Part shown: one piece after another, positions 1 through 42,801 of the stretch
Position numbering within the stretch: the stretch's first letter is position 1
Layout: each line of letters begins with the position of its first letter
IMG/VR virus record: IMGVR_UViG_3300025468_000004
Coordinates: 1-42,801 of that record
Source of the DNA: a virus
Strand: one strand, 5' to 3'
DNA length: 42,801 bases
Translations under genes and position numbers: made by a program
Notes under the pieces: model-generated
Database searches by the model: none
Told to the model about the DNA's origin: nothing
The model's input: the letters and a program-made list of their open reading frames with translations, nothing else

Positions 1-689
1 GCTGAATAATCGCCACCCTTAAGTTCTGCGCTAGCAGCTTTACTGTTTAGTAATTGAATCTTATCAGTTACCAACCCAATAAATCTACCTTCTGCTTCCA
101 TATCCCCTAAGAAAGTAGATCCAAAAGCTAATGCTGCATAAAGGATTAGCTCATACTCCTCAAGAATATAAGGTTTAACTTCTACACCACCAATGATAGT
201 TCCAATAGGAGGCTCTGCATAATGATAAGTTAAATTGAATTCACCTTCTGCTTCTCTCTTGCCTTCTTTATTTGTTAGTAAGAACTCTGTAAGTTCTCTA
301 ACGAAAGCATAGTTAGGTTGGTTATTATGAAATGATCTAGCCCCAACTCTGCGATAAACAATATCATCAGAAGTATCACTGTCACTCCAGGTTCCTCCCC
401 CAGCTGTACAATCTGCTCTAGTTAAATAAGAGCCTGTAGAACAAGACCCTGCACCTAAGTATCTTAATTCAATAACATCTAAGTATCCATTAGGAATGGT
501 GATGCTAGAATCTGCCTTAAGAACAGAGAAGGTAGCCTTACGCTCTAAAGTAGGAACTCTTAGAGTCTCGTAAACCATAGCCTCACCCATCTCAATAAAC
601 TGATCAAGCTGCGCGTTGGTTAAATCTGTTCTGTTTAGCCAGTCCGCAACTGCTGTGCGTAATGTAGCTTGATTAGTAATTGTTGCCAT
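1..689 (-). CDS. Head-tail adaptor/connector protein (3' end outside window)
   Basis: The gene starts at ATG 689-687 behind AGGAG and runs off the window edge after 229 codons. The N-terminus (MATITNQATLRTAVADWLNR) and the helix-rich body with a later 'YHYAEPP' segment resemble SU10/P22-gp4-like adaptor proteins that sit under the portal and build the head-tail junction. Its place directly downstream of the capsid gene in a podovirus late operon agrees. Residues 83-101 form an unusual insert with two cysteines, three glycines and a tryptophan (C83, C94, G97-G99, W101), a motif I have seen in other phage structural proteins. Family assignment is by pattern recognition; the structural role is likely, the exact family less so. 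Confidence 0.7.
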   Translation of the reverse strand, partial: MATITNQATLRTAVADWLNRTDLTNAQLDQFIEMGEAMVYETLRVPTLERKATFSVLKADSSITIPNGYLDVIELRYLGAGSCSTGSYLTRADCTAGGGTWSDSDTSDDIVYRRVGARSFHNNQPNYAFVRELTEFLLTNKEGKREAEGEFNLTYHYAEPPIGTIIGGVEVKPYILEEYELILYAALAFGSTFLGDMEAEGRFIGLVTDKIQLLNSKAASAELKGGDYS

Positions 690-707
690 TTAGGACTCCT
701 AAATTAG

Positions 708-1010
708 TTAGTAATACATAAGATGAGGATATTTAAACTTCATGATATGTTTAAACTTTCTCATTTCTTCAGGTTGGATATTCTTATCATGGATATTAAT
801 TCCATACTTTGTCATAATATCTAATGCAATTGTATCTGGTACATTGCAAAACGGTTTAAATCCTGAATCGATTCGCTTGTTTTTTTTACCGAACTCTCTT
901 TGAGCTTTCGCCCATTCTAAATGAGGCTCGATATCTTGTACTATACCAATGCCACTGGCATCTGAATGTACTTCATAATCTTTAAATAATTGTTCTCTTA
1001 TTTCTCTCAT
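708..1010 (-). CDS. Small late protein of unknown function
   Basis: A 100-residue protein encoded between the major capsid gene and the adaptor gene. I do not recognise a named family, but the C-terminal half (residues about 50-100, with F52-K53-P54-F55 and an EEMRKFKHIMKFKYP tail) looks like a small conserved protein that accompanies capsid genes in several podoviruses. No signal peptide or membrane segment is visible. The start lies at the end of a short tandem AGAGATG repeat, so the usual Shine-Dalgarno is replaced by purine-rich repeats. Expression is probably lowered relative to capsid by the stem-loops at 1034-1100. Confidence 0.7.
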   Translation of the reverse strand: MREIREQLFKDYEVHSDASGIGIVQDIEPHLEWAKAQREFGKKNKRIDSGFKPFCNVPDTIALDIMTKYGINIHDKNIQPEEMRKFKHIMKFKYPHLMYY

Positions 1011-1033
1011 CTCTCATCTCTCATCTCTTTATT

Positions 1034-1100
1034 ATTCTTACCGACAAAGACTCTTAGAATCTTTCTTGGTAAGAATAACCCCCACCCGAAAGCAGGGGTT
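1034..1100 (-). terminator. Tandem stem-loops directly after the capsid gene
   Basis: Two inverted repeats lie between the capsid stop and the next gene. The first in transcription order pairs AACCCC (1077-1082) with GGGGTT (1095-1100). The second pairs ATTCTTACC (1034-1042) with GGTAAGAAT (1068-1076), with partial pairing inside. There is no long U-tract. The position matches that of the T7 late terminator after gene 10, so a partial terminator or RNA-processing site that favours capsid expression is the likely role. Confidence 0.55.
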
Positions 1101-1121
1101 AATTCAACTTTGCTTAACCTA

Positions 1122-2138
1122 TTAAGTTAAAGACACATCAATGATAACACCGTTACCAGATGGACTCTTAGCTTCCAAAGTACACTCGTGTACCATGTAA
1201 GAACGTAAAGAGTCACCGTCTTCGTTGATATCACGGAACTGAATCGGACGAAGAGTTGCAACTGATAATAGAGAAGGATCGTAAACGAACACTTCAGTAT
1301 CATCCATTAAGTAGTTGTGAACTAACTCAACATCACCAAAGTCAGATTCATACAAATCAACTGATTGGCGTAACTTGCCCTTCTCATCAATATTTCTACG
1401 AGTATTCATAGAAGAAGTATTAACTAAGTTAGAGAAGTTTACTTTGTTAGCTGTTGACATCATTACTTTAGATGGAGCTGCAGAAGTTTCGCCGTTAATT
1501 TCACGAAGAATTTCATTGATGCTTGCTAAAGTAAATGGCTCAGAAGCCTTACCAGTACCAGATGAAGATGCAACATCAGAACCATCACCAGCAGCTTGTG
1601 TCACTGTTAATGATCCAGAAGTTACAGATGCAACAGATTCTGCTACACCAGCATAAGACTGGTATCCGCCCATCTTACGAGCGTATGCTTGAATGCCACC
1701 TGAGGCTGAAGAGCCTTGCGTACCTTTTGTTTGAGAAGACACTAAAGTCTTCTCAATGTCACGCATGATTTCTTTACCTCGCTTCTCAGTCTGATATTTG
1801 AATTCAGACTTACGTCCAGCCTTGTCTACAGCTTCAAGAGAACCAGAAACACGAATACCTTTAGTAAAGATCTGTGCCTTGTTATCAATCTTCTGTACAA
1901 CAGGACCGGCAGATTCTGCGAAGCTTGAACCTTCAACTGCAGCTTGCAATGCAGCAGCAGCTAAAGTGTCGGTTGACCATTCATGAGTAATCGCAGAAGC
2001 TTTGTTCTTACCGATTGAAGACATGAATGGAGTCATATCTCTAGATATATTAGAGATGTAGTTTGCTAGGTCCTCTTTCTGAGAACCCTGAGCAGTAAAA
2101 CTGCCCGTTATGGTTGAAGTACCAAATTTAGTAGCCAT
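1122..2138 (-). CDS. Major capsid protein
   Basis: A 338-residue protein with the N-terminal pattern of the DUF5309/SU10-type major head protein family (ISRDMTPFMSSIGK, then THEWSTDTL near residue 55). It forms the icosahedral shell with an HK97-like fold. A Gly/Ser/Ala-rich stretch around residues 140-200 may be a surface-exposed loop or inserted domain. The start at 2138 follows AAGGAT. It lies directly downstream of the scaffold gene, the usual order, and is followed by two stem-loops. Length and neighbourhood fit well; confidence is high for function, somewhat lower for the family name. Confidence 0.92.
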   Translation of the reverse strand: MATKFGTSTITGSFTAQGSQKEDLANYISNISRDMTPFMSSIGKNKASAITHEWSTDTLAAAALQAAVEGSSFAESAGPVVQKIDNKAQIFTKGIRVSGSLEAVDKAGRKSEFKYQTEKRGKEIMRDIEKTLVSSQTKGTQGSSASGGIQAYARKMGGYQSYAGVAESVASVTSGSLTVTQAAGDGSDVASSSGTGKASEPFTLASINEILREINGETSAAPSKVMMSTANKVNFSNLVNTSSMNTRRNIDEKGKLRQSVDLYESDFGDVELVHNYLMDDTEVFVYDPSLLSVATLRPIQFRDINEDGDSLRSYMVHECTLEAKSPSGNGVIIDVSLT

Positions 2139-2166
2139 TTTGCTATCCTTATATTAGACAGGCTGA

Positions 2167-3225
2167 CTAGCCAAACATATTGTCAATAACATTATCAAAG
2201 AGAACTTTTGAATCGTTCTCTGTTCCTTTGCCTTTACTAACTCTTTGTCTAGACTGATCAACTCTGTTTTCTTTTTTAGTTGTTTTAGAAACAGGCTTTT
2301 TAGTAGGGACTCTTTTCACGGGGGCTTTCTTTCGTTTTACAGCTCCTTTAGAAGTAGTCTCTTTTAAGCGCCGGTATCCATCAATAACACTAACTACCAC
2401 AGGATCAACAATAGAATCAACTAATTGCTCATTTAAGCCAAGCTCTAGAGCAAATTTTCGATTAGCCATCGCGACTTCTTCAGACCAATCAGGCACTAAG
2501 TGCGGAATCTCCTCTCTGAAAGCTTCTACTTGTGAATTAAAAGCTTCTGAGTTTTGATTCTGTACTTTTCTACTCATAACATCCATCATAGAGTCTCTCT
2601 TGCTTTTTCGATTCCCATACTCTTCCTTTGCTTTGTCAAGTTGTCTATTTAACTTGCCTGCATTGTAATCGTCTTCATCGTAAGCTTGATCAACCTTATC
2701 CTTTAGTTCTTGTAGAATTCGTAAATCCTTCTCGTCTTCATTCTGTAATAATTGGGCGTTCATTTGAGCGAATACCGTAGCCTCTTCCTTAGCTCCCGCT
2801 AATTCTTTAGTCTGTTTCGCAAGTTCATCCCCTTTCTTTGACTGATGTTGTTTAGTCTGATAGTTGGCGATTAATTCTTCCATACTTACTTCACTTTCTT
2901 CCCCATCAATCTTAACGGGAACCGTAAAGTCCATATCAATCTCATCGTCATCCAATTCATTAGTATCTTCTTCTTGGGTAGCGTCCTCAGACTCATCCTC
3001 ATCTTCAACCTCTTCCTCTTCCTCATCTTCCTCAACTTCACCAACTTCATCAGCGTCCTCGTCAGTGTGTGGATCCTCACCTTCGAGTTTTTCTGTGGCT
3101 TCTTCGCTTTCTTGGGTAGCTGCTTCGGTATCTAATCCTAAAACATCATCCGCCAATGCGTCAAAGTCAAAGTCTTGAACTTGCGACTCATCCACTTGGG
3201 TAGCTTCGCTTTTTTGTTCTGACAT
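2167..3225 (-). CDS. Capsid assembly scaffolding protein
   Basis: A 352-residue protein with an extremely acidic N-terminal third (residues about 20-115, with long Glu/Asp runs), a helical coiled-coil middle (about 115-240) and a basic C-terminus (Lys/Arg-rich, about 295-335) ending in a short hydrophobic helix. This charge layout is typical of phage scaffolding proteins, whose basic C-terminal helix-turn-helix binds the coat protein inside the procapsid. It precedes the capsid gene with a short spacer. No protease domain is visible. Confidence 0.87.
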   Translation of the reverse strand: MSEQKSEATQVDESQVQDFDFDALADDVLGLDTEAATQESEEATEKLEGEDPHTDEDADEVGEVEEDEEEEEVEDEDESEDATQEEDTNELDDDEIDMDFTVPVKIDGEESEVSMEELIANYQTKQHQSKKGDELAKQTKELAGAKEEATVFAQMNAQLLQNEDEKDLRILQELKDKVDQAYDEDDYNAGKLNRQLDKAKEEYGNRKSKRDSMMDVMSRKVQNQNSEAFNSQVEAFREEIPHLVPDWSEEVAMANRKFALELGLNEQLVDSIVDPVVVSVIDGYRRLKETTSKGAVKRKKAPVKRVPTKKPVSKTTKKENRVDQSRQRVSKGKGTENDSKVLFDNVIDNMFG

Positions 3226-3282
3226 ATAGTCTCCTATTTTTAGTAGAAGGCCTATTTAAGGCCTCTCAATCAATCATCAAAT

Positions 3283-3299
3283 AGTTCTTAAATAGAACT
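3283..3299 (-). other. Late-operon stem-loop, copy 1
   Basis: AGTTCT (3283-3288) pairs with AGAACT (3294-3299) around a 5-nt loop, overlapping the stop codon of the gene just before the scaffold gene. On the transcribed strand it closely resembles the stem-loop at 6143-6167, including a following ATTTG. It could be an RNA-processing or mRNA-stability element. Confidence 0.45.
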
Positions 3300-3524
3300 T
3301 CTCTTTTTTGCAACTGCAGCTTTCTTAGCCGGAGCTGGTCTTCTAGGCGCTACGGGAGCCTTTGCAGGTTTCGTCATAGCCTCTATGTTATTTCTAGCTG
3401 TTATTAAATCATTCAAAATAGCGGCCTGGGAACCAATACCTCTTCCTAATGCTAATACTCCAATAGCTGATTTAATACTAGAAGTTAACTTATCTATTGC
3501 TTTCTGTTCAACATCTGTCATCAT
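3288..3524 (-). CDS. Small basic late protein, unknown function
   Basis: A 78-residue protein between portal and scaffold genes. The N-terminal half is predicted helical with a Gly-rich turn (ALGRGIGSQ). The C-terminal third is Pro/Ala/Lys-rich and strongly basic (residues about 52-78), like DNA-contacting or disordered virion tails. The start overlaps the upstream gene's stop by 4 nt (ATGA), so translation is probably coupled. I do not recognise a family; a head-associated or assembly role is inferred only from position. Confidence 0.65.
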   Translation of the reverse strand: MMTDVEQKAIDKLTSSIKSAIGVLALGRGIGSQAAILNDLITARNNIEAMTKPAKAPVAPRRPAPAKKAAVAKKRSSI

Positions 3525-3838
3525 TCATCCTTTATCGCTCGAGCTTTGTTATTTTTAGCAGTAATAGAGCGCTCGATGTTCTTCATCACTGCTCCTTGAC
3601 TAATTGCTAACTTATAGAGAAACTCTCTCGATTCTGTTTCAAAGTGCTTAGTTTCTAGCCACTGTGTAAACAGTTGATTGAGAATATCCTCAGTCACCAT
3701 AGTCATAGTATCTTTTATTTCATCACATTGGTAGCCTTTAGTCAAGGTCCTTTGTGCGTCATCATAAACCGATACCTTTTTTGGTTTGCCATCAGGGTCT
3801 TTTTTAAAGTTCTGATGTCTATTGTATTTTTGTGTCAT
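3521..3838 (-). CDS. Small late protein, unknown function
   Basis: A 105-residue, charged, mostly helical protein between the portal gene and the 78-residue gene. The N-terminus is basic (MTQKYNRHQNFKKDPDG); the remainder looks like one or two long helices with no membrane segment or metal motif. It overlaps the downstream gene by 4 nt and starts 14 nt after the portal stop, so it belongs to the same transcriptional unit. No family recognised. Confidence 0.65.
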   Translation of the reverse strand: MTQKYNRHQNFKKDPDGKPKKVSVYDDAQRTLTKGYQCDEIKDTMTMVTEDILNQLFTQWLETKHFETESREFLYKLAISQGAVMKNIERSITAKNNKARAIKDE

Positions 3839-3852
3839 CTATCTCTCATCTA

Positions 3853-6090
3853 TTATTGTTGTCCTCCCATCAAAGCTGAGGGGTCTAATCCTGCTTGCTG
3901 TGCCATCTGCATAGCTTGTTCAGGGTTCTCCATAGCTGCTTGGGCTAATTGCTCTCCTTGCTGTTGGATTTCCTCTTCTTCTTTCTCTTGTTGCTCTGTA
4001 TCTTGGTATAAATTTTGGAAATCAACAGGTATTTGCTGAGGGGCTTGTGCTCCCTCAGTGCCTTGTGCTTTAACAATGATCTCAGCCCATTTACGATTTG
4101 ATTCATCTTCAGCTTCTAATAACTGGCGTTTATTATCAATCTGCTTATTGTCAACCTCAGCTTTAATGAAGCTAATATTAGCAACAGCGGTTTGAGCTTC
4201 AAGCTGTGCTTTTTCAAGTTCAGCTTGTTTAGCTTGCTCAGCTTGTTGTTGAGCTTGTTGTTGCTTCTGTTGTATCTGTTGCTGAGCTTCCTCATTTGCA
4301 GGATCAACTAAGAACCTAGTAGGGTCTAATCCCATATTAGCGAGAATATCAGTAGCTAGATTGAAGGCCGCTAATGGATTAACATAGGGCGCTGATTCAG
4401 GATCTGCAGCCATAACAGGAAGAAGCTGAGCTATCTCATTTAACTTCATTCCTACATTGATATTAGAGTTTTCACCTAAATTAGCCTGGATATCTAAATC
4501 CATATTAGAAGGCATTGTTTGCAATACTTCTAGGGTTAAAGACGCATAACCTTTATCTGTCTTATAACGCATAGGGTTTTTCAGATTCGCCCTCATCTCT
4601 TTTAAGATGCCACGACATAAATCTTTAATGCCGCTCTCAACAAACCTTCTAGCAATATGCTCAACACGAATTTGAGCAGCATTTTGCGCATTTCCCATCT
4701 TCTGCTCTGAATTGCCAGAAACATACAATGTATCATTTAATCCCATTGCTGTTTTGCTAAGGCCTGTAGATTGTTCCTTCTGCATACCTAAGAACTCAAG
4801 CATAGCTCCAGTCCCAGGACTGATTTGTTCTGGAGTGATCTGTTGGATAGCTGCAGCGGGGTTGCCATTAGTAGCAATAATCTGCTTAGGCAATGGGTTT
4901 TGCAATGCAGCAAAGTCTACAACATTAGGATCTGCTAAGGTTCTTCCGTAGTTACCGAAGTAAACATTCTCAACGAATCCACGCATAATAGCTGTAGTCG
5001 CTTGAGTCTGTGGACGTGCCATATCAAGCAGGGAGAGCCCTTGAAATTCATGTGGAATTTCTATCGGGTTAAGTATAGCAATAGGAATATAAGAACTGTC
5101 TTCTTCTTCAAGAATAGTATCACCAGCTTTAATAACATGTACTAACTCTGCAATACCGTCCCCATCTCGGTCAGAACGAATCCAGCATTCAATAACCGTT
5201 ACAGAAATATTAGCTTCGTCTTCTTCGTCGTCAGAATTAATCCAATTATCTATACCTGCCGATTGTTTACGAGCATAAGACTCTAATGACCACTCTGAGT
5301 CTCTGAAGGAAGCTTCTTCTCCCATCTCAGAAAGATCTCCAGTAAAATCTGGCCAGTTACGCCTAATGTCAGAGCGTGTCATATCTGTGACTAGCCCTAT
5401 AAATTTAGCTTCACTTATGGTTTCTGCTCCTTTGTCAATAACAAAAGACTCTGGTGGAATGTTACGAATTTTAACACCTGACTTGTCAATCTTACGGCGT
5501 AGTCTAACATCTTCATATACGATAGGCCCTTCAATAAGATCTTCTTTTATATGGAGGTCTCCCACGATCTCAACATTTCTATCTGCTAACACTTGGTCTA
5601 ATAAAGCTTCTTGAATCGTATCGTATTCTTCTACTTCATAATCAAAGCTTTCTTCCCATCCCCAGGTTATGGCGCTGTTACCGAATACAACTGCGGACTT
5701 AATCCAGGTGGACAATTTTGTCCAGCCATCCGAATTAGAGTTAAACAAGCAGTAATTTACTACGTCCGAAGCAACCTGGGAGGCTTTGATAGAAGCCACT
5801 TCGTTGCTATAAGGGACAAATAATGCTAACTTATTGTTATCAAGTAGTAACTTAGTTAACAGCGCGGTATAACCTTCTGCAATCTCTGCAGAATCTGATG
5901 AAACAATCTTAGATACACCTTGGGGAGATAAGTCTCCTTTAGCTTCTAAACTCATTTCATAAATTGAATTCTCTCTTCTCTTTGCAGCATCTGAAGACCC
6001 TGTATAACCACCAGTTGCATTTCTTAAGTTTCTATCTATAGATTCTAGCAATTGCTCGTCTGTAATTTTTTCTATTTTATGTTTGCTCAT
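3853..6090 (-). CDS. Portal protein
   Basis: A 745-residue protein of the podoviral portal type. It forms the dodecameric DNA-entry ring at one capsid vertex and docks the terminase and adaptor. Supporting features are its length, the N-terminal segment beginning near residue 30 (GGYTGSSDAAKRRE), the conserved central segments around the stem ('EGLSLLDMARPQTQ'-like, near residue 350) and a long Gln/Glu-rich coiled-coil tail from about residue 610 that would form the barrel in the capsid interior. It lies between the large terminase and scaffold genes. The start follows a GAGAGAGAG purine run. Confidence 0.94.
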   Translation of the reverse strand: MSKHKIEKITDEQLLESIDRNLRNATGGYTGSSDAAKRRENSIYEMSLEAKGDLSPQGVSKIVSSDSAEIAEGYTALLTKLLLDNNKLALFVPYSNEVASIKASQVASDVVNYCLFNSNSDGWTKLSTWIKSAVVFGNSAITWGWEESFDYEVEEYDTIQEALLDQVLADRNVEIVGDLHIKEDLIEGPIVYEDVRLRRKIDKSGVKIRNIPPESFVIDKGAETISEAKFIGLVTDMTRSDIRRNWPDFTGDLSEMGEEASFRDSEWSLESYARKQSAGIDNWINSDDEEDEANISVTVIECWIRSDRDGDGIAELVHVIKAGDTILEEEDSSYIPIAILNPIEIPHEFQGLSLLDMARPQTQATTAIMRGFVENVYFGNYGRTLADPNVVDFAALQNPLPKQIIATNGNPAAAIQQITPEQISPGTGAMLEFLGMQKEQSTGLSKTAMGLNDTLYVSGNSEQKMGNAQNAAQIRVEHIARRFVESGIKDLCRGILKEMRANLKNPMRYKTDKGYASLTLEVLQTMPSNMDLDIQANLGENSNINVGMKLNEIAQLLPVMAADPESAPYVNPLAAFNLATDILANMGLDPTRFLVDPANEEAQQQIQQKQQQAQQQAEQAKQAELEKAQLEAQTAVANISFIKAEVDNKQIDNKRQLLEAEDESNRKWAEIIVKAQGTEGAQAPQQIPVDFQNLYQDTEQQEKEEEEIQQQGEQLAQAAMENPEQAMQMAQQAGLDPSALMGGQQ

Positions 6091-6142
6091 TCGCTCTCTC
6101 TCGGTTTATATATGCTTAATTACTCGCAATTTAAGTACACAA

Positions 6143-6167
6143 ATAAGTTCTTATTAATGGAACTTAT
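6143..6167 (-). other. Late-operon stem-loop, copy 2
   Basis: ATAAGTTC (6143-6150) pairs perfectly with GAACTTAT (6160-6167) around a 9-nt loop. It overlaps the TerL stop codon and precedes the portal gene. On the transcribed strand the sequence is nearly the same as the stem-loop at 3283-3299, so this looks like a reused element of the late transcript. Confidence 0.5.
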
Positions 6168-7801
6168 AGCCATTTTGTATCATCTGCCTGGTAAGAACTG
6201 TTTAATTCACCCCAACTAAACGTATGATTAGTGAGGGAATGCCCATGGGTTCTATATGCTTCACACGTTATTGCCATTGCCATAACTAAGTCATCATGAT
6301 GCCCTAGTGAAGCTTCTGGCTTTCCTTGTGGAGTAACAATAAAGTTACGTAATTCTTCTATCGCTAAAGCAGAAGGTATAGCTATATCCTCATCCTCAAT
6401 CATTCGTCTAAGATTAGAGATGATTGGAGAACGAGTTGCAGCTGTCGTTTTAAATCCTAGATGATTAATCCCTTCTGAGTAAGTATTAGCTGTTTTCTTT
6501 TGCTGATAGATACTAGGATAATTCATCCCATGTAACTGTTGAACTGTTGCAATACCAATAGAGTTAGATTCTGGACATATCAAAGCATTGTTATACCATC
6601 TTCCTAGGTAGAACAATATCCTGCCATATCGAACAGGGTCGGTTCTGTTACTACGATAAATAGAAACAATCTCTCTATTACTAGTCATAACACAAGCAAC
6701 TGAATAATCTCCACGTACACCTAATGCAACGTCAGCACCAATCAAGTATTTGTTATCTCGTTGAGGTGCGTCCCATACAGAAAGTGTTCCTTCAGTAGAT
6801 TCATCAAATGAACTGTACGCATCATTAAACTCTCTTAGAGAATCTGGTGGTTGCGTAACATACTTATCCAATGACTCTTTATTGAAAACAGAACTACCAG
6901 ACTGCAAGAAGGACTCTTCCGCTGTAAACGGATACTCCTGTTTAAATAGATTGGAGGAAGTTTCGGCTATCTTAATCCTACGCCAATACAATTGACCATT
7001 AGATAGTTCCCATCTCTCCTGTAACCTAAGCTCATCATGAGTCCACTCAATACCATCTGGGCACTTAAGTGTATACTCATCTTGAAGATACCATGGCACA
7101 AACAAAGGAGTAAAGTTACCTTCACCTCTCTCAGCTTTACTCCATAGATCGTAATAGACACCTTGTGCTCCATTGGACGTACTATTAATAATAATAATAC
7201 TACCATTGGTTAATGACACAGACTGGAATAGACCTGCCATTACCTTCTCAGCATTCTGGAAGAAAGCCGTTTCATCACATAGCAATGCAGTATTAGTTGT
7301 ACCACGTCCAGGGTTATCAGCACCTGCGGTAAACAATCTAAATTTAGAATCGTTACCTTCAAATACCATCTCTCTCTTATTCGATATCCCTAACTTAGGT
7401 TTTAAACTCTTAGGTAAGTTCTCCCAAAACGTCTTACTCATCTGGAAGATCGATTCGGTCGTTGGCTTATCTAAACTAATAATTACAGCTCTAGTATTCT
7501 TATAGAACAAAGTCCTATGAAAGATTAGAGCAGAACTAATTGTAGAGAAACCCGCTTGACGATACTTAGAGATAATCATTCTTACATAACCAATCTCTTT
7601 CATCTGCCTTACATACTCTTCTACAACCACAACCTGAGCTTTATTAATCTTTAGATGAATCAATCCTTTATCTGCATCTTTAGGATAGATCATTAATGCT
7701 TCTTCAATAAAAGCAATAGGATCTTCCTTCCATCTCGCCCAAGTATTCCGCTTCTCAAGTTCAACTATCAGCTCAGCGGCTTCTTTATTTTTACTCATCA
7801 T
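6164..7801 (-). CDS. terL: Terminase large subunit (TerL)
   Basis: A 545-residue packaging motor. The ATPase domain shows a Walker-A-like loop KYRQAGFST (residues 79-87) and Walker B LLCDE (173-177, D176/E177). The RNase-H-like nuclease domain shows D357 (GADVALG), E411 (CPESNS) and the HHDDLVMA motif (D503/D504). It cuts concatemeric DNA and pumps it through the portal encoded immediately downstream. The gene overlaps TerS by 11 nt, giving translational coupling. ATG codons at 7801 and 7798 are both possible starts. Packaging strategy (pac, cos or terminal repeats) cannot be read from this window. Confidence 0.96.
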   Translation of the reverse strand: MMSKNKEAAELIVELEKRNTWARWKEDPIAFIEEALMIYPKDADKGLIHLKINKAQVVVVEEYVRQMKEIGYVRMIISKYRQAGFSTISSALIFHRTLFYKNTRAVIISLDKPTTESIFQMSKTFWENLPKSLKPKLGISNKREMVFEGNDSKFRLFTAGADNPGRGTTNTALLCDETAFFQNAEKVMAGLFQSVSLTNGSIIIINSTSNGAQGVYYDLWSKAERGEGNFTPLFVPWYLQDEYTLKCPDGIEWTHDELRLQERWELSNGQLYWRRIKIAETSSNLFKQEYPFTAEESFLQSGSSVFNKESLDKYVTQPPDSLREFNDAYSSFDESTEGTLSVWDAPQRDNKYLIGADVALGVRGDYSVACVMTSNREIVSIYRSNRTDPVRYGRILFYLGRWYNNALICPESNSIGIATVQQLHGMNYPSIYQQKKTANTYSEGINHLGFKTTAATRSPIISNLRRMIEDEDIAIPSALAIEELRNFIVTPQGKPEASLGHHDDLVMAMAITCEAYRTHGHSLTNHTFSWGELNSSYQADDTKWL

Positions 7802-8165
7802 TCACAATCTTTAAATTCTTCAATCTACTTTTGATTTCCTCTTTAGACATATCAGCAACATTATCTTGATCTGCCATTGCATCTTTAGTAGGTTCAATAT
7901 ACTTATTAGCTTCCATGATTGCCTTAATAGCAATCTGATCACCTGCAGCTGTACCTTGAGCAAAATGACGTTGAGCAATAGTCGCTAACATCTCACCTGG
8001 ACTCAAACCAGCTACTTCCTCAAAAGCTTCCTTAGTTAAAGTAATCTTATTTTTTATACCTTTAGGTCTTCCTGCTGGGTTTCCTGACACCCCTGGTTTA
8101 AATCTATTGCCTTTACCTGCGTTAGTAAACTCTCTATCAACTTCCTTCTGTCTCGCGTTTCTCAT
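7791..8165 (-). CDS. terS: Terminase small subunit (TerS)
   Basis: A 124-residue protein with the N-terminal motif GVSGNPAGRPKG (residues about 25-36), which marks a common class of phage small terminases and DNA-binding proteins (DUF5681-like), followed by a helical core. TerS recognises phage DNA and loads TerL. It is the first leftward gene of the head module and overlaps TerL by 11 nt. Promoters for it must lie in or beyond 8166-8440; a phage-RNAP-like leftward promoter is present much farther out, at 11315. Confidence 0.88.
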   Translation of the reverse strand: MRNARQKEVDREFTNAGKGNRFKPGVSGNPAGRPKGIKNKITLTKEAFEEVAGLSPGEMLATIAQRHFAQGTAAGDQIAIKAIMEANKYIEPTKDAMADQDNVADMSKEEIKSRLKNLKIVNDE

Positions 8166-8221
8166 ATTTTTCTCCTGAAATTTTAATTATGTAATCTTAC
8201 TTTTGCCCCACCTATACTTGT

Positions 8222-8326
8222 AGCCCCTGTGTGTGTCGTCTTTTTGATAAGGTTAGTACCTGTGTGTCACCTTTTTGATAAGGTTAGTACCTGTGTGTAA
8301 TTTCCTAGAGGTCAGTACCTGTGTGT
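8222..8326. repeat. Four tandem about 30-bp repeats in the divergent control region
   Basis: The core AGTACCTGTGTGT occurs at 8255, 8286 and 8314, with a diverged copy at 8222 (AGCCCCTGTGTGT), at steps of 33, 31 and 28 bp. Copies 2 and 3 are identical over 28 bp (8240-8267 and 8271-8298), including TTTTTGATAAGG. They lie between leftward late genes and rightward early genes. They may be tandem promoters, regulator-binding iterons or part of a replication origin. Confidence 0.8.
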
Positions 8327-8331
8327 AATAT
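8275..8331 (+). promoter_or_regulatory. Possible tandem early promoters inside the repeats
   Basis: Repeat copy 3 has TTGATA (8275-8280), a 17-nt spacer and TAATTT (8298-8303). The last copy has TTCCTA (8302-8307), an 18-nt spacer and TAATAT (8326-8331). These are weak but correctly spaced sigma-70-like pairs facing the early genes. A reading as promoters for a phage-encoded polymerase is equally possible. Confidence 0.35.
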
Positions 8332-8422
8332 ATATATGTTGTACACCAGCATATATTCGACACCCCCCTCTTTACACGGGAGGAACGTCACACGGGATAC
8401 AGCAACCCGATCATTGCTGCTT

Positions 8423-8439
8423 ATACACTGGAGGTGTAT
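8423..8439 (+). promoter_or_regulatory. Stem-loop presenting the ribosome binding site
   Basis: ATACAC (8423-8428) pairs with GTGTAT (8434-8439), placing most of the GGAGG Shine-Dalgarno (8430-8434) in the 5-nt loop just before the ATG at 8441. A second stem, CAGCAA/TTGCTG, lies immediately upstream (about 8400-8420). The arrangement suggests translational control of the first early gene. Confidence 0.5.
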
Positions 8440-8440
8440 C

Positions 8441-8683
8441 ATGGCAACATTTGTCATTAAACTAGAGGTAACCAAGTGGCATCTTGACTTTAACTTTAAA
8501 GATGAGATGAATCCAGAAGGTATGAGAGAATCATACTTCGAGGATGAGGTTGACTTACATGAGTTAACTATCGAAGCAGAGACTACAGCTCTTGCTATCG
8601 AGAAGGCACAGACCTTGTATAGTTGGAACGAACCTGACTTTGGGCAGGACGCTCTCGCTATTGATTGGCGCTGTACCTCGTAG
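8441..8683 (+). CDS. First early protein, unknown function
   Basis: An 80-residue acidic protein (MATFVIKLEVTKW...). I chose ATG 8441 because it follows GGAGG at a suitable distance; an upstream in-frame ATG at 8321 would translate through the repeat region and has no ribosome site. The sequence alternates beta strands at the N-terminus with a helix around residues 45-62 and resembles small 'Gp0.x'-type early proteins only in size and position. As the first gene read after entry it may be a host-takeover or anti-defence protein; this is inference from position. Confidence 0.75.
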   Translation: MATFVIKLEVTKWHLDFNFKDEMNPEGMRESYFEDEVDLHELTIEAETTALAIEKAQTLYSWNEPDFGQDALAIDWRCTS

Positions 8684-8697
8684 TATCAACATAACAT

Positions 8698-8724
8698 ATT
8701 AGACTTTCTAATAAAGAGTCTAAT
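8698..8724 (+). other. Stem-loop between the first two early genes
   Basis: ATTAGACT (8698-8705) pairs with AGTCTAAT (8717-8724). An alternative fold pairs ATTAGA (8698-8703) with TCTAAT (8707-8712) around a 3-nt loop. The same ATTAGA-NNN-TCTAAT hairpin recurs at 11051-11065. Short hairpins with 3-nt loops are what N4 virion RNA polymerase recognises as promoters, so this is a candidate of that type. Confidence 0.45.
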
Positions 8725-8729
8725 GCGAT

Positions 8730-8933
8730 ATGAAGAAGACAAAGCGTTTGTCTTTAAACACTCGATGCGCTATCGCATATTACGAGAATGAAGGTTACTC
8801 TGTATCCAGAGCTACTGACTCATACCTTGTGATGTACGATACTGATGCGTTTGAGTGGACAGATACTCCTCCTAAGTTCAGGAAATACCTGCACCAAGAG
8901 GACTTCACGTTCACTCTAGACCCAGAGTATTGA
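8730..8933 (+). CDS. Small early protein, unknown function
   Basis: A 67-residue protein with a basic N-terminus (MKKTKRLSLNTR) and an aromatic, acidic remainder. No strong Shine-Dalgarno precedes the ATG at 8730; the stem-loop at 8698-8724 ends five nucleotides upstream. No family, membrane segment or motif is recognised. Codon use and context look like a genuine early gene. Confidence 0.65.
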   Translation: MKKTKRLSLNTRCAIAYYENEGYSVSRATDSYLVMYDTDAFEWTDTPPKFRKYLHQEDFTFTLDPEY

Positions 8934-8958
8934 GTGGTTAAAGAGTCCGAAGTAACGA

Positions 8959-9003
8959 CCTCTCTGTTCTTACGGAGAGGAGGACGGCTATACTTGTTAT
9001 AGC
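8959..9003 (+). other. Two stem-loops in the leader of the 9081 gene
   Basis: CCTCTCTGT (8959-8967) pairs with ACGGAGAGG (8972-8980), a 9-bp stem with one G-U and a TCTT loop. GCTATA (8987-8992) pairs with TATAGC (8998-9003). A third weaker stem follows (AAGCATA with TATGTTT, about 9007-9030). They may be RNase III sites, 5' stabilisers or polymerase signals. Confidence 0.55.
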
Positions 9004-9080
9004 TTTAAGCATATTCAGTGAGTATGTTTAAAGGTATAACAACCAAGAAGTAATGATGCTTCACAACAACAGGAGGTCCT

Positions 9081-9320
9081 ATGGACAACCAAAGACTGGC
9101 GAGTTTACGCAAAGAGTTCCGTGTGCTCTTAAATAAGCACGACAGCGATCAATTCCGTTTCATAGTTGAAATGTTGTATCACTCAGAAGAGTTACCAGAG
9201 AGCAACTATGAGGGAGAGTTGTGGAAGGCTTCAGTAGCTGCAGTAGACATTCTCTACGAAGTTGATGCAGACCTAGAGGATGTCTATGCTTGGAGGATGA
9301 AATCTCCTAAGTTACGGTAA
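9081..9320 (+). CDS. Small early protein, unknown function
   Basis: A 79-residue, predicted all-helical protein (MDNQRLASLRKEFRVLLNKH). It starts behind a strong AGGAGG site and is preceded by about 145 nt of untranslated leader with three stem-loops. Acidic patch in the C-terminal half (LYEVDADLEDVY). No recognised family. Confidence 0.7.
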   Translation: MDNQRLASLRKEFRVLLNKHDSDQFRFIVEMLYHSEELPESNYEGELWKASVAAVDILYEVDADLEDVYAWRMKSPKLR

Positions 9321-9338
9321 ACCCTAGGGAGGTCAGAG

Positions 9339-9491
9339 ATGACTTCTGGAGAACACAAGCAATTTAATTACAACCTATTAGGGCTTCTTCTTGAGGTTCT
9401 AATGAGGAGTAATTTTGCTTCAAATATAGGAGAACAATATGTTCTATCATGTAACGTACAAACTGATCGACAGTATAACCGATACAAGTAA
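9339..9491 (+). CDS. Possible 50-residue early peptide
   Basis: ATG 9339 follows a strong GGGAGG site with good spacing and opens a 50-residue frame (MTSGEHKQFNYNLLGLLLEV...), with a short hydrophobic helix near residues 13-22. It overlaps the next gene's start by 53 nt in another frame, and its coding region contains the stem-loop at 9357-9420. It may be a real leader peptide or an accidental frame; evidence is only the ribosome site and length. Confidence 0.3.
   Translation: MTSGEHKQFNYNLLGLLLEVLMRSNFASNIGEQYVLSCNVQTDRQYNRYK
9357..9420 (+). other. Long bulged stem-loop before the 9439 gene
   Basis: AAGCAA (9357-9362) and AATTAC (9366-9371) pair with GTAATT (9409-9414) and TTGCTT (9415-9420), a 12-bp stem with a TTT bulge. 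Inside, ACCTATTAG-type and CTAATGAGG-type segments (about 9372-9407) can pair further. The stem ends 10-15 nt before the Shine-Dalgarno of the next gene. Confidence 0.5.
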
Positions 9492-9630
9492 CTTCAATCT
9501 AGTTGGTATTACTGCTGACAGTATGGTTGAGGCTGAAGCTAATGTTGAAGGTATCATTAAGAGCATTAGTACTTCATTTAACTATGATACCATTGAGATC
9601 GTTGAGATCAAGGAGGAACGTAATGTTTGA
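9439..9630 (+). CDS. Small early protein, unknown function
   Basis: A 63-residue protein (MFYHVTYKLIDSI...) starting behind AGGAG. The pattern of strand, helix (MVEAEANVEGIIKSI) and strand (DTIEIVEIKEE) suggests a small alpha/beta fold. It overlaps the next gene by 8 nt, so the two are probably translated together. No family recognised. Confidence 0.7.
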   Translation: MFYHVTYKLIDSITDTSNFNLVGITADSMVEAEANVEGIIKSISTSFNYDTIEIVEIKEERNV

Positions 9631-9820
9631 TATCATTACAGTATTACTGGGATTACTATTAGTAGTCTCAGCGTATGGGGTGTATCTTCTCTATCGAGGT
9701 TATGTATTACTAGACCAAGATGAGAAGACCACAGTTGCTATAGTAGGTACATTAATATTAGTATGCCTATTCGCTGTAAGCTACATTAATACTAATCCAT
9801 ATTTATTCGTAGCTGGATAA
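9623..9820 (+). CDS. Small membrane protein with two transmembrane helices
   Basis: A 65-residue protein starting at ATG 9623 behind AGGAGG, overlapping the previous gene by 8 nt. Two hydrophobic segments are clear: residues about 6-24 (LLGLLLVVSAYGVYLLY) and about 38-56 (VAIVGTLILVCLFAVSYI), joined by a short charged loop (LDQDEK). It would sit in the inner membrane early in infection. Superinfection exclusion or membrane protection are possible roles, but nothing in the sequence proves them. Confidence 0.72.
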   Translation: MFDIITVLLGLLLVVSAYGVYLLYRGYVLLDQDEKTTVAIVGTLILVCLFAVSYINTNPYLFVAG

Positions 9821-9827
9821 CAGGTGA

Positions 9828-9849
9828 GTGCTATACCTTTAAATAGCAC
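9828..9849 (+). other. Perfect 7-bp stem-loop
   Basis: GTGCTAT (9828-9834) pairs with ATAGCAC (9843-9849) around an 8-nt loop, just before the Shine-Dalgarno of the repeat-encoded gene at 9870. It follows the pattern of a stem-loop upstream of most genes in this block. Confidence 0.5.
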
Positions 9850-9869
9850 ATCTGAGTCGGGAGGATAAA

Positions 9870-10016
9870 ATGACCAGAGCAAGTAGCAGTAAACACACTG
9901 CAAATAGTAATAAGCACTCTGCAAAGAGTGAATCGCACATAGCAAGCGATACTGAGTGTTCCTCAGATAGCGCTGAGCATATTGCGCACAGCACAGAATT
10001 CACTGCACGCTGCTGA
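9870..10016 (+). CDS. 48-residue heptad-repeat peptide encoded by a 21-bp repeat array
   Basis: ATG 9870 follows GGGAGG with ideal spacing and opens a 48-residue frame. From residue 4 the peptide consists of seven-residue units of the form A-x-S-x-x-H-x (for example ASSSKHT, ANSNKHS, AKSESHI), the direct translation of the 21-bp DNA repeat. It is rich in Ser and His and has no hydrophobic core, so if translated it is likely disordered or metal/nucleic-acid binding. No family recognised. The strong ribosome site argues for real expression; the repeat may instead act as DNA. Confidence 0.5.
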   Translation: MTRASSSKHTANSNKHSAKSESHIASDTECSSDSAEHIAHSTEFTARC

Positions 10017-10046
10017 CAACACACTGTTCACAGCACGCAGTAAATA
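9879..10046. repeat. Array A: eight degenerate 21-bp tandem repeats
   Basis: Starting at 9879 the sequence falls into eight units of exactly 21 bp, most beginning GCA and carrying an AG near position 7 and CAC near position 16. The approximate consensus is GCAAATAGTACTAAGCACACT. The first six units are inside the 9870 frame, the last two extend past its stop. The 21-bp period equals two helical turns of DNA. A related array lies at 10658-10804. Confidence 0.75.
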
Positions 10047-10059
10047 ACAGGTCTTTCAC

Positions 10060-10089
10060 GATACGCCTGGCACATGAGTGCAAAGTATC
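10060..10089 (+). other. Nested stem-loop before the 10113 gene
   Basis: GATAC (10060-10064) pairs with GTATC (10085-10089), enclosing GCAC (10070-10073) paired with GTGC (10078-10081). It precedes the AAAGGAG site of the next gene. Confidence 0.4.
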
Positions 10090-10112
10090 ATAATCTCTAA
10101 AGGAGAACTAAT

Positions 10113-10520
10113 ATGTCAACAACATATAAAATGCCGACATTCGGCGAAATCAGCAACATCTTTTCATCTAACAAAGATGATAAGGAAGTCAACGTATACA
10201 ACACTGTTACTTGGTATAACCAAGGCAAGACGTATAGGAACGCTTTCCAAATCACTGAGTTTACCCCGGAAGGTGAAGGATGTTCTATGCTTGTAATAGA
10301 GCAACGACCATCAACTAACCCAAATGAAGATAGCTTTCAAGTCTACTTCAATGGTGAGTTGCAGCGTGAGAACTTCAAGAAAGATGTTCACAAAGCAATG
10401 ATGGACTATATGTACAAACAATACATAGAGACTAATCTGCCTGCTGAAGGGGTTGTTGAAGACTTCAGAGAAGTAACTATGGACGCTTCTGAAGTGCCGA
10501 ACACTAATCCGTTCGCATAA
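10113..10520 (+). CDS. Early protein, unknown function
   Basis: A 135-residue protein behind AAAGGAG. It reads as a compact alpha/beta protein: a beta-rich middle (VTWYNQGKTYRNAFQITEF, then CSMLVIEQR and SFQVYFNGE) followed by a helix (HKAMMDYMYKQYIE). The asparagine/proline-rich C-terminus (VPNTNPFA) is probably flexible. It is the last gene before an intrinsic terminator and the 0.9-kb non-coding stretch, so it closes the first early transcription unit. No family recognised. Confidence 0.75.
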   Translation: MSTTYKMPTFGEISNIFSSNKDDKEVNVYNTVTWYNQGKTYRNAFQITEFTPEGEGCSMLVIEQRPSTNPNEDSFQVYFNGELQRENFKKDVHKAMMDYMYKQYIETNLPAEGVVEDFREVTMDASEVPNTNPFA

Positions 10521-10534
10521 GTCTAGCTAAGATT

Positions 10535-10560
10535 CCAGTCCTTCGGGGCTGGGTCTTTTC
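10535..10560 (+). terminator. Intrinsic terminator with UUCG loop
   Basis: CCAGTCC (10535-10541) pairs with GGGCTGG (10546-10552), a 7-bp stem with one G-U around a TTCG tetraloop, followed by GTCTTTTC. A classical rightward rho-independent terminator, ending the 8441-10520 unit. The reverse strand lacks a U-tract. Confidence 0.85.
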
Positions 10561-10648
10561 TAAGTGCACTTTCACGAGTGTATTTAGAAAAGAAGGAGAT
10601 GGTACGCAGCCGTATGAAAAGAGCGTACGACAACCGGGGGCAGACGAG

Positions 10649-10735
10649 ATGTCTATAACTAGCAGTATCCTGCATGAGGCAGGTAGCAAGGGAGACTCTG
10701 CAAGTAGTACGAAACACGCCGCAGTGAGCACGTAG
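10649..10735 (+). CDS. Possible 28-residue peptide from repeat array B
   Basis: ATG 10649 opens a 28-residue frame whose units keep the same phase to the 21-bp repeat as the 9870 gene (AGSKGDS, ASSTKHA, then AVST and stop). There is no good Shine-Dalgarno. It may be the remnant of a gene like the one at 9870; coding status is doubtful. Confidence 0.25.
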   Translation: MSITSSILHEAGSKGDSASSTKHAAVST

Positions 10736-10804
10736 TGGACAATACGGCGCACGTAGCAGGTGGCACACAGGGCATGGCACGCTGTACGGAGCCCGTAAGA
10801 CGCC
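10658..10804. repeat. Array B: seven degenerate 21-bp repeats
   Basis: Units of 21 bp start at 10658, 10679, 10700, 10721, 10742, 10763 and 10784. The unit at 10700-10720 matches the first unit of array A at 16 of 21 positions; units from 10721 on are more degenerate. This stretch is visibly more GC-rich than its surroundings. Confidence 0.6.
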
Positions 10805-10877
10805 TTTAATCGAATCTTTATGGAAAACTGATGGGTTAGTCAAGGCCTCGCGCGTATAGAGTCTTTACGGGACTGTG

Positions 10878-10886
10878 TGTTATGAT
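10878..10886 (+). promoter_or_regulatory. Extended -10-like promoter element
   Basis: TGTTATGAT (TG at 10878, TATGAT at 10881-10886) fits the extended -10 form of sigma-70 promoters. No good -35 is present. An imperfect inverted repeat (CCCGTAAGAC near 10789-10798 with GTCTTTACGGG at 10861-10871) lies upstream. It would start a transcript into the structured interval and the 11442 gene block. Confidence 0.4.
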
Positions 10887-10992
10887 AGTAACCTGAATGA
10901 TTTAGAGAGTAAGGGTGTTAACTGAGCTTATGTCAGACATTTGACAAGACGTGGTCTCCACTTTAAATAGGTTAAAAGTATCTATCAAATAC

Positions 10993-11110
10993 TTCAAGTA
11001 ACTGAACGAGCCATTACAATCCTCTCGGGTCGTAACTTCCCTGTCCTGTTATTAGATAGTCTAATCGAGTATCCATGGGTCACTTAGTGAAGTTCATCCA
11101 GTTACTTGAA
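10993..11110. other. 12-bp inverted repeat enclosing nested hairpins (possible structured RNA)
   Basis: TTCAAGTAACTG (10993-11004) is perfectly complementary to CAGTTACTTGAA (11099-11110). Inside lie ATTAGA-TAG-TCTAAT (11051-11065) and TCAC-TTA-GTGA (near 11080-11091). A further stem, AGAGCG (11160-11165) with CGCTCT (11174-11179), follows. No reading frame of note runs through it. Confidence 0.5.
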
Positions 11111-11275
11111 ACATCTGATCTTACCGTCTCTTACCTATACTTGCGTTCTTGCAGTGCTTAGAGCGAGTAGTTACGCTCTTGCTTAGTCGGGCCTGCGGAT
11201 CATCTCAAATTGGAGCCCATCCCAATCGTCATAGATTATTCTTGTGTAATTATCGCAACATAATCAACACTCAAA

Positions 11276-11315
11276 AGAAAAAATTATTTTTTCTCTATAA
11301 GGAGCTCTTAGGATT
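11276..11315 (-). promoter_or_regulatory. Leftward T7-like promoter for the phage RNA polymerase
   Basis: Positions 11315-11293 read on the minus strand are identical over 23 bp to the rightward site at 24070-24092. The core CTCCTTATAGAG resembles the T7 class promoter core, with TATA followed by G at 11295 as likely +1. The first transcribed bases form a near-perfect palindrome (AGAAAAAAT at 11276-11284 with ATTTTTTCT at 11286-11294). It points toward the late genes at 8165 and is antisense to the early block. Confidence 0.7.
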
Positions 11316-11441
11316 CTGCCTAGTCGTGTATGCTCTACAGACGATCTTAATAATTTATTAATATGTGCTTAAATACAGTTCATATTAATAAGCAATTAAG
11401 CTTAGCATTGACAATAAAGTCAAACAACCTGGAGTACAAAA

Positions 11442-11699
11442 ATGAAAGGAGATTACACCTTAAATCAACTAAAGGATTTCATAACTAAACATGATCTCAC
11501 ATACGCCTACAGTGACGACAACATAGCATATCGACGAGGCTCAATGACATACAAATTAATTACCGATAGTATCGCGAAATTTGATCTTCGTACAAGTCAT
11601 GGTAAAGAAGCAAAAGCTATCTTAATAGATCATTGGAACAACAAAGTAGAACAAGAACTAATAGAAGATGCATGGCATCAATTCAAATGGGAGGAATAA
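11442..11699 (+). CDS. Small early protein, unknown function
   Basis: An 85-residue charged protein, first gene of the long rightward cluster, starting behind GGAG. A small stem (TTGAC/GTCAA, about 11407-11422) lies just upstream. The sequence looks alpha/beta with a C-terminal amphipathic helix (VEQELIEDAWHQFKWEE). No family recognised. It abuts the next gene with one nucleotide between stop and start. Confidence 0.7.
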   Translation: MKGDYTLNQLKDFITKHDLTYAYSDDNIAYRRGSMTYKLITDSIAKFDLRTSHGKEAKAILIDHWNNKVEQELIEDAWHQFKWEE

Positions 11700-11700
11700 C

Positions 11701-12000
11701 ATGAATACAGAAGAAAAGAAAGCAATCTTAGAAAACAAACACACGAAAGGGAAACCTTACTGTAACGCAATAGATGAAGATATCAACGATTCATCTAATT
11801 GGGAGAACACTATGCCCGCAAGTGGCTATCGCTTTTATACAAAGGAGGAAACAGGAAAAGTAGAAGTATATTACGAAGATTACTTCGCTTGCTATGATGG
11901 GTGGGACTCGAGCACTTATGATAGTGGAATATACGCAAATATGAAAGAAGCTGTCGATACAATATGGCAAGACGAGCACAACAGAATGTACACAGCATAA
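11701..12000 (+). CDS. Small early protein, unknown function
   Basis: A 99-residue acidic protein. I place the start at ATG 11701, just behind GGGAGGAATAAC; an in-frame ATG at 11668 lies inside the upstream gene and has no ribosome site. Aromatic-rich middle (YRFYTKEE, YYEDYFACYDGW) and a C-terminal helix. No family recognised. Its stop codon forms part of the next ribosome binding site (TAAGGAG). Confidence 0.7.
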   Translation: MNTEEKKAILENKHTKGKPYCNAIDEDINDSSNWENTMPASGYRFYTKEETGKVEVYYEDYFACYDGWDSSTYDSGIYANMKEAVDTIWQDEHNRMYTA

Positions 12001-12057
12001 GGAGAAATAATATGAAATGCTTAAACAAAATAAGGAGAAATAATATGAAAATGCTTA
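11997..12057 (+). repeat. Tandem duplication of a ribosome site and start codon
   Basis: A 21-nt segment containing AAGGAGAAATAATATG is present at 11997-12017 and again at 12030-12050, 33 bp apart, each followed by TGCTTA (with one added A in the second). Both start codons are in frame. Confidence 0.85.
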
Positions 12058-12239
12058 GCCTTACATTACAGGGTTCAGGGAAAAGATTAACTATTGTCAT
12101 TAATGGAACTATCGGCATTGCAGAGAGCACTGAGAAAGGTCACACAACTATTACTGATGGAACTCACAACAATGGAGGATGGGAAGTTAAAGAGTCATAC
12201 GAAGAAATCATAACACAGCTTGAAAAGCTATCACTGTAA
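12045..12239 (+). CDS. Small early protein with duplicated start region
   Basis: A 64-residue protein when started at ATG 12045 (MKMLSLTLQGSGKRL...). An identical ribosome site and in-frame ATG 33 bp upstream (12012) would add an 11-residue extension that is merely the translation of the duplicated ribosome site, so 12045 is probably the ancestral start. The body is beta-rich (LTIVINGTIGIA, TTITDGT) and ends in an amphipathic helix. No family recognised. Confidence 0.68.
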   Translation: MKMLSLTLQGSGKRLTIVINGTIGIAESTEKGHTTITDGTHNNGGWEVKESYEEIITQLEKLSL

Positions 12240-12272
12240 CAATTTATATATAACAAGAAGAGGAAAATAAAA

Positions 12273-12539
12273 ATGTTAGATAATCTAATAGCAACAAAAG
12301 AAGTTTTAGGTGGTATGCAATTAATCTATAAATTTGATAATGGTTATGGTGCAAGCCTAATCAGTCATAAAGGCAGCTACGGAGGTGATGTAGGCCTATG
12401 GGAACTAGTTATCTTAGATAAGACTGGTGAACTATACTACGAATCAGATATCACCAACAAAGATGTAATAGGACATCTAACCAGCGATAAAGCAATGGAA
12501 CTATTAAAACAAATATCAGAGATGAAGGAGGATAACTAA
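12273..12539 (+). CDS. Small early protein, unknown function
   Basis: An 88-residue protein with beta-strand-rich middle (GMQLIYKFDNGYGASLISHKG) and a C-terminal helix ending in acidic residues. It starts behind AAGAGG. The first codons contain the palindrome TTAGATAATCTAA (12276-12288). No family recognised. It is followed by a 70-nt gap with a promoter-like sequence. Confidence 0.7.
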   Translation: MLDNLIATKEVLGGMQLIYKFDNGYGASLISHKGSYGGDVGLWELVILDKTGELYYESDITNKDVIGHLTSDKAMELLKQISEMKEDN

Positions 12540-12560
12540 AATAATAACTAAAACAAGCTG

Positions 12561-12587
12561 TATATTGGTCAATATATAGTGTATAAT
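12561..12587 (+). promoter_or_regulatory. Promoter-like TATAAT with an overlapping palindrome
   Basis: TATATTG (12561-12567) and CAATATA (12570-12576) form a 16-bp palindrome with a 2-bp centre, immediately followed by GTGTATAATA, which holds a perfect -10 TATAAT (12582-12587). No good -35. The AGTGTATAATA motif recurs at 20644-20654. The palindrome could be an operator. Confidence 0.45.
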
Positions 12588-12610
12588 AAACCCTACTTTA
12601 GGAGAGTAAC

Positions 12611-12922
12611 ATGTCATACGATGTTTATATCGGGAAGCATTCCCACAACTACACCAGCAATATGTCTGGTCTTTTTAATGAAATAATCCACGACGAAGAT
12701 AACGAATTCAATGAAGGGTTGCACGTTCTTCATGGATTAAATGGTTGCCAAGCTTTACCTATTCTAAAAGAAGCTTTACAACAGGCTCATTATCACGATC
12801 ATATCGAAGAATTTGATCCAACAAATGGCTGGGGTACAGCACAAGGAGGATTAATGTTCTTAGCAAGAATAGCAATCGACTGTGCTATGAACCCATACGA
12901 AACAATTAAAGTACATTACTAA
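12611..12922 (+). CDS. Conserved phage protein of the MSYDVYIG type
   Basis: A 103-residue protein behind AGGAG. The pattern MSYDVYIG...NYTSNM...GLNGCQALPILKEAL...DPTNGWGTAQGGLMFLARI...CAMNP is a recurring family of small phage and actinobacterial proteins that I recognise by sequence but that has no assigned function to my knowledge. It is probably a small globular alpha/beta protein. It stands directly downstream of the promoter-like site at 12561-12587. Confidence 0.75.
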   Translation: MSYDVYIGKHSHNYTSNMSGLFNEIIHDEDNEFNEGLHVLHGLNGCQALPILKEALQQAHYHDHIEEFDPTNGWGTAQGGLMFLARIAIDCAMNPYETIKVHY

Positions 12923-12938
12923 TAAAAGGAGAAATAAC

Positions 12939-13175
12939 ATGGACAAATTCAAGTTTATTAAAACTACAGAAAAGCACAATTATTACGAAGGCAAATTACA
13001 AATAGGAGCGAAAATACCTGAAGATATACTAATCTCTCTTAAAGAGGGGAGAGCTTTTGCTAAAAAGCTAGGGTGGAAAGTTCCTTCTCTTACTAGCATA
13101 ATAGAAAAAGCAATACGCGAAACTATCAAAGAAATAGAAGACTTACGCAACATGCAATCAATAAAGGAGAAATAA
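12939..13175 (+). CDS. Small protein, possible ribbon-helix-helix regulator
   Basis: A 78-residue basic protein behind AAGGAG. A predicted strand (KLQIGAKIPED) followed by two helices (ILISLKEGRAFAKKLG and SLTSIIEKAIRETIKEIEDL) is the order of a ribbon-helix-helix DNA-binding domain. The assignment rests on predicted pattern only. If correct, it may act on the operator-like palindromes in this region. Confidence 0.6.
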   Translation: MDKFKFIKTTEKHNYYEGKLQIGAKIPEDILISLKEGRAFAKKLGWKVPSLTSIIEKAIRETIKEIEDLRNMQSIKEK

Positions 13176-13176
13176 A

Positions 13177-13521
13177 ATGTTAAATATAAGCCCAACTGAA
13201 TTTACGATCACTCGTATGAAACATTACCCAGAGAATACAAATGGTAATGGAAAGAAAGAAATGCTATACCTATGGCTAAATCACGCTCAAGTCAATAAGA
13301 AAAGTAACATCACTTACACAAGCGAGTATGTAGTTGCTTGCTTTGGTATGGCATGTGCAAAGATTAGAGAATACTATCAGGAGAAAGATAAGATCACGCC
13401 TAAGATAGTAGTAACCTCTAAATGGGACAGCAAACTAAACAGAAATGCTGTGTACTTAAACTCAAGCTATCCGCCTGCTGAGAATACTGGTACAAAGAAA
13501 GGTAACGTTTTTAACGATTAA
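13177..13521 (+). CDS. Early protein, unknown function
   Basis: A 114-residue basic protein starting one nucleotide after the previous stop, behind AAGGAG. It looks beta-rich (EMLYLWLNHAQV, ITPKIVVTSKWDS) with a disordered Gly/Lys-rich tail. No family recognised. Confidence 0.68.
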   Translation: MLNISPTEFTITRMKHYPENTNGNGKKEMLYLWLNHAQVNKKSNITYTSEYVVACFGMACAKIREYYQEKDKITPKIVVTSKWDSKLNRNAVYLNSSYPPAENTGTKKGNVFND

Positions 13522-13532
13522 AGGAGAATAAC

Positions 13533-13898
13533 ATGGAAAACGCAATAATGCAAAACGAAGCTATCCAATGGTATAGTAAAAGAGGTATCCCAGCGTTCGT
13601 AGATGATGCTGGTGAGGTTTATATTACAACCAATGGAGAAGATATCTATCTAGCTGTATCAGAGGTAGATTACAGAGGTAATATGTTCTTAGATGAGGAG
13701 AAGAACTCATTATCTAGCCAACTTGGTTACATGGTTGAACATCTTAGAGAGCAAGCTTACAGCGAATCACATATTCAAGGGATCATAAAAGGTGACTATG
13801 ACTACATCAGCAAAGGTGTTGTTCATAAGCATAACGAGCTGCGTCGCTTAATGTATGAGATCAACTCATTGTCTAACGATACTAACTGGGAGAATTAA
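13533..13898 (+). CDS. Early protein, unknown function
   Basis: A 121-residue acidic protein behind AAGGAG. N-terminal alpha/beta part (IQWYSKRGIPAFVDDAGEVYITT) followed by helices (SSQLGYMVEHLREQAY, HNELRRLMYEINSL). No family recognised. It abuts the next gene. Confidence 0.68.
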   Translation: MENAIMQNEAIQWYSKRGIPAFVDDAGEVYITTNGEDIYLAVSEVDYRGNMFLDEEKNSLSSQLGYMVEHLREQAYSESHIQGIIKGDYDYISKGVVHKHNELRRLMYEINSLSNDTNWEN

Positions 13899-13899
13899 G

Positions 13900-14097
13900 A
13901 TGGGAAAACATGAAGTTGAAACAAGAGTTAAGATCCAAGAAAAAGTAAATTCTTGGTTAAACAAGAACCCTGCTGATATGCAATTATTAATGTGGGATTT
14001 TCAAGAAGAATTAAAAGATAATTTGTCTTTTAACTACAAGCCTAACCAGTTCAGATGCTGGATATGGGATAACTTTATCAAAAACAAGGAGAAATAA
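13900..14097 (+). CDS. Small early protein, unknown function
   Basis: A 65-residue helical protein, rich in Trp, Asn and Lys (NSWLNKNPADMQLLMWDFQEEL; RCWIWDNF). I use ATG 13900 behind GGGAG; an in-frame ATG at 13855 lies inside the upstream gene. No family recognised. Confidence 0.65.
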   Translation: MGKHEVETRVKIQEKVNSWLNKNPADMQLLMWDFQEELKDNLSFNYKPNQFRCWIWDNFIKNKEK

Positions 14098-14098
14098 C

Positions 14099-14311
14099 AT
14101 GCCAAACATGAGCTACTGTGAGATGGAGAATACAAGCAAAGATTTATCTCAATGCTTAAAGACTCTAGAAAACTATTCTAATGTTAGAGACTGGATTATT
14201 GGAAAAGAACCTAGTGTATATGAACAGAATGGTTTAATGGATTTACTAGAGGCTTGTAAAGATATAGTTGAATGGAATGAACAAAGATTCCAAAGGGGTG
14301 ATGATGAATGA
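14099..14311 (+). CDS. Conserved small phage protein (MSYCxxENT family)
   Basis: A 70-residue protein beginning MPNMSYCEMENTSKDLSQC, a pattern I recognise from many phages with variants of MSYCRFENT...DL..C. The function is not known to me. Cys7 and Cys19 could bind metal together with other residues. It overlaps the next gene by 8 nt. Confidence 0.72.
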   Translation: MPNMSYCEMENTSKDLSQCLKTLENYSNVRDWIIGKEPSVYEQNGLMDLLEACKDIVEWNEQRFQRGDDE

Positions 14312-14588
14312 ATACGCTGCAATCTGGATATTAAAACAAAAAGCCTGGAAGAAGCTAATTAAGCAAGATGAAAGGCTTAAGTTTGCTTTATCTATTGATA
14401 TTACAGATGTTGCTGCCTATATCGGGTTCTATGCGAGAGCTACGGTCGCTGATATCAACAACCACCCATACTTTGCTAACACAAGCTTATCAACCATTAA
14501 GAGATTCGTTGATAGGCTTAAAACAGCAAGTGTGATCACTCTCTCAATTGGAGAAGACAAGAGAGAAAGAATCTTGTCAATCAAATGA
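14304..14588 (+). CDS. Winged helix-turn-helix DNA-binding protein
   Basis: A 94-residue protein. Starts at 14301 and 14304 are both possible; 14304 has the better distance from AAGGGG. After an N-terminal basic helix, residues about 40-94 read as a winged HTH: helix (VADINNHPYF), recognition helix (SLSTIKRFVDRLKTASVI) and a beta wing (TLSIGEDKRERILSIK). It is probably a phage transcription regulator acting during the early phase. It overlaps the next gene, another predicted DNA binder, by 4 nt. Confidence 0.72.
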   Translation: MNEYAAIWILKQKAWKKLIKQDERLKFALSIDITDVAAYIGFYARATVADINNHPYFANTSLSTIKRFVDRLKTASVITLSIGEDKRERILSIK

Positions 14589-15079
14589 GAAAGCTCAAAG
14601 AATACACATTAGACAACGGAGATGTAGTTACCTCTCAATCATTGAGAGACTTAGGTCTTACTAAAGATATGGTATACTACCGATTAAAGAAATCAACTGA
14701 TCCAAAACTAATATACAAAGGATTAAAAAAGAACAAAAAAGAACCTTTGGGTTACACAGTCTGGCAAAGTGGGAAGAGAAAGAAAATGTATATGTCTCAT
14801 ATATTAGATGATGGGACAAAGATAACTGCTCATGAGCTGATGGAAAAGACAGGATTAACTTATGCAGGTGCTAAGAACAGACTGAATAAATATACTGACC
14901 CGAAAAAGATATTCAAAAAGGCAATTGCTAAAAGTAAAAATAAGGAAACAAAGCTTAAGCTTAAACCAAAAAAGGAGGTTAAACAAAAAGAAGGTAAATG
15001 GGGTACTATGTCAAAAGAAAGAGAGGCTTTACAACCAATGTCAGATCCGTTGTACAGACTAATGTTAAAAACAATATAA
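14585..15079 (+). CDS. Protein with two tandem HTH-like repeats
   Basis: A 164-residue, very basic protein. Residues about 7-47 and 71-112 are two copies of the same module: a short hairpin ('LDxGxxxT'), a helix-turn-helix-like core ('LxxxGLTxxxxxxRL'), then a 'TDPKxIxK' end. The remaining C-terminus is Lys-rich and probably disordered. Such tandem modules are known from phage DNA-binding proteins and from domains next to homing endonucleases; no nuclease domain is present here. Likely DNA binding; target unknown. Confidence 0.68.
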   Translation: MRKLKEYTLDNGDVVTSQSLRDLGLTKDMVYYRLKKSTDPKLIYKGLKKNKKEPLGYTVWQSGKRKKMYMSHILDDGTKITAHELMEKTGLTYAGAKNRLNKYTDPKKIFKKAIAKSKNKETKLKLKPKKEVKQKEGKWGTMSKEREALQPMSDPLYRLMLKTI

Positions 15080-15090
15080 AGGAGAAAAAC

Positions 15091-15381
15091 ATGAAAGAAA
15101 CGGAAGAAGCGATGAATCTTAATGATGTACTTAAAAACTGGATCTATGAGAGTCATGAAAGCGCAAAACTAGCAAACAACCTTACCTATATGTGGAACAC
15201 TATGGAAGCATCTGGTATGGCAACAATAAAGGACAAATACAATGAGTTAGAAAAGATTGTATTAAACTTTACAAATGAGTACTACAAAAGCAATAGTGAT
15301 TATGAGATCGCTTTACTGCCTAAGGAAATACTTTTAACTGTATGGGAATACTTCGGGTTAGACCCATACGCAAAACACTAA
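15091..15381 (+). CDS. Early protein, unknown function
   Basis: A 96-residue, all-helical acidic protein. ATG 15091 follows AAAGGAG and is preferred over an in-frame ATG at 14998 inside the upstream gene. The last segment (LLPKEILLTVWEYFGLDPYAKH) resembles a short motif seen in other small phage proteins, but I cannot name a family. Confidence 0.68.
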   Translation: MKETEEAMNLNDVLKNWIYESHESAKLANNLTYMWNTMEASGMATIKDKYNELEKIVLNFTNEYYKSNSDYEIALLPKEILLTVWEYFGLDPYAKH

Positions 15382-15392
15382 GGAGAAAAAAC

Positions 15393-16199
15393 ATGGAATA
15401 TTCAATAATCAAGGAAACAGGAGATCAAGTAGAAGCTTGCGGAACTTCACTTAAAGGTGAAATCTTAGCTACTTATGACGAACTAGTACAAACCTTTGGA
15501 GAACCAAGAAAAGATGGCCCTGAAGATAAGATAACTAGAGAATGGAATGTTAAATTCTTAAACAATGAGGTTGCTACTATCTATGACTGGAAAGACGATG
15601 ATTGTCTTGAAGGTATTTATAGATGGCATATTGGAGGATTTAATAATTCTGTAGTAGCTGATGTACAACATGAATATAGGAGCAAGATGAAAGAAATAAA
15701 AGAAAAGGCTACAAAAGAGTATGAAGCATCAACAGAAACAGTAAAAGAAAAAGATATTCACTACTTTTACTTAAAACTAGAAAATAGCCAAATGTTAATA
15801 GCGTATAGAGACGCTACCTATAATAAATTACAGCCAACTTGGCATTGGGCATTATCATTAACTGCTTCTGAAAGAACTTTGATTGATGAACTGCCTGGAA
15901 ATCTAATGGTGACACCTAGTAAAGAAGGAGAGTCTTTTGGGTGTAACAGACTGCACCAAATTAGAACAAATATACGCAAAGATGTTTTAAAAGAATACGA
16001 AGTGGAAGCTGAGTTCACTTATGAGATTGAACATGACTTTGGAGTAGCTGGAGACAGAACTTTATATGGTGAAGAAGGTTGTATGCTCGAAGTAGAAGCT
16101 AAAAACAAAGATGATGCCGGTGCTAAGGCAGAAGATCTGTTATTAGACGAATACGAAATAAAAGATGTAACTATCACAAATATTGATTTAATCTCTTAA
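15393..16199 (+). CDS. Conserved phage protein with N-terminal GTSLKG domain
   Basis: A 268-residue protein starting at ATG 15393 behind AAGGAG (an in-frame ATG at 15342 lies inside the previous gene). Residues about 15-90 match a domain widespread in phages: GTSLKGEILATYDELVQTFGEP, then W-x-V-K-F, IYDWK and WHIGG. Its function is unknown to me. A charged linker (residues about 95-125) joins it to a second alpha/beta part, and the C-terminus (from about residue 215) is an acidic strand-helix-strand segment. It may combine two or three independent modules. Confidence 0.72.
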   Translation: MEYSIIKETGDQVEACGTSLKGEILATYDELVQTFGEPRKDGPEDKITREWNVKFLNNEVATIYDWKDDDCLEGIYRWHIGGFNNSVVADVQHEYRSKMKEIKEKATKEYEASTETVKEKDIHYFYLKLENSQMLIAYRDATYNKLQPTWHWALSLTASERTLIDELPGNLMVTPSKEGESFGCNRLHQIRTNIRKDVLKEYEVEAEFTYEIEHDFGVAGDRTLYGEEGCMLEVEAKNKDDAGAKAEDLLLDEYEIKDVTITNIDLIS

Positions 16200-16201
16200 C
16201 T

Positions 16202-16411
16202 ATGAAAGCTAAAAACAGAGAAGAATACGAAAAAGCTTGGAGAAGTCAATTTGATTCTCTAGCTTCACTTACGTTGCAATGTACAGGGGTTCAAGCTAGT
16301 CAGTTGCATGAACAAATGCGTGATTGCTTTGAAACAATCTTACTTACAGCAGCAACACAAGTCTATGGATATAAAGAAGGAACTTTAACAAGGAGAAAAG
16401 GAGATGAATAA
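16202..16411 (+). CDS. Small helical protein, unknown function
   Basis: A 69-residue protein starting two nucleotides after the previous stop with no Shine-Dalgarno, so it probably depends on translational coupling. Predicted helices with a basic end (LTRRKGDE). Overlaps the next gene by 8 nt. No family recognised. Confidence 0.6.
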   Translation: MKAKNREEYEKAWRSQFDSLASLTLQCTGVQASQLHEQMRDCFETILLTAATQVYGYKEGTLTRRKGDE

Positions 16412-16676
16412 AAGAACGGCGCATTGGTTAAACAAAGAAGGTAGACTGATTATGGAGAACAAAGTTCATTACTTTGTATCTTCTATAACTACTTGGTCTA
16501 CAGACGAGGATATGCAAAAAGCAATTACAAAACATAAGAAAGCGACTTCTTATGAAAAGATGCCTAGATGGGTTTTTATTGTACCCCAGCCAATACATAC
16601 AGAATATGAAATTGAGATGTACCAACCGATTGGTGTAGATGCTCATCTGGTTGCTGAGCTTACTTATGGTCGTTGA
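16404..16676 (+). CDS. Small protein, unknown function
   Basis: A 90-residue protein behind AGGAGAAAAGGAG. An internal ATG at 16452 could give a shorter form. Central region beta-rich and aromatic (VHYFVSSITTW, PRWVFIVPQPIHTEYEIEMY). No family recognised. Confidence 0.65.
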   Translation: MNKRTAHWLNKEGRLIMENKVHYFVSSITTWSTDEDMQKAITKHKKATSYEKMPRWVFIVPQPIHTEYEIEMYQPIGVDAHLVAELTYGR

Positions 16677-16680
16677 GACT

Positions 16681-16821
16681 ATGAGAGATGGGAGTTACTT
16701 GATTTATGAGATCATTGACGACCAGCTAAAACAAAGAAAGTTCTATTACAATTCGAAAGAAAAAGCAATAGAAGAATTTAATAAATATTTTAAGGAGGAT
16801 AAAGATGCTATCAATATATAA
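16681..16821 (+). CDS. Short early protein, unknown function
   Basis: A 46-residue frame from ATG 16681 (MRDGSYLIYEIIDDQLKQRK...), with a beta-hairpin then helix pattern (KAIEEFNKYF) typical of small phage proteins. A longer in-frame start at 16639 would overlap the previous gene. No clear Shine-Dalgarno. It overlaps the next gene by 17 nt. Confidence 0.5.
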   Translation: MRDGSYLIYEIIDDQLKQRKFYYNSKEKAIEEFNKYFKEDKDAINI

Positions 16822-17083
16822 AGCAGCCTACCAGGGATTACTAGGCTGGACACAAAAAGAACTAGATGACGCTTACGAGAACCTTGCTACAGACGAGTTT
16901 ATGGCTGTAATGCCTAACTATGAAGGGTGGACAACGCTTGAAGTAGAACTAGAAGACGCTAACTATGTAGGAGAACGAGATGAGACTATAGAACGATTAG
17001 TAGAATTAAAAATGTTAGATGAAGATGAGAAACATCAGCTCTATACTGATGAAGGTATAAAGCAAATCATCTTTGCTATTTAA
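16805..17083 (+). CDS. Small acidic protein, unknown function
   Basis: A 92-residue acidic protein behind AAGGAGG. Predicted helices; residues 13-30 (LGWTQKELDDAYENLATD) look like a short helix pair. No family recognised. Confidence 0.68.
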   Translation: MLSIYKAAYQGLLGWTQKELDDAYENLATDEFMAVMPNYEGWTTLEVELEDANYVGERDETIERLVELKMLDEDEKHQLYTDEGIKQIIFAI

Positions 17084-17095
17084 AAAGGAGAAAAC

Positions 17096-17455
17096 ATGTA
17101 CGTTAAATATGAAACAAGCTGGTCAGGTTATGCTGAAGAGGATAATTATGAGAATGGTTGCCAAGAAGGATTCTTGGACATTGATGCAAGCTATCTTAAT
17201 AACAGATACAACTCAATAGAAGAGTTGCTAGAAGAGGCTGAGCTCTCTACAGGCATCTTTATTCATGACTTTGATTACGACTACAACACAATCTATATCT
17301 CGTACCTAGGAGACGAGGATTTAGTTGAAGCTTCTGTATATGAAAGAGCTGATTGGATGCTTAACAAGAAGAAGTTATATCATATCAACTATAGTGTGAT
17401 AGTAACAAAGATAACTGTAGAATCTTACGACTTGGAGGGGTTTTTAACAAAATGA
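17096..17455 (+). CDS. Acidic protein, unknown function
   Basis: A 119-residue, strongly acidic and Tyr-rich protein behind AAAGGAG. Many short strands (FIHDFDYDYNTIYISYLG; LYHINYSVIVTKITVES). Highly acidic small phage proteins sometimes mimic DNA and inhibit host DNA-binding enzymes; nothing here proves that. It overlaps the next gene by 4 nt. Confidence 0.68.
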   Translation: MYVKYETSWSGYAEEDNYENGCQEGFLDIDASYLNNRYNSIEELLEEAELSTGIFIHDFDYDYNTIYISYLGDEDLVEASVYERADWMLNKKKLYHINYSVIVTKITVESYDLEGFLTK

Positions 17456-17658
17456 ACGTACAAAAAGTAGAATTATTCAATGGTGGAGGTAACTGTAACT
17501 ATGCTCTAATTTGGGAGCTAGATAAATTTATCGTTGTCGGAGAAGATATGGTAACTGTTTGGGGATCAGAAGATGATTACTTTGCAGCTATCAATGGAGA
17601 GGCTGATAACTTACCTCTTGAAATTTTAGAATACAATCAAAAAAGAATAGGAGAATAA
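17452..17658 (+). CDS. Small protein, unknown function
   Basis: A 68-residue acidic beta-rich protein (VQKVELFNGGGNCNYALIWELDKFIVVGEDMVTVWG) whose start overlaps the previous stop (ATGA). No family recognised. Confidence 0.65.
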   Translation: MNVQKVELFNGGGNCNYALIWELDKFIVVGEDMVTVWGSEDDYFAAINGEADNLPLEILEYNQKRIGE

Positions 17659-17659
17659 C

Positions 17660-17890
17660 ATGGAAAAGCAATTATCGTATGTAGCTCATTGTATTGAGCA
17701 TGGAGATGTATTTTCATGTGAATTTAGATCAAAACACACAGAGAAAGACTTATTAAAGGAGGTAGGAAGTCAATTAGCTAGTATGTGGGGAGCGGAATGT
17801 ATAAAAGTAGAGCATTTAAGGCTCGAAAGAGACGAAAAGCTAGAGGATTTATACGATGCCGACAATTCAAAGTATGTAGGCATACAATAA
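17660..17890 (+). CDS. Small protein, unknown function
   Basis: A 76-residue protein behind AGGAG, one nucleotide after the previous stop. Alpha/beta pattern with three Cys residues (C12, C20 and C47). No family recognised. Confidence 0.65.
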   Translation: MEKQLSYVAHCIEHGDVFSCEFRSKHTEKDLLKEVGSQLASMWGAECIKVEHLRLERDEKLEDLYDADNSKYVGIQ

Positions 17891-17903
17891 AAGGAGAAAT
17901 AAG

Positions 17904-18056
17904 ATGACTAAATATCACGTATATAGTTCAATGTTAGGAGGATATCTTGCAATGGATTTCACAACAAAGAAAGAAGCACAAGAATACATCGAGAATTATC
18001 ACTGTAAGATTGAGAAAACTCAAATGAAAGTATTAACACAGGAGAATAGAAAATGA
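17904..18056 (+). CDS. 50-residue protein, unknown function
   Basis: A short gene behind AAAAGGAG encoding MTKYHVYSSMLGGYLAMDFT followed by a charged helix. The strand-turn-strand-helix pattern (YHVYSS..GGYLAMDF.TKKEAQEYIENY) is typical of small phage proteins that display tabular 'mask and helix' folds. The stop overlaps the next start (ATGA), supporting a real gene. Confidence 0.62.
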   Translation: MTKYHVYSSMLGGYLAMDFTTKKEAQEYIENYHCKIEKTQMKVLTQENRK

Positions 18057-18235
18057 GTAAACACAAGTTAAGTGAGCCAACTAAATATGAGATGCCTATG
18101 ATTGATGAAAAGCCTTGGAAACAATTAATAAAACACGTAGAACGCTTAGATGATACTGTTACTAGGTTGACATTAGAGGTAGCTAAGTTACATAAGAAGT
18201 TAGTTAATAAGGAGAATGCAGATGACAACATATAA
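18053..18235 (+). CDS. Small coiled-coil protein
   Basis: A 60-residue charged protein. Residues about 24-52 (KQLIKHVERLDDTVTRLTLE...) form a heptad-pattern coiled coil, so it probably oligomerises. Overlaps the previous gene by 4 nt. No family recognised. Confidence 0.62.
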   Translation: MSKHKLSEPTKYEMPMIDEKPWKQLIKHVERLDDTVTRLTLEVAKLHKKLVNKENADDNI

Positions 18236-18262
18236 AAAGAAATACAATAAAAGGAGAAAAAC

Positions 18263-18610
18263 ATGATAGAGACAGTAAACGAACACAGGTTTAAAGATGC
18301 GTTTCAACAATTAAGACCTGATAACTTCACATACGAAGGATTGGGGACTTTATTTACCCAACTTGAAGAATTTGAAGAAGCAACAGATTCGCCTATGGAG
18401 TTAGATGTAATAGCTTTATGTTGTGAATTTACAGAGTATGAGAATATCGGAGAGTTCTGGCTTGATTATGGAGGAGAGGATGCTATGGAGGAGTATCCAG
18501 ACATAGAAGCTATCGAAGCGCATACTATGGTATTCCGTATCCCAGAAAGATTAGATCGGAATACTTTGAAGTACGTAGAAAGTGAAAGCTTTATTATTCA
18601 ACAATTTTAA
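18263..18610 (+). CDS. Conserved acidic phage protein, unknown function
   Basis: A 115-residue acidic protein behind AAAAGGAG. The pattern FTYEGLGTLFTQLEEFEE...ELDVIALCCEFTEYENIGEF is one I recognise from many phages and prophages of enterobacteria and others, always of unknown function. Two adjacent cysteines (C54, C55) lie in the conserved core. The C-terminus is beta-rich. Confidence 0.72.
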   Translation: MIETVNEHRFKDAFQQLRPDNFTYEGLGTLFTQLEEFEEATDSPMELDVIALCCEFTEYENIGEFWLDYGGEDAMEEYPDIEAIEAHTMVFRIPERLDRNTLKYVESESFIIQQF

Positions 18611-18621
18611 GGAGAAAACAA

Positions 18622-18939
18622 ATGGGCTATTTTAGTGATTTAGACATGGAAAACAAAGAAAAGCCAGACGAAAGTTTTGCAGAAGCGATGTATAACAGAG
18701 GAAAAGAGCTGGAAGAGTTAGAAGGCAAGATATTTGTACACGACTGGCAATATAGAAAGTTAGGAGGTTTCGAAGCCAAGTTAGCAGACCTAATCCAACA
18801 TGCGGATAACAATAATCAAGAACTATTGCTCTTAGCATTTCCAATAAAGGTACAAGCGATCATGGACTATCAATCAAAAGAAGATTGGTGGGCAGAATGT
18901 GAACGAGATGTGGAAGACTACCGCGCATCTTTTAAGTAA
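18622..18939 (+). CDS. Acidic helical protein, unknown function
   Basis: A 105-residue acidic protein behind AAGGAG, predicted mostly helical, with a hydrophobic segment LLLLAFPIKVQAIMDY near residues 68-83. No family recognised. Confidence 0.67.
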   Translation: MGYFSDLDMENKEKPDESFAEAMYNRGKELEELEGKIFVHDWQYRKLGGFEAKLADLIQHADNNNQELLLLAFPIKVQAIMDYQSKEDWWAECERDVEDYRASFK

Positions 18940-18940
18940 T

Positions 18941-19060
18941 ATGAAGCAAATGGTAGTAATAAGGAATGGCAAATACAATTCACCCTACGATCCAAGTAGA
19001 AAATTAGTAGAACGCCAAACTAAAAATAAACGTGATAAAAAACAAAGGAGTAACAAATGA
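18941..19060 (+). CDS. 39-residue basic peptide
   Basis: A small, very basic frame (MKQMVVIRNGKYNSPYDPSR...KK) starting one nucleotide after the previous stop. Its stop overlaps the next start in an ATGA junction, which supports it; there is no Shine-Dalgarno of its own. Possibly a nucleic-acid-binding peptide. Confidence 0.5.
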   Translation: MKQMVVIRNGKYNSPYDPSRKLVERQTKNKRDKKQRSNK

Positions 19061-19449
19061 AAGGAAGAAATATAACGCAAGAACAAGTAAATCAAATGAA
19101 CAATCTCTTTTATATTAAAGGGATGTCAGCTGTCGGTATTGCTGAAACAATGGGGATTAGCCCTCAATGTGTGTACAGATATACTAAACTAGACAAGAAA
19201 GGGAATCCACCTAAGCCTGCTGGCGTATTGACTAGCAATCAAAAGAAGAGAGCTAATCGTAATAAGCTCTTTGCTAACATAAAGAAAGAGGATAAAGTTA
19301 TTGTAAGTAACAAAACTCATTCTTTAAATGCTAGAAAAGAGGCTTATAGCTACGTTTGTGACCTTGCTAAGACTCGTAATCTTAGTAAGATTGATGCTAT
19401 GGACTTGGTTATCGAAAGAGCTAAACGTCGCTGTTTGTTTAACTGGTAA
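19057..19449 (+). CDS. Helix-turn-helix DNA-binding protein (resolvase-type HTH)
   Basis: A 130-residue basic protein behind AAAGGAG. Residues about 5-45 form an HTH of the Hin/resolvase type: ITQEQVNQMNNLFYIKGMS, then VGIAETMGISPQCVYRYTK. The rest is Lys/Arg-rich with a C-terminal helical segment (KIDAMDLVIERAKRRC). No catalytic serine-recombinase domain is present, so a regulator or DNA-organising protein is more likely than a recombinase. It is followed by a long inverted repeat. Confidence 0.72.
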   Translation: MKGRNITQEQVNQMNNLFYIKGMSAVGIAETMGISPQCVYRYTKLDKKGNPPKPAGVLTSNQKKRANRNKLFANIKKEDKVIVSNKTHSLNARKEAYSYVCDLAKTRNLSKIDAMDLVIERAKRRCLFNW

Positions 19450-19460
19450 ATCAATTAGGT

Positions 19461-19511
19461 GAACCATAGTGGGATATGCAATTCCTTGAGGAGAGTAGCA
19501 TGCTATGGTTC
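19461..19511 (+). other. Inverted repeat enclosing a ribosome site and start codon
   Basis: GAACCATAG (19461-19469) pairs perfectly with CTATGGTTC (19503-19511). The GAGGAG site and ATG 19500 lie in the loop and at its edge, so folding may control the small gene that follows. No U-tract follows, which argues against a terminator. Confidence 0.5.
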
Positions 19512-19622
19512 AACCTTATTATAACAAAAAAAGGAGTAAGTATGGAAATATTTGAAATACTAGTAGGAGTGTCAATCTTATACCAAGGTTGGCTTTTATA
19601 TTTAATATTTGGAGAAAAATGA
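19500..19622 (+). CDS. Single-span membrane peptide
   Basis: A 40-residue frame from ATG 19500 (MLWFNLIITKKGVSM...), or 26 residues from ATG 19542, each start having its own Shine-Dalgarno (GAGGAG and AAAGGAG). The shared C-terminal part EIFEILVGVSILYQGWLLYLIF is one hydrophobic helix. The stop overlaps the next start (ATGATG). It would insert in the inner membrane; function unknown. Confidence 0.5.
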   Translation: MLWFNLIITKKGVSMEIFEILVGVSILYQGWLLYLIFGEK

Positions 19623-19810
19623 TGGCTAAAACATTAAACAAGAAACAAAAACAAATACTTAACCGACATCCTGGGGTTCAGTCTGTATATCAACTACCAC
19701 CTGGAGTTATGAAACAAGTGGAAGATATTAGTTTCTTTGAAAATATCGACTCTGATACAGAGAGGTATCTCAATGATAATTTCCTATATCATAGAGCTCA
19801 GGGACTATAA
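19622..19810 (+). CDS. Small protein, unknown function
   Basis: A 62-residue protein behind GGAG (starts at 19619 and 19622 are adjacent; 19622 has the better spacing). A basic N-terminus (MAKTLNKKQKQILNRHPG) is followed by an acidic helix. No family recognised. Confidence 0.62.
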   Translation: MAKTLNKKQKQILNRHPGVQSVYQLPPGVMKQVEDISFFENIDSDTERYLNDNFLYHRAQGL

Positions 19811-19872
19811 GATGACAAGCAAAGAAAGGGTTAAGATAACTTTAAATAAAATAAAGAATAAGGAGAATAAAT

Positions 19873-20088
19873 ATGTCACAACACACGCACGCTAGAATAA
19901 TACACGCTTGGGCAGAGGGTTACACGGTTCAACACAAGGTACACCTATGTTGCGAACACCCTGATACTGCTGACTGGGAAGATTGTACTGTCACTCCTGG
20001 TTGGTACGAAGATAGGGAGTATCGTATTAAGCCTACAAAGAGTAGTCAAGCAGATATCGATAACATAGAATATAAGGTAACTTTATGA
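19873..20088 (+). CDS. Conserved phage protein with EYRIKP motif
   Basis: A 71-residue protein behind AAGGAG. The pattern HARIIHAWAEGYTVQ...W.DC...PGWYEDREYRIKP is a widespread small phage domain (helix, then strands ending in EYRIKP); I know no function for it. It overlaps the next gene by 4 nt. Confidence 0.75.
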   Translation: MSQHTHARIIHAWAEGYTVQHKVHLCCEHPDTADWEDCTVTPGWYEDREYRIKPTKSSQADIDNIEYKVTL

Positions 20089-20294
20089 AGATGAATAAAG
20101 TAGTATTGATATTTGAATTTGCTAATAGCAATCAAGCATTACTGTTTATAAACCTACTGGATTTATTTGATGTAGAAGCATACAGACCTGACCCTTTAGA
20201 AGACTCAGTAAGAGTCAATATAGCTAACTCTAACAAAGCGGGTTTAGAACAAATATACGATATTGCTGAGTTACTAGACAGTGAAATAATGTAG
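20085..20294 (+). CDS. Small protein, unknown function
   Basis: A 69-residue protein with a ferredoxin-like strand-helix-strand pattern (KVVLIFEFANSNQALLFINLL; VRVNIANSNKAGLEQIYDIAE). Overlaps the previous gene by 4 nt. No family recognised. Confidence 0.65.
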   Translation: MKMNKVVLIFEFANSNQALLFINLLDLFDVEAYRPDPLEDSVRVNIANSNKAGLEQIYDIAELLDSEIM

Positions 20295-20304
20295 GAGAAT
20301 GAAG

Positions 20305-20418
20305 ATGAATGAAGAATACTTATTAATAGCAGAATGGTTCGATGAAGAAGACGGTAAGTGGAAACCTGTCCTTTCTAAAAGACCTGTAATTTTATTAAAG
20401 GAGAATGAAAATGAGTAA
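20305..20418 (+). CDS. 37-residue protein
   Basis: A short frame behind AGGAG (MNEEYLLIAEWFDEEDGKWK, then PVLSKRPVILLK), reading like a small beta protein. It overlaps the next gene's start by 8 nt. No family recognised. Confidence 0.52.
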   Translation: MNEEYLLIAEWFDEEDGKWKPVLSKRPVILLKENENE

Positions 20419-20632
20419 AGAAAAATGGATAAATGATAGAATCTTATTAATGGAGGATATTAACGATGATGGAGTTTACTGCAAAAGCTGTGAACATAAC
20501 GAGGTTACAAAAGATGCGTATGGAACGGGAGATAGTCCCACAATGCGTGAATGTATGATTGATGATCCTGATCAATGTCCTGGTGTCATGGAAGAATGGC
20601 ACGATGGTTGCATGGAATTTGACCTTACTTAA
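20411..20632 (+). CDS. Small Cys-rich protein, possible zinc binder
   Basis: A 73-residue acidic protein. I prefer ATG 20411 over 20405 because of its distance from AAGGAG. Five cysteines occur as C-x2-C plus single Cys further on (CKSC, then C, C and C) with a nearby His, so zinc binding is plausible. It closes the small-gene cluster before the primase gene. Confidence 0.62.
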   Translation: MSKEKWINDRILLMEDINDDGVYCKSCEHNEVTKDAYGTGDSPTMRECMIDDPDQCPGVMEEWHDGCMEFDLT

Positions 20633-20643
20633 AGGAATAATAA

Positions 20644-20654
20644 AGTGTATAATA
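20644..20654 (+). promoter_or_regulatory. Promoter-like AGTGTATAATA before the primase gene
   Basis: A perfect TATAAT (20648-20653) in the same 11-bp context as at 12579-12589. No convincing -35. It lies about 30 nt before the primase start, so it could boost primase and RNA polymerase expression. Confidence 0.4.
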
Positions 20655-20682
20655 TTTTCTTAACTTGATGGAGGGTAAAATC

Positions 20683-21609
20683 ATGGATGATGATGTTTGT
20701 AGTGCCGTTCGTGGGAAATGGTACGAAGTCCTAAGCACATTAGGCATACCAAAAGAGTTCTTAAACAAAAAGAATGGACCTTGTCCTTTGTGTGGGGGTA
20801 AAGATCGCTATGCTTGGACAAACTATAATGATGATGGAGTATACATCTGTCGTCATTGTGGCAATGGTAATGGCTGGACCTTACTACAAAAATATAACAA
20901 CTGGTCTTTTCCGCAAGCAGCGGAAGCAGTTGAACCTTTAGTTGGAGTTTTGAGACTTAAAGGTAATACCAAAGATACACAACCTCAATACGATCCCAAA
21001 CCTGCTTTAATAAAAGTACATAAAGCAAGTAGTAGGCTCACTTGGGGATCTTCTCAGATGAGCTATCTAAGAAGCAGAGGCTTTAATGAAATGCCTAATG
21101 GGTTACGCCAAGGTGATCTTCAATACTGGCAAAATGGCAGCTGTTTAGGGATCTATCCAACAGTAATTGCTTTGATACAAGACTTTGAGGGCAAAGGAGT
21201 TAGTTATCATCTTACTTATACTAAAGATGGTAAGAAAGCTGATCTAAAGCCTGCACGAAAAGTTATGAAGCCTATTGGAACAATAACCGGAGCAGCTATA
21301 CGATTGCATGCTGAGTTTGATGATCGCATCTGTATAGCAGAAGGCATTGAGAATGCTTACGCTGCCCATAAAGATTGTGGACTTCCTGCTTTCTCCGCTT
21401 TAAACGCTGGTAACCTAGCTAAGTTCGTACCTCCCAGAGGTATTAAGGTTGTATTTATCTATGGAGATAACGATAAGAACTTTGTTGGCCAACTAGCTGC
21501 TTATAAGTTAGCAGAAAGGCTGGTCAATGAAGGTCTAGAGGCTTATGTCTTTATACCTGACAAGATTGGCACGGACTTTGCAGATCAATTACCTGAGGTG
21601 AAAGCATGA
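20683..21609 (+). CDS. DNA primase (zinc ribbon plus TOPRIM)
   Basis: A 308-residue protein. ATG 20683 is placed 7 nt behind GGAGGG; longer TTG/ATG starts upstream overlap that site. The N-terminus has a primase zinc ribbon with C34, C37, C56 and C59 (CPLCGG...CRHCGNGNGW), and the C-terminal half is a TOPRIM domain with E220 (IAEGIE) and D262/D264 (GDNDKN). This is the layout of T7 gp4 and P4-alpha type primases without a helicase domain. It would make primers at the fork; a partner DnaB-like helicase is not encoded in the window. The stop overlaps the RNA polymerase start by 4 nt. Confidence 0.9.
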   Translation: MDDDVCSAVRGKWYEVLSTLGIPKEFLNKKNGPCPLCGGKDRYAWTNYNDDGVYICRHCGNGNGWTLLQKYNNWSFPQAAEAVEPLVGVLRLKGNTKDTQPQYDPKPALIKVHKASSRLTWGSSQMSYLRSRGFNEMPNGLRQGDLQYWQNGSCLGIYPTVIALIQDFEGKGVSYHLTYTKDGKKADLKPARKVMKPIGTITGAAIRLHAEFDDRICIAEGIENAYAAHKDCGLPAFSALNAGNLAKFVPPRGIKVVFIYGDNDKNFVGQLAAYKLAERLVNEGLEAYVFIPDKIGTDFADQLPEVKA

Positions 21610-24035
21610 ATAATGATATACAAGAGTTAGTATGGGACTTGGAAGATAAAATAATGGACAGCAAGAACAACCGGAGTAAAGCTGCGCAAGTATTTAGAAA
21701 TGCACAATGTTTACGCGGAGATTTTAGGAATTACGCTATATTTACAGAAGCGTTGAATTACTTAACATCTTCTTTTAAGAGGCAAGATGGGACTTTAAGG
21801 TTCGCTAATACCAATATGCACTTAGGTAATATAGTTAACAGGCATCTTAATCTTTCTATTTATGCTGATACAAAAATGCACTTAGGGGCTTGCATAACTT
21901 CTACTTTAGTAAAACATGAATATGTCATTTTAAGAAGGGAAGAGTTCTTTACTATTGAAGAAATCAAAATCAACAAGAAACTTACTTCAATAAGGCTACA
22001 GCCTTACCAGTTAGAAATTGGTAAAAAGTTCTTTAATATCAAGTATCTAGGTAAAGAAAGGTTAGGAATCTCTACTACTAAATTCCCAATATGGTTGGAG
22101 CAACATAGAGTAGTAGATGGTGTTAAAGAAGGATTGATTAAAGGTAAAGTAAAAGTAGCTGGTAAAAATCAACCTTTCTTAAAGGCTGTCAATAACCTAG
22201 AACAAGTAAAATGGGAAATCAATCCTAATGTCGCTAAGATTAGTATACAACTAAAAGAGAAGCTAACTGACACATGGATAACTTTAACTGACAAAAATGG
22301 AAAGAATGTTATATTTGATACTAAGGATATTGAAAGAACTTCTATTAATGAGAAATATCACAAAGTCAAATTGTTTAAAGAAGGAACTCCTTTTAATCCC
22401 CATAAAGGTAATTCAACAACTGTTAAGAATTTAGAAAACAAGCTGTCTGAGCTTGAGAGGCGCTCTAGTAAGCTAAAGCCTAGCGGTAAGGTTAAAAAGC
22501 TCGTAGAACAAGAGATTTCGCAGCTTAAACTCCTATATGAGAAACATAATACTAATTGGCTTGCAAAACAAACTTGTTTACGAACACAATCTAAAGCAAA
22601 CCGGGAATTAGCCATCTTAAATACAATACACGGTACTGAAGAATATCTTGGTTGGGAAGGATATCAATTCTACTTAAGTTGCTTTTTAGATTTCAGAAGT
22701 AGAATTTATTCTAAAGATCCTTACTTTAGCTACCAATCATCAGACTTAGCTAGAGGTCATTTACAATTTGCTGAAGCAAAGCCGATGACTTCTACAGGGT
22801 ATGAAAAGCTACTTGTCCACACCGCTAATAGTTATAACCAATCATATACTATTACAGAACTAAAGGAAATTGATTGGACTGAGACGAATTACATAACAGA
22901 CTTAACAGCCGATGGTATCCCAGATATCTCAGTGGACAAAATGAGCTTAGTCGATAGAGCTAATTGGGCTGAAGAGCATTTAACCTTATTCTTAGATATT
23001 GTGGCAGACCCTATGGAAACCTTAGATATTTGGTTTAACGCTGAAAAGCCGTGGGTGTTCTTATCCTTATGCTATGAAATTGTAGCATACGTATCAGAAG
23101 GGGAAGGTTATATGTCTAAAATACCAATAGCTATCGATGGAGCGTCAAATGGGACACAACATTTAGCTGCAATGTCAAAAGATGAAGTAGCTGGCAAAAT
23201 GGTGGGATTAATACCCCGAGAGAAACCGATCGACTTTTATATAGTAGTAGCGAAAGGTATTTTAAATAGAAACATAGATAATGATTTATCTGCTATACTA
23301 GCTAATATCCCTATGAAACTGATAAGAAAAGGTATTAGCAAACGAGGTACTATGACAAAAGCTTATGATGCTGGTGTTAAATGTATCGCAAACATTATTT
23401 ATACGGATTGCTATGATGCAGGTATGACCACGAAATATGGGATTACAAAAGCAATAGCACAACGTTTATCAAAGGATCTTGTTGACACTTACAATTCTCT
23501 TTGCTCTGGCCCTGTAGCTGTGAAAGACTACTTACAAGCCTTAGTAAAGCATAGGTTGATTGAGATGAAGTTTAGAGATGTCAGATGGATGACTCCAAGC
23601 GGATTCCCAGTCATATCAAGTAAGTGGATAACAGATAAACGGCAAATCAGAATAAAGGTCTTAGATGAAACGATCGGACTGGTTTATCGTGAGGCGACAG
23701 ATAGGCCTGCTATCCATGAGATCATATCTGGGATTAGTCCTAACTATGTACACTCAATGGATGCTAGCCACATGTCTTTAGTTATTAACAAACTACATAG
23801 TGAAGGTATCACATCTTTTGGTGCGATACACGATAGTTATTCTGTTCATGCAGATGATGTAGATCGTTTGTTAGAAGTAACTAAAGAAGTATTTGTCGAG
23901 ATGTACGATTTAGACGTCTTTAAAGACATGAAAAGACAATTTATCAGCAATGATAATAGCTTTGATTTTGAAGCTCCAGAAGGTGGAAGTTTAGACCTTT
24001 CTGGACTGAAAAAGTCAGAGTATTTTTTCTGCTAA
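21606..24035 (+). CDS. T7-type single-subunit RNA polymerase
   Basis: An 809-residue DNA-dependent RNA polymerase. The family motifs appear in order: D362-x-R-x-R366 (T7 DxxGR), motif A IDGASNGTQH with D511, motif B K579...M583...Y587 (KRGTMTKAY), and motif C HDSY with D743. In motif B the usual YG is YD. It should transcribe the phage's middle and late genes from its own promoters; the T7-like sequences at 24070 and 11315 are the candidates. It is translationally coupled to primase (ATGA). The gene is followed by 190 nt of regulatory DNA. It is distinct from the second, virion-type polymerase at 30503. Confidence 0.95.
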   Translation: MNNDIQELVWDLEDKIMDSKNNRSKAAQVFRNAQCLRGDFRNYAIFTEALNYLTSSFKRQDGTLRFANTNMHLGNIVNRHLNLSIYADTKMHLGACITSTLVKHEYVILRREEFFTIEEIKINKKLTSIRLQPYQLEIGKKFFNIKYLGKERLGISTTKFPIWLEQHRVVDGVKEGLIKGKVKVAGKNQPFLKAVNNLEQVKWEINPNVAKISIQLKEKLTDTWITLTDKNGKNVIFDTKDIERTSINEKYHKVKLFKEGTPFNPHKGNSTTVKNLENKLSELERRSSKLKPSGKVKKLVEQEISQLKLLYEKHNTNWLAKQTCLRTQSKANRELAILNTIHGTEEYLGWEGYQFYLSCFLDFRSRIYSKDPYFSYQSSDLARGHLQFAEAKPMTSTGYEKLLVHTANSYNQSYTITELKEIDWTETNYITDLTADGIPDISVDKMSLVDRANWAEEHLTLFLDIVADPMETLDIWFNAEKPWVFLSLCYEIVAYVSEGEGYMSKIPIAIDGASNGTQHLAAMSKDEVAGKMVGLIPREKPIDFYIVVAKGILNRNIDNDLSAILANIPMKLIRKGISKRGTMTKAYDAGVKCIANIIYTDCYDAGMTTKYGITKAIAQRLSKDLVDTYNSLCSGPVAVKDYLQALVKHRLIEMKFRDVRWMTPSGFPVISSKWITDKRQIRIKVLDETIGLVYREATDRPAIHEIISGISPNYVHSMDASHMSLVINKLHSEGITSFGAIHDSYSVHADDVDRLLEVTKEVFVEMYDLDVFKDMKRQFISNDNSFDFEAPEGGSLDLSGLKKSEYFFC

Positions 24036-24069
24036 AAAGGCTGTGTAAGTCATTGATTTTAATGGATAA

Positions 24070-24114
24070 AATCCTAAGAGCTCCTTATAGAGGAGAAATA
24101 AAGATTTATTCTCC
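24070..24114 (+). promoter_or_regulatory. Rightward T7-like promoter with 5' hairpin
   Basis: Positions 24070-24092 contain GAGCTCCTTATAGAG; TATA (24086-24089) followed by G24090 as likely +1 parallels the T7 promoter core. The same 23 bp occur inverted at 11293-11315. The first transcribed bases form a stem: GGAGAAATAAA (24092-24102) with TTTATTCTCC (24105-24114), one bulged A. T7 gene 10 mRNA carries a comparable 5' hairpin that stabilises it. Confidence 0.72.
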
Positions 24115-24125
24115 ATTAAAGAAAA

Positions 24126-24206
24126 CTTGTAGTTGTGGTAGGCTACAAGAAACCAAAACGCTGTACGACTCTCGCCTACCACATAGAGAGTCGTGCAGCT
24201 CTTTTT
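24126..24206 (+). ncRNA. Kissing-loop element ending in a terminator
   Basis: Hairpin 1 pairs CTTGTAG (24126-24132) with CTACAAG (24143-24149), loop TTGTGGTAGG. Hairpin 2 pairs 24160-24173 with 24186-24199 (14 bp, one G-U), loop GCCTACCACATA. The two loops are perfectly complementary: TGTGGTAGG (24134-24142) with CCTACCACA (24175-24183). It lies between the promoter at 24090 and the ssb start at 24228. Probably a cis-acting switch on transcription of the replication block. Confidence 0.7.
24160..24206 (+). terminator. Strong intrinsic terminator upstream of ssb
   Basis: A 14-bp stem (24160-24173 with 24186-24199; outer GCTG/CAGC, inner ACTCTC/GAGAGT) followed by TCTTTTT (24200-24206). It ends transcription coming from the RNA polymerase gene; transcripts from the promoter at 24090 must pass it to reach ssb. 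Confidence 0.85.
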
Positions 24207-24227
24207 AATAAAACAGGAGTAAGAGTA

Positions 24228-24737
24228 ATGATACTTAAAAATATGAAAGTTGCGTGGGCTAAACTACGTGAAGACAACAAAGATGTAAGTGTAGACTTTG
24301 GAGATACTTGGAGTATTCAAGTATATGTTGATAAAGATTTCGCTGAGAAGTGGAACGCTTCAGATATGTCACCTAAAGCAAAGGTAGCAAAGGCTGATGT
24401 TGAATCAGGAAATATGTCAATACAATTTAAGAAAGATTGTGTATGGAAGAAGTCTGGTGACCCTAAGCAGCCACCTGTAGTAGTTGACATGTTCGGTGAG
24501 CCAGTTACGACTAATATCGGTAACGGATCTCTATGTAACATTCAATACAAGAAATGGGATTGGACCTACATGGGTAAGAAAGGAACCTCTACTGAGCTAA
24601 CTGCTGTTCAAGTAGTAGAGCTAGTAGAGTTCGCTGGTGGCGGTGACGATACTGTAGGCTTCGCTTATGACACTAAAGCAGAAGTTCCTCTAGCAGACGT
24701 AACAATGGAAGAAGGTGAGGACGATATTCCATTCTAG
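24228..24737 (+). CDS. Single-stranded DNA-binding protein (T7 gp2.5-like)
   Basis: A 169-residue protein. ATG 24228 behind AGGAG is chosen; an upstream in-frame ATG at 24135 would begin inside the terminator element. The body is a beta-rich OB-fold-like domain resembling gp2.5 proteins (MSIQFKKDCVW..., NGSLCNIQYKKWDW). The C-terminus is acidic and ends EEGEDDIPF. Phage SSBs end in an acidic tail with a terminal Phe, and this tail matches the DDIPF tip of bacterial SSB, which recruits replication and repair partners. Expected to coat ssDNA and organise replication and recombination with the genes that follow. Confidence 0.85.
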   Translation: MILKNMKVAWAKLREDNKDVSVDFGDTWSIQVYVDKDFAEKWNASDMSPKAKVAKADVESGNMSIQFKKDCVWKKSGDPKQPPVVVDMFGEPVTTNIGNGSLCNIQYKKWDWTYMGKKGTSTELTAVQVVELVEFAGGGDDTVGFAYDTKAEVPLADVTMEEGEDDIPF

Positions 24738-24772
24738 ATATAAGCTCTTACAGAGTCAGTAAGCTATAACAA

Positions 24773-24830
24773 AGGTCGTGATTACAATAAGAATAAATAG
24801 ATTTATTTATCTTGTTTAATATTACGACCT
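24773..24830 (+). terminator. Long interrupted stem-loop after ssb
   Basis: AGGTCGTGAT (24773-24782) pairs with ATTACGACCT (24821-24830); inside, AATAAAT and ATTTATT segments extend the stem with an internal loop. No strong U-tract follows, so it may be a processing site or attenuator rather than a full terminator. It could reduce expression of the downstream genes relative to ssb. Confidence 0.5.
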
Positions 24831-24864
24831 CTCTAATTTAATCTATAACAATAAAAGGAATAAC

Positions 24865-25221
24865 ATGAAAGAAATAATCGAAAGAGTAATTCACTGGAAT
24901 AGTGAAAGATACGATCAAGAGTTTGATCATAAGCTAACCCGCAACCTACTAACAGAAGAAGTATTAGAGTTTGAAGAATCAACTAAGGACGTTGATAGGC
25001 TTGATGCTTTAGTGGATACTATTTATGTAGCTTTAGGAGCAATGTGGAAGTTAGGACTTAGTTCTACTCAAATTGAAGCTGCTATACTAGTAGTATGTGA
25101 CGCTAATGACACAAAAACAGCTGTTAAGACTGCTTCAAACATAAAGGCAAGCATTGATAAGGGTGTAGGGTTTATAGCACCTGAAACAAGACTACAGGAG
25201 GTGTTAGATGCAAGAACCTGA
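24865..25221 (+). CDS. MazG-like nucleotide pyrophosphohydrolase
   Basis: A 118-residue all-alpha NTP pyrophosphohydrolase-like protein. The metal-binding pattern is E31-E32-x-x-E35 (LLTEEVLEFEE) with D47 and D51 (LDALVD) in the next helix. The C-terminal part (CDANDTK...NIKASIDKGVGFIAPE) fits the PRA-PH/MazG-like proteins common in phages. It hydrolyses a nucleoside triphosphate to the monophosphate; the substrate cannot be read from sequence. It overlaps the next pyrophosphohydrolase gene by 14 nt. Confidence 0.8.
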   Translation: MKEIIERVIHWNSERYDQEFDHKLTRNLLTEEVLEFEESTKDVDRLDALVDTIYVALGAMWKLGLSSTQIEAAILVVCDANDTKTAVKTASNIKASIDKGVGFIAPETRLQEVLDART

Positions 25222-25540
25222 AGAATTCATTAAGAACGATAATGAAAAGCTGCGATACGATTTAGTTCCTCCTTCTTTATTGGAAGATGTTGCTAAAGTC
25301 CTAACTTTTGGAGCTGAGAAGTATGCTCCGAATAATTGGAGGAACGTCGACGATCCTAGTCGATACGTAGCCGCTCTTTATAGGCATTTAGAGGCTTGGC
25401 GCTCGGGTGAGGTTTCTGATCCAGAGTCAAGGTTAACTCATTTAGCGCATGCTGCGACTAATATCTCTTTTCTAATTGAGTTGAATCATCAGCCTGAAGA
25501 ATGGGTTGATAATTTTTGGGATAAGGAGGTGAAGGTATGA
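25208..25540 (+). CDS. DUF5664 dATP/dGTP diphosphohydrolase-like protein
   Basis: A 110-residue protein behind GGAGG. The signature LRYDLVPP...LTFGAEKYAPNNWRN...YVAALYRHLEAWRSGE...DPESRLTHLAHAATNISFL is the DUF5664 family, related to MazG and annotated as dATP/dGTP diphosphohydrolase (MazZ in 2-aminoadenine phages). No purZ-like synthetase is present, so this phage is not expected to make a Z genome by that route. It is translationally coupled to the thymidylate-synthase-family gene (ATGA), so the three genes likely reshape nucleotide pools together. Confidence 0.88.
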   Translation: MQEPEEFIKNDNEKLRYDLVPPSLLEDVAKVLTFGAEKYAPNNWRNVDDPSRYVAALYRHLEAWRSGEVSDPESRLTHLAHAATNISFLIELNHQPEEWVDNFWDKEVKV

Positions 25541-26343
25541 CACAATTTGAAGCAAACTACATTAAGCTAGTTAACAAAATTGTTAGAGAAGGAGTTGATA
25601 AAGACACTCGAAATGGAACAACTCGCTCAATATTTGGCGAGATGATTGATTTAGGTGATGTGTTTACTGAGTTTCCTATTATTCAAGGGCGTAAGATATA
25701 CTCGAAAGGAATACTTGGTGAGTTAGCTGCAATATTGAATAAACCGAAGCATGTTGATGACTTTAAGAAGAAAGGTTGTAACTACTGGGATAAGTGGGCT
25801 AGGATTGATGGTTCAATTAATGTTGATTATGGCAATGCTTGGTATGACTTTAATGGTGTAGATCAAATTGCTGAACTAAAGTATAAGCTAAAGCATAAGC
25901 CGAATGATCGTCGTATGATTGTCACAGGTTGGAACCCTGGTAACTTAGAAGACTTAGATTTACCTTGTTGCCACATGATGTATCAATTCCACGTATCAAA
26001 GGGTAATACATTGAATATGCTTTGGACACAAAGATCAGTTGACACAATGATCGGACTCCCGTCAGATGCTGTGTTCGCAGCTACTTGGTTAATCATACTT
26101 GCTAACGAAGTAGGATTGAAGCCTGGTAACATTAAGATGAGCTTAGGTGACGTTCATATCTATCACGAGCATTTAGAAGAGGTTATTACATATTTAGACC
26201 AAGCGAGAAGCATAGCTTCGTACAGTCCTCGTTGGGAACTGAATATGGAAAAAGGCCAGGCAATGGAAGAGTTTATGCCTGAGATGTTAACTTTGACTTC
26301 TTACGATCATAGAGCCTCTATTAGCTTTGAGCTAAAGGGGTAG
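25537..26343 (+). CDS. Thymidylate-synthase-family enzyme, possibly dCMP-specific
   Basis: A 268-residue enzyme of the ThyA family. Visible features: E62 (GELAAIL), W84/W87 (YWDKW), R125-R126, catalytic C145 in PCCH, Q165-R166-S167, and H207/Y209 (GDVHIYHEH). At the base-recognition position the usual Asn (GLPFN) is Asp177 (GLPSD). In T4 dCMP hydroxymethylase the same Asn-to-Asp change gives specificity for cytosine. It may therefore add a one-carbon unit to dCMP, making hydroxymethyl- or methyl-dCMP for modified DNA, rather than dTMP. Product type needs experiment; family membership is certain. Confidence 0.85.
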   Translation: MTQFEANYIKLVNKIVREGVDKDTRNGTTRSIFGEMIDLGDVFTEFPIIQGRKIYSKGILGELAAILNKPKHVDDFKKKGCNYWDKWARIDGSINVDYGNAWYDFNGVDQIAELKYKLKHKPNDRRMIVTGWNPGNLEDLDLPCCHMMYQFHVSKGNTLNMLWTQRSVDTMIGLPSDAVFAATWLIILANEVGLKPGNIKMSLGDVHIYHEHLEEVITYLDQARSIASYSPRWELNMEKGQAMEEFMPEMLTLTSYDHRASISFELKG

Positions 26344-26345
26344 CT

Positions 26346-27854
26346 ATGGAACTAAGACAATATCAAAAAGATGTTTTAAACAACATAGTCCGATCCCACA
26401 GGAAGGGAAATAAGCGTATCTTGCTACAAGCTGCTACCGGTTCTGGCAAGACTGTAATGGCTGTTGCTTTTATTGAATATTATTTGAAGCAAGGTAAGAA
26501 GGTAATGTTTCTTGCGCATAGAAGAGAGTTGATTCATCAAGCAGCCGCAACCCTTAAAGCTTTTGGTATTGATTACGGTATTATCATGGCAAGCGAAACA
26601 AAAGAAAAGAATGCGTTTGCAGGTGTTCAAGTGGTTTCCGTTGATACTTTAAGAGCTAGAGCAATCAATAAGAAAAAGATTGACTTGCCTGGTGCTGACT
26701 TAATGATAATAGATGAAGCTCATAGATCGATGTCTAATACTTATAAAAAGATTATCGAGCTTTACCCAAATGCTTTAGTGCTTGGGCTGACCGCTACTCC
26801 GATTAGATCGGATGGTACTGGTTTAGGGTTAATCTATGAAGATATGGTTAAAGCGCCTGATATCAAAGAATTGATAGCATCAGGTAGTCTATGTGAAGCT
26901 ATCTATTATTCTCCAACTGTACCAGATTTGACAGGTATTAAGATGACTGCTGGTGATTACAATAAGAAAAGCTTAGCTGCTCTGATGGAAACAAGCAAAA
27001 ACTTAGTTGCTGATATACTACAGACTTGGTTTAGCTTAGCCAATGGGAAGCAGACTTTGTTATTCGCAACGTCAGTAAAGCATTCTCAAAACTTAATGGA
27101 ATCTTTTGTAGACAAAGGAGTTGCCGCTGCTCATATTGATGGGTCAACAGAGCTAGAAGAAAGGCAACGAATATTAGAAGCTTTTAGCAGAAAAGAAATA
27201 ACAATAATTTGTAATTGTATGGTATTGACAGAAGGGTTTGATGCTCCGAGTGCAGAAGTGTGCATCTTGGCAAGACCTACTAAGTCTAAAGGGTTGTATA
27301 TACAAATGATAGGTAGAGTATTACGACCATATAAAGACAAAGCTAACGCGATTATTATTGATCACAGTGGAGCTGTTTACTTACATGGATTTATAGATGA
27401 AGATCATGATTGGAAGTTAACCTATGGTAAAGAGCAAGAAGCAACTTCAGGAGAGGCTAAACCTCAAGAAGAGAAAGTAATTATTTGTGAAGGTTGCTTC
27501 AGGTCTTATTCAGGCTCAAATATATGCCCTCAATGTGGTAAGATACATAATCCTAAATCAAGATATGTTGAAACAATAGAAGGCAAGCTAGGCCTTGTAA
27601 ATAAAAAGACTAGACAGTTAGATGAGATGGTGACATACGATCCAAACTATAAGCGTAACTTTTATGCTGAATTACTTGGCTATGCTCATATCAAACATTA
27701 CTCTGCTGGGTGGTCAAGATGGAAATACAAAAGTAAGTTTAATGAATGGCCTGTTTATGGAGAAGTAACTCCAATTAGGCCAAGCAAAGAAATATCAAAC
27801 TTTATTACACACCTGCATATAAAGGAACGATACAAAAACAAAAAGGCAGGTTAA
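26346..27854 (+). CDS. SF2 DNA helicase, RadD/UvsW-like
   Basis: A 502-residue superfamily 2 helicase. Motif I AATGSGKT (K35), motif II DEAH (D123-H126), motif III TATP (149-152) and motif VI QMIGRVLRPY (320-329) are clear. After the second RecA domain a zinc ribbon follows with C381, C384, C394 and C397. The GRVLRP...IIDHSGAVYLHG segment and zinc ribbon recall E. coli RadD, a branch-migration and repair helicase that acts with SSB; phage UvsW proteins are similar. It probably processes forks and recombination intermediates with the exonuclease and resolvase encoded downstream. Confidence 0.9.
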   Translation: MELRQYQKDVLNNIVRSHRKGNKRILLQAATGSGKTVMAVAFIEYYLKQGKKVMFLAHRRELIHQAAATLKAFGIDYGIIMASETKEKNAFAGVQVVSVDTLRARAINKKKIDLPGADLMIIDEAHRSMSNTYKKIIELYPNALVLGLTATPIRSDGTGLGLIYEDMVKAPDIKELIASGSLCEAIYYSPTVPDLTGIKMTAGDYNKKSLAALMETSKNLVADILQTWFSLANGKQTLLFATSVKHSQNLMESFVDKGVAAAHIDGSTELEERQRILEAFSRKEITIICNCMVLTEGFDAPSAEVCILARPTKSKGLYIQMIGRVLRPYKDKANAIIIDHSGAVYLHGFIDEDHDWKLTYGKEQEATSGEAKPQEEKVIICEGCFRSYSGSNICPQCGKIHNPKSRYVETIEGKLGLVNKKTRQLDEMVTYDPNYKRNFYAELLGYAHIKHYSAGWSRWKYKSKFNEWPVYGEVTPIRPSKEISNFITHLHIKERYKNKKAG

Positions 27855-27878
27855 AGAACCTTAGGTAAGTATACTACC

Positions 27879-27929
27879 TTCTATTAGAGTTTGGGTTTTC
27901 ATGTTTATCCCTTTCATGCTCTAATAGAA
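27879..27929 (+). other. 11-bp inverted repeat after the helicase gene
   Basis: TTCTATTAGAG (27879-27889) pairs perfectly with CTCTAATAGAA (27919-27929) around a 29-nt loop. No U-tract. It lies in a 142-nt intergenic stretch (27855-27996) that also holds a TTATAG sequence at 27930-27935. Confidence 0.5.
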
Positions 27930-27996
27930 TTATAGAACGGCTTGGTTGCGGTCGTGTATATAAGCAGCCACTAAATTATAATAATAAGGAAAGAAT

Positions 27997-28143
27997 ATGA
28001 GTTGGTATTGCCAAATGGATGGAAAGAATAGAAGATGTATGGACTGGAGTGTTTATTTAAAGCATGGCTGGGTTCATGCTAAGTCTTTTTTAGTTTGGGA
28101 ATATCAAGGAATGTTAAAGGAGAAAAAGAATGAAGATATATGA
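27997..28143 (+). CDS. 48-residue protein, unknown function
   Basis: A short Trp/Cys/Lys-rich frame (MSWYCQMDGKNRRCMDWSVY...) behind AAGGAA, overlapping the exonuclease gene start by 14 nt. The overlap and ribosome site support it. No family recognised. Confidence 0.55.
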   Translation: MSWYCQMDGKNRRCMDWSVYLKHGWVHAKSFLVWEYQGMLKEKKNEDI

Positions 28144-28942
28144 AGAAGGAGATTTACCTCAAGGCAGTGAGCCTTGGTTGGCTTTACGAAGGAAGTTTGG
28201 TACAGCATCAGAAGCCGCTGCAGCTATGGGAGTAAACCCTTGGATACCTAAAACGCCGTTACAATTATGGGAGTTAAAGAATGGAGAGAGAGAGATAAAG
28301 AGTAACTTTGCTATGGAGAATGGCAATAGATACGAAGACGAAGCAAGGGAAGCTTATCAAGCAATGACGCACACGCTTTATGAGCCGTGCTGTGTTGTTG
28401 ACACGATAGATGGGTTACCTTTGATGGCTTCATTAGATGGGAAACAAATAGGAGGAGACTCCATACTAGAGATCAAGGTGCCTTTAAATGGCTCTTGCTC
28501 TCCGTTATGGGCTGAAATGGAAAATGATGAAGACTTACCGATCCAATACCAGATTCAGATGCAGCAGCAAATGCTTGTGTCTCAAGAATCTAAATGTGAA
28601 TTCTGGGTTTATGACTGGAAGAACAAACGTGGTTTACATAGAACAGTTAATTGTGACAAAGAGGTGCAACAGCAGATTAAAGACGCTTGGAGAGAATACT
28701 TTAAAGGAAAGCCGGACGCTGGTGATAAAGATGTTGTGGCCCGCAGTGATAAAGAGTGGAAAGAAGCTTCTACAAATTGGGACAAAGCTAATAAAGAACT
28801 TAAAGCAGCTCAAGGCATCCTAAAAGCTTGTAGAACGAGTTTAATCGATTTATGCAACGGCAAGTCTTATGAAGGAAATAAGGTCAGGTGCAGGAAGAAT
28901 AACGACACTGGGGCCTGGACTGTTAGGAATGTTAAATGTTAA
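28130..28942 (+). CDS. YqaJ-type viral recombination exonuclease
   Basis: A 270-residue lambda-exonuclease-like nuclease. Conserved elements: WLALRRKFGTASEAAAAMGVNPW at the N-terminus, E71 (YEDEA), D103 (ASLDG), E114-x-K116 (LEIKVP) and the QYQIQMQQQM helix. It degrades 5' ends to leave 3' tails for annealing or strand invasion; a dedicated annealing protein is not obvious, so SSB or a host protein may fill that role. The C-terminus overlaps the RusA-like gene by 7 nt. Confidence 0.9.
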   Translation: MKIYEEGDLPQGSEPWLALRRKFGTASEAAAAMGVNPWIPKTPLQLWELKNGEREIKSNFAMENGNRYEDEAREAYQAMTHTLYEPCCVVDTIDGLPLMASLDGKQIGGDSILEIKVPLNGSCSPLWAEMENDEDLPIQYQIQMQQQMLVSQESKCEFWVYDWKNKRGLHRTVNCDKEVQQQIKDAWREYFKGKPDAGDKDVVARSDKEWKEASTNWDKANKELKAAQGILKACRTSLIDLCNGKSYEGNKVRCRKNNDTGAWTVRNVKC

Positions 28943-29409
28943 TAACAGATAAAATACCTTATCCTAGATATACAAAGAAAGGCAAGACTAATCTCTTGTC
29001 TATGAATATATTTAGAAACCTACACCACTTTGCAGCGAATAAGGTTAAACAAGACTATCAAGAGGTTGTTGCTGCATTTGTGCAAAAATTGCCACGTTTT
29101 ACAACAATAAGTGTACAATACAAGTTGTTTTTCAAAGGTAATCGTAAAAAAGATATAAATAACTATGGCTTTCCAGTAGATAAGTTCTTAATGGATGCGT
29201 TAGTTAAAGCGGATATAATCGAAGATGACAACTACTTATACGTTACTAAAACTACTGTAGAAATAGGAGGATTTGGTAAGGAAGTAGATAGCTATGTTGA
29301 AGTAACCATTAGAGGAGAAATAGATGAAGACTGGATTACACACAAATGTTCAATGCAAGACGAAGCTGAAAGGAATAATGATTCTGTTGGGTCAAATACA
29401 GAGGCGTGA
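28936..29409 (+). CDS. rusA: RusA-like Holliday junction resolvase
   Basis: A 157-residue protein. The RusA signature is visible at residues about 70-98: KKDINNY, then DKFLMDALVKADIIEDD (D73, D87, D97, D98), followed by a strand-rich end. RusA enzymes cut four-way junctions to resolve replication and recombination intermediates before packaging. It overlaps the exonuclease gene by 7 nt, completing a recombination cassette with helicase and SSB. Confidence 0.82.
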   Translation: MLITDKIPYPRYTKKGKTNLLSMNIFRNLHHFAANKVKQDYQEVVAAFVQKLPRFTTISVQYKLFFKGNRKKDINNYGFPVDKFLMDALVKADIIEDDNYLYVTKTTVEIGGFGKEVDSYVEVTIRGEIDEDWITHKCSMQDEAERNNDSVGSNTEA

Positions 29410-29506
29410 AGAAGAGAAAGACTCTGCTTATATAGCTGAATCCGCCGCTGAGATGTGCAAAGAGCTTATTAGAGAGTTAGAAATTGAGGAAAATACGAAT
29501 AAGTGA
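29378..29506 (+). CDS. Small charged protein, unknown function
   Basis: A 42-residue helical protein (MILLGQIQRREEEKDSAYIA...) from ATG 29378 behind AAAGGA, overlapping the resolvase gene by 32 nt. An in-frame ATG at 29324, also behind AGGAG, would give 60 residues but with a much longer overlap. No family recognised. Confidence 0.5.
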   Translation: MILLGQIQRREEEKDSAYIAESAAEMCKELIRELEIEENTNK

Positions 29507-29531
29507 CGCTTTAATTAAAGTAGAGAAGGTT

Positions 29532-29663
29532 ATGGGCAACGCTATCTCTACTGAAACAACAAATCAATGTTTTAGTTGGTATACCACTTTAATGCTACTA
29601 CGAAAATTAGGATTTACAAAAGTGTCAGTCTCTACTGAATTATACAACAGGCTAAAACAATAA
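29532..29663 (+). CDS. Small protein, unknown function
   Basis: A 43-residue frame from ATG 29532 (MGNAISTETTNQCFSWYTTL...). The same frame is open upstream to TTG 29484, giving 59 residues and a better fit as a folded unit (RISDALIKVEKVMGNA). The ribosome site for either start is weak. No family recognised. Confidence 0.45.
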   Translation: MGNAISTETTNQCFSWYTTLMLLRKLGFTKVSVSTELYNRLKQ

Positions 29664-29674
29664 AAAAGGAAAAT

Positions 29675-30022
29675 ATGATACAAGTAACCCCAAATATTAT
29701 TATGATATCTGATAGACATAACATAATTGTAATTCAAAACCCCGTAAATAAAGGAAAGAAAGGATACTCAGGGGTAAGAGCTTACTTCCCGAACTTCAAT
29801 GGAGCTGCTCGCCATATCTTGCAATTAGAGGCCTCTAGGCTAATAGCTGAGGGTTTATATACTGAAGAGGACAAAGTGTCCACAACAGCGAATATGGAGA
29901 CCTTAGAGACTAGGTTAAACGATATAACAACGAAACTAAGTGATAAGTTAGAACATTTTTTAAATACACTAAATAAGGAGAGTAATGATCCACTGCAAAA
30001 CAACATTTACCTTGGTACATAA
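29675..30022 (+). CDS. Small protein with C-terminal coiled coil
   Basis: A 115-residue protein behind AAAGGAAA. The N-terminal half is beta-rich (IIMISDRHNIIVIQNPVNKGKKGYSGVRAYFPN); residues about 73-100 are a coiled-coil helix (METLETRLNDITTKLSDKLE). No family recognised. It overlaps the next gene by 38 nt. Confidence 0.65.
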   Translation: MIQVTPNIIMISDRHNIIVIQNPVNKGKKGYSGVRAYFPNFNGAARHILQLEASRLIAEGLYTEEDKVSTTANMETLETRLNDITTKLSDKLEHFLNTLNKESNDPLQNNIYLGT

Positions 30023-30173
30023 CGACGTGCCATTTATGAACCGTACAGAAGTATATGAGATGGTATTTGAATTAGAGGAAGGCCAGAGTATGTTCGAAGG
30101 CCTCAATGCTTATTTAAACCAAGCTAACAATGAGACAAAGAAGAAGTCTCCAATAATAACAGGAAAACACTAA
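29985..30173 (+). CDS. Small protein, unknown function
   Basis: A 62-residue protein behind AAGGAG, in a different frame from the gene it overlaps. Helical middle (RTEVYEMVFELEEGQSMFEGLNAYL) and a basic end. No family recognised. Confidence 0.55.
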   Translation: MIHCKTTFTLVHNDVPFMNRTEVYEMVFELEEGQSMFEGLNAYLNQANNETKKKSPIITGKH

Positions 30174-30174
30174 T

Positions 30175-30456
30175 ATGGAACACAGAGATTATAATGTAAT
30201 GAGCGAGCATGGTATTACTGACCAAGAGTATGCTGATAAATTTGGGCTACCTCAAGAATTAGTAGGCTCACCAGAAATGAACGATTGGATGATGCGTAAA
30301 GTTTATGAGGATAATATGAGAGACTGCTCAGACAAGTTGATTGAAGAAGGCTATTCAAGAGAGAAAGCAGAAAATGAATGTCACAAAACAGCTGTAAAAA
30401 ATAAGAACGAAGCGGCGAAGTTACTTAAGTCGGTCCAAAAAAGAAGAGGCTATTAA
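30175..30456 (+). CDS. Last rightward gene, small helical protein
   Basis: A 93-residue charged protein, predicted helical, with segments GITDQEYADKFGLPQELVGS and EEGYSREKAENECHKTAVK. It starts one nucleotide after the previous stop and ends six nucleotides before the convergent terminator. No family recognised. Confidence 0.68.
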   Translation: MEHRDYNVMSEHGITDQEYADKFGLPQELVGSPEMNDWMMRKVYEDNMRDCSDKLIEEGYSREKAENECHKTAVKNKNEAAKLLKSVQKRRGY

Positions 30457-30461
30457 AAAGT

Positions 30462-30505
30462 AAATACCCCCTACAGACTAATAATCTGTAGGGGGTATTT
30501 TTTTA
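30462..30505. terminator. Bidirectional intrinsic terminator between convergent operons
   Basis: A perfect 16-bp stem (30462-30477 with 30485-30500; core TACCCCCTACAGA/TCTGTAGGGGGTA) with a 7-nt loop. A T-run follows on the plus strand (30498-30504) and an A-run precedes it (30455-30460 region), so it works both ways. It overlaps the stop codon of the leftward polymerase gene. Confidence 0.95.
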
Positions 30506-33500
30506 TCTATTAGTTACTTTTAATCGTTCATCAATATCAGCTAAATAAGGGTTGGCTTGTGTATCTATAAATTGATCGAAGAAGTTTTGTTCAAAATTAA
30601 CTTTCTCCTGATCTCCTCGTAGCCTCCCTTCTTCAAAGCTAGACTCTTTTAAACTATACAAATGTTTCTTAGCAGCTTTAGCTTTGGCTATTTGGTTCTT
30701 AACAAACACCCGATCTGCATCGTCCGCTCCATCCCAAAAGAATTGCTTAATAAATCTATCTCCAAACTCAAAATGACGTAAAAGTCTTTTATGAGCGATA
30801 GTAGCGTCTTCGATATCCTTAAGCATCTTCCGAAAGCCTGAAATACGATGTTTATCAAACTGAGCACCGTCGCGACCTTCGATAAGAGATTCTAGATCAC
30901 TTTTAAATTGATCTAGATAAAAGAACTCATTGTGAAGCCTGAAGAACTCTTTATTAAGAGCGTCTGCATAAGGCTTAGCATCTTTAGGAGTCATAAAGAT
31001 TCCATCAAACACTTGAGCTGCAGAACCTACATTACCTTTACTACGCGCATTCATAATGCCTTGAAGCATATTGGTAGCATCAAGATGGTGAGTAATTAAT
31101 ACAGCTGCTTGAGTAGCTGCTTTTAATATTGCTCCTTCTACTTCTGCTCTTTCTTCTGTGGTACCTCTATGATAAGCTTCATAGAATTCAGGATCTATTT
31201 GATATTCTTTACCTGAAGGTCTACGTAAAACCCTAGCATCCGTCATCCATGATGAGTCAATAACATGTAAAGGAGCATCAAATAAGTCTTGCTTTCTTTT
31301 AAACTTAGCGACAGAAGCCTTAGCTATATCATAAGCAGCTTGAGCTTCCCCTATTTTGATAGGAGAAGCTTTAAAAGCTTTTGCATCAGTTAATGCTGTT
31401 AAGGCGTTACGCTCACGTCTTTCAGCTTCTCTAACATCTTTAGCCGAAAAAGTGATACTACGAGCTTTAGTGTATTGCATACCAAACACAATAACATTAC
31501 CATTCGGCATTTGCAAAGAAGGAGTGATCCCTTGTTCAACAGCTGCGGTAGCTAACTTAGAAAGAAGCTTTGTTATTTTAGTAATAGAATCAAACTTAGT
31601 AGCTACTGCTTTATTAACGTTTGTCCCGATCTGATCAATCAACCATTCCATTGGGGAAACATTAGATTTAAGCTGCAAAGCTCCAGTATCAACATAAGCA
31701 TCTAAAGCTTCAGTAACAGTTGAGCGTACACCTTCTTGGTCTAAAAGTTCTTCCATGCCTTCGCGAACAGACTTCTTAATTGTTACTTCTCCGGCTCCAT
31801 AAGCAAAAATCATAACAGGCTTCTTCATAAAGTCGCGACGCTTATCATTAAGATTAAGCTTTTTAAACAAATCAATAAGAATAGGGTCTCCATTCTGTTC
31901 AATCATTTGCTTTAAAGCTTCTCCTGATAAATGATAAATGTCTTCACCTTCTCTTCCTTTTTTATGCTCAAATAGTTCACTATTCAAAGCAATTAAAGGA
32001 TTAAGGTTAGTAGCTGCAGCTGCTTCAAAAGAACCCGCCTGCATAGCGTTATGAGCAGTTCCATTCGCTACACCATCAACTTCAGTAAAGAACCTAGACT
32101 TAACTTTTCCTTCAATTTTACTAGAAGAAGTGTCTCTCTGCCCTGTGTTATCTCTAGCTCCATATTTACGAAGTAATCTAGCCCCTTCTCGCATAGCAGA
32201 CAAAGATAAGAACTTCTCTTGGCCGTTGGCTATTTCAAGAATTTTATCAGCATTAGCTTTCCAATTTTGCTCTATAGTAATAGAATCAGAGTACACCAAA
32301 GATTCCCATAATAAACCATGGTCAGGTTCATCGAAAGCTTTAGCAGCTTCGTCGACACCCATCTTAGAATACTTGCCTCCAAACTTCTTCATAATGCCTG
32401 CCTTAAGTAGTTTAACCTCAACAGGAGAGTTATAAGTAGCGTTATCAGCTGAGCTTAAAGCTCCGCGGGAGAGTTTGCTTGATTGGAAGTTGCCTATATA
32501 TTGTTTCATATAAGCTCGTCCATTTAAGCCGAAGAACCAATCAGTATAAAACTTACTTCCAAATACAACTTGGTTTCCTTTAGCGTCAATCTTCCAATTG
32601 CCGTTAGTATCTTTAGGGACAATCATTGACATCAAGCGTTGTACTCCCATGTCTTTTAGGTTATCCCCGTGGTATACTTCTTGGACATTAGGCCTGCTAA
32701 CTGAAGGGTCTGTTGAGTTAGGATCATAAAGATGTTTCTTAGTTTCCCAGAACTCTTTTTGTTCTATTGAAGAAAGGGGTGATCCTTTATTTTGTTTATT
32801 CAATAAAGCATTGTGTTTTGCTTGCTCTCCCTTTCTTTTAGGAATAATAGATCCATTATCATCTAAAGCATCAATAAATTTGTTACGCCCATTTTGGAAG
32901 GTTCCTTTATATTCGTTACCTTGCTCATCAGTGTAACCCTTAATGTTCAGCAATCCATTAAATCCTTCAGAAGGAAGGAGCTCATCAATGTTCATTAAAA
33001 GATCATAATCCCATCTAAACGCCATATTGCTTAATTCAAATAAAGCATCTCGCTGCCATTGAGGATCATGTCCTAACTTGTCATAAACATGCTGGAATAC
33101 ATCCTCTGGAGCGGAGCCTTTTAATCTCTCAACATTTTTATAACGTTGCTTAGAATCCCAATCCTTCTTGTTAATTGGAGAAGAACGATAATGGTCTTTA
33201 TCATCTTTGATATTAAGTAAAGCATTAGCAAGAGGAGCTAACTCATATCCAAAGACTCTACCTGTAGGGGTTAAAGACCCATTAGAAAAGCTCCCTTCTC
33301 CTGTAGAATCAACATGCAAAGCACCAGAAACAACGTTTAAAGCAATTGCACCCAAAGCTGCAGCTATATCGTCTTTAGTTTTAGGAATACCTAAAAGCTT
33401 CTGAACTTTTTCGCCAATAATTATATTACGTCTAGCTTTGTTTACTTTTGCTTGTTCTGAGTCTCTATACAATTGTGCTTGAGCTAATCCGTGTTGCTCA

Positions 33501-35509
33501 TCTAAAGATACTTCAGAGCTGTAAGATTCAACTCCTTCTGAAAAAACTGCTAACAACATTGCATCTGCAACAGATCTTTCCATATCGACCGTGGTCTGAG
33601 AAGCATTGTATTGCTGGGCTAGTGCAAACAAAGTGCCTGCAATATTAACATCAACATCTGAAGAGGCTACAACACTAGCTATAATCTCTTTAACTCCTTC
33701 AGCATCTGCAACATTAGCCATCATTGCCATTAAGTAAGAATCTACTTTTGTTGAAGAAGCATCAAAGTTAAATAAGGTTGACGCTTTGTTTGAAGTAGAA
33801 ATTAAAGGTTTCTTAGCAATACCTAAAGAACCATTTGCTTGCTTGTCGGCATACAAAAGGTCTTTAACGGTTAACATTGGGTTAGCATTTGGGTATAAAC
33901 TTATTAAATCTTTAGCTACGGTTTGCAATAATTGCTCACGGCTAGGATCTAAAGTGGCTTTCGTATTCTTACTGTTAACATGGCTTTCATAGAGCTTGTG
34001 TAAAATACCAAGCAAAGCCCGAGCGTCATAGTCTGCTCTATGGTTGTTTGCGGCATCAGCTGAAAGCCCTGTAATGTCTACTTCTACTTGCAAGTCTTTA
34101 ATAAGAGAAGATTGCTTTACTGTTTTTCTATTAGAAGAGTACTTATAAAAGGATTCTCTAGCTAATACAACAGAATCTAATTCTGTATTAATAGAGGCTA
34201 AATCATAAGCAACACCTTCTTTATTAAAATTATGTTGTAGCATTCTTGTATCAAAGTCAACATTATGAGCTACATAAGAAGTAGCTCCAGATATGAAAGT
34301 ATTAAAAGCTTTAAAACCTTCTGTTGGGGAAACCCCTTCTCTATGTAACAAGTGTTTATCGATATGATGGACATCTTCGCCTTTAACAGTTCCGTCGCTA
34401 TTGAAAGCCTCTTTTGTTTTAATGAAAACAGAGAAGTATTCTGGCTCGCTACCTTTAGTATACTTAACTGCTCCAATCTGTACAATTGAAGCTTTATCAT
34501 CTAGCCCTGTGGTTTCAGTATCTAAAATGATTACTGTTCCATTTTCCCATTCATTAGCGAAATCGTCTAAATCACTAGCAACATATTCAACAGAGCCTTC
34601 TAAAATTTCAGGAATTAAACGTATTTCAGTAGGTGTAAGTTTGCCTAAATTGTCGCTTAACCTTTTAAGATTAGTGATCGGCTCAGACCCTTTAAACATC
34701 TCTGGGACTTTACCATGCAGAGCTTCTTGAGCCTTAGAATACTCTAATATTTTAGACAAAGCTTTATTGTCAGTAGCCCAATTAATAAAACCTTGCTTAA
34801 GATTAGGATTAGTTCCTACATCAACAATAGCTTTTTGAAAACGCTCAGCGTCGGTAGGGTCTATTCTTAATCCTTTTTCAACATAAATTTCAACTGGATT
34901 TCTACCTTGCTCCACAGCTTTAACAACTTCTTTATTCTCTTCTTCGGCAGAAGGGGTTGTATCTAGTTGAGTATTTTCTTGCTCATACTGTGCTTTATCT
35001 TCTTTAAGAGAGTTTATAAATTCCTCTAAACGAGAAGTTTGTGCATACATTTCATTGATTGGAGCCCCTATATCTTGGAGCCTTTTTATTTCTTCTTGTA
35101 TAGGAGATGTATATCTTTCATACTTCTGATCAATTGCATCTAAAGCAGAAGCATTAGAATCAACTGCTCTAAGATGAGAAGCTGACGCTGTTATACGTTG
35201 CTCTCCTTCATGAGGATAAATGATAGCGTTATCGTATTCATCCTTTCCTCCATATCTTCCAATAGTCTCTTCCCTAGAAACAGGATTTGTGTATACTACT
35301 TCTTGAGAATCATAAAAAGGCTCAGGTTCTACAGTAAGAGGACTTCCCCCAAAAGCTTGGGTAGGAGGCTGGGTAGAGGTATCCAAAGTATCATGAATAA
35401 CAAAATTAGGGTCTGCTGCTTGTACTCTCTGTAACAGCTCATCTAACTTTCTTGTAGGAACAAGAGAAGAAGCTTTATTAGAACCCCCGGGTTGTGAAGT
35501 AAATATCAT
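30503..35509 (-). CDS. Virion RNA polymerase fused to a DEDDh 3'-5' exonuclease
   Basis: A 1668-residue protein in the internal-virion block. Residues about 320-510 are a DnaQ-like exonuclease with all DEDDh residues: D330/E332 (ILDTETTGL), D418 (HNVDFDTRML) and H490/D495 (HRADYD). Residues about 950-1560 carry single-subunit RNAP motifs: GLNGR with R998, motif A DGVANGTAH with D1145, motif B R1225/K1229/Y1237 (KKPVMIFAYG), and motif C FDGIF with D1502 (Phe replaces the usual His). Spacing resembles N4 virion RNAP (as I recall R424, D559, Y678, D951). In N4 this enzyme is ejected with the DNA and transcribes early genes. It is much shorter than N4's roughly 3500 residues. The long N-terminus (1-320) is low-complexity and helical and may be the ejection or virion-anchoring part. 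Confidence 0.85.
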   Translation of the reverse strand: MIFTSQPGGSNKASSLVPTRKLDELLQRVQAADPNFVIHDTLDTSTQPPTQAFGGSPLTVEPEPFYDSQEVVYTNPVSREETIGRYGGKDEYDNAIIYPHEGEQRITASASHLRAVDSNASALDAIDQKYERYTSPIQEEIKRLQDIGAPINEMYAQTSRLEEFINSLKEDKAQYEQENTQLDTTPSAEEENKEVVKAVEQGRNPVEIYVEKGLRIDPTDAERFQKAIVDVGTNPNLKQGFINWATDNKALSKILEYSKAQEALHGKVPEMFKGSEPITNLKRLSDNLGKLTPTEIRLIPEILEGSVEYVASDLDDFANEWENGTVIILDTETTGLDDKASIVQIGAVKYTKGSEPEYFSVFIKTKEAFNSDGTVKGEDVHHIDKHLLHREGVSPTEGFKAFNTFISGATSYVAHNVDFDTRMLQHNFNKEGVAYDLASINTELDSVVLARESFYKYSSNRKTVKQSSLIKDLQVEVDITGLSADAANNHRADYDARALLGILHKLYESHVNSKNTKATLDPSREQLLQTVAKDLISLYPNANPMLTVKDLLYADKQANGSLGIAKKPLISTSNKASTLFNFDASSTKVDSYLMAMMANVADAEGVKEIIASVVASSDVDVNIAGTLFALAQQYNASQTTVDMERSVADAMLLAVFSEGVESYSSEVSLDEQHGLAQAQLYRDSEQAKVNKARRNIIIGEKVQKLLGIPKTKDDIAAALGAIALNVVSGALHVDSTGEGSFSNGSLTPTGRVFGYELAPLANALLNIKDDKDHYRSSPINKKDWDSKQRYKNVERLKGSAPEDVFQHVYDKLGHDPQWQRDALFELSNMAFRWDYDLLMNIDELLPSEGFNGLLNIKGYTDEQGNEYKGTFQNGRNKFIDALDDNGSIIPKRKGEQAKHNALLNKQNKGSPLSSIEQKEFWETKKHLYDPNSTDPSVSRPNVQEVYHGDNLKDMGVQRLMSMIVPKDTNGNWKIDAKGNQVVFGSKFYTDWFFGLNGRAYMKQYIGNFQSSKLSRGALSSADNATYNSPVEVKLLKAGIMKKFGGKYSKMGVDEAAKAFDEPDHGLLWESLVYSDSITIEQNWKANADKILEIANGQEKFLSLSAMREGARLLRKYGARDNTGQRDTSSSKIEGKVKSRFFTEVDGVANGTAHNAMQAGSFEAAAATNLNPLIALNSELFEHKKGREGEDIYHLSGEALKQMIEQNGDPILIDLFKKLNLNDKRRDFMKKPVMIFAYGAGEVTIKKSVREGMEELLDQEGVRSTVTEALDAYVDTGALQLKSNVSPMEWLIDQIGTNVNKAVATKFDSITKITKLLSKLATAAVEQGITPSLQMPNGNVIVFGMQYTKARSITFSAKDVREAERRERNALTALTDAKAFKASPIKIGEAQAAYDIAKASVAKFKRKQDLFDAPLHVIDSSWMTDARVLRRPSGKEYQIDPEFYEAYHRGTTEERAEVEGAILKAATQAAVLITHHLDATNMLQGIMNARSKGNVGSAAQVFDGIFMTPKDAKPYADALNKEFFRLHNEFFYLDQFKSDLESLIEGRDGAQFDKHRISGFRKMLKDIEDATIAHKRLLRHFEFGDRFIKQFFWDGADDADRVFVKNQIAKAKAAKKHLYSLKESSFEEGRLRGDQEKVNFEQNFFDQFIDTQANPYLADIDERLKVTNR

Positions 35510-35521
35510 TTTTTTCTCCGT

Positions 35522-38500
35522 TTAATAAGGTGGTTTACCTGTGTATTCACGTGTACCACCAAAGAGGGGTACCATTCTTTTCCATCTATATGCTGCTTTA
35601 TCATCTTCTCCTTCTATTGTAGCAGAGAGAGCTTCATACAGGTCTGTAGCTGTCGAAGCGGTAGGACCTGCAATTGCTTTTCCTCTAGATTTTACATCTT
35701 GTTTAAACTTACTAAACGTATAATCACCTTTATCGGAAGATGAAGAATAAACCGGGGCTAACAACTCAAGAGGCCTATGTAGTGAACCTAGTAACCCTGA
35801 CTGTATACCAGCACGATAGTTCTTCTTACCTTGTGAAAGATAAGGATTTTCTTCTCCGAACTTCCATAGGTCTTTTAACTCTTGACCTAAATAAGCAACA
35901 AGCAACATATACATCATCATTTGGAATGTCGCATATTGTACATCTGGATTAGCTCCTTTAACGTCTTTCCAAATCTTAGGCAAGGCTTGTGATTGAAAAG
36001 CCATAATATAACTAGTATATTGTGTCAATAACCTATACCTTGGATTTAAAGCCCATAAAGGTTTAGTTGTAGTGTCAGGCCTAACTGTTCCCATCTCGAC
36101 GTATGATTGTCGAGCTAAAGATAGCTGGTTTTGCAACTCAGGATAATTATTTTTAATATGAATAAACAAAGCTTCATCTATTTCGCTTCTAGCTTTTTCA
36201 TCTAAAGCTCCTTTATCTCTATAAGCTTTATAGATCAAAGCTATGTTAGGATCTGCAGCTATAGCTTTCCAGTCTTTAGCTAATTGTACAGGGTCAACCC
36301 TTAAGTCCCGCAACCGATCATAAGCATCATTCACAAAAGAGGTATTAGAGCCTTTCTCATTCCAATATAAAGAAACAATTTCAATATCTTGAATGATAGC
36401 ATCATTAGCTAAAGCCCAGCGTGTAATACGTGAAAAGTCAGTCACATGCTTTAGCAAGGTTACGCTAAAGAAAGCTTTCATTATTCCCGCTTTAATCTTA
36501 CTTGCAGGCTCAACATCTAACTTAGCCATTACACCTCCTTCATGTGAAGCTTGACCTGATTCATAAAAAGCGCCAACATTACGTTGGTGTTCTTGTAGAG
36601 TCATACCAGAGCCCTTAATGAAGTATTTAGAGGTCTCTTTTATGTTGTTTTTAAATAAAGGAACTATACCATCTCTAACTGCTTTACGGATTAAGTCAGA
36701 AGTATTACCTGTCCCTGCTGTCCTAAAGAAAGCAGTCACAAATTCAACTAAGCTTGGTAAAGCAGCAGACTCAAGTTGATTAAGTCCATTGATCATAGTG
36801 ATATTTTCTTGCGCATTAGCAATAGCATCACTTTCAATAGGTTTGTAATTGCCATCCATAGCATCTAGCAGCCCAACAATATGGTGTAACACGCGCGGAT
36901 CATATACCCCTTCGGCTGTAGCCTGCCTCTTATAAGCATGTAAAAGCTTAGATAAAGTTATATCATTTTGCCCTTTATACTCAATATCAGTTGCATATTT
37001 TGTAATACGACTAATCTTCTGAGCTGACTGAGCTTCAAAATCAGTGTGAAGAAACTCATTCATTTCAGGATCTTTAACAAGTAATGCGACATCTTTTACA
37101 GCTTCTTTATCAACACGTCTCATCTCAAAAGGTGTAAATTTATTGTCCCCAAGCCCTAACCTTTTGCGAGTAGGGTCAAAGTTATTAACCACTGCAAAAG
37201 AAGCTTCATAAGCTTGCTCAGCCTTTAATTTAGAACCTAGTATTGAGGTTGCTATAGAAATAAACCTAGCTTTGTTTTTGGCTACAGCATCAATATTAAG
37301 CTCAGTAGCTTCCCAGAACCAATCTTTGCTCATATCAAAGGTTACCTCTTGGCTCTTTGTATTAAATTCCCCTCTTTTTAGTTTAGAATTTATCTTAGCT
37401 TCAAATTTCGAGATAAATATATTAATAGATGCTGACACTTTCTTTGCTTCAGTAATGTTTATATCTGGGAACATTACTTGTAATTTTGAATCTGATGTTC
37501 CTTTATTATAGGCATTATGAAAGGTTTCCATATCTTTCATTACTGAAGAGAAGTTACCTTTTGATAAGACTATTGAGTGACGAGTTTTAAAAACGGACAT
37601 AATATTGTTATAAATACCTCTTGATTGAGTAGTATACTCATTAGAGACTCTCAATCTCTCTAAAGCTAAATGTGCTCCGGAAGCATAACTAATCCCGGTA
37701 TTTACAAGCCCTAAAATAGCTTTTTCGATACTTTGTAATGCTGAACTGTGTCCTTTGAAGTTGTTCATCAAACGATGCTGGACAAAATCTGCTGCAGAAT
37801 CAATTGTTCTACGAGGCAACTCTTTAAAGAAAGTTGCCCAACCTTTGTTTTTACGAAGATCATTATCTTTAGTAGCTTCAAGCTCTTTATTTAACGATTC
37901 ACGTAAAGGCCCATGACTCACTTTACCACTTTCTTGTTGAATCAGAGAGGTAACAGTGTGCATACGAGTGCCTTTACCTTCTTTAGCTCTAGCAAGATCT
38001 ATTTCATACTGTTGAATAAGAGGATCAAAGTCTGCTTTATCCGCTTTAGGTGCTTTGTCTTGTTGCTTCTTTACAGCTTCAAGACTGGTTTCTATTTGTT
38101 GAACTTCCTCATTATAAACTTCAACACCTTCTGAAGCACTACGCTCTACGCCAGTTGTTTGTCTTACAACATTCTTAAAGTCTCTATAACCTCCAGCGGC
38201 ACCTGAAACAGTTCCAAATCCACCTCCTAATGTAGCTCCTCCAATACCTGCATTAATTACAATATCTTCAAATTGTGTAGGGTCCCATTCTTTATTAGAA
38301 CCAAATACTGAAGTAGCGTATCCAAGACCTTCTTGAGCAACTTCAGTTATACCCTCAGATAAAGCTCCTTTACCTGTATTTAATAAGGTATTTTGAGCTA
38401 ACTTACCTAAACCTTCCTTACCTAAAGCAACAGCAGATAAAGTAGCTAAACTATCATAAGTAGCAAAAGCATTTTTTTGTAAAATTGATTCAATATAATT

Positions 38501-39661
38501 TAAAGCATCTTCTAAACGAGTTCCTGGATTTTGCTTAATGTATTCAAGGGCTACCTTATGTTTGCCATACTTAGTCATAAGGTGGCTAGGTTTAAATAAC
38601 AAAGAAACGCCTAGCACGTCTAATGAAGCCATTGCTACCCCTGCTAATAAAGCAGCAGAAGCGCTCTTCTCGTCTTTTTCTCCTTCCATATTAGAATAGA
38701 CTTCACCTGAATATATCAAAGAAGGAGCAGTAGTACCTAAAGCGTATTTAGCTGCTTGCGTAGAGGCTAGCACGGCACCTGTACCGTACGAAGCAATAAT
38801 ACCTAGCATGTAAGGTAAAGCAGTACCAGCTTGCCCAGCAACATAATCTACCGCGTCTGAGGCTGAGTGGACTTCTTTATAATTACGAACATACTCAGGC
38901 ATGTCGGCAGACTTCAAATTAATATCGTGAATTCCTCGCATACCTGCGTTGTACAATTCTTCGTTGTCTAACGTATCACCTACTAAAGCTTTAGCTCCAT
39001 AGTAAGATTGTTGTATACCAAGAAGTCCTTGACGAATTCCACTTTTTAAAGGAGAATAAGCTTGGTTTTTTAAGTCTCTATCATAATGCCTAAATTCAAC
39101 ATCACGATATAAACCTGGAGTACTTTTATACTCTGCTTCATCTAAAGCGGTTAACTTAGGAACAAACAAGTCGTAGTTGTCTTTAACATCATTAACAAAC
39201 GAACGCTGCTTAGACCAGTAAGAATCTTTATCTTCAGTATGTCTACGTACACGATTACCTTTGATATAAGAGTCAAGTCCTTCTTCTGAAGTATACGCAT
39301 TAGGAGTAACAATATTCTCGGAGAGTAAACGAGCGGATAACTCTTCTCCTGTCTCGTTGTGTTTAACATTTCCTAAGGTTCTGCCGTAAGCGCCAAAGCC
39401 TTCCGAAGTCTGCGTATCAAATCCTTGCTCACGCATCGCATCAGCAACAACTTCTGTTTGAGCATAACCTGTAACAGTTCCGGGAGCTTTAGTAGGTTGA
39501 TCCGCATCGTGGTATACTTCTTCTGTATCGAATCCTTTAGCACGGAAGGTTTCTCCAGTCGCTAGGTTTTTCCATGTATCTCCATCTTCCAAGTAATGTT
39601 CTTCACCATTTAACATGGTAGTCCCGTACTGGTCAATATACCATTGCTTGTCTTCAGGCAT
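35522..39661 (-). CDS. Large internal virion (ejection) protein with N-terminal SNase-like domain
   Basis: A 1379-residue protein. Residues about 20-120 match the staphylococcal nuclease pattern: D26-G-D28-T, R40-x-x-x-x-D45-T-E-E48, a helix with GYAQTEVVADAM, then YGR94TLGNV and a final helix. D28, R40, D45, E48 and R94 line up with the active-site D21, R35, D40, E43 and R87. Two hydrophobic/glycine-zipper stretches (about 275-360 and 465-500) could insert in membrane, as expected for proteins that form a conduit for phage DNA. Charged coiled coils follow, and the C-terminus resembles other podoviral internal proteins. Gene order corresponds to T7 genes 15-16. Confidence 0.8.
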   Translation of the reverse strand: MPEDKQWYIDQYGTTMLNGEEHYLEDGDTWKNLATGETFRAKGFDTEEVYHDADQPTKAPGTVTGYAQTEVVADAMREQGFDTQTSEGFGAYGRTLGNVKHNETGEELSARLLSENIVTPNAYTSEEGLDSYIKGNRVRRHTEDKDSYWSKQRSFVNDVKDNYDLFVPKLTALDEAEYKSTPGLYRDVEFRHYDRDLKNQAYSPLKSGIRQGLLGIQQSYYGAKALVGDTLDNEELYNAGMRGIHDINLKSADMPEYVRNYKEVHSASDAVDYVAGQAGTALPYMLGIIASYGTGAVLASTQAAKYALGTTAPSLIYSGEVYSNMEGEKDEKSASAALLAGVAMASLDVLGVSLLFKPSHLMTKYGKHKVALEYIKQNPGTRLEDALNYIESILQKNAFATYDSLATLSAVALGKEGLGKLAQNTLLNTGKGALSEGITEVAQEGLGYATSVFGSNKEWDPTQFEDIVINAGIGGATLGGGFGTVSGAAGGYRDFKNVVRQTTGVERSASEGVEVYNEEVQQIETSLEAVKKQQDKAPKADKADFDPLIQQYEIDLARAKEGKGTRMHTVTSLIQQESGKVSHGPLRESLNKELEATKDNDLRKNKGWATFFKELPRRTIDSAADFVQHRLMNNFKGHSSALQSIEKAILGLVNTGISYASGAHLALERLRVSNEYTTQSRGIYNNIMSVFKTRHSIVLSKGNFSSVMKDMETFHNAYNKGTSDSKLQVMFPDINITEAKKVSASINIFISKFEAKINSKLKRGEFNTKSQEVTFDMSKDWFWEATELNIDAVAKNKARFISIATSILGSKLKAEQAYEASFAVVNNFDPTRKRLGLGDNKFTPFEMRRVDKEAVKDVALLVKDPEMNEFLHTDFEAQSAQKISRITKYATDIEYKGQNDITLSKLLHAYKRQATAEGVYDPRVLHHIVGLLDAMDGNYKPIESDAIANAQENITMINGLNQLESAALPSLVEFVTAFFRTAGTGNTSDLIRKAVRDGIVPLFKNNIKETSKYFIKGSGMTLQEHQRNVGAFYESGQASHEGGVMAKLDVEPASKIKAGIMKAFFSVTLLKHVTDFSRITRWALANDAIIQDIEIVSLYWNEKGSNTSFVNDAYDRLRDLRVDPVQLAKDWKAIAADPNIALIYKAYRDKGALDEKARSEIDEALFIHIKNNYPELQNQLSLARQSYVEMGTVRPDTTTKPLWALNPRYRLLTQYTSYIMAFQSQALPKIWKDVKGANPDVQYATFQMMMYMLLVAYLGQELKDLWKFGEENPYLSQGKKNYRAGIQSGLLGSLHRPLELLAPVYSSSSDKGDYTFSKFKQDVKSRGKAIAGPTASTATDLYEALSATIEGEDDKAAYRWKRMVPLFGGTREYTGKPPY

Positions 39662-39673
39662 GAGTTGCTCCTA

Positions 39674-41938
39674 TTATTTGTTAACTTGCTCTAACATCCA
39701 TCCAGGGAAGCGGCCAGCCCAAACGGTATTTGGGTTAGCGTTCTGCATTTTCTTAAAAGCTTCGTATAGTTGTGTTTGTTTAGACATAGCTTCTTTTCTA
39801 TTTTTTGATGATTTAAAGATTACTACAGAGGCTTGAGCCATATCTCTACGGTTTTCATCAGCAAAGTCAAAGTCTTTTGATTGATTCCAATATTTATTAC
39901 TATTAACCACACTGCGCTGAGCATCTACAACAGCCATATCTCCTAAGAAGTTACCTAGAATTGAAGTCTTAGGATCTTTTTGATAACGATCCACAGCTGC
40001 ATCTAATTGAGCCCGATCGTAGTAATCCATTTCTATGCCTAAACGACTTACTTCTGCTAAGGCGTTATCAAGGTGTTTAGCAAACCCTTTATTTTTAGGG
40101 ACTCCGTAATCATCAAGTTTATTTCTCTTCATTAAATCTGTGCGTACAGCTTTAAAAGTTGCGTCTTTAGCTTTCACAGCTTCTAAAGCTGTTTTGTTAG
40201 TAGCTTTAGCTCTTTCATTAGAAGCTTTCAATGAATATTCAGCGTTCTGCTTCTCCATCTCTCTTTGATGCTTTTCGTCAGCTAAGAGTCTATTGCCTTC
40301 AATACCTAGCGCTGCATTGGTGTCTCTATTAAGTAAAGCAGAAATAGCTAACTTAACAAGAGTCCTTGCTGCTTTAGCCCCATAATTGCCCTGAAGTAAT
40401 CTTTGGTTTTCTAAAGCGTCTTGAGCTGCAGCATTGCTTTTAATAATGCTCGCAGCAGCTTCAGAGCCTCCAGGATTGCCTTCTAGGTCATTTAAAGCGC
40501 TTTGATAGGCACTAGTATTACTTTTGTCTTTCTTGGCTTCTTTGACTATCTTAGTCTCTTCTGTTTTAGAAAAAACACTATCTATTTTATCAGCATCATC
40601 TAAAACTCGATAAGCTGCTGTACCTCCTACAGTGGCTTGTACCCAAGGATTTTGCACTCCTTTTTGGAAAAGACCTTTAGCTTTGTTAAACCACTTCTTA
40701 AAGAACTCTTTCCCTCCTTTGCCTTTGACCGGAGAGAACTTTGCGAAAATAGCTGCAGCTGCTGCTTCTTTCTTATGGTCCCAAACCCATTCTGCAGCAT
40801 CTCCTGCTTCATCTAGTAAGAAAGCAGACACTCCAGCTTCTTTCTGTTCTTCTGAAAGGCTTCCCCAGGCAGCGTTCAGTTTATCAGCGCTCCACTTTCC
40901 TCCTTCATATACACCATAAGTTGTGAAGGCTCGGGAAGCATTTGACCATGCTTTAGAAGTTTTCTGAGCTTCTGTTAAGGTTCTGGAGGCTTGTTGTACA
41001 GCTTTAGCAGTTTGATTAACAGCCTTTGTGCCGTAAGCAATTCCAGTCTCTGTTTTAGCGACTTTATTAGCGGTCTCTGCTGCTTTAGAGGCATTATTTG
41101 CCCGCATAAGGGTTTCTTCAGCCTTTTTTAATTCATCTGCATTTTTAAGTTGAGAAGCTTTAGTTCCTTTATCATACCAAGTCTTAATATCGTCAAAAGT
41201 CTTGCTAATATTTTTTGAGGCTTCAGTAGCGGTCTTCTTAACTATAGGAAGGGCTTTGCTAGTTAAGACCGGGACTTTAGTAACAATAGCAGGACCCATC
41301 CAAGGAGGAAGAGTCTCAAGGTCTTCCCAAGCTTCTCCGGCATAATGCCCTGCACCTTCCCCAGCGGCTTCAAAAATACTTCTATCATCTAATCTTTGTT
41401 GTTCAACAAGGTCCTTTTGAACTTGGTATTCTTGGGCGACTTGAGCATCTGAACCATCTCCAACTCCTCCTATAGAGGGGACGTCATATTCAGGATATAA
41501 ATCCGTAGGGAAAGGCTGTGCAACATCAGGCCCTTTGTATCCAGGAATCATACTCTTTTCGTTAGGATTGTATTTAGGGCCATCAAAACGAGAAGTAAAG
41601 ACGCTGTCGTCTCCTGCTTCAAGCATAAAGCTTCGTCTTAAGTCTTCTTCTCCCTCGTTTGAAGCCTCTGCAGAGTTTGAAGTATCTCCATTTGAAGAAG
41701 GAGTCCCACTATTTTTATTGCTAATAGTACGCTTCTCTACTGTACCATCTTCATGCTTAATAGTGTTCTCTTCTGAAACAACAGAGCTATTTTTATCAGC
41801 TACACTTGATCCAAATACAGACTCAGGAGAGTTATCCACTAGGGGATTTCGATATCCCCAGCCATTCTGCATCATAAGCTCTACTTCATTTTCATTTATT
41901 GCTTGAGAGTTACCTGCTTGATCATATAAAGTTACCAT
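39674..41938 (-). CDS. Internal virion protein, Ala-rich helical
   Basis: A 754-residue protein. The N-terminus (MVTLYDQAGNSQAINENEVE) is a short domain seen at the start of several phage internal proteins. A Ser/Glu/Asn-rich disordered part (about 45-110) precedes long Ala/Lys/Glu-rich helices (about 225-340 and 520-640). No enzymatic motif is visible. Its place between two other internal protein genes suggests an ejected core or conduit component, comparable in role to T7 gp14-gp16. Confidence 0.75.
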   Translation of the reverse strand: MVTLYDQAGNSQAINENEVELMMQNGWGYRNPLVDNSPESVFGSSVADKNSSVVSEENTIKHEDGTVEKRTISNKNSGTPSSNGDTSNSAEASNEGEEDLRRSFMLEAGDDSVFTSRFDGPKYNPNEKSMIPGYKGPDVAQPFPTDLYPEYDVPSIGGVGDGSDAQVAQEYQVQKDLVEQQRLDDRSIFEAAGEGAGHYAGEAWEDLETLPPWMGPAIVTKVPVLTSKALPIVKKTATEASKNISKTFDDIKTWYDKGTKASQLKNADELKKAEETLMRANNASKAAETANKVAKTETGIAYGTKAVNQTAKAVQQASRTLTEAQKTSKAWSNASRAFTTYGVYEGGKWSADKLNAAWGSLSEEQKEAGVSAFLLDEAGDAAEWVWDHKKEAAAAAIFAKFSPVKGKGGKEFFKKWFNKAKGLFQKGVQNPWVQATVGGTAAYRVLDDADKIDSVFSKTEETKIVKEAKKDKSNTSAYQSALNDLEGNPGGSEAAASIIKSNAAAQDALENQRLLQGNYGAKAARTLVKLAISALLNRDTNAALGIEGNRLLADEKHQREMEKQNAEYSLKASNERAKATNKTALEAVKAKDATFKAVRTDLMKRNKLDDYGVPKNKGFAKHLDNALAEVSRLGIEMDYYDRAQLDAAVDRYQKDPKTSILGNFLGDMAVVDAQRSVVNSNKYWNQSKDFDFADENRRDMAQASVVIFKSSKNRKEAMSKQTQLYEAFKKMQNANPNTVWAGRFPGWMLEQVNK

Positions 41939-41947
41939 AGTTTTTCC

Positions 41948-42736
41948 TTATTTTGTCGTATACCCTATACTGTTCGGGCCAATAGACCAGCCTGTGAAGA
42001 AGCTGTCATCTTTCCCTTTCTTAATTTCATCTAATTCCTTTTGAGCTAAAGCTAAAGTCTTAGGATTCATATTGCCTTTTTCAATCCTCGACTTTAAATA
42101 AGCTTCGTACTTAGAATCTTTTATTGCATCTTTATAAATAGACTTAGAATAACCTTCAGCCTCACCATCAAACCATTCCCCTCCTTTAGGAAGATTATTT
42201 CGAGCCCAAGTAGGTTTAAATTCGCCGATCATGCCAGTTGGTTTATAAACTTTTCTATTATTCCATGCGGAATATGCTTGACCTAAATCTTGTTTTTCTT
42301 GAGTCAAAGCTGCTTGAGCATTAACATAAGAAGTCCATTCAGGGGCTGTAGAAGGATCTTTCTGTATCATAGTTATTGCTGTTGAGCGATCAGCCACTCC
42401 TTTAGTCTTCATATAATTATTAATCAAAGATTCTTGATCTGTATTGAGAGAAGCATGACGAGATGCTAAGTCTTGATCTTTTTGGCCAAATGAAAATTCG
42501 CCGCGTAAACGGTACGGATTATCCTTTTCAGTTGGAGCTTGATTCTCCCTGCCTAAAAAAGCGTCTGTTCCAGAGCCTGCTATCGCAGCAAGAGCTGCAG
42601 CTTTTCCTTTCTCCCACCAGCTTTCTTTAATGGTAACCGGTGAAGGTCCTTTTATAGTTTCTCCATCAGCAAAGCCTCTCCATCCTAATTCAGATGAAGC
42701 TATCCCATAGGGGTTTACTTGTTTGTTATATGCCAT
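41948..42736 (-). CDS. Internal virion protein, small
   Basis: A 262-residue protein. An N-terminal segment with an Ala-rich helix (KGKAAALAAIAGSGTDAFLG, about residues 47-66) may be membrane-active; the remainder is helical and charged, with DPSTAPEWTSYVNAQAALTQE as a likely helical hairpin. The start overlaps the upstream stop by one nucleotide (TAATG). Position and size fit the smallest of the ejected proteins, like T7 gp14. Assignment is by context. Confidence 0.65.
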   Translation of the reverse strand: MAYNKQVNPYGIASSELGWRGFADGETIKGPSPVTIKESWWEKGKAAALAAIAGSGTDAFLGRENQAPTEKDNPYRLRGEFSFGQKDQDLASRHASLNTDQESLINNYMKTKGVADRSTAITMIQKDPSTAPEWTSYVNAQAALTQEKQDLGQAYSAWNNRKVYKPTGMIGEFKPTWARNNLPKGGEWFDGEAEGYSKSIYKDAIKDSKYEAYLKSRIEKGNMNPKTLALAQKELDEIKKGKDDSFFTGWSIGPNSIGYTTK

Positions 42737-42801
42737 TATCTATTTCCTCCAAGGGGTGCAAATGCACTCATATTCTTTTTATAAAGGTCGTCTTCCTCTT
42801 C
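42736..42801 (-). CDS. C-terminal end of an upstream late gene (partial)
   Basis: The last 21 codons of a leftward gene entering from outside the window (EEEDDLYKKNMSAFAPLGGNR, then TAA). The stop overlaps the start of the next gene in TAATG. An AGGAGG-like site (CCTCC on the plus strand, 42746-42750) lies in its end. Nothing can be said of its function; a further virion protein is likely. Confidence 0.6.
   Translation of the reverse strand, partial: EEEDDLYKKNMSAFAPLGGNR

Follow-up and report, generated by a model that had tools for sequence, protein, structure and literature searches.

Organization of the locus

The stretch of DNA analysed here (hereafter, the window) spans the whole of the IMG/VR record IMGVR_UViG_3300025468_000004, 42,801 bases from a small uncultured phage. 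Its late genes form two minus-strand stretches, one running from 42736 to 30503 and the other from 8165 to the beginning of the contig; its early genes occupy the plus strand at about 8.3–30.5 kb. The gene at 30503–35509 (minus strand) is an intact open reading frame with an ATG start, uninterrupted over 5 kb, and encodes a protein of 1668 residues (V1668), in which Pfam, PHROG, and NCBIfam matches point to a fusion of an N-terminal region, a DEDDh exonuclease, and an N4-type single-subunit RNA polymerase (RNAP). The gene closes the late block and converges with the early genes; as a preliminary description of this DNA had stated, this is also the place of gene 50 in N4, which the N4 annotation confirms.

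The N-terminal region of V1668 (residues 1–326; 34532–35509, minus strand) has no known domain and is partly predicted to be coiled. A weak IcmG/DotF-type profile match covers residues 114–204, and the alignment with the compact virion RNAP (vRNAP) relatives described below showed that the region is absent or unrecognisable in them. The predicted DnaQ-type DEDDh 3'–5' exonuclease domain follows (residues 327–502; 34004–34531, minus strand), then an RNAP N-terminal region that aligns with the compact relatives (residues about 620–950; 32660–33652, minus strand), and finally the single-subunit RNAP core (residues 951–1560; 30830–32659, minus strand).

Directly upstream of the V1668 gene lies a gene for a putative internal or ejection protein of 1379 residues (I1379; 35522–39661, minus strand), which matches the virion structural family phrog_6958 (3.9e-18) and has a single strong hydrophobic segment near residue 338. 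The internal-virion block continues with genes for a 754-residue protein (39674–41938, minus strand), a partial homolog of which is found at the sister locus L145, and a 262-residue protein (41948–42736, minus strand). On the other side, a 93-residue early-strand gene (30175–30456, plus strand) faces the fusion gene; it is kept beside the vRNAP gene across the clade, with 32–43% identity. The window also encodes RecE-like and RusA-like proteins and a separate, non-virion T7-like RNAP of 809 residues with nine cysteines (21606–24035, plus strand; PF00940, 1.8e-68; phrog_414, 1.7e-110), which groups in the tree with gp30 of Roseobacter phage CRP-7.

The polymerase and exonuclease domains

The sequence of V1668 was aligned at the motifs with those of T7, SP6, and other phage RNAPs and of six Schitoviridae vRNAPs. 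Residues R998, D1145, K1229, Y1237, and D1502, proposed earlier as the full set of single-subunit RNAP motifs, all aligned with the catalytic residues of T7, SP6, and N4 vRNAP, and PF00940 matched residues 1134–1325 (2.1e-10). The N4-like motif spacing proposed along with them holds in part: the distances from R to motif A (147 residues; 135 in N4 and 112 in T7) and from motif B to motif C (265; 273 in N4 and 173 in T7) resemble those of N4, whereas that from motif A to motif B (84) is nearer to T7 (94) than to N4 (111). The assignment to the N4 type rather than the T7 type was borne out by the best hits, the tree, and an ExDGxxxG motif. With residues 950–1600 as a single-sequence query, the best hits were Schitoviridae vRNAPs, and the split between N4-type and T7-like enzymes received support of 100/100 in the tree, with V1668 on the N4-type side; a T7-like origin of the polymerase domain is ruled out by the tree and the best hits. 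V1668 has N4-type signatures in motif A (EVDGVANG), behind motif B (YGAG), in motif C (FDG), and close to R998 (NxQSSKL). The first of these, at residues 1143–1150, is an instance of the ExDGxxxG motif, by which a survey of N4-like phages defines and classifies N4 vRNAP (PMC10654107); the motif occurs in each of the six Schitoviridae vRNAPs and throughout the compact clade, and the T7-type RNAPs checked all lack it.

Residues 530–1668 were modelled with AlphaFold from an alignment of V1668 with 14 relatives (15 sequences). The mean pLDDT of the model was 55, with values of 70–86 in the core, and the structural matches listed for it were single-subunit RNAPs throughout, with Z scores of 20.7 to T7 RNAP and 16.1 to N4 mini-vRNAP over 570 residues. 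As modelled, residues 951–1560 have the single-subunit RNAP fold, in agreement with the earlier proposal.

The exonuclease segment matches Pfam RNase_T (PF00929) at residues 327–502 (E = 8.3e-13; 49.6 bits against a curated cut-off of 24) and phrog_192, "DNA polymerase exonuclease subunit", at residues 306–516 (2.6e-29). NCBIfam DnaQ-type models also match, with E-values down to 1.8e-12 and scores below their curated cut-offs, and a weaker match was obtained with the exoribonuclease profile PF16473 (3e-7). The closest PDB matches are DnaQ (8h18, 1.7e-9), PolC-type, and Cas2-DEDDh enzymes. The motifs are ILDTETTGL (D330 and E332), AHNVDFD (D420), and NHRADYDA (H490 and D495). The complete DEDDh set claimed in the preliminary description is thus present with one correction: the ExoII residue is D420 within "NVDFD", and D418, named there, is the neighbouring "NVD" aspartate two residues away. 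By its ExoI DxE, ExoII D, and ExoIII HxxxxD motifs, the predicted domain is of the DEDDh (DnaQ-like) type. A single-sequence model of the domain, made without an alignment, reached a pLDDT of only 38. Stand-alone phage exonucleases of the DnaQ/PolC DEDDh type, such as gp46 of Vibrio phage VP882, share the DEDDh motifs and about 26% identity over the domain. These DnaQ/PolC-type enzymes are stand-alone early genes or replication subunits, whereas in V1668 the domain lies inside a presumed virion protein.

Compact relatives and probable virion location

A search with a profile of V1668 and the Schitoviridae vRNAPs yielded 28 viral contigs. With the exception of the long, truncated L156, loci L141–L157 group together as a clade of compact vRNAPs from uncultured phages; those of L146, L149, and L151 are cut by contig ends, the frame of L157 is interrupted, and the complete members other than V1668 have 1141–1414 residues. 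The longest clade contig has 42.7 kb and the shortest under 10 kb, those at the upper end being about 34–43 kb. In the relatives whose flanks are covered, an internal protein of about 1350 residues homologous to I1379 is followed by the vRNAP, which is convergent with the early genes and faces the 93-residue gene. V1668 falls within this clade (support 95/93) as the sister of the L145 vRNAP (96/92). The sister phage (L145/G051; IMGVR_UViG_3300001683_000023) shares 83% identity with the window in the terminase, 58% in the T7-like RNAP, 57% in the helicase, 58% in the RecE-like exonuclease, and 47% in RusA; the identity is 31% in I1379 and about 26% in the vRNAP over the RNAP core. Isolated phages of the collection encode no recognisable compact vRNAP, single-sequence scans with the whole protein, its sub-domains, and the neighbouring proteins gave no close relatives, and a bacterial genome scan gave no match.

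Among the 12 aligned clade members, RNase_T was found in V1668 only, the sister L145 lacking it, and no exonuclease domain was detected in the 11 compact relatives or in the six longer N4-type vRNAPs scanned. Judging from this distribution, the exonuclease was either added to the N-terminal part of a compact vRNAP or took the place of earlier sequence there, specifically in this lineage. The earlier remark that no virion RNAP with an exonuclease domain had been described agrees with the literature searched. The combination of an N4-type RNAP and an intact DnaQ-type exonuclease in one protein was found in no other phage searched, and the closest relatives lack it.

V1668 and N4 gp50 (mini-vRNAP, 2PO4/3C2P) are alike in lineage, fold, ExDGxxxG, the FDG of motif C, the lack of cysteine, and a gene that closes the late block and converges on the early region. 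They differ in length (1668 against about 3500 residues), in the DEDDh exonuclease of V1668, and in the genome, which for V1668 has 42.8 kb and encodes a second, T7-like RNAP of a single chain. To our knowledge, the N4-type virion RNAPs described so far are all giant, of about 3500 residues. The gp50 proteins of Schitoviridae span 2842–3820 residues, a range outside which V1668 lies, and an IMG/VR survey dropped candidates under 2500 residues, so that the compact clade would have been excluded from it (PMC10654107). No HExxH metallopeptidase motif was found in V1668 or the compact clade. The Pfam vRNAP domains PF21894, PF21769, PF21867, and PF21624 had no match in V1668 at E 0.1; they are strong in N4 and Axy04 and below the cut-off in Littlefix and Vibrio 1.026.O. 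A classification of V1668 as gp50 of the N4 family proper was rejected on the basis of its half length, the lack of HExxH, and its placement in a separate compact clade.

Judged by its portal (43%), capsid (45%), and T7-like RNAP, Roseobacter phage CRP-7 is the closest isolate; its layout is similar. The relatives found through the portal and the T7-like RNAP are CRP-7-like phages in which the slot is filled by other genes. CRP-7 gp33 (1235 residues), encoded by a convergent gene in the same slot, gave no detectable RNAP or exonuclease match; it may have deeply diverged from such a protein.

V1668 and its three upstream neighbors have no cysteine in 4063 residues. For V1668 itself, 23 cysteines would be expected at the rate of the early genes of this phage (P about 8e-11) and 7.7 at that of the head genes (P about 5e-4). 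Cysteine is likewise absent from all six Schitoviridae vRNAPs and from L141–L157, whereas the T7-type and other cytoplasmic RNAPs examined have 7–17. The absence of cysteine has previously been used as a vRNAP hallmark (PMC10747016), and its absence from the four-gene block, as from every N4-type vRNAP examined, argues for ejection with the DNA. Together with the gene position and the virion structural family encoded upstream, the cysteine-free block argues that V1668 is packaged in the virion and ejected.

Two readings would undermine this picture. V1668 might be an unpackaged, cytoplasmic RNAP expressed at a late or middle stage with an accessory nuclease. The phage does have a second RNAP, and 42.8 kb is an unusual genome size where an N4-type vRNAP is present; the protein nevertheless shares its lack of cysteine with all N4-type vRNAPs and not with the cytoplasmic enzymes, its gene closes the internal-protein block both in the window and in the clade, and a recognised virion structural family lies immediately upstream. 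We therefore regard a cytoplasmic enzyme as very unlikely. Alternatively, the assembly might have joined a phage vRNAP gene to an unrelated DnaQ gene, given that the fusion is known from one metagenomic contig; the search found no second contig carrying it, although near-identical records may have escaped. Against such an artefact, the frame is open over its entire length, GC, GC3, and codon usage are even through the exonuclease segment, the exonuclease half is as devoid of cysteine as the rest, and the flanking gene order is that of the relatives. A chimera is extremely improbable on these grounds.

Probable function of the fusion protein and candidate promoters

Infection by N4-like phages is started by virion RNAPs. 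From the sequence comparisons, V1668 is probably an ejected virion RNAP of the N4 type that belongs to the compact clade and whose gene gained a DnaQ-type 3'–5' exonuclease domain. It would be packaged and then pass through the tail together with the DNA, and would transcribe the early genes, including that of the separate T7-like RNAP, which would in turn serve later genes. Less certainly, the exonuclease would enter in the same chain and, within the first minutes, degrade nucleic acid from its 3' ends.

The target of the exonuclease is most likely, if only tentatively, host or defence nucleic acid. Of the roles suggested in the preliminary description, an attack on host DNA and the trimming of the entering end may each apply. 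This target was placed first because the N4-type RNAP fusions described so far carry effector domains: polyvalent N4-like RNAP proteins, which are thought to enter with the DNA, are fused to a lysozyme, a PBECR1 RNase, or an ADP-ribosyltransferase (PMC5512222). V1668 resembles them in joining an N4-type RNAP to a further enzymatic domain in a presumed ejected protein. It differs in that the described N4-like polyvalent RNAPs always have a metallopeptidase domain (Iyer et al. 2017, PMC5512222), whereas V1668 has no HExxH, and no exonuclease fusion is described there.

The ends of the phage's own DNA are a possible but less probable target. DnaQ-type exonucleases act on DNA 3' ends. The domain, with DnaQ, PolC-type, and Cas2-DEDDh enzymes as its PDB neighbors, could trim or resect the genome at its 3' ends as it enters, in the service of repair, of recombination with the RecE-like exonuclease, or of circularisation, and RecE-like and RusA-like genes are indeed present. 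The sister phage, however, has the same two genes and no exonuclease domain. Moreover, 3'–5' resection would destroy the template for inward transcription and could not aid early transcription from that end. For the same reason, the suggestion in the preliminary description that the exonuclease opens a single-stranded promoter is geometrically unlikely, since the 3'-ended strand at the terminus is the inward template and would be eroded. Nascent RNA is an unlikely target. An exonuclease that edits or trims RNA at the 3' end as the polymerase of the same chain makes it would have the domain order of family A DNA polymerases, to whose superfamily the polymerase belongs and in which the exonuclease is likewise N-terminal, and the match to PF16473, if weaker, is to an exoribonuclease profile. 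About 130 residues and the whole RNAP N-terminal region nevertheless lie between the exonuclease and the palm, the best scores come from DNA-type DnaQ families, and none of the relatives has the exonuclease. The intervening region and the DNA-type profiles make RNA proofreading less likely, and we doubt that V1668 as a whole is a virion-packaged proofreading single-subunit RNAP that corrects or trims its own RNA in cis. There is a modest chance that the domain is inert or does something else not considered here. Retention of the DEDDh fold as a structural or binding module instead of a nuclease would accord with the poor model of this domain, and seems quite unlikely for a protein that otherwise diverges fast and has kept all five catalytic residues intact. 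Whichever target is correct, a polymerase that has half the N4 size and an extra nuclease would be tractable to express, and V1668 would let the possible roles of a co-injected nuclease in the first minutes (attack on host or defence nucleic acid, preparation of DNA ends, and RNA editing) be tested.

The early promoters of N4 are three hairpins with a conserved downstream sequence (PMC4496689). In the window, a candidate hairpin and possible vRNAP promoter, TATTAGA-CTT-TCTAATA (8697–8713, plus strand; 7-bp stem and 3-nt loop), lies in the gap preceding an early gene, and a second candidate, ATTAGA-TAG-TCTAAT (11051–11065, plus strand; 6-bp stem and 3-nt loop), lies in non-coding early DNA. The two are weakly similar, and that similarity was equalled in 1 of 60 shuffles. 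A generic test of whether hairpins are followed by shared k-mers gave no distinction between N4 and controls, Rfam gave no matches, and sigma-70-like sites in the early region showed no excess over chance. In the sister phage G051, three near-identical hairpins, GAAGACAC-GMT-GTGTCTTC followed by TAGGTAG, with 8-bp stems and 3-nt loops, sit in gaps upstream of early genes and were matched in none of 60 shuffles. In the relative G059, at least two hairpins lie in tandem; their loops are TAC, the sequence after them is GTAGAGA, and one stem change is compensatory. These patterns support the presence of hairpin promoters in the compact clade; the window itself has only the two weakly similar candidates.

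Candidate hairpin promoters in relatives

Three near-identical hairpins, each composed of an 8-bp stem and a 3-nt loop, were found on the minus strand of the sister phage locus L176 (10194–10210, 10854–10870, and 12519–12535), and are candidates for virion-RNAP promoters. The hairpins are sited in gaps ahead of its early genes, and the sequence TAGGTAG is conserved downstream of them. In the relative G059, tandem hairpins are located upstream of the first early gene (L189 12300–12460, minus strand). Several of these display a TAC loop followed by TAGAGA, and two copies exhibit a compensatory change in the stem.

Junction repeats and structured stretches of the window

The divergent early/late junction of the window (8221–8336) contains four copies of CTGTGTGT, with spacings of 33, 31, and 28, followed by ATATATATAT. 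This arrangement may represent either an origin of the iteron/AT-rich type or an array of promoters. The sister phage G051 carries a comparable repeat series, together with the AT run and a TATTCG..ACCCCCC element.

Two stretches of the early region (9640–10110 and 10520–11440) are long and structured with little coding sequence, and include a GCAA-loop hairpin (approximately 9915–9930) and a terminator-like hairpin (10534), respectively. Neither stretch matched an Rfam family.

Early genes, conserved neighbours, and CRP-7

The early genes of the window include those for a primase, an SF2 helicase, a RecE-like exonuclease, RusA, and thymidylate synthase. No early gene (8321–30456) is long enough to encode a DNA polymerase, and the covered part of the G051 genome likewise offered no long candidate. 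Genes encoding 200 (24135–24737) and 93 (30175–30456) residues are conserved in the clade of uncultured phages with compact vRNAPs, each being present in most relatives whose flank covers that gene. The vRNAP slot of Roseobacter phage CRP-7 is occupied by a different large protein, gp33 (L004 17859–21566), which adjoins the CRP-7 homologue of the internal/ejection protein I1379.
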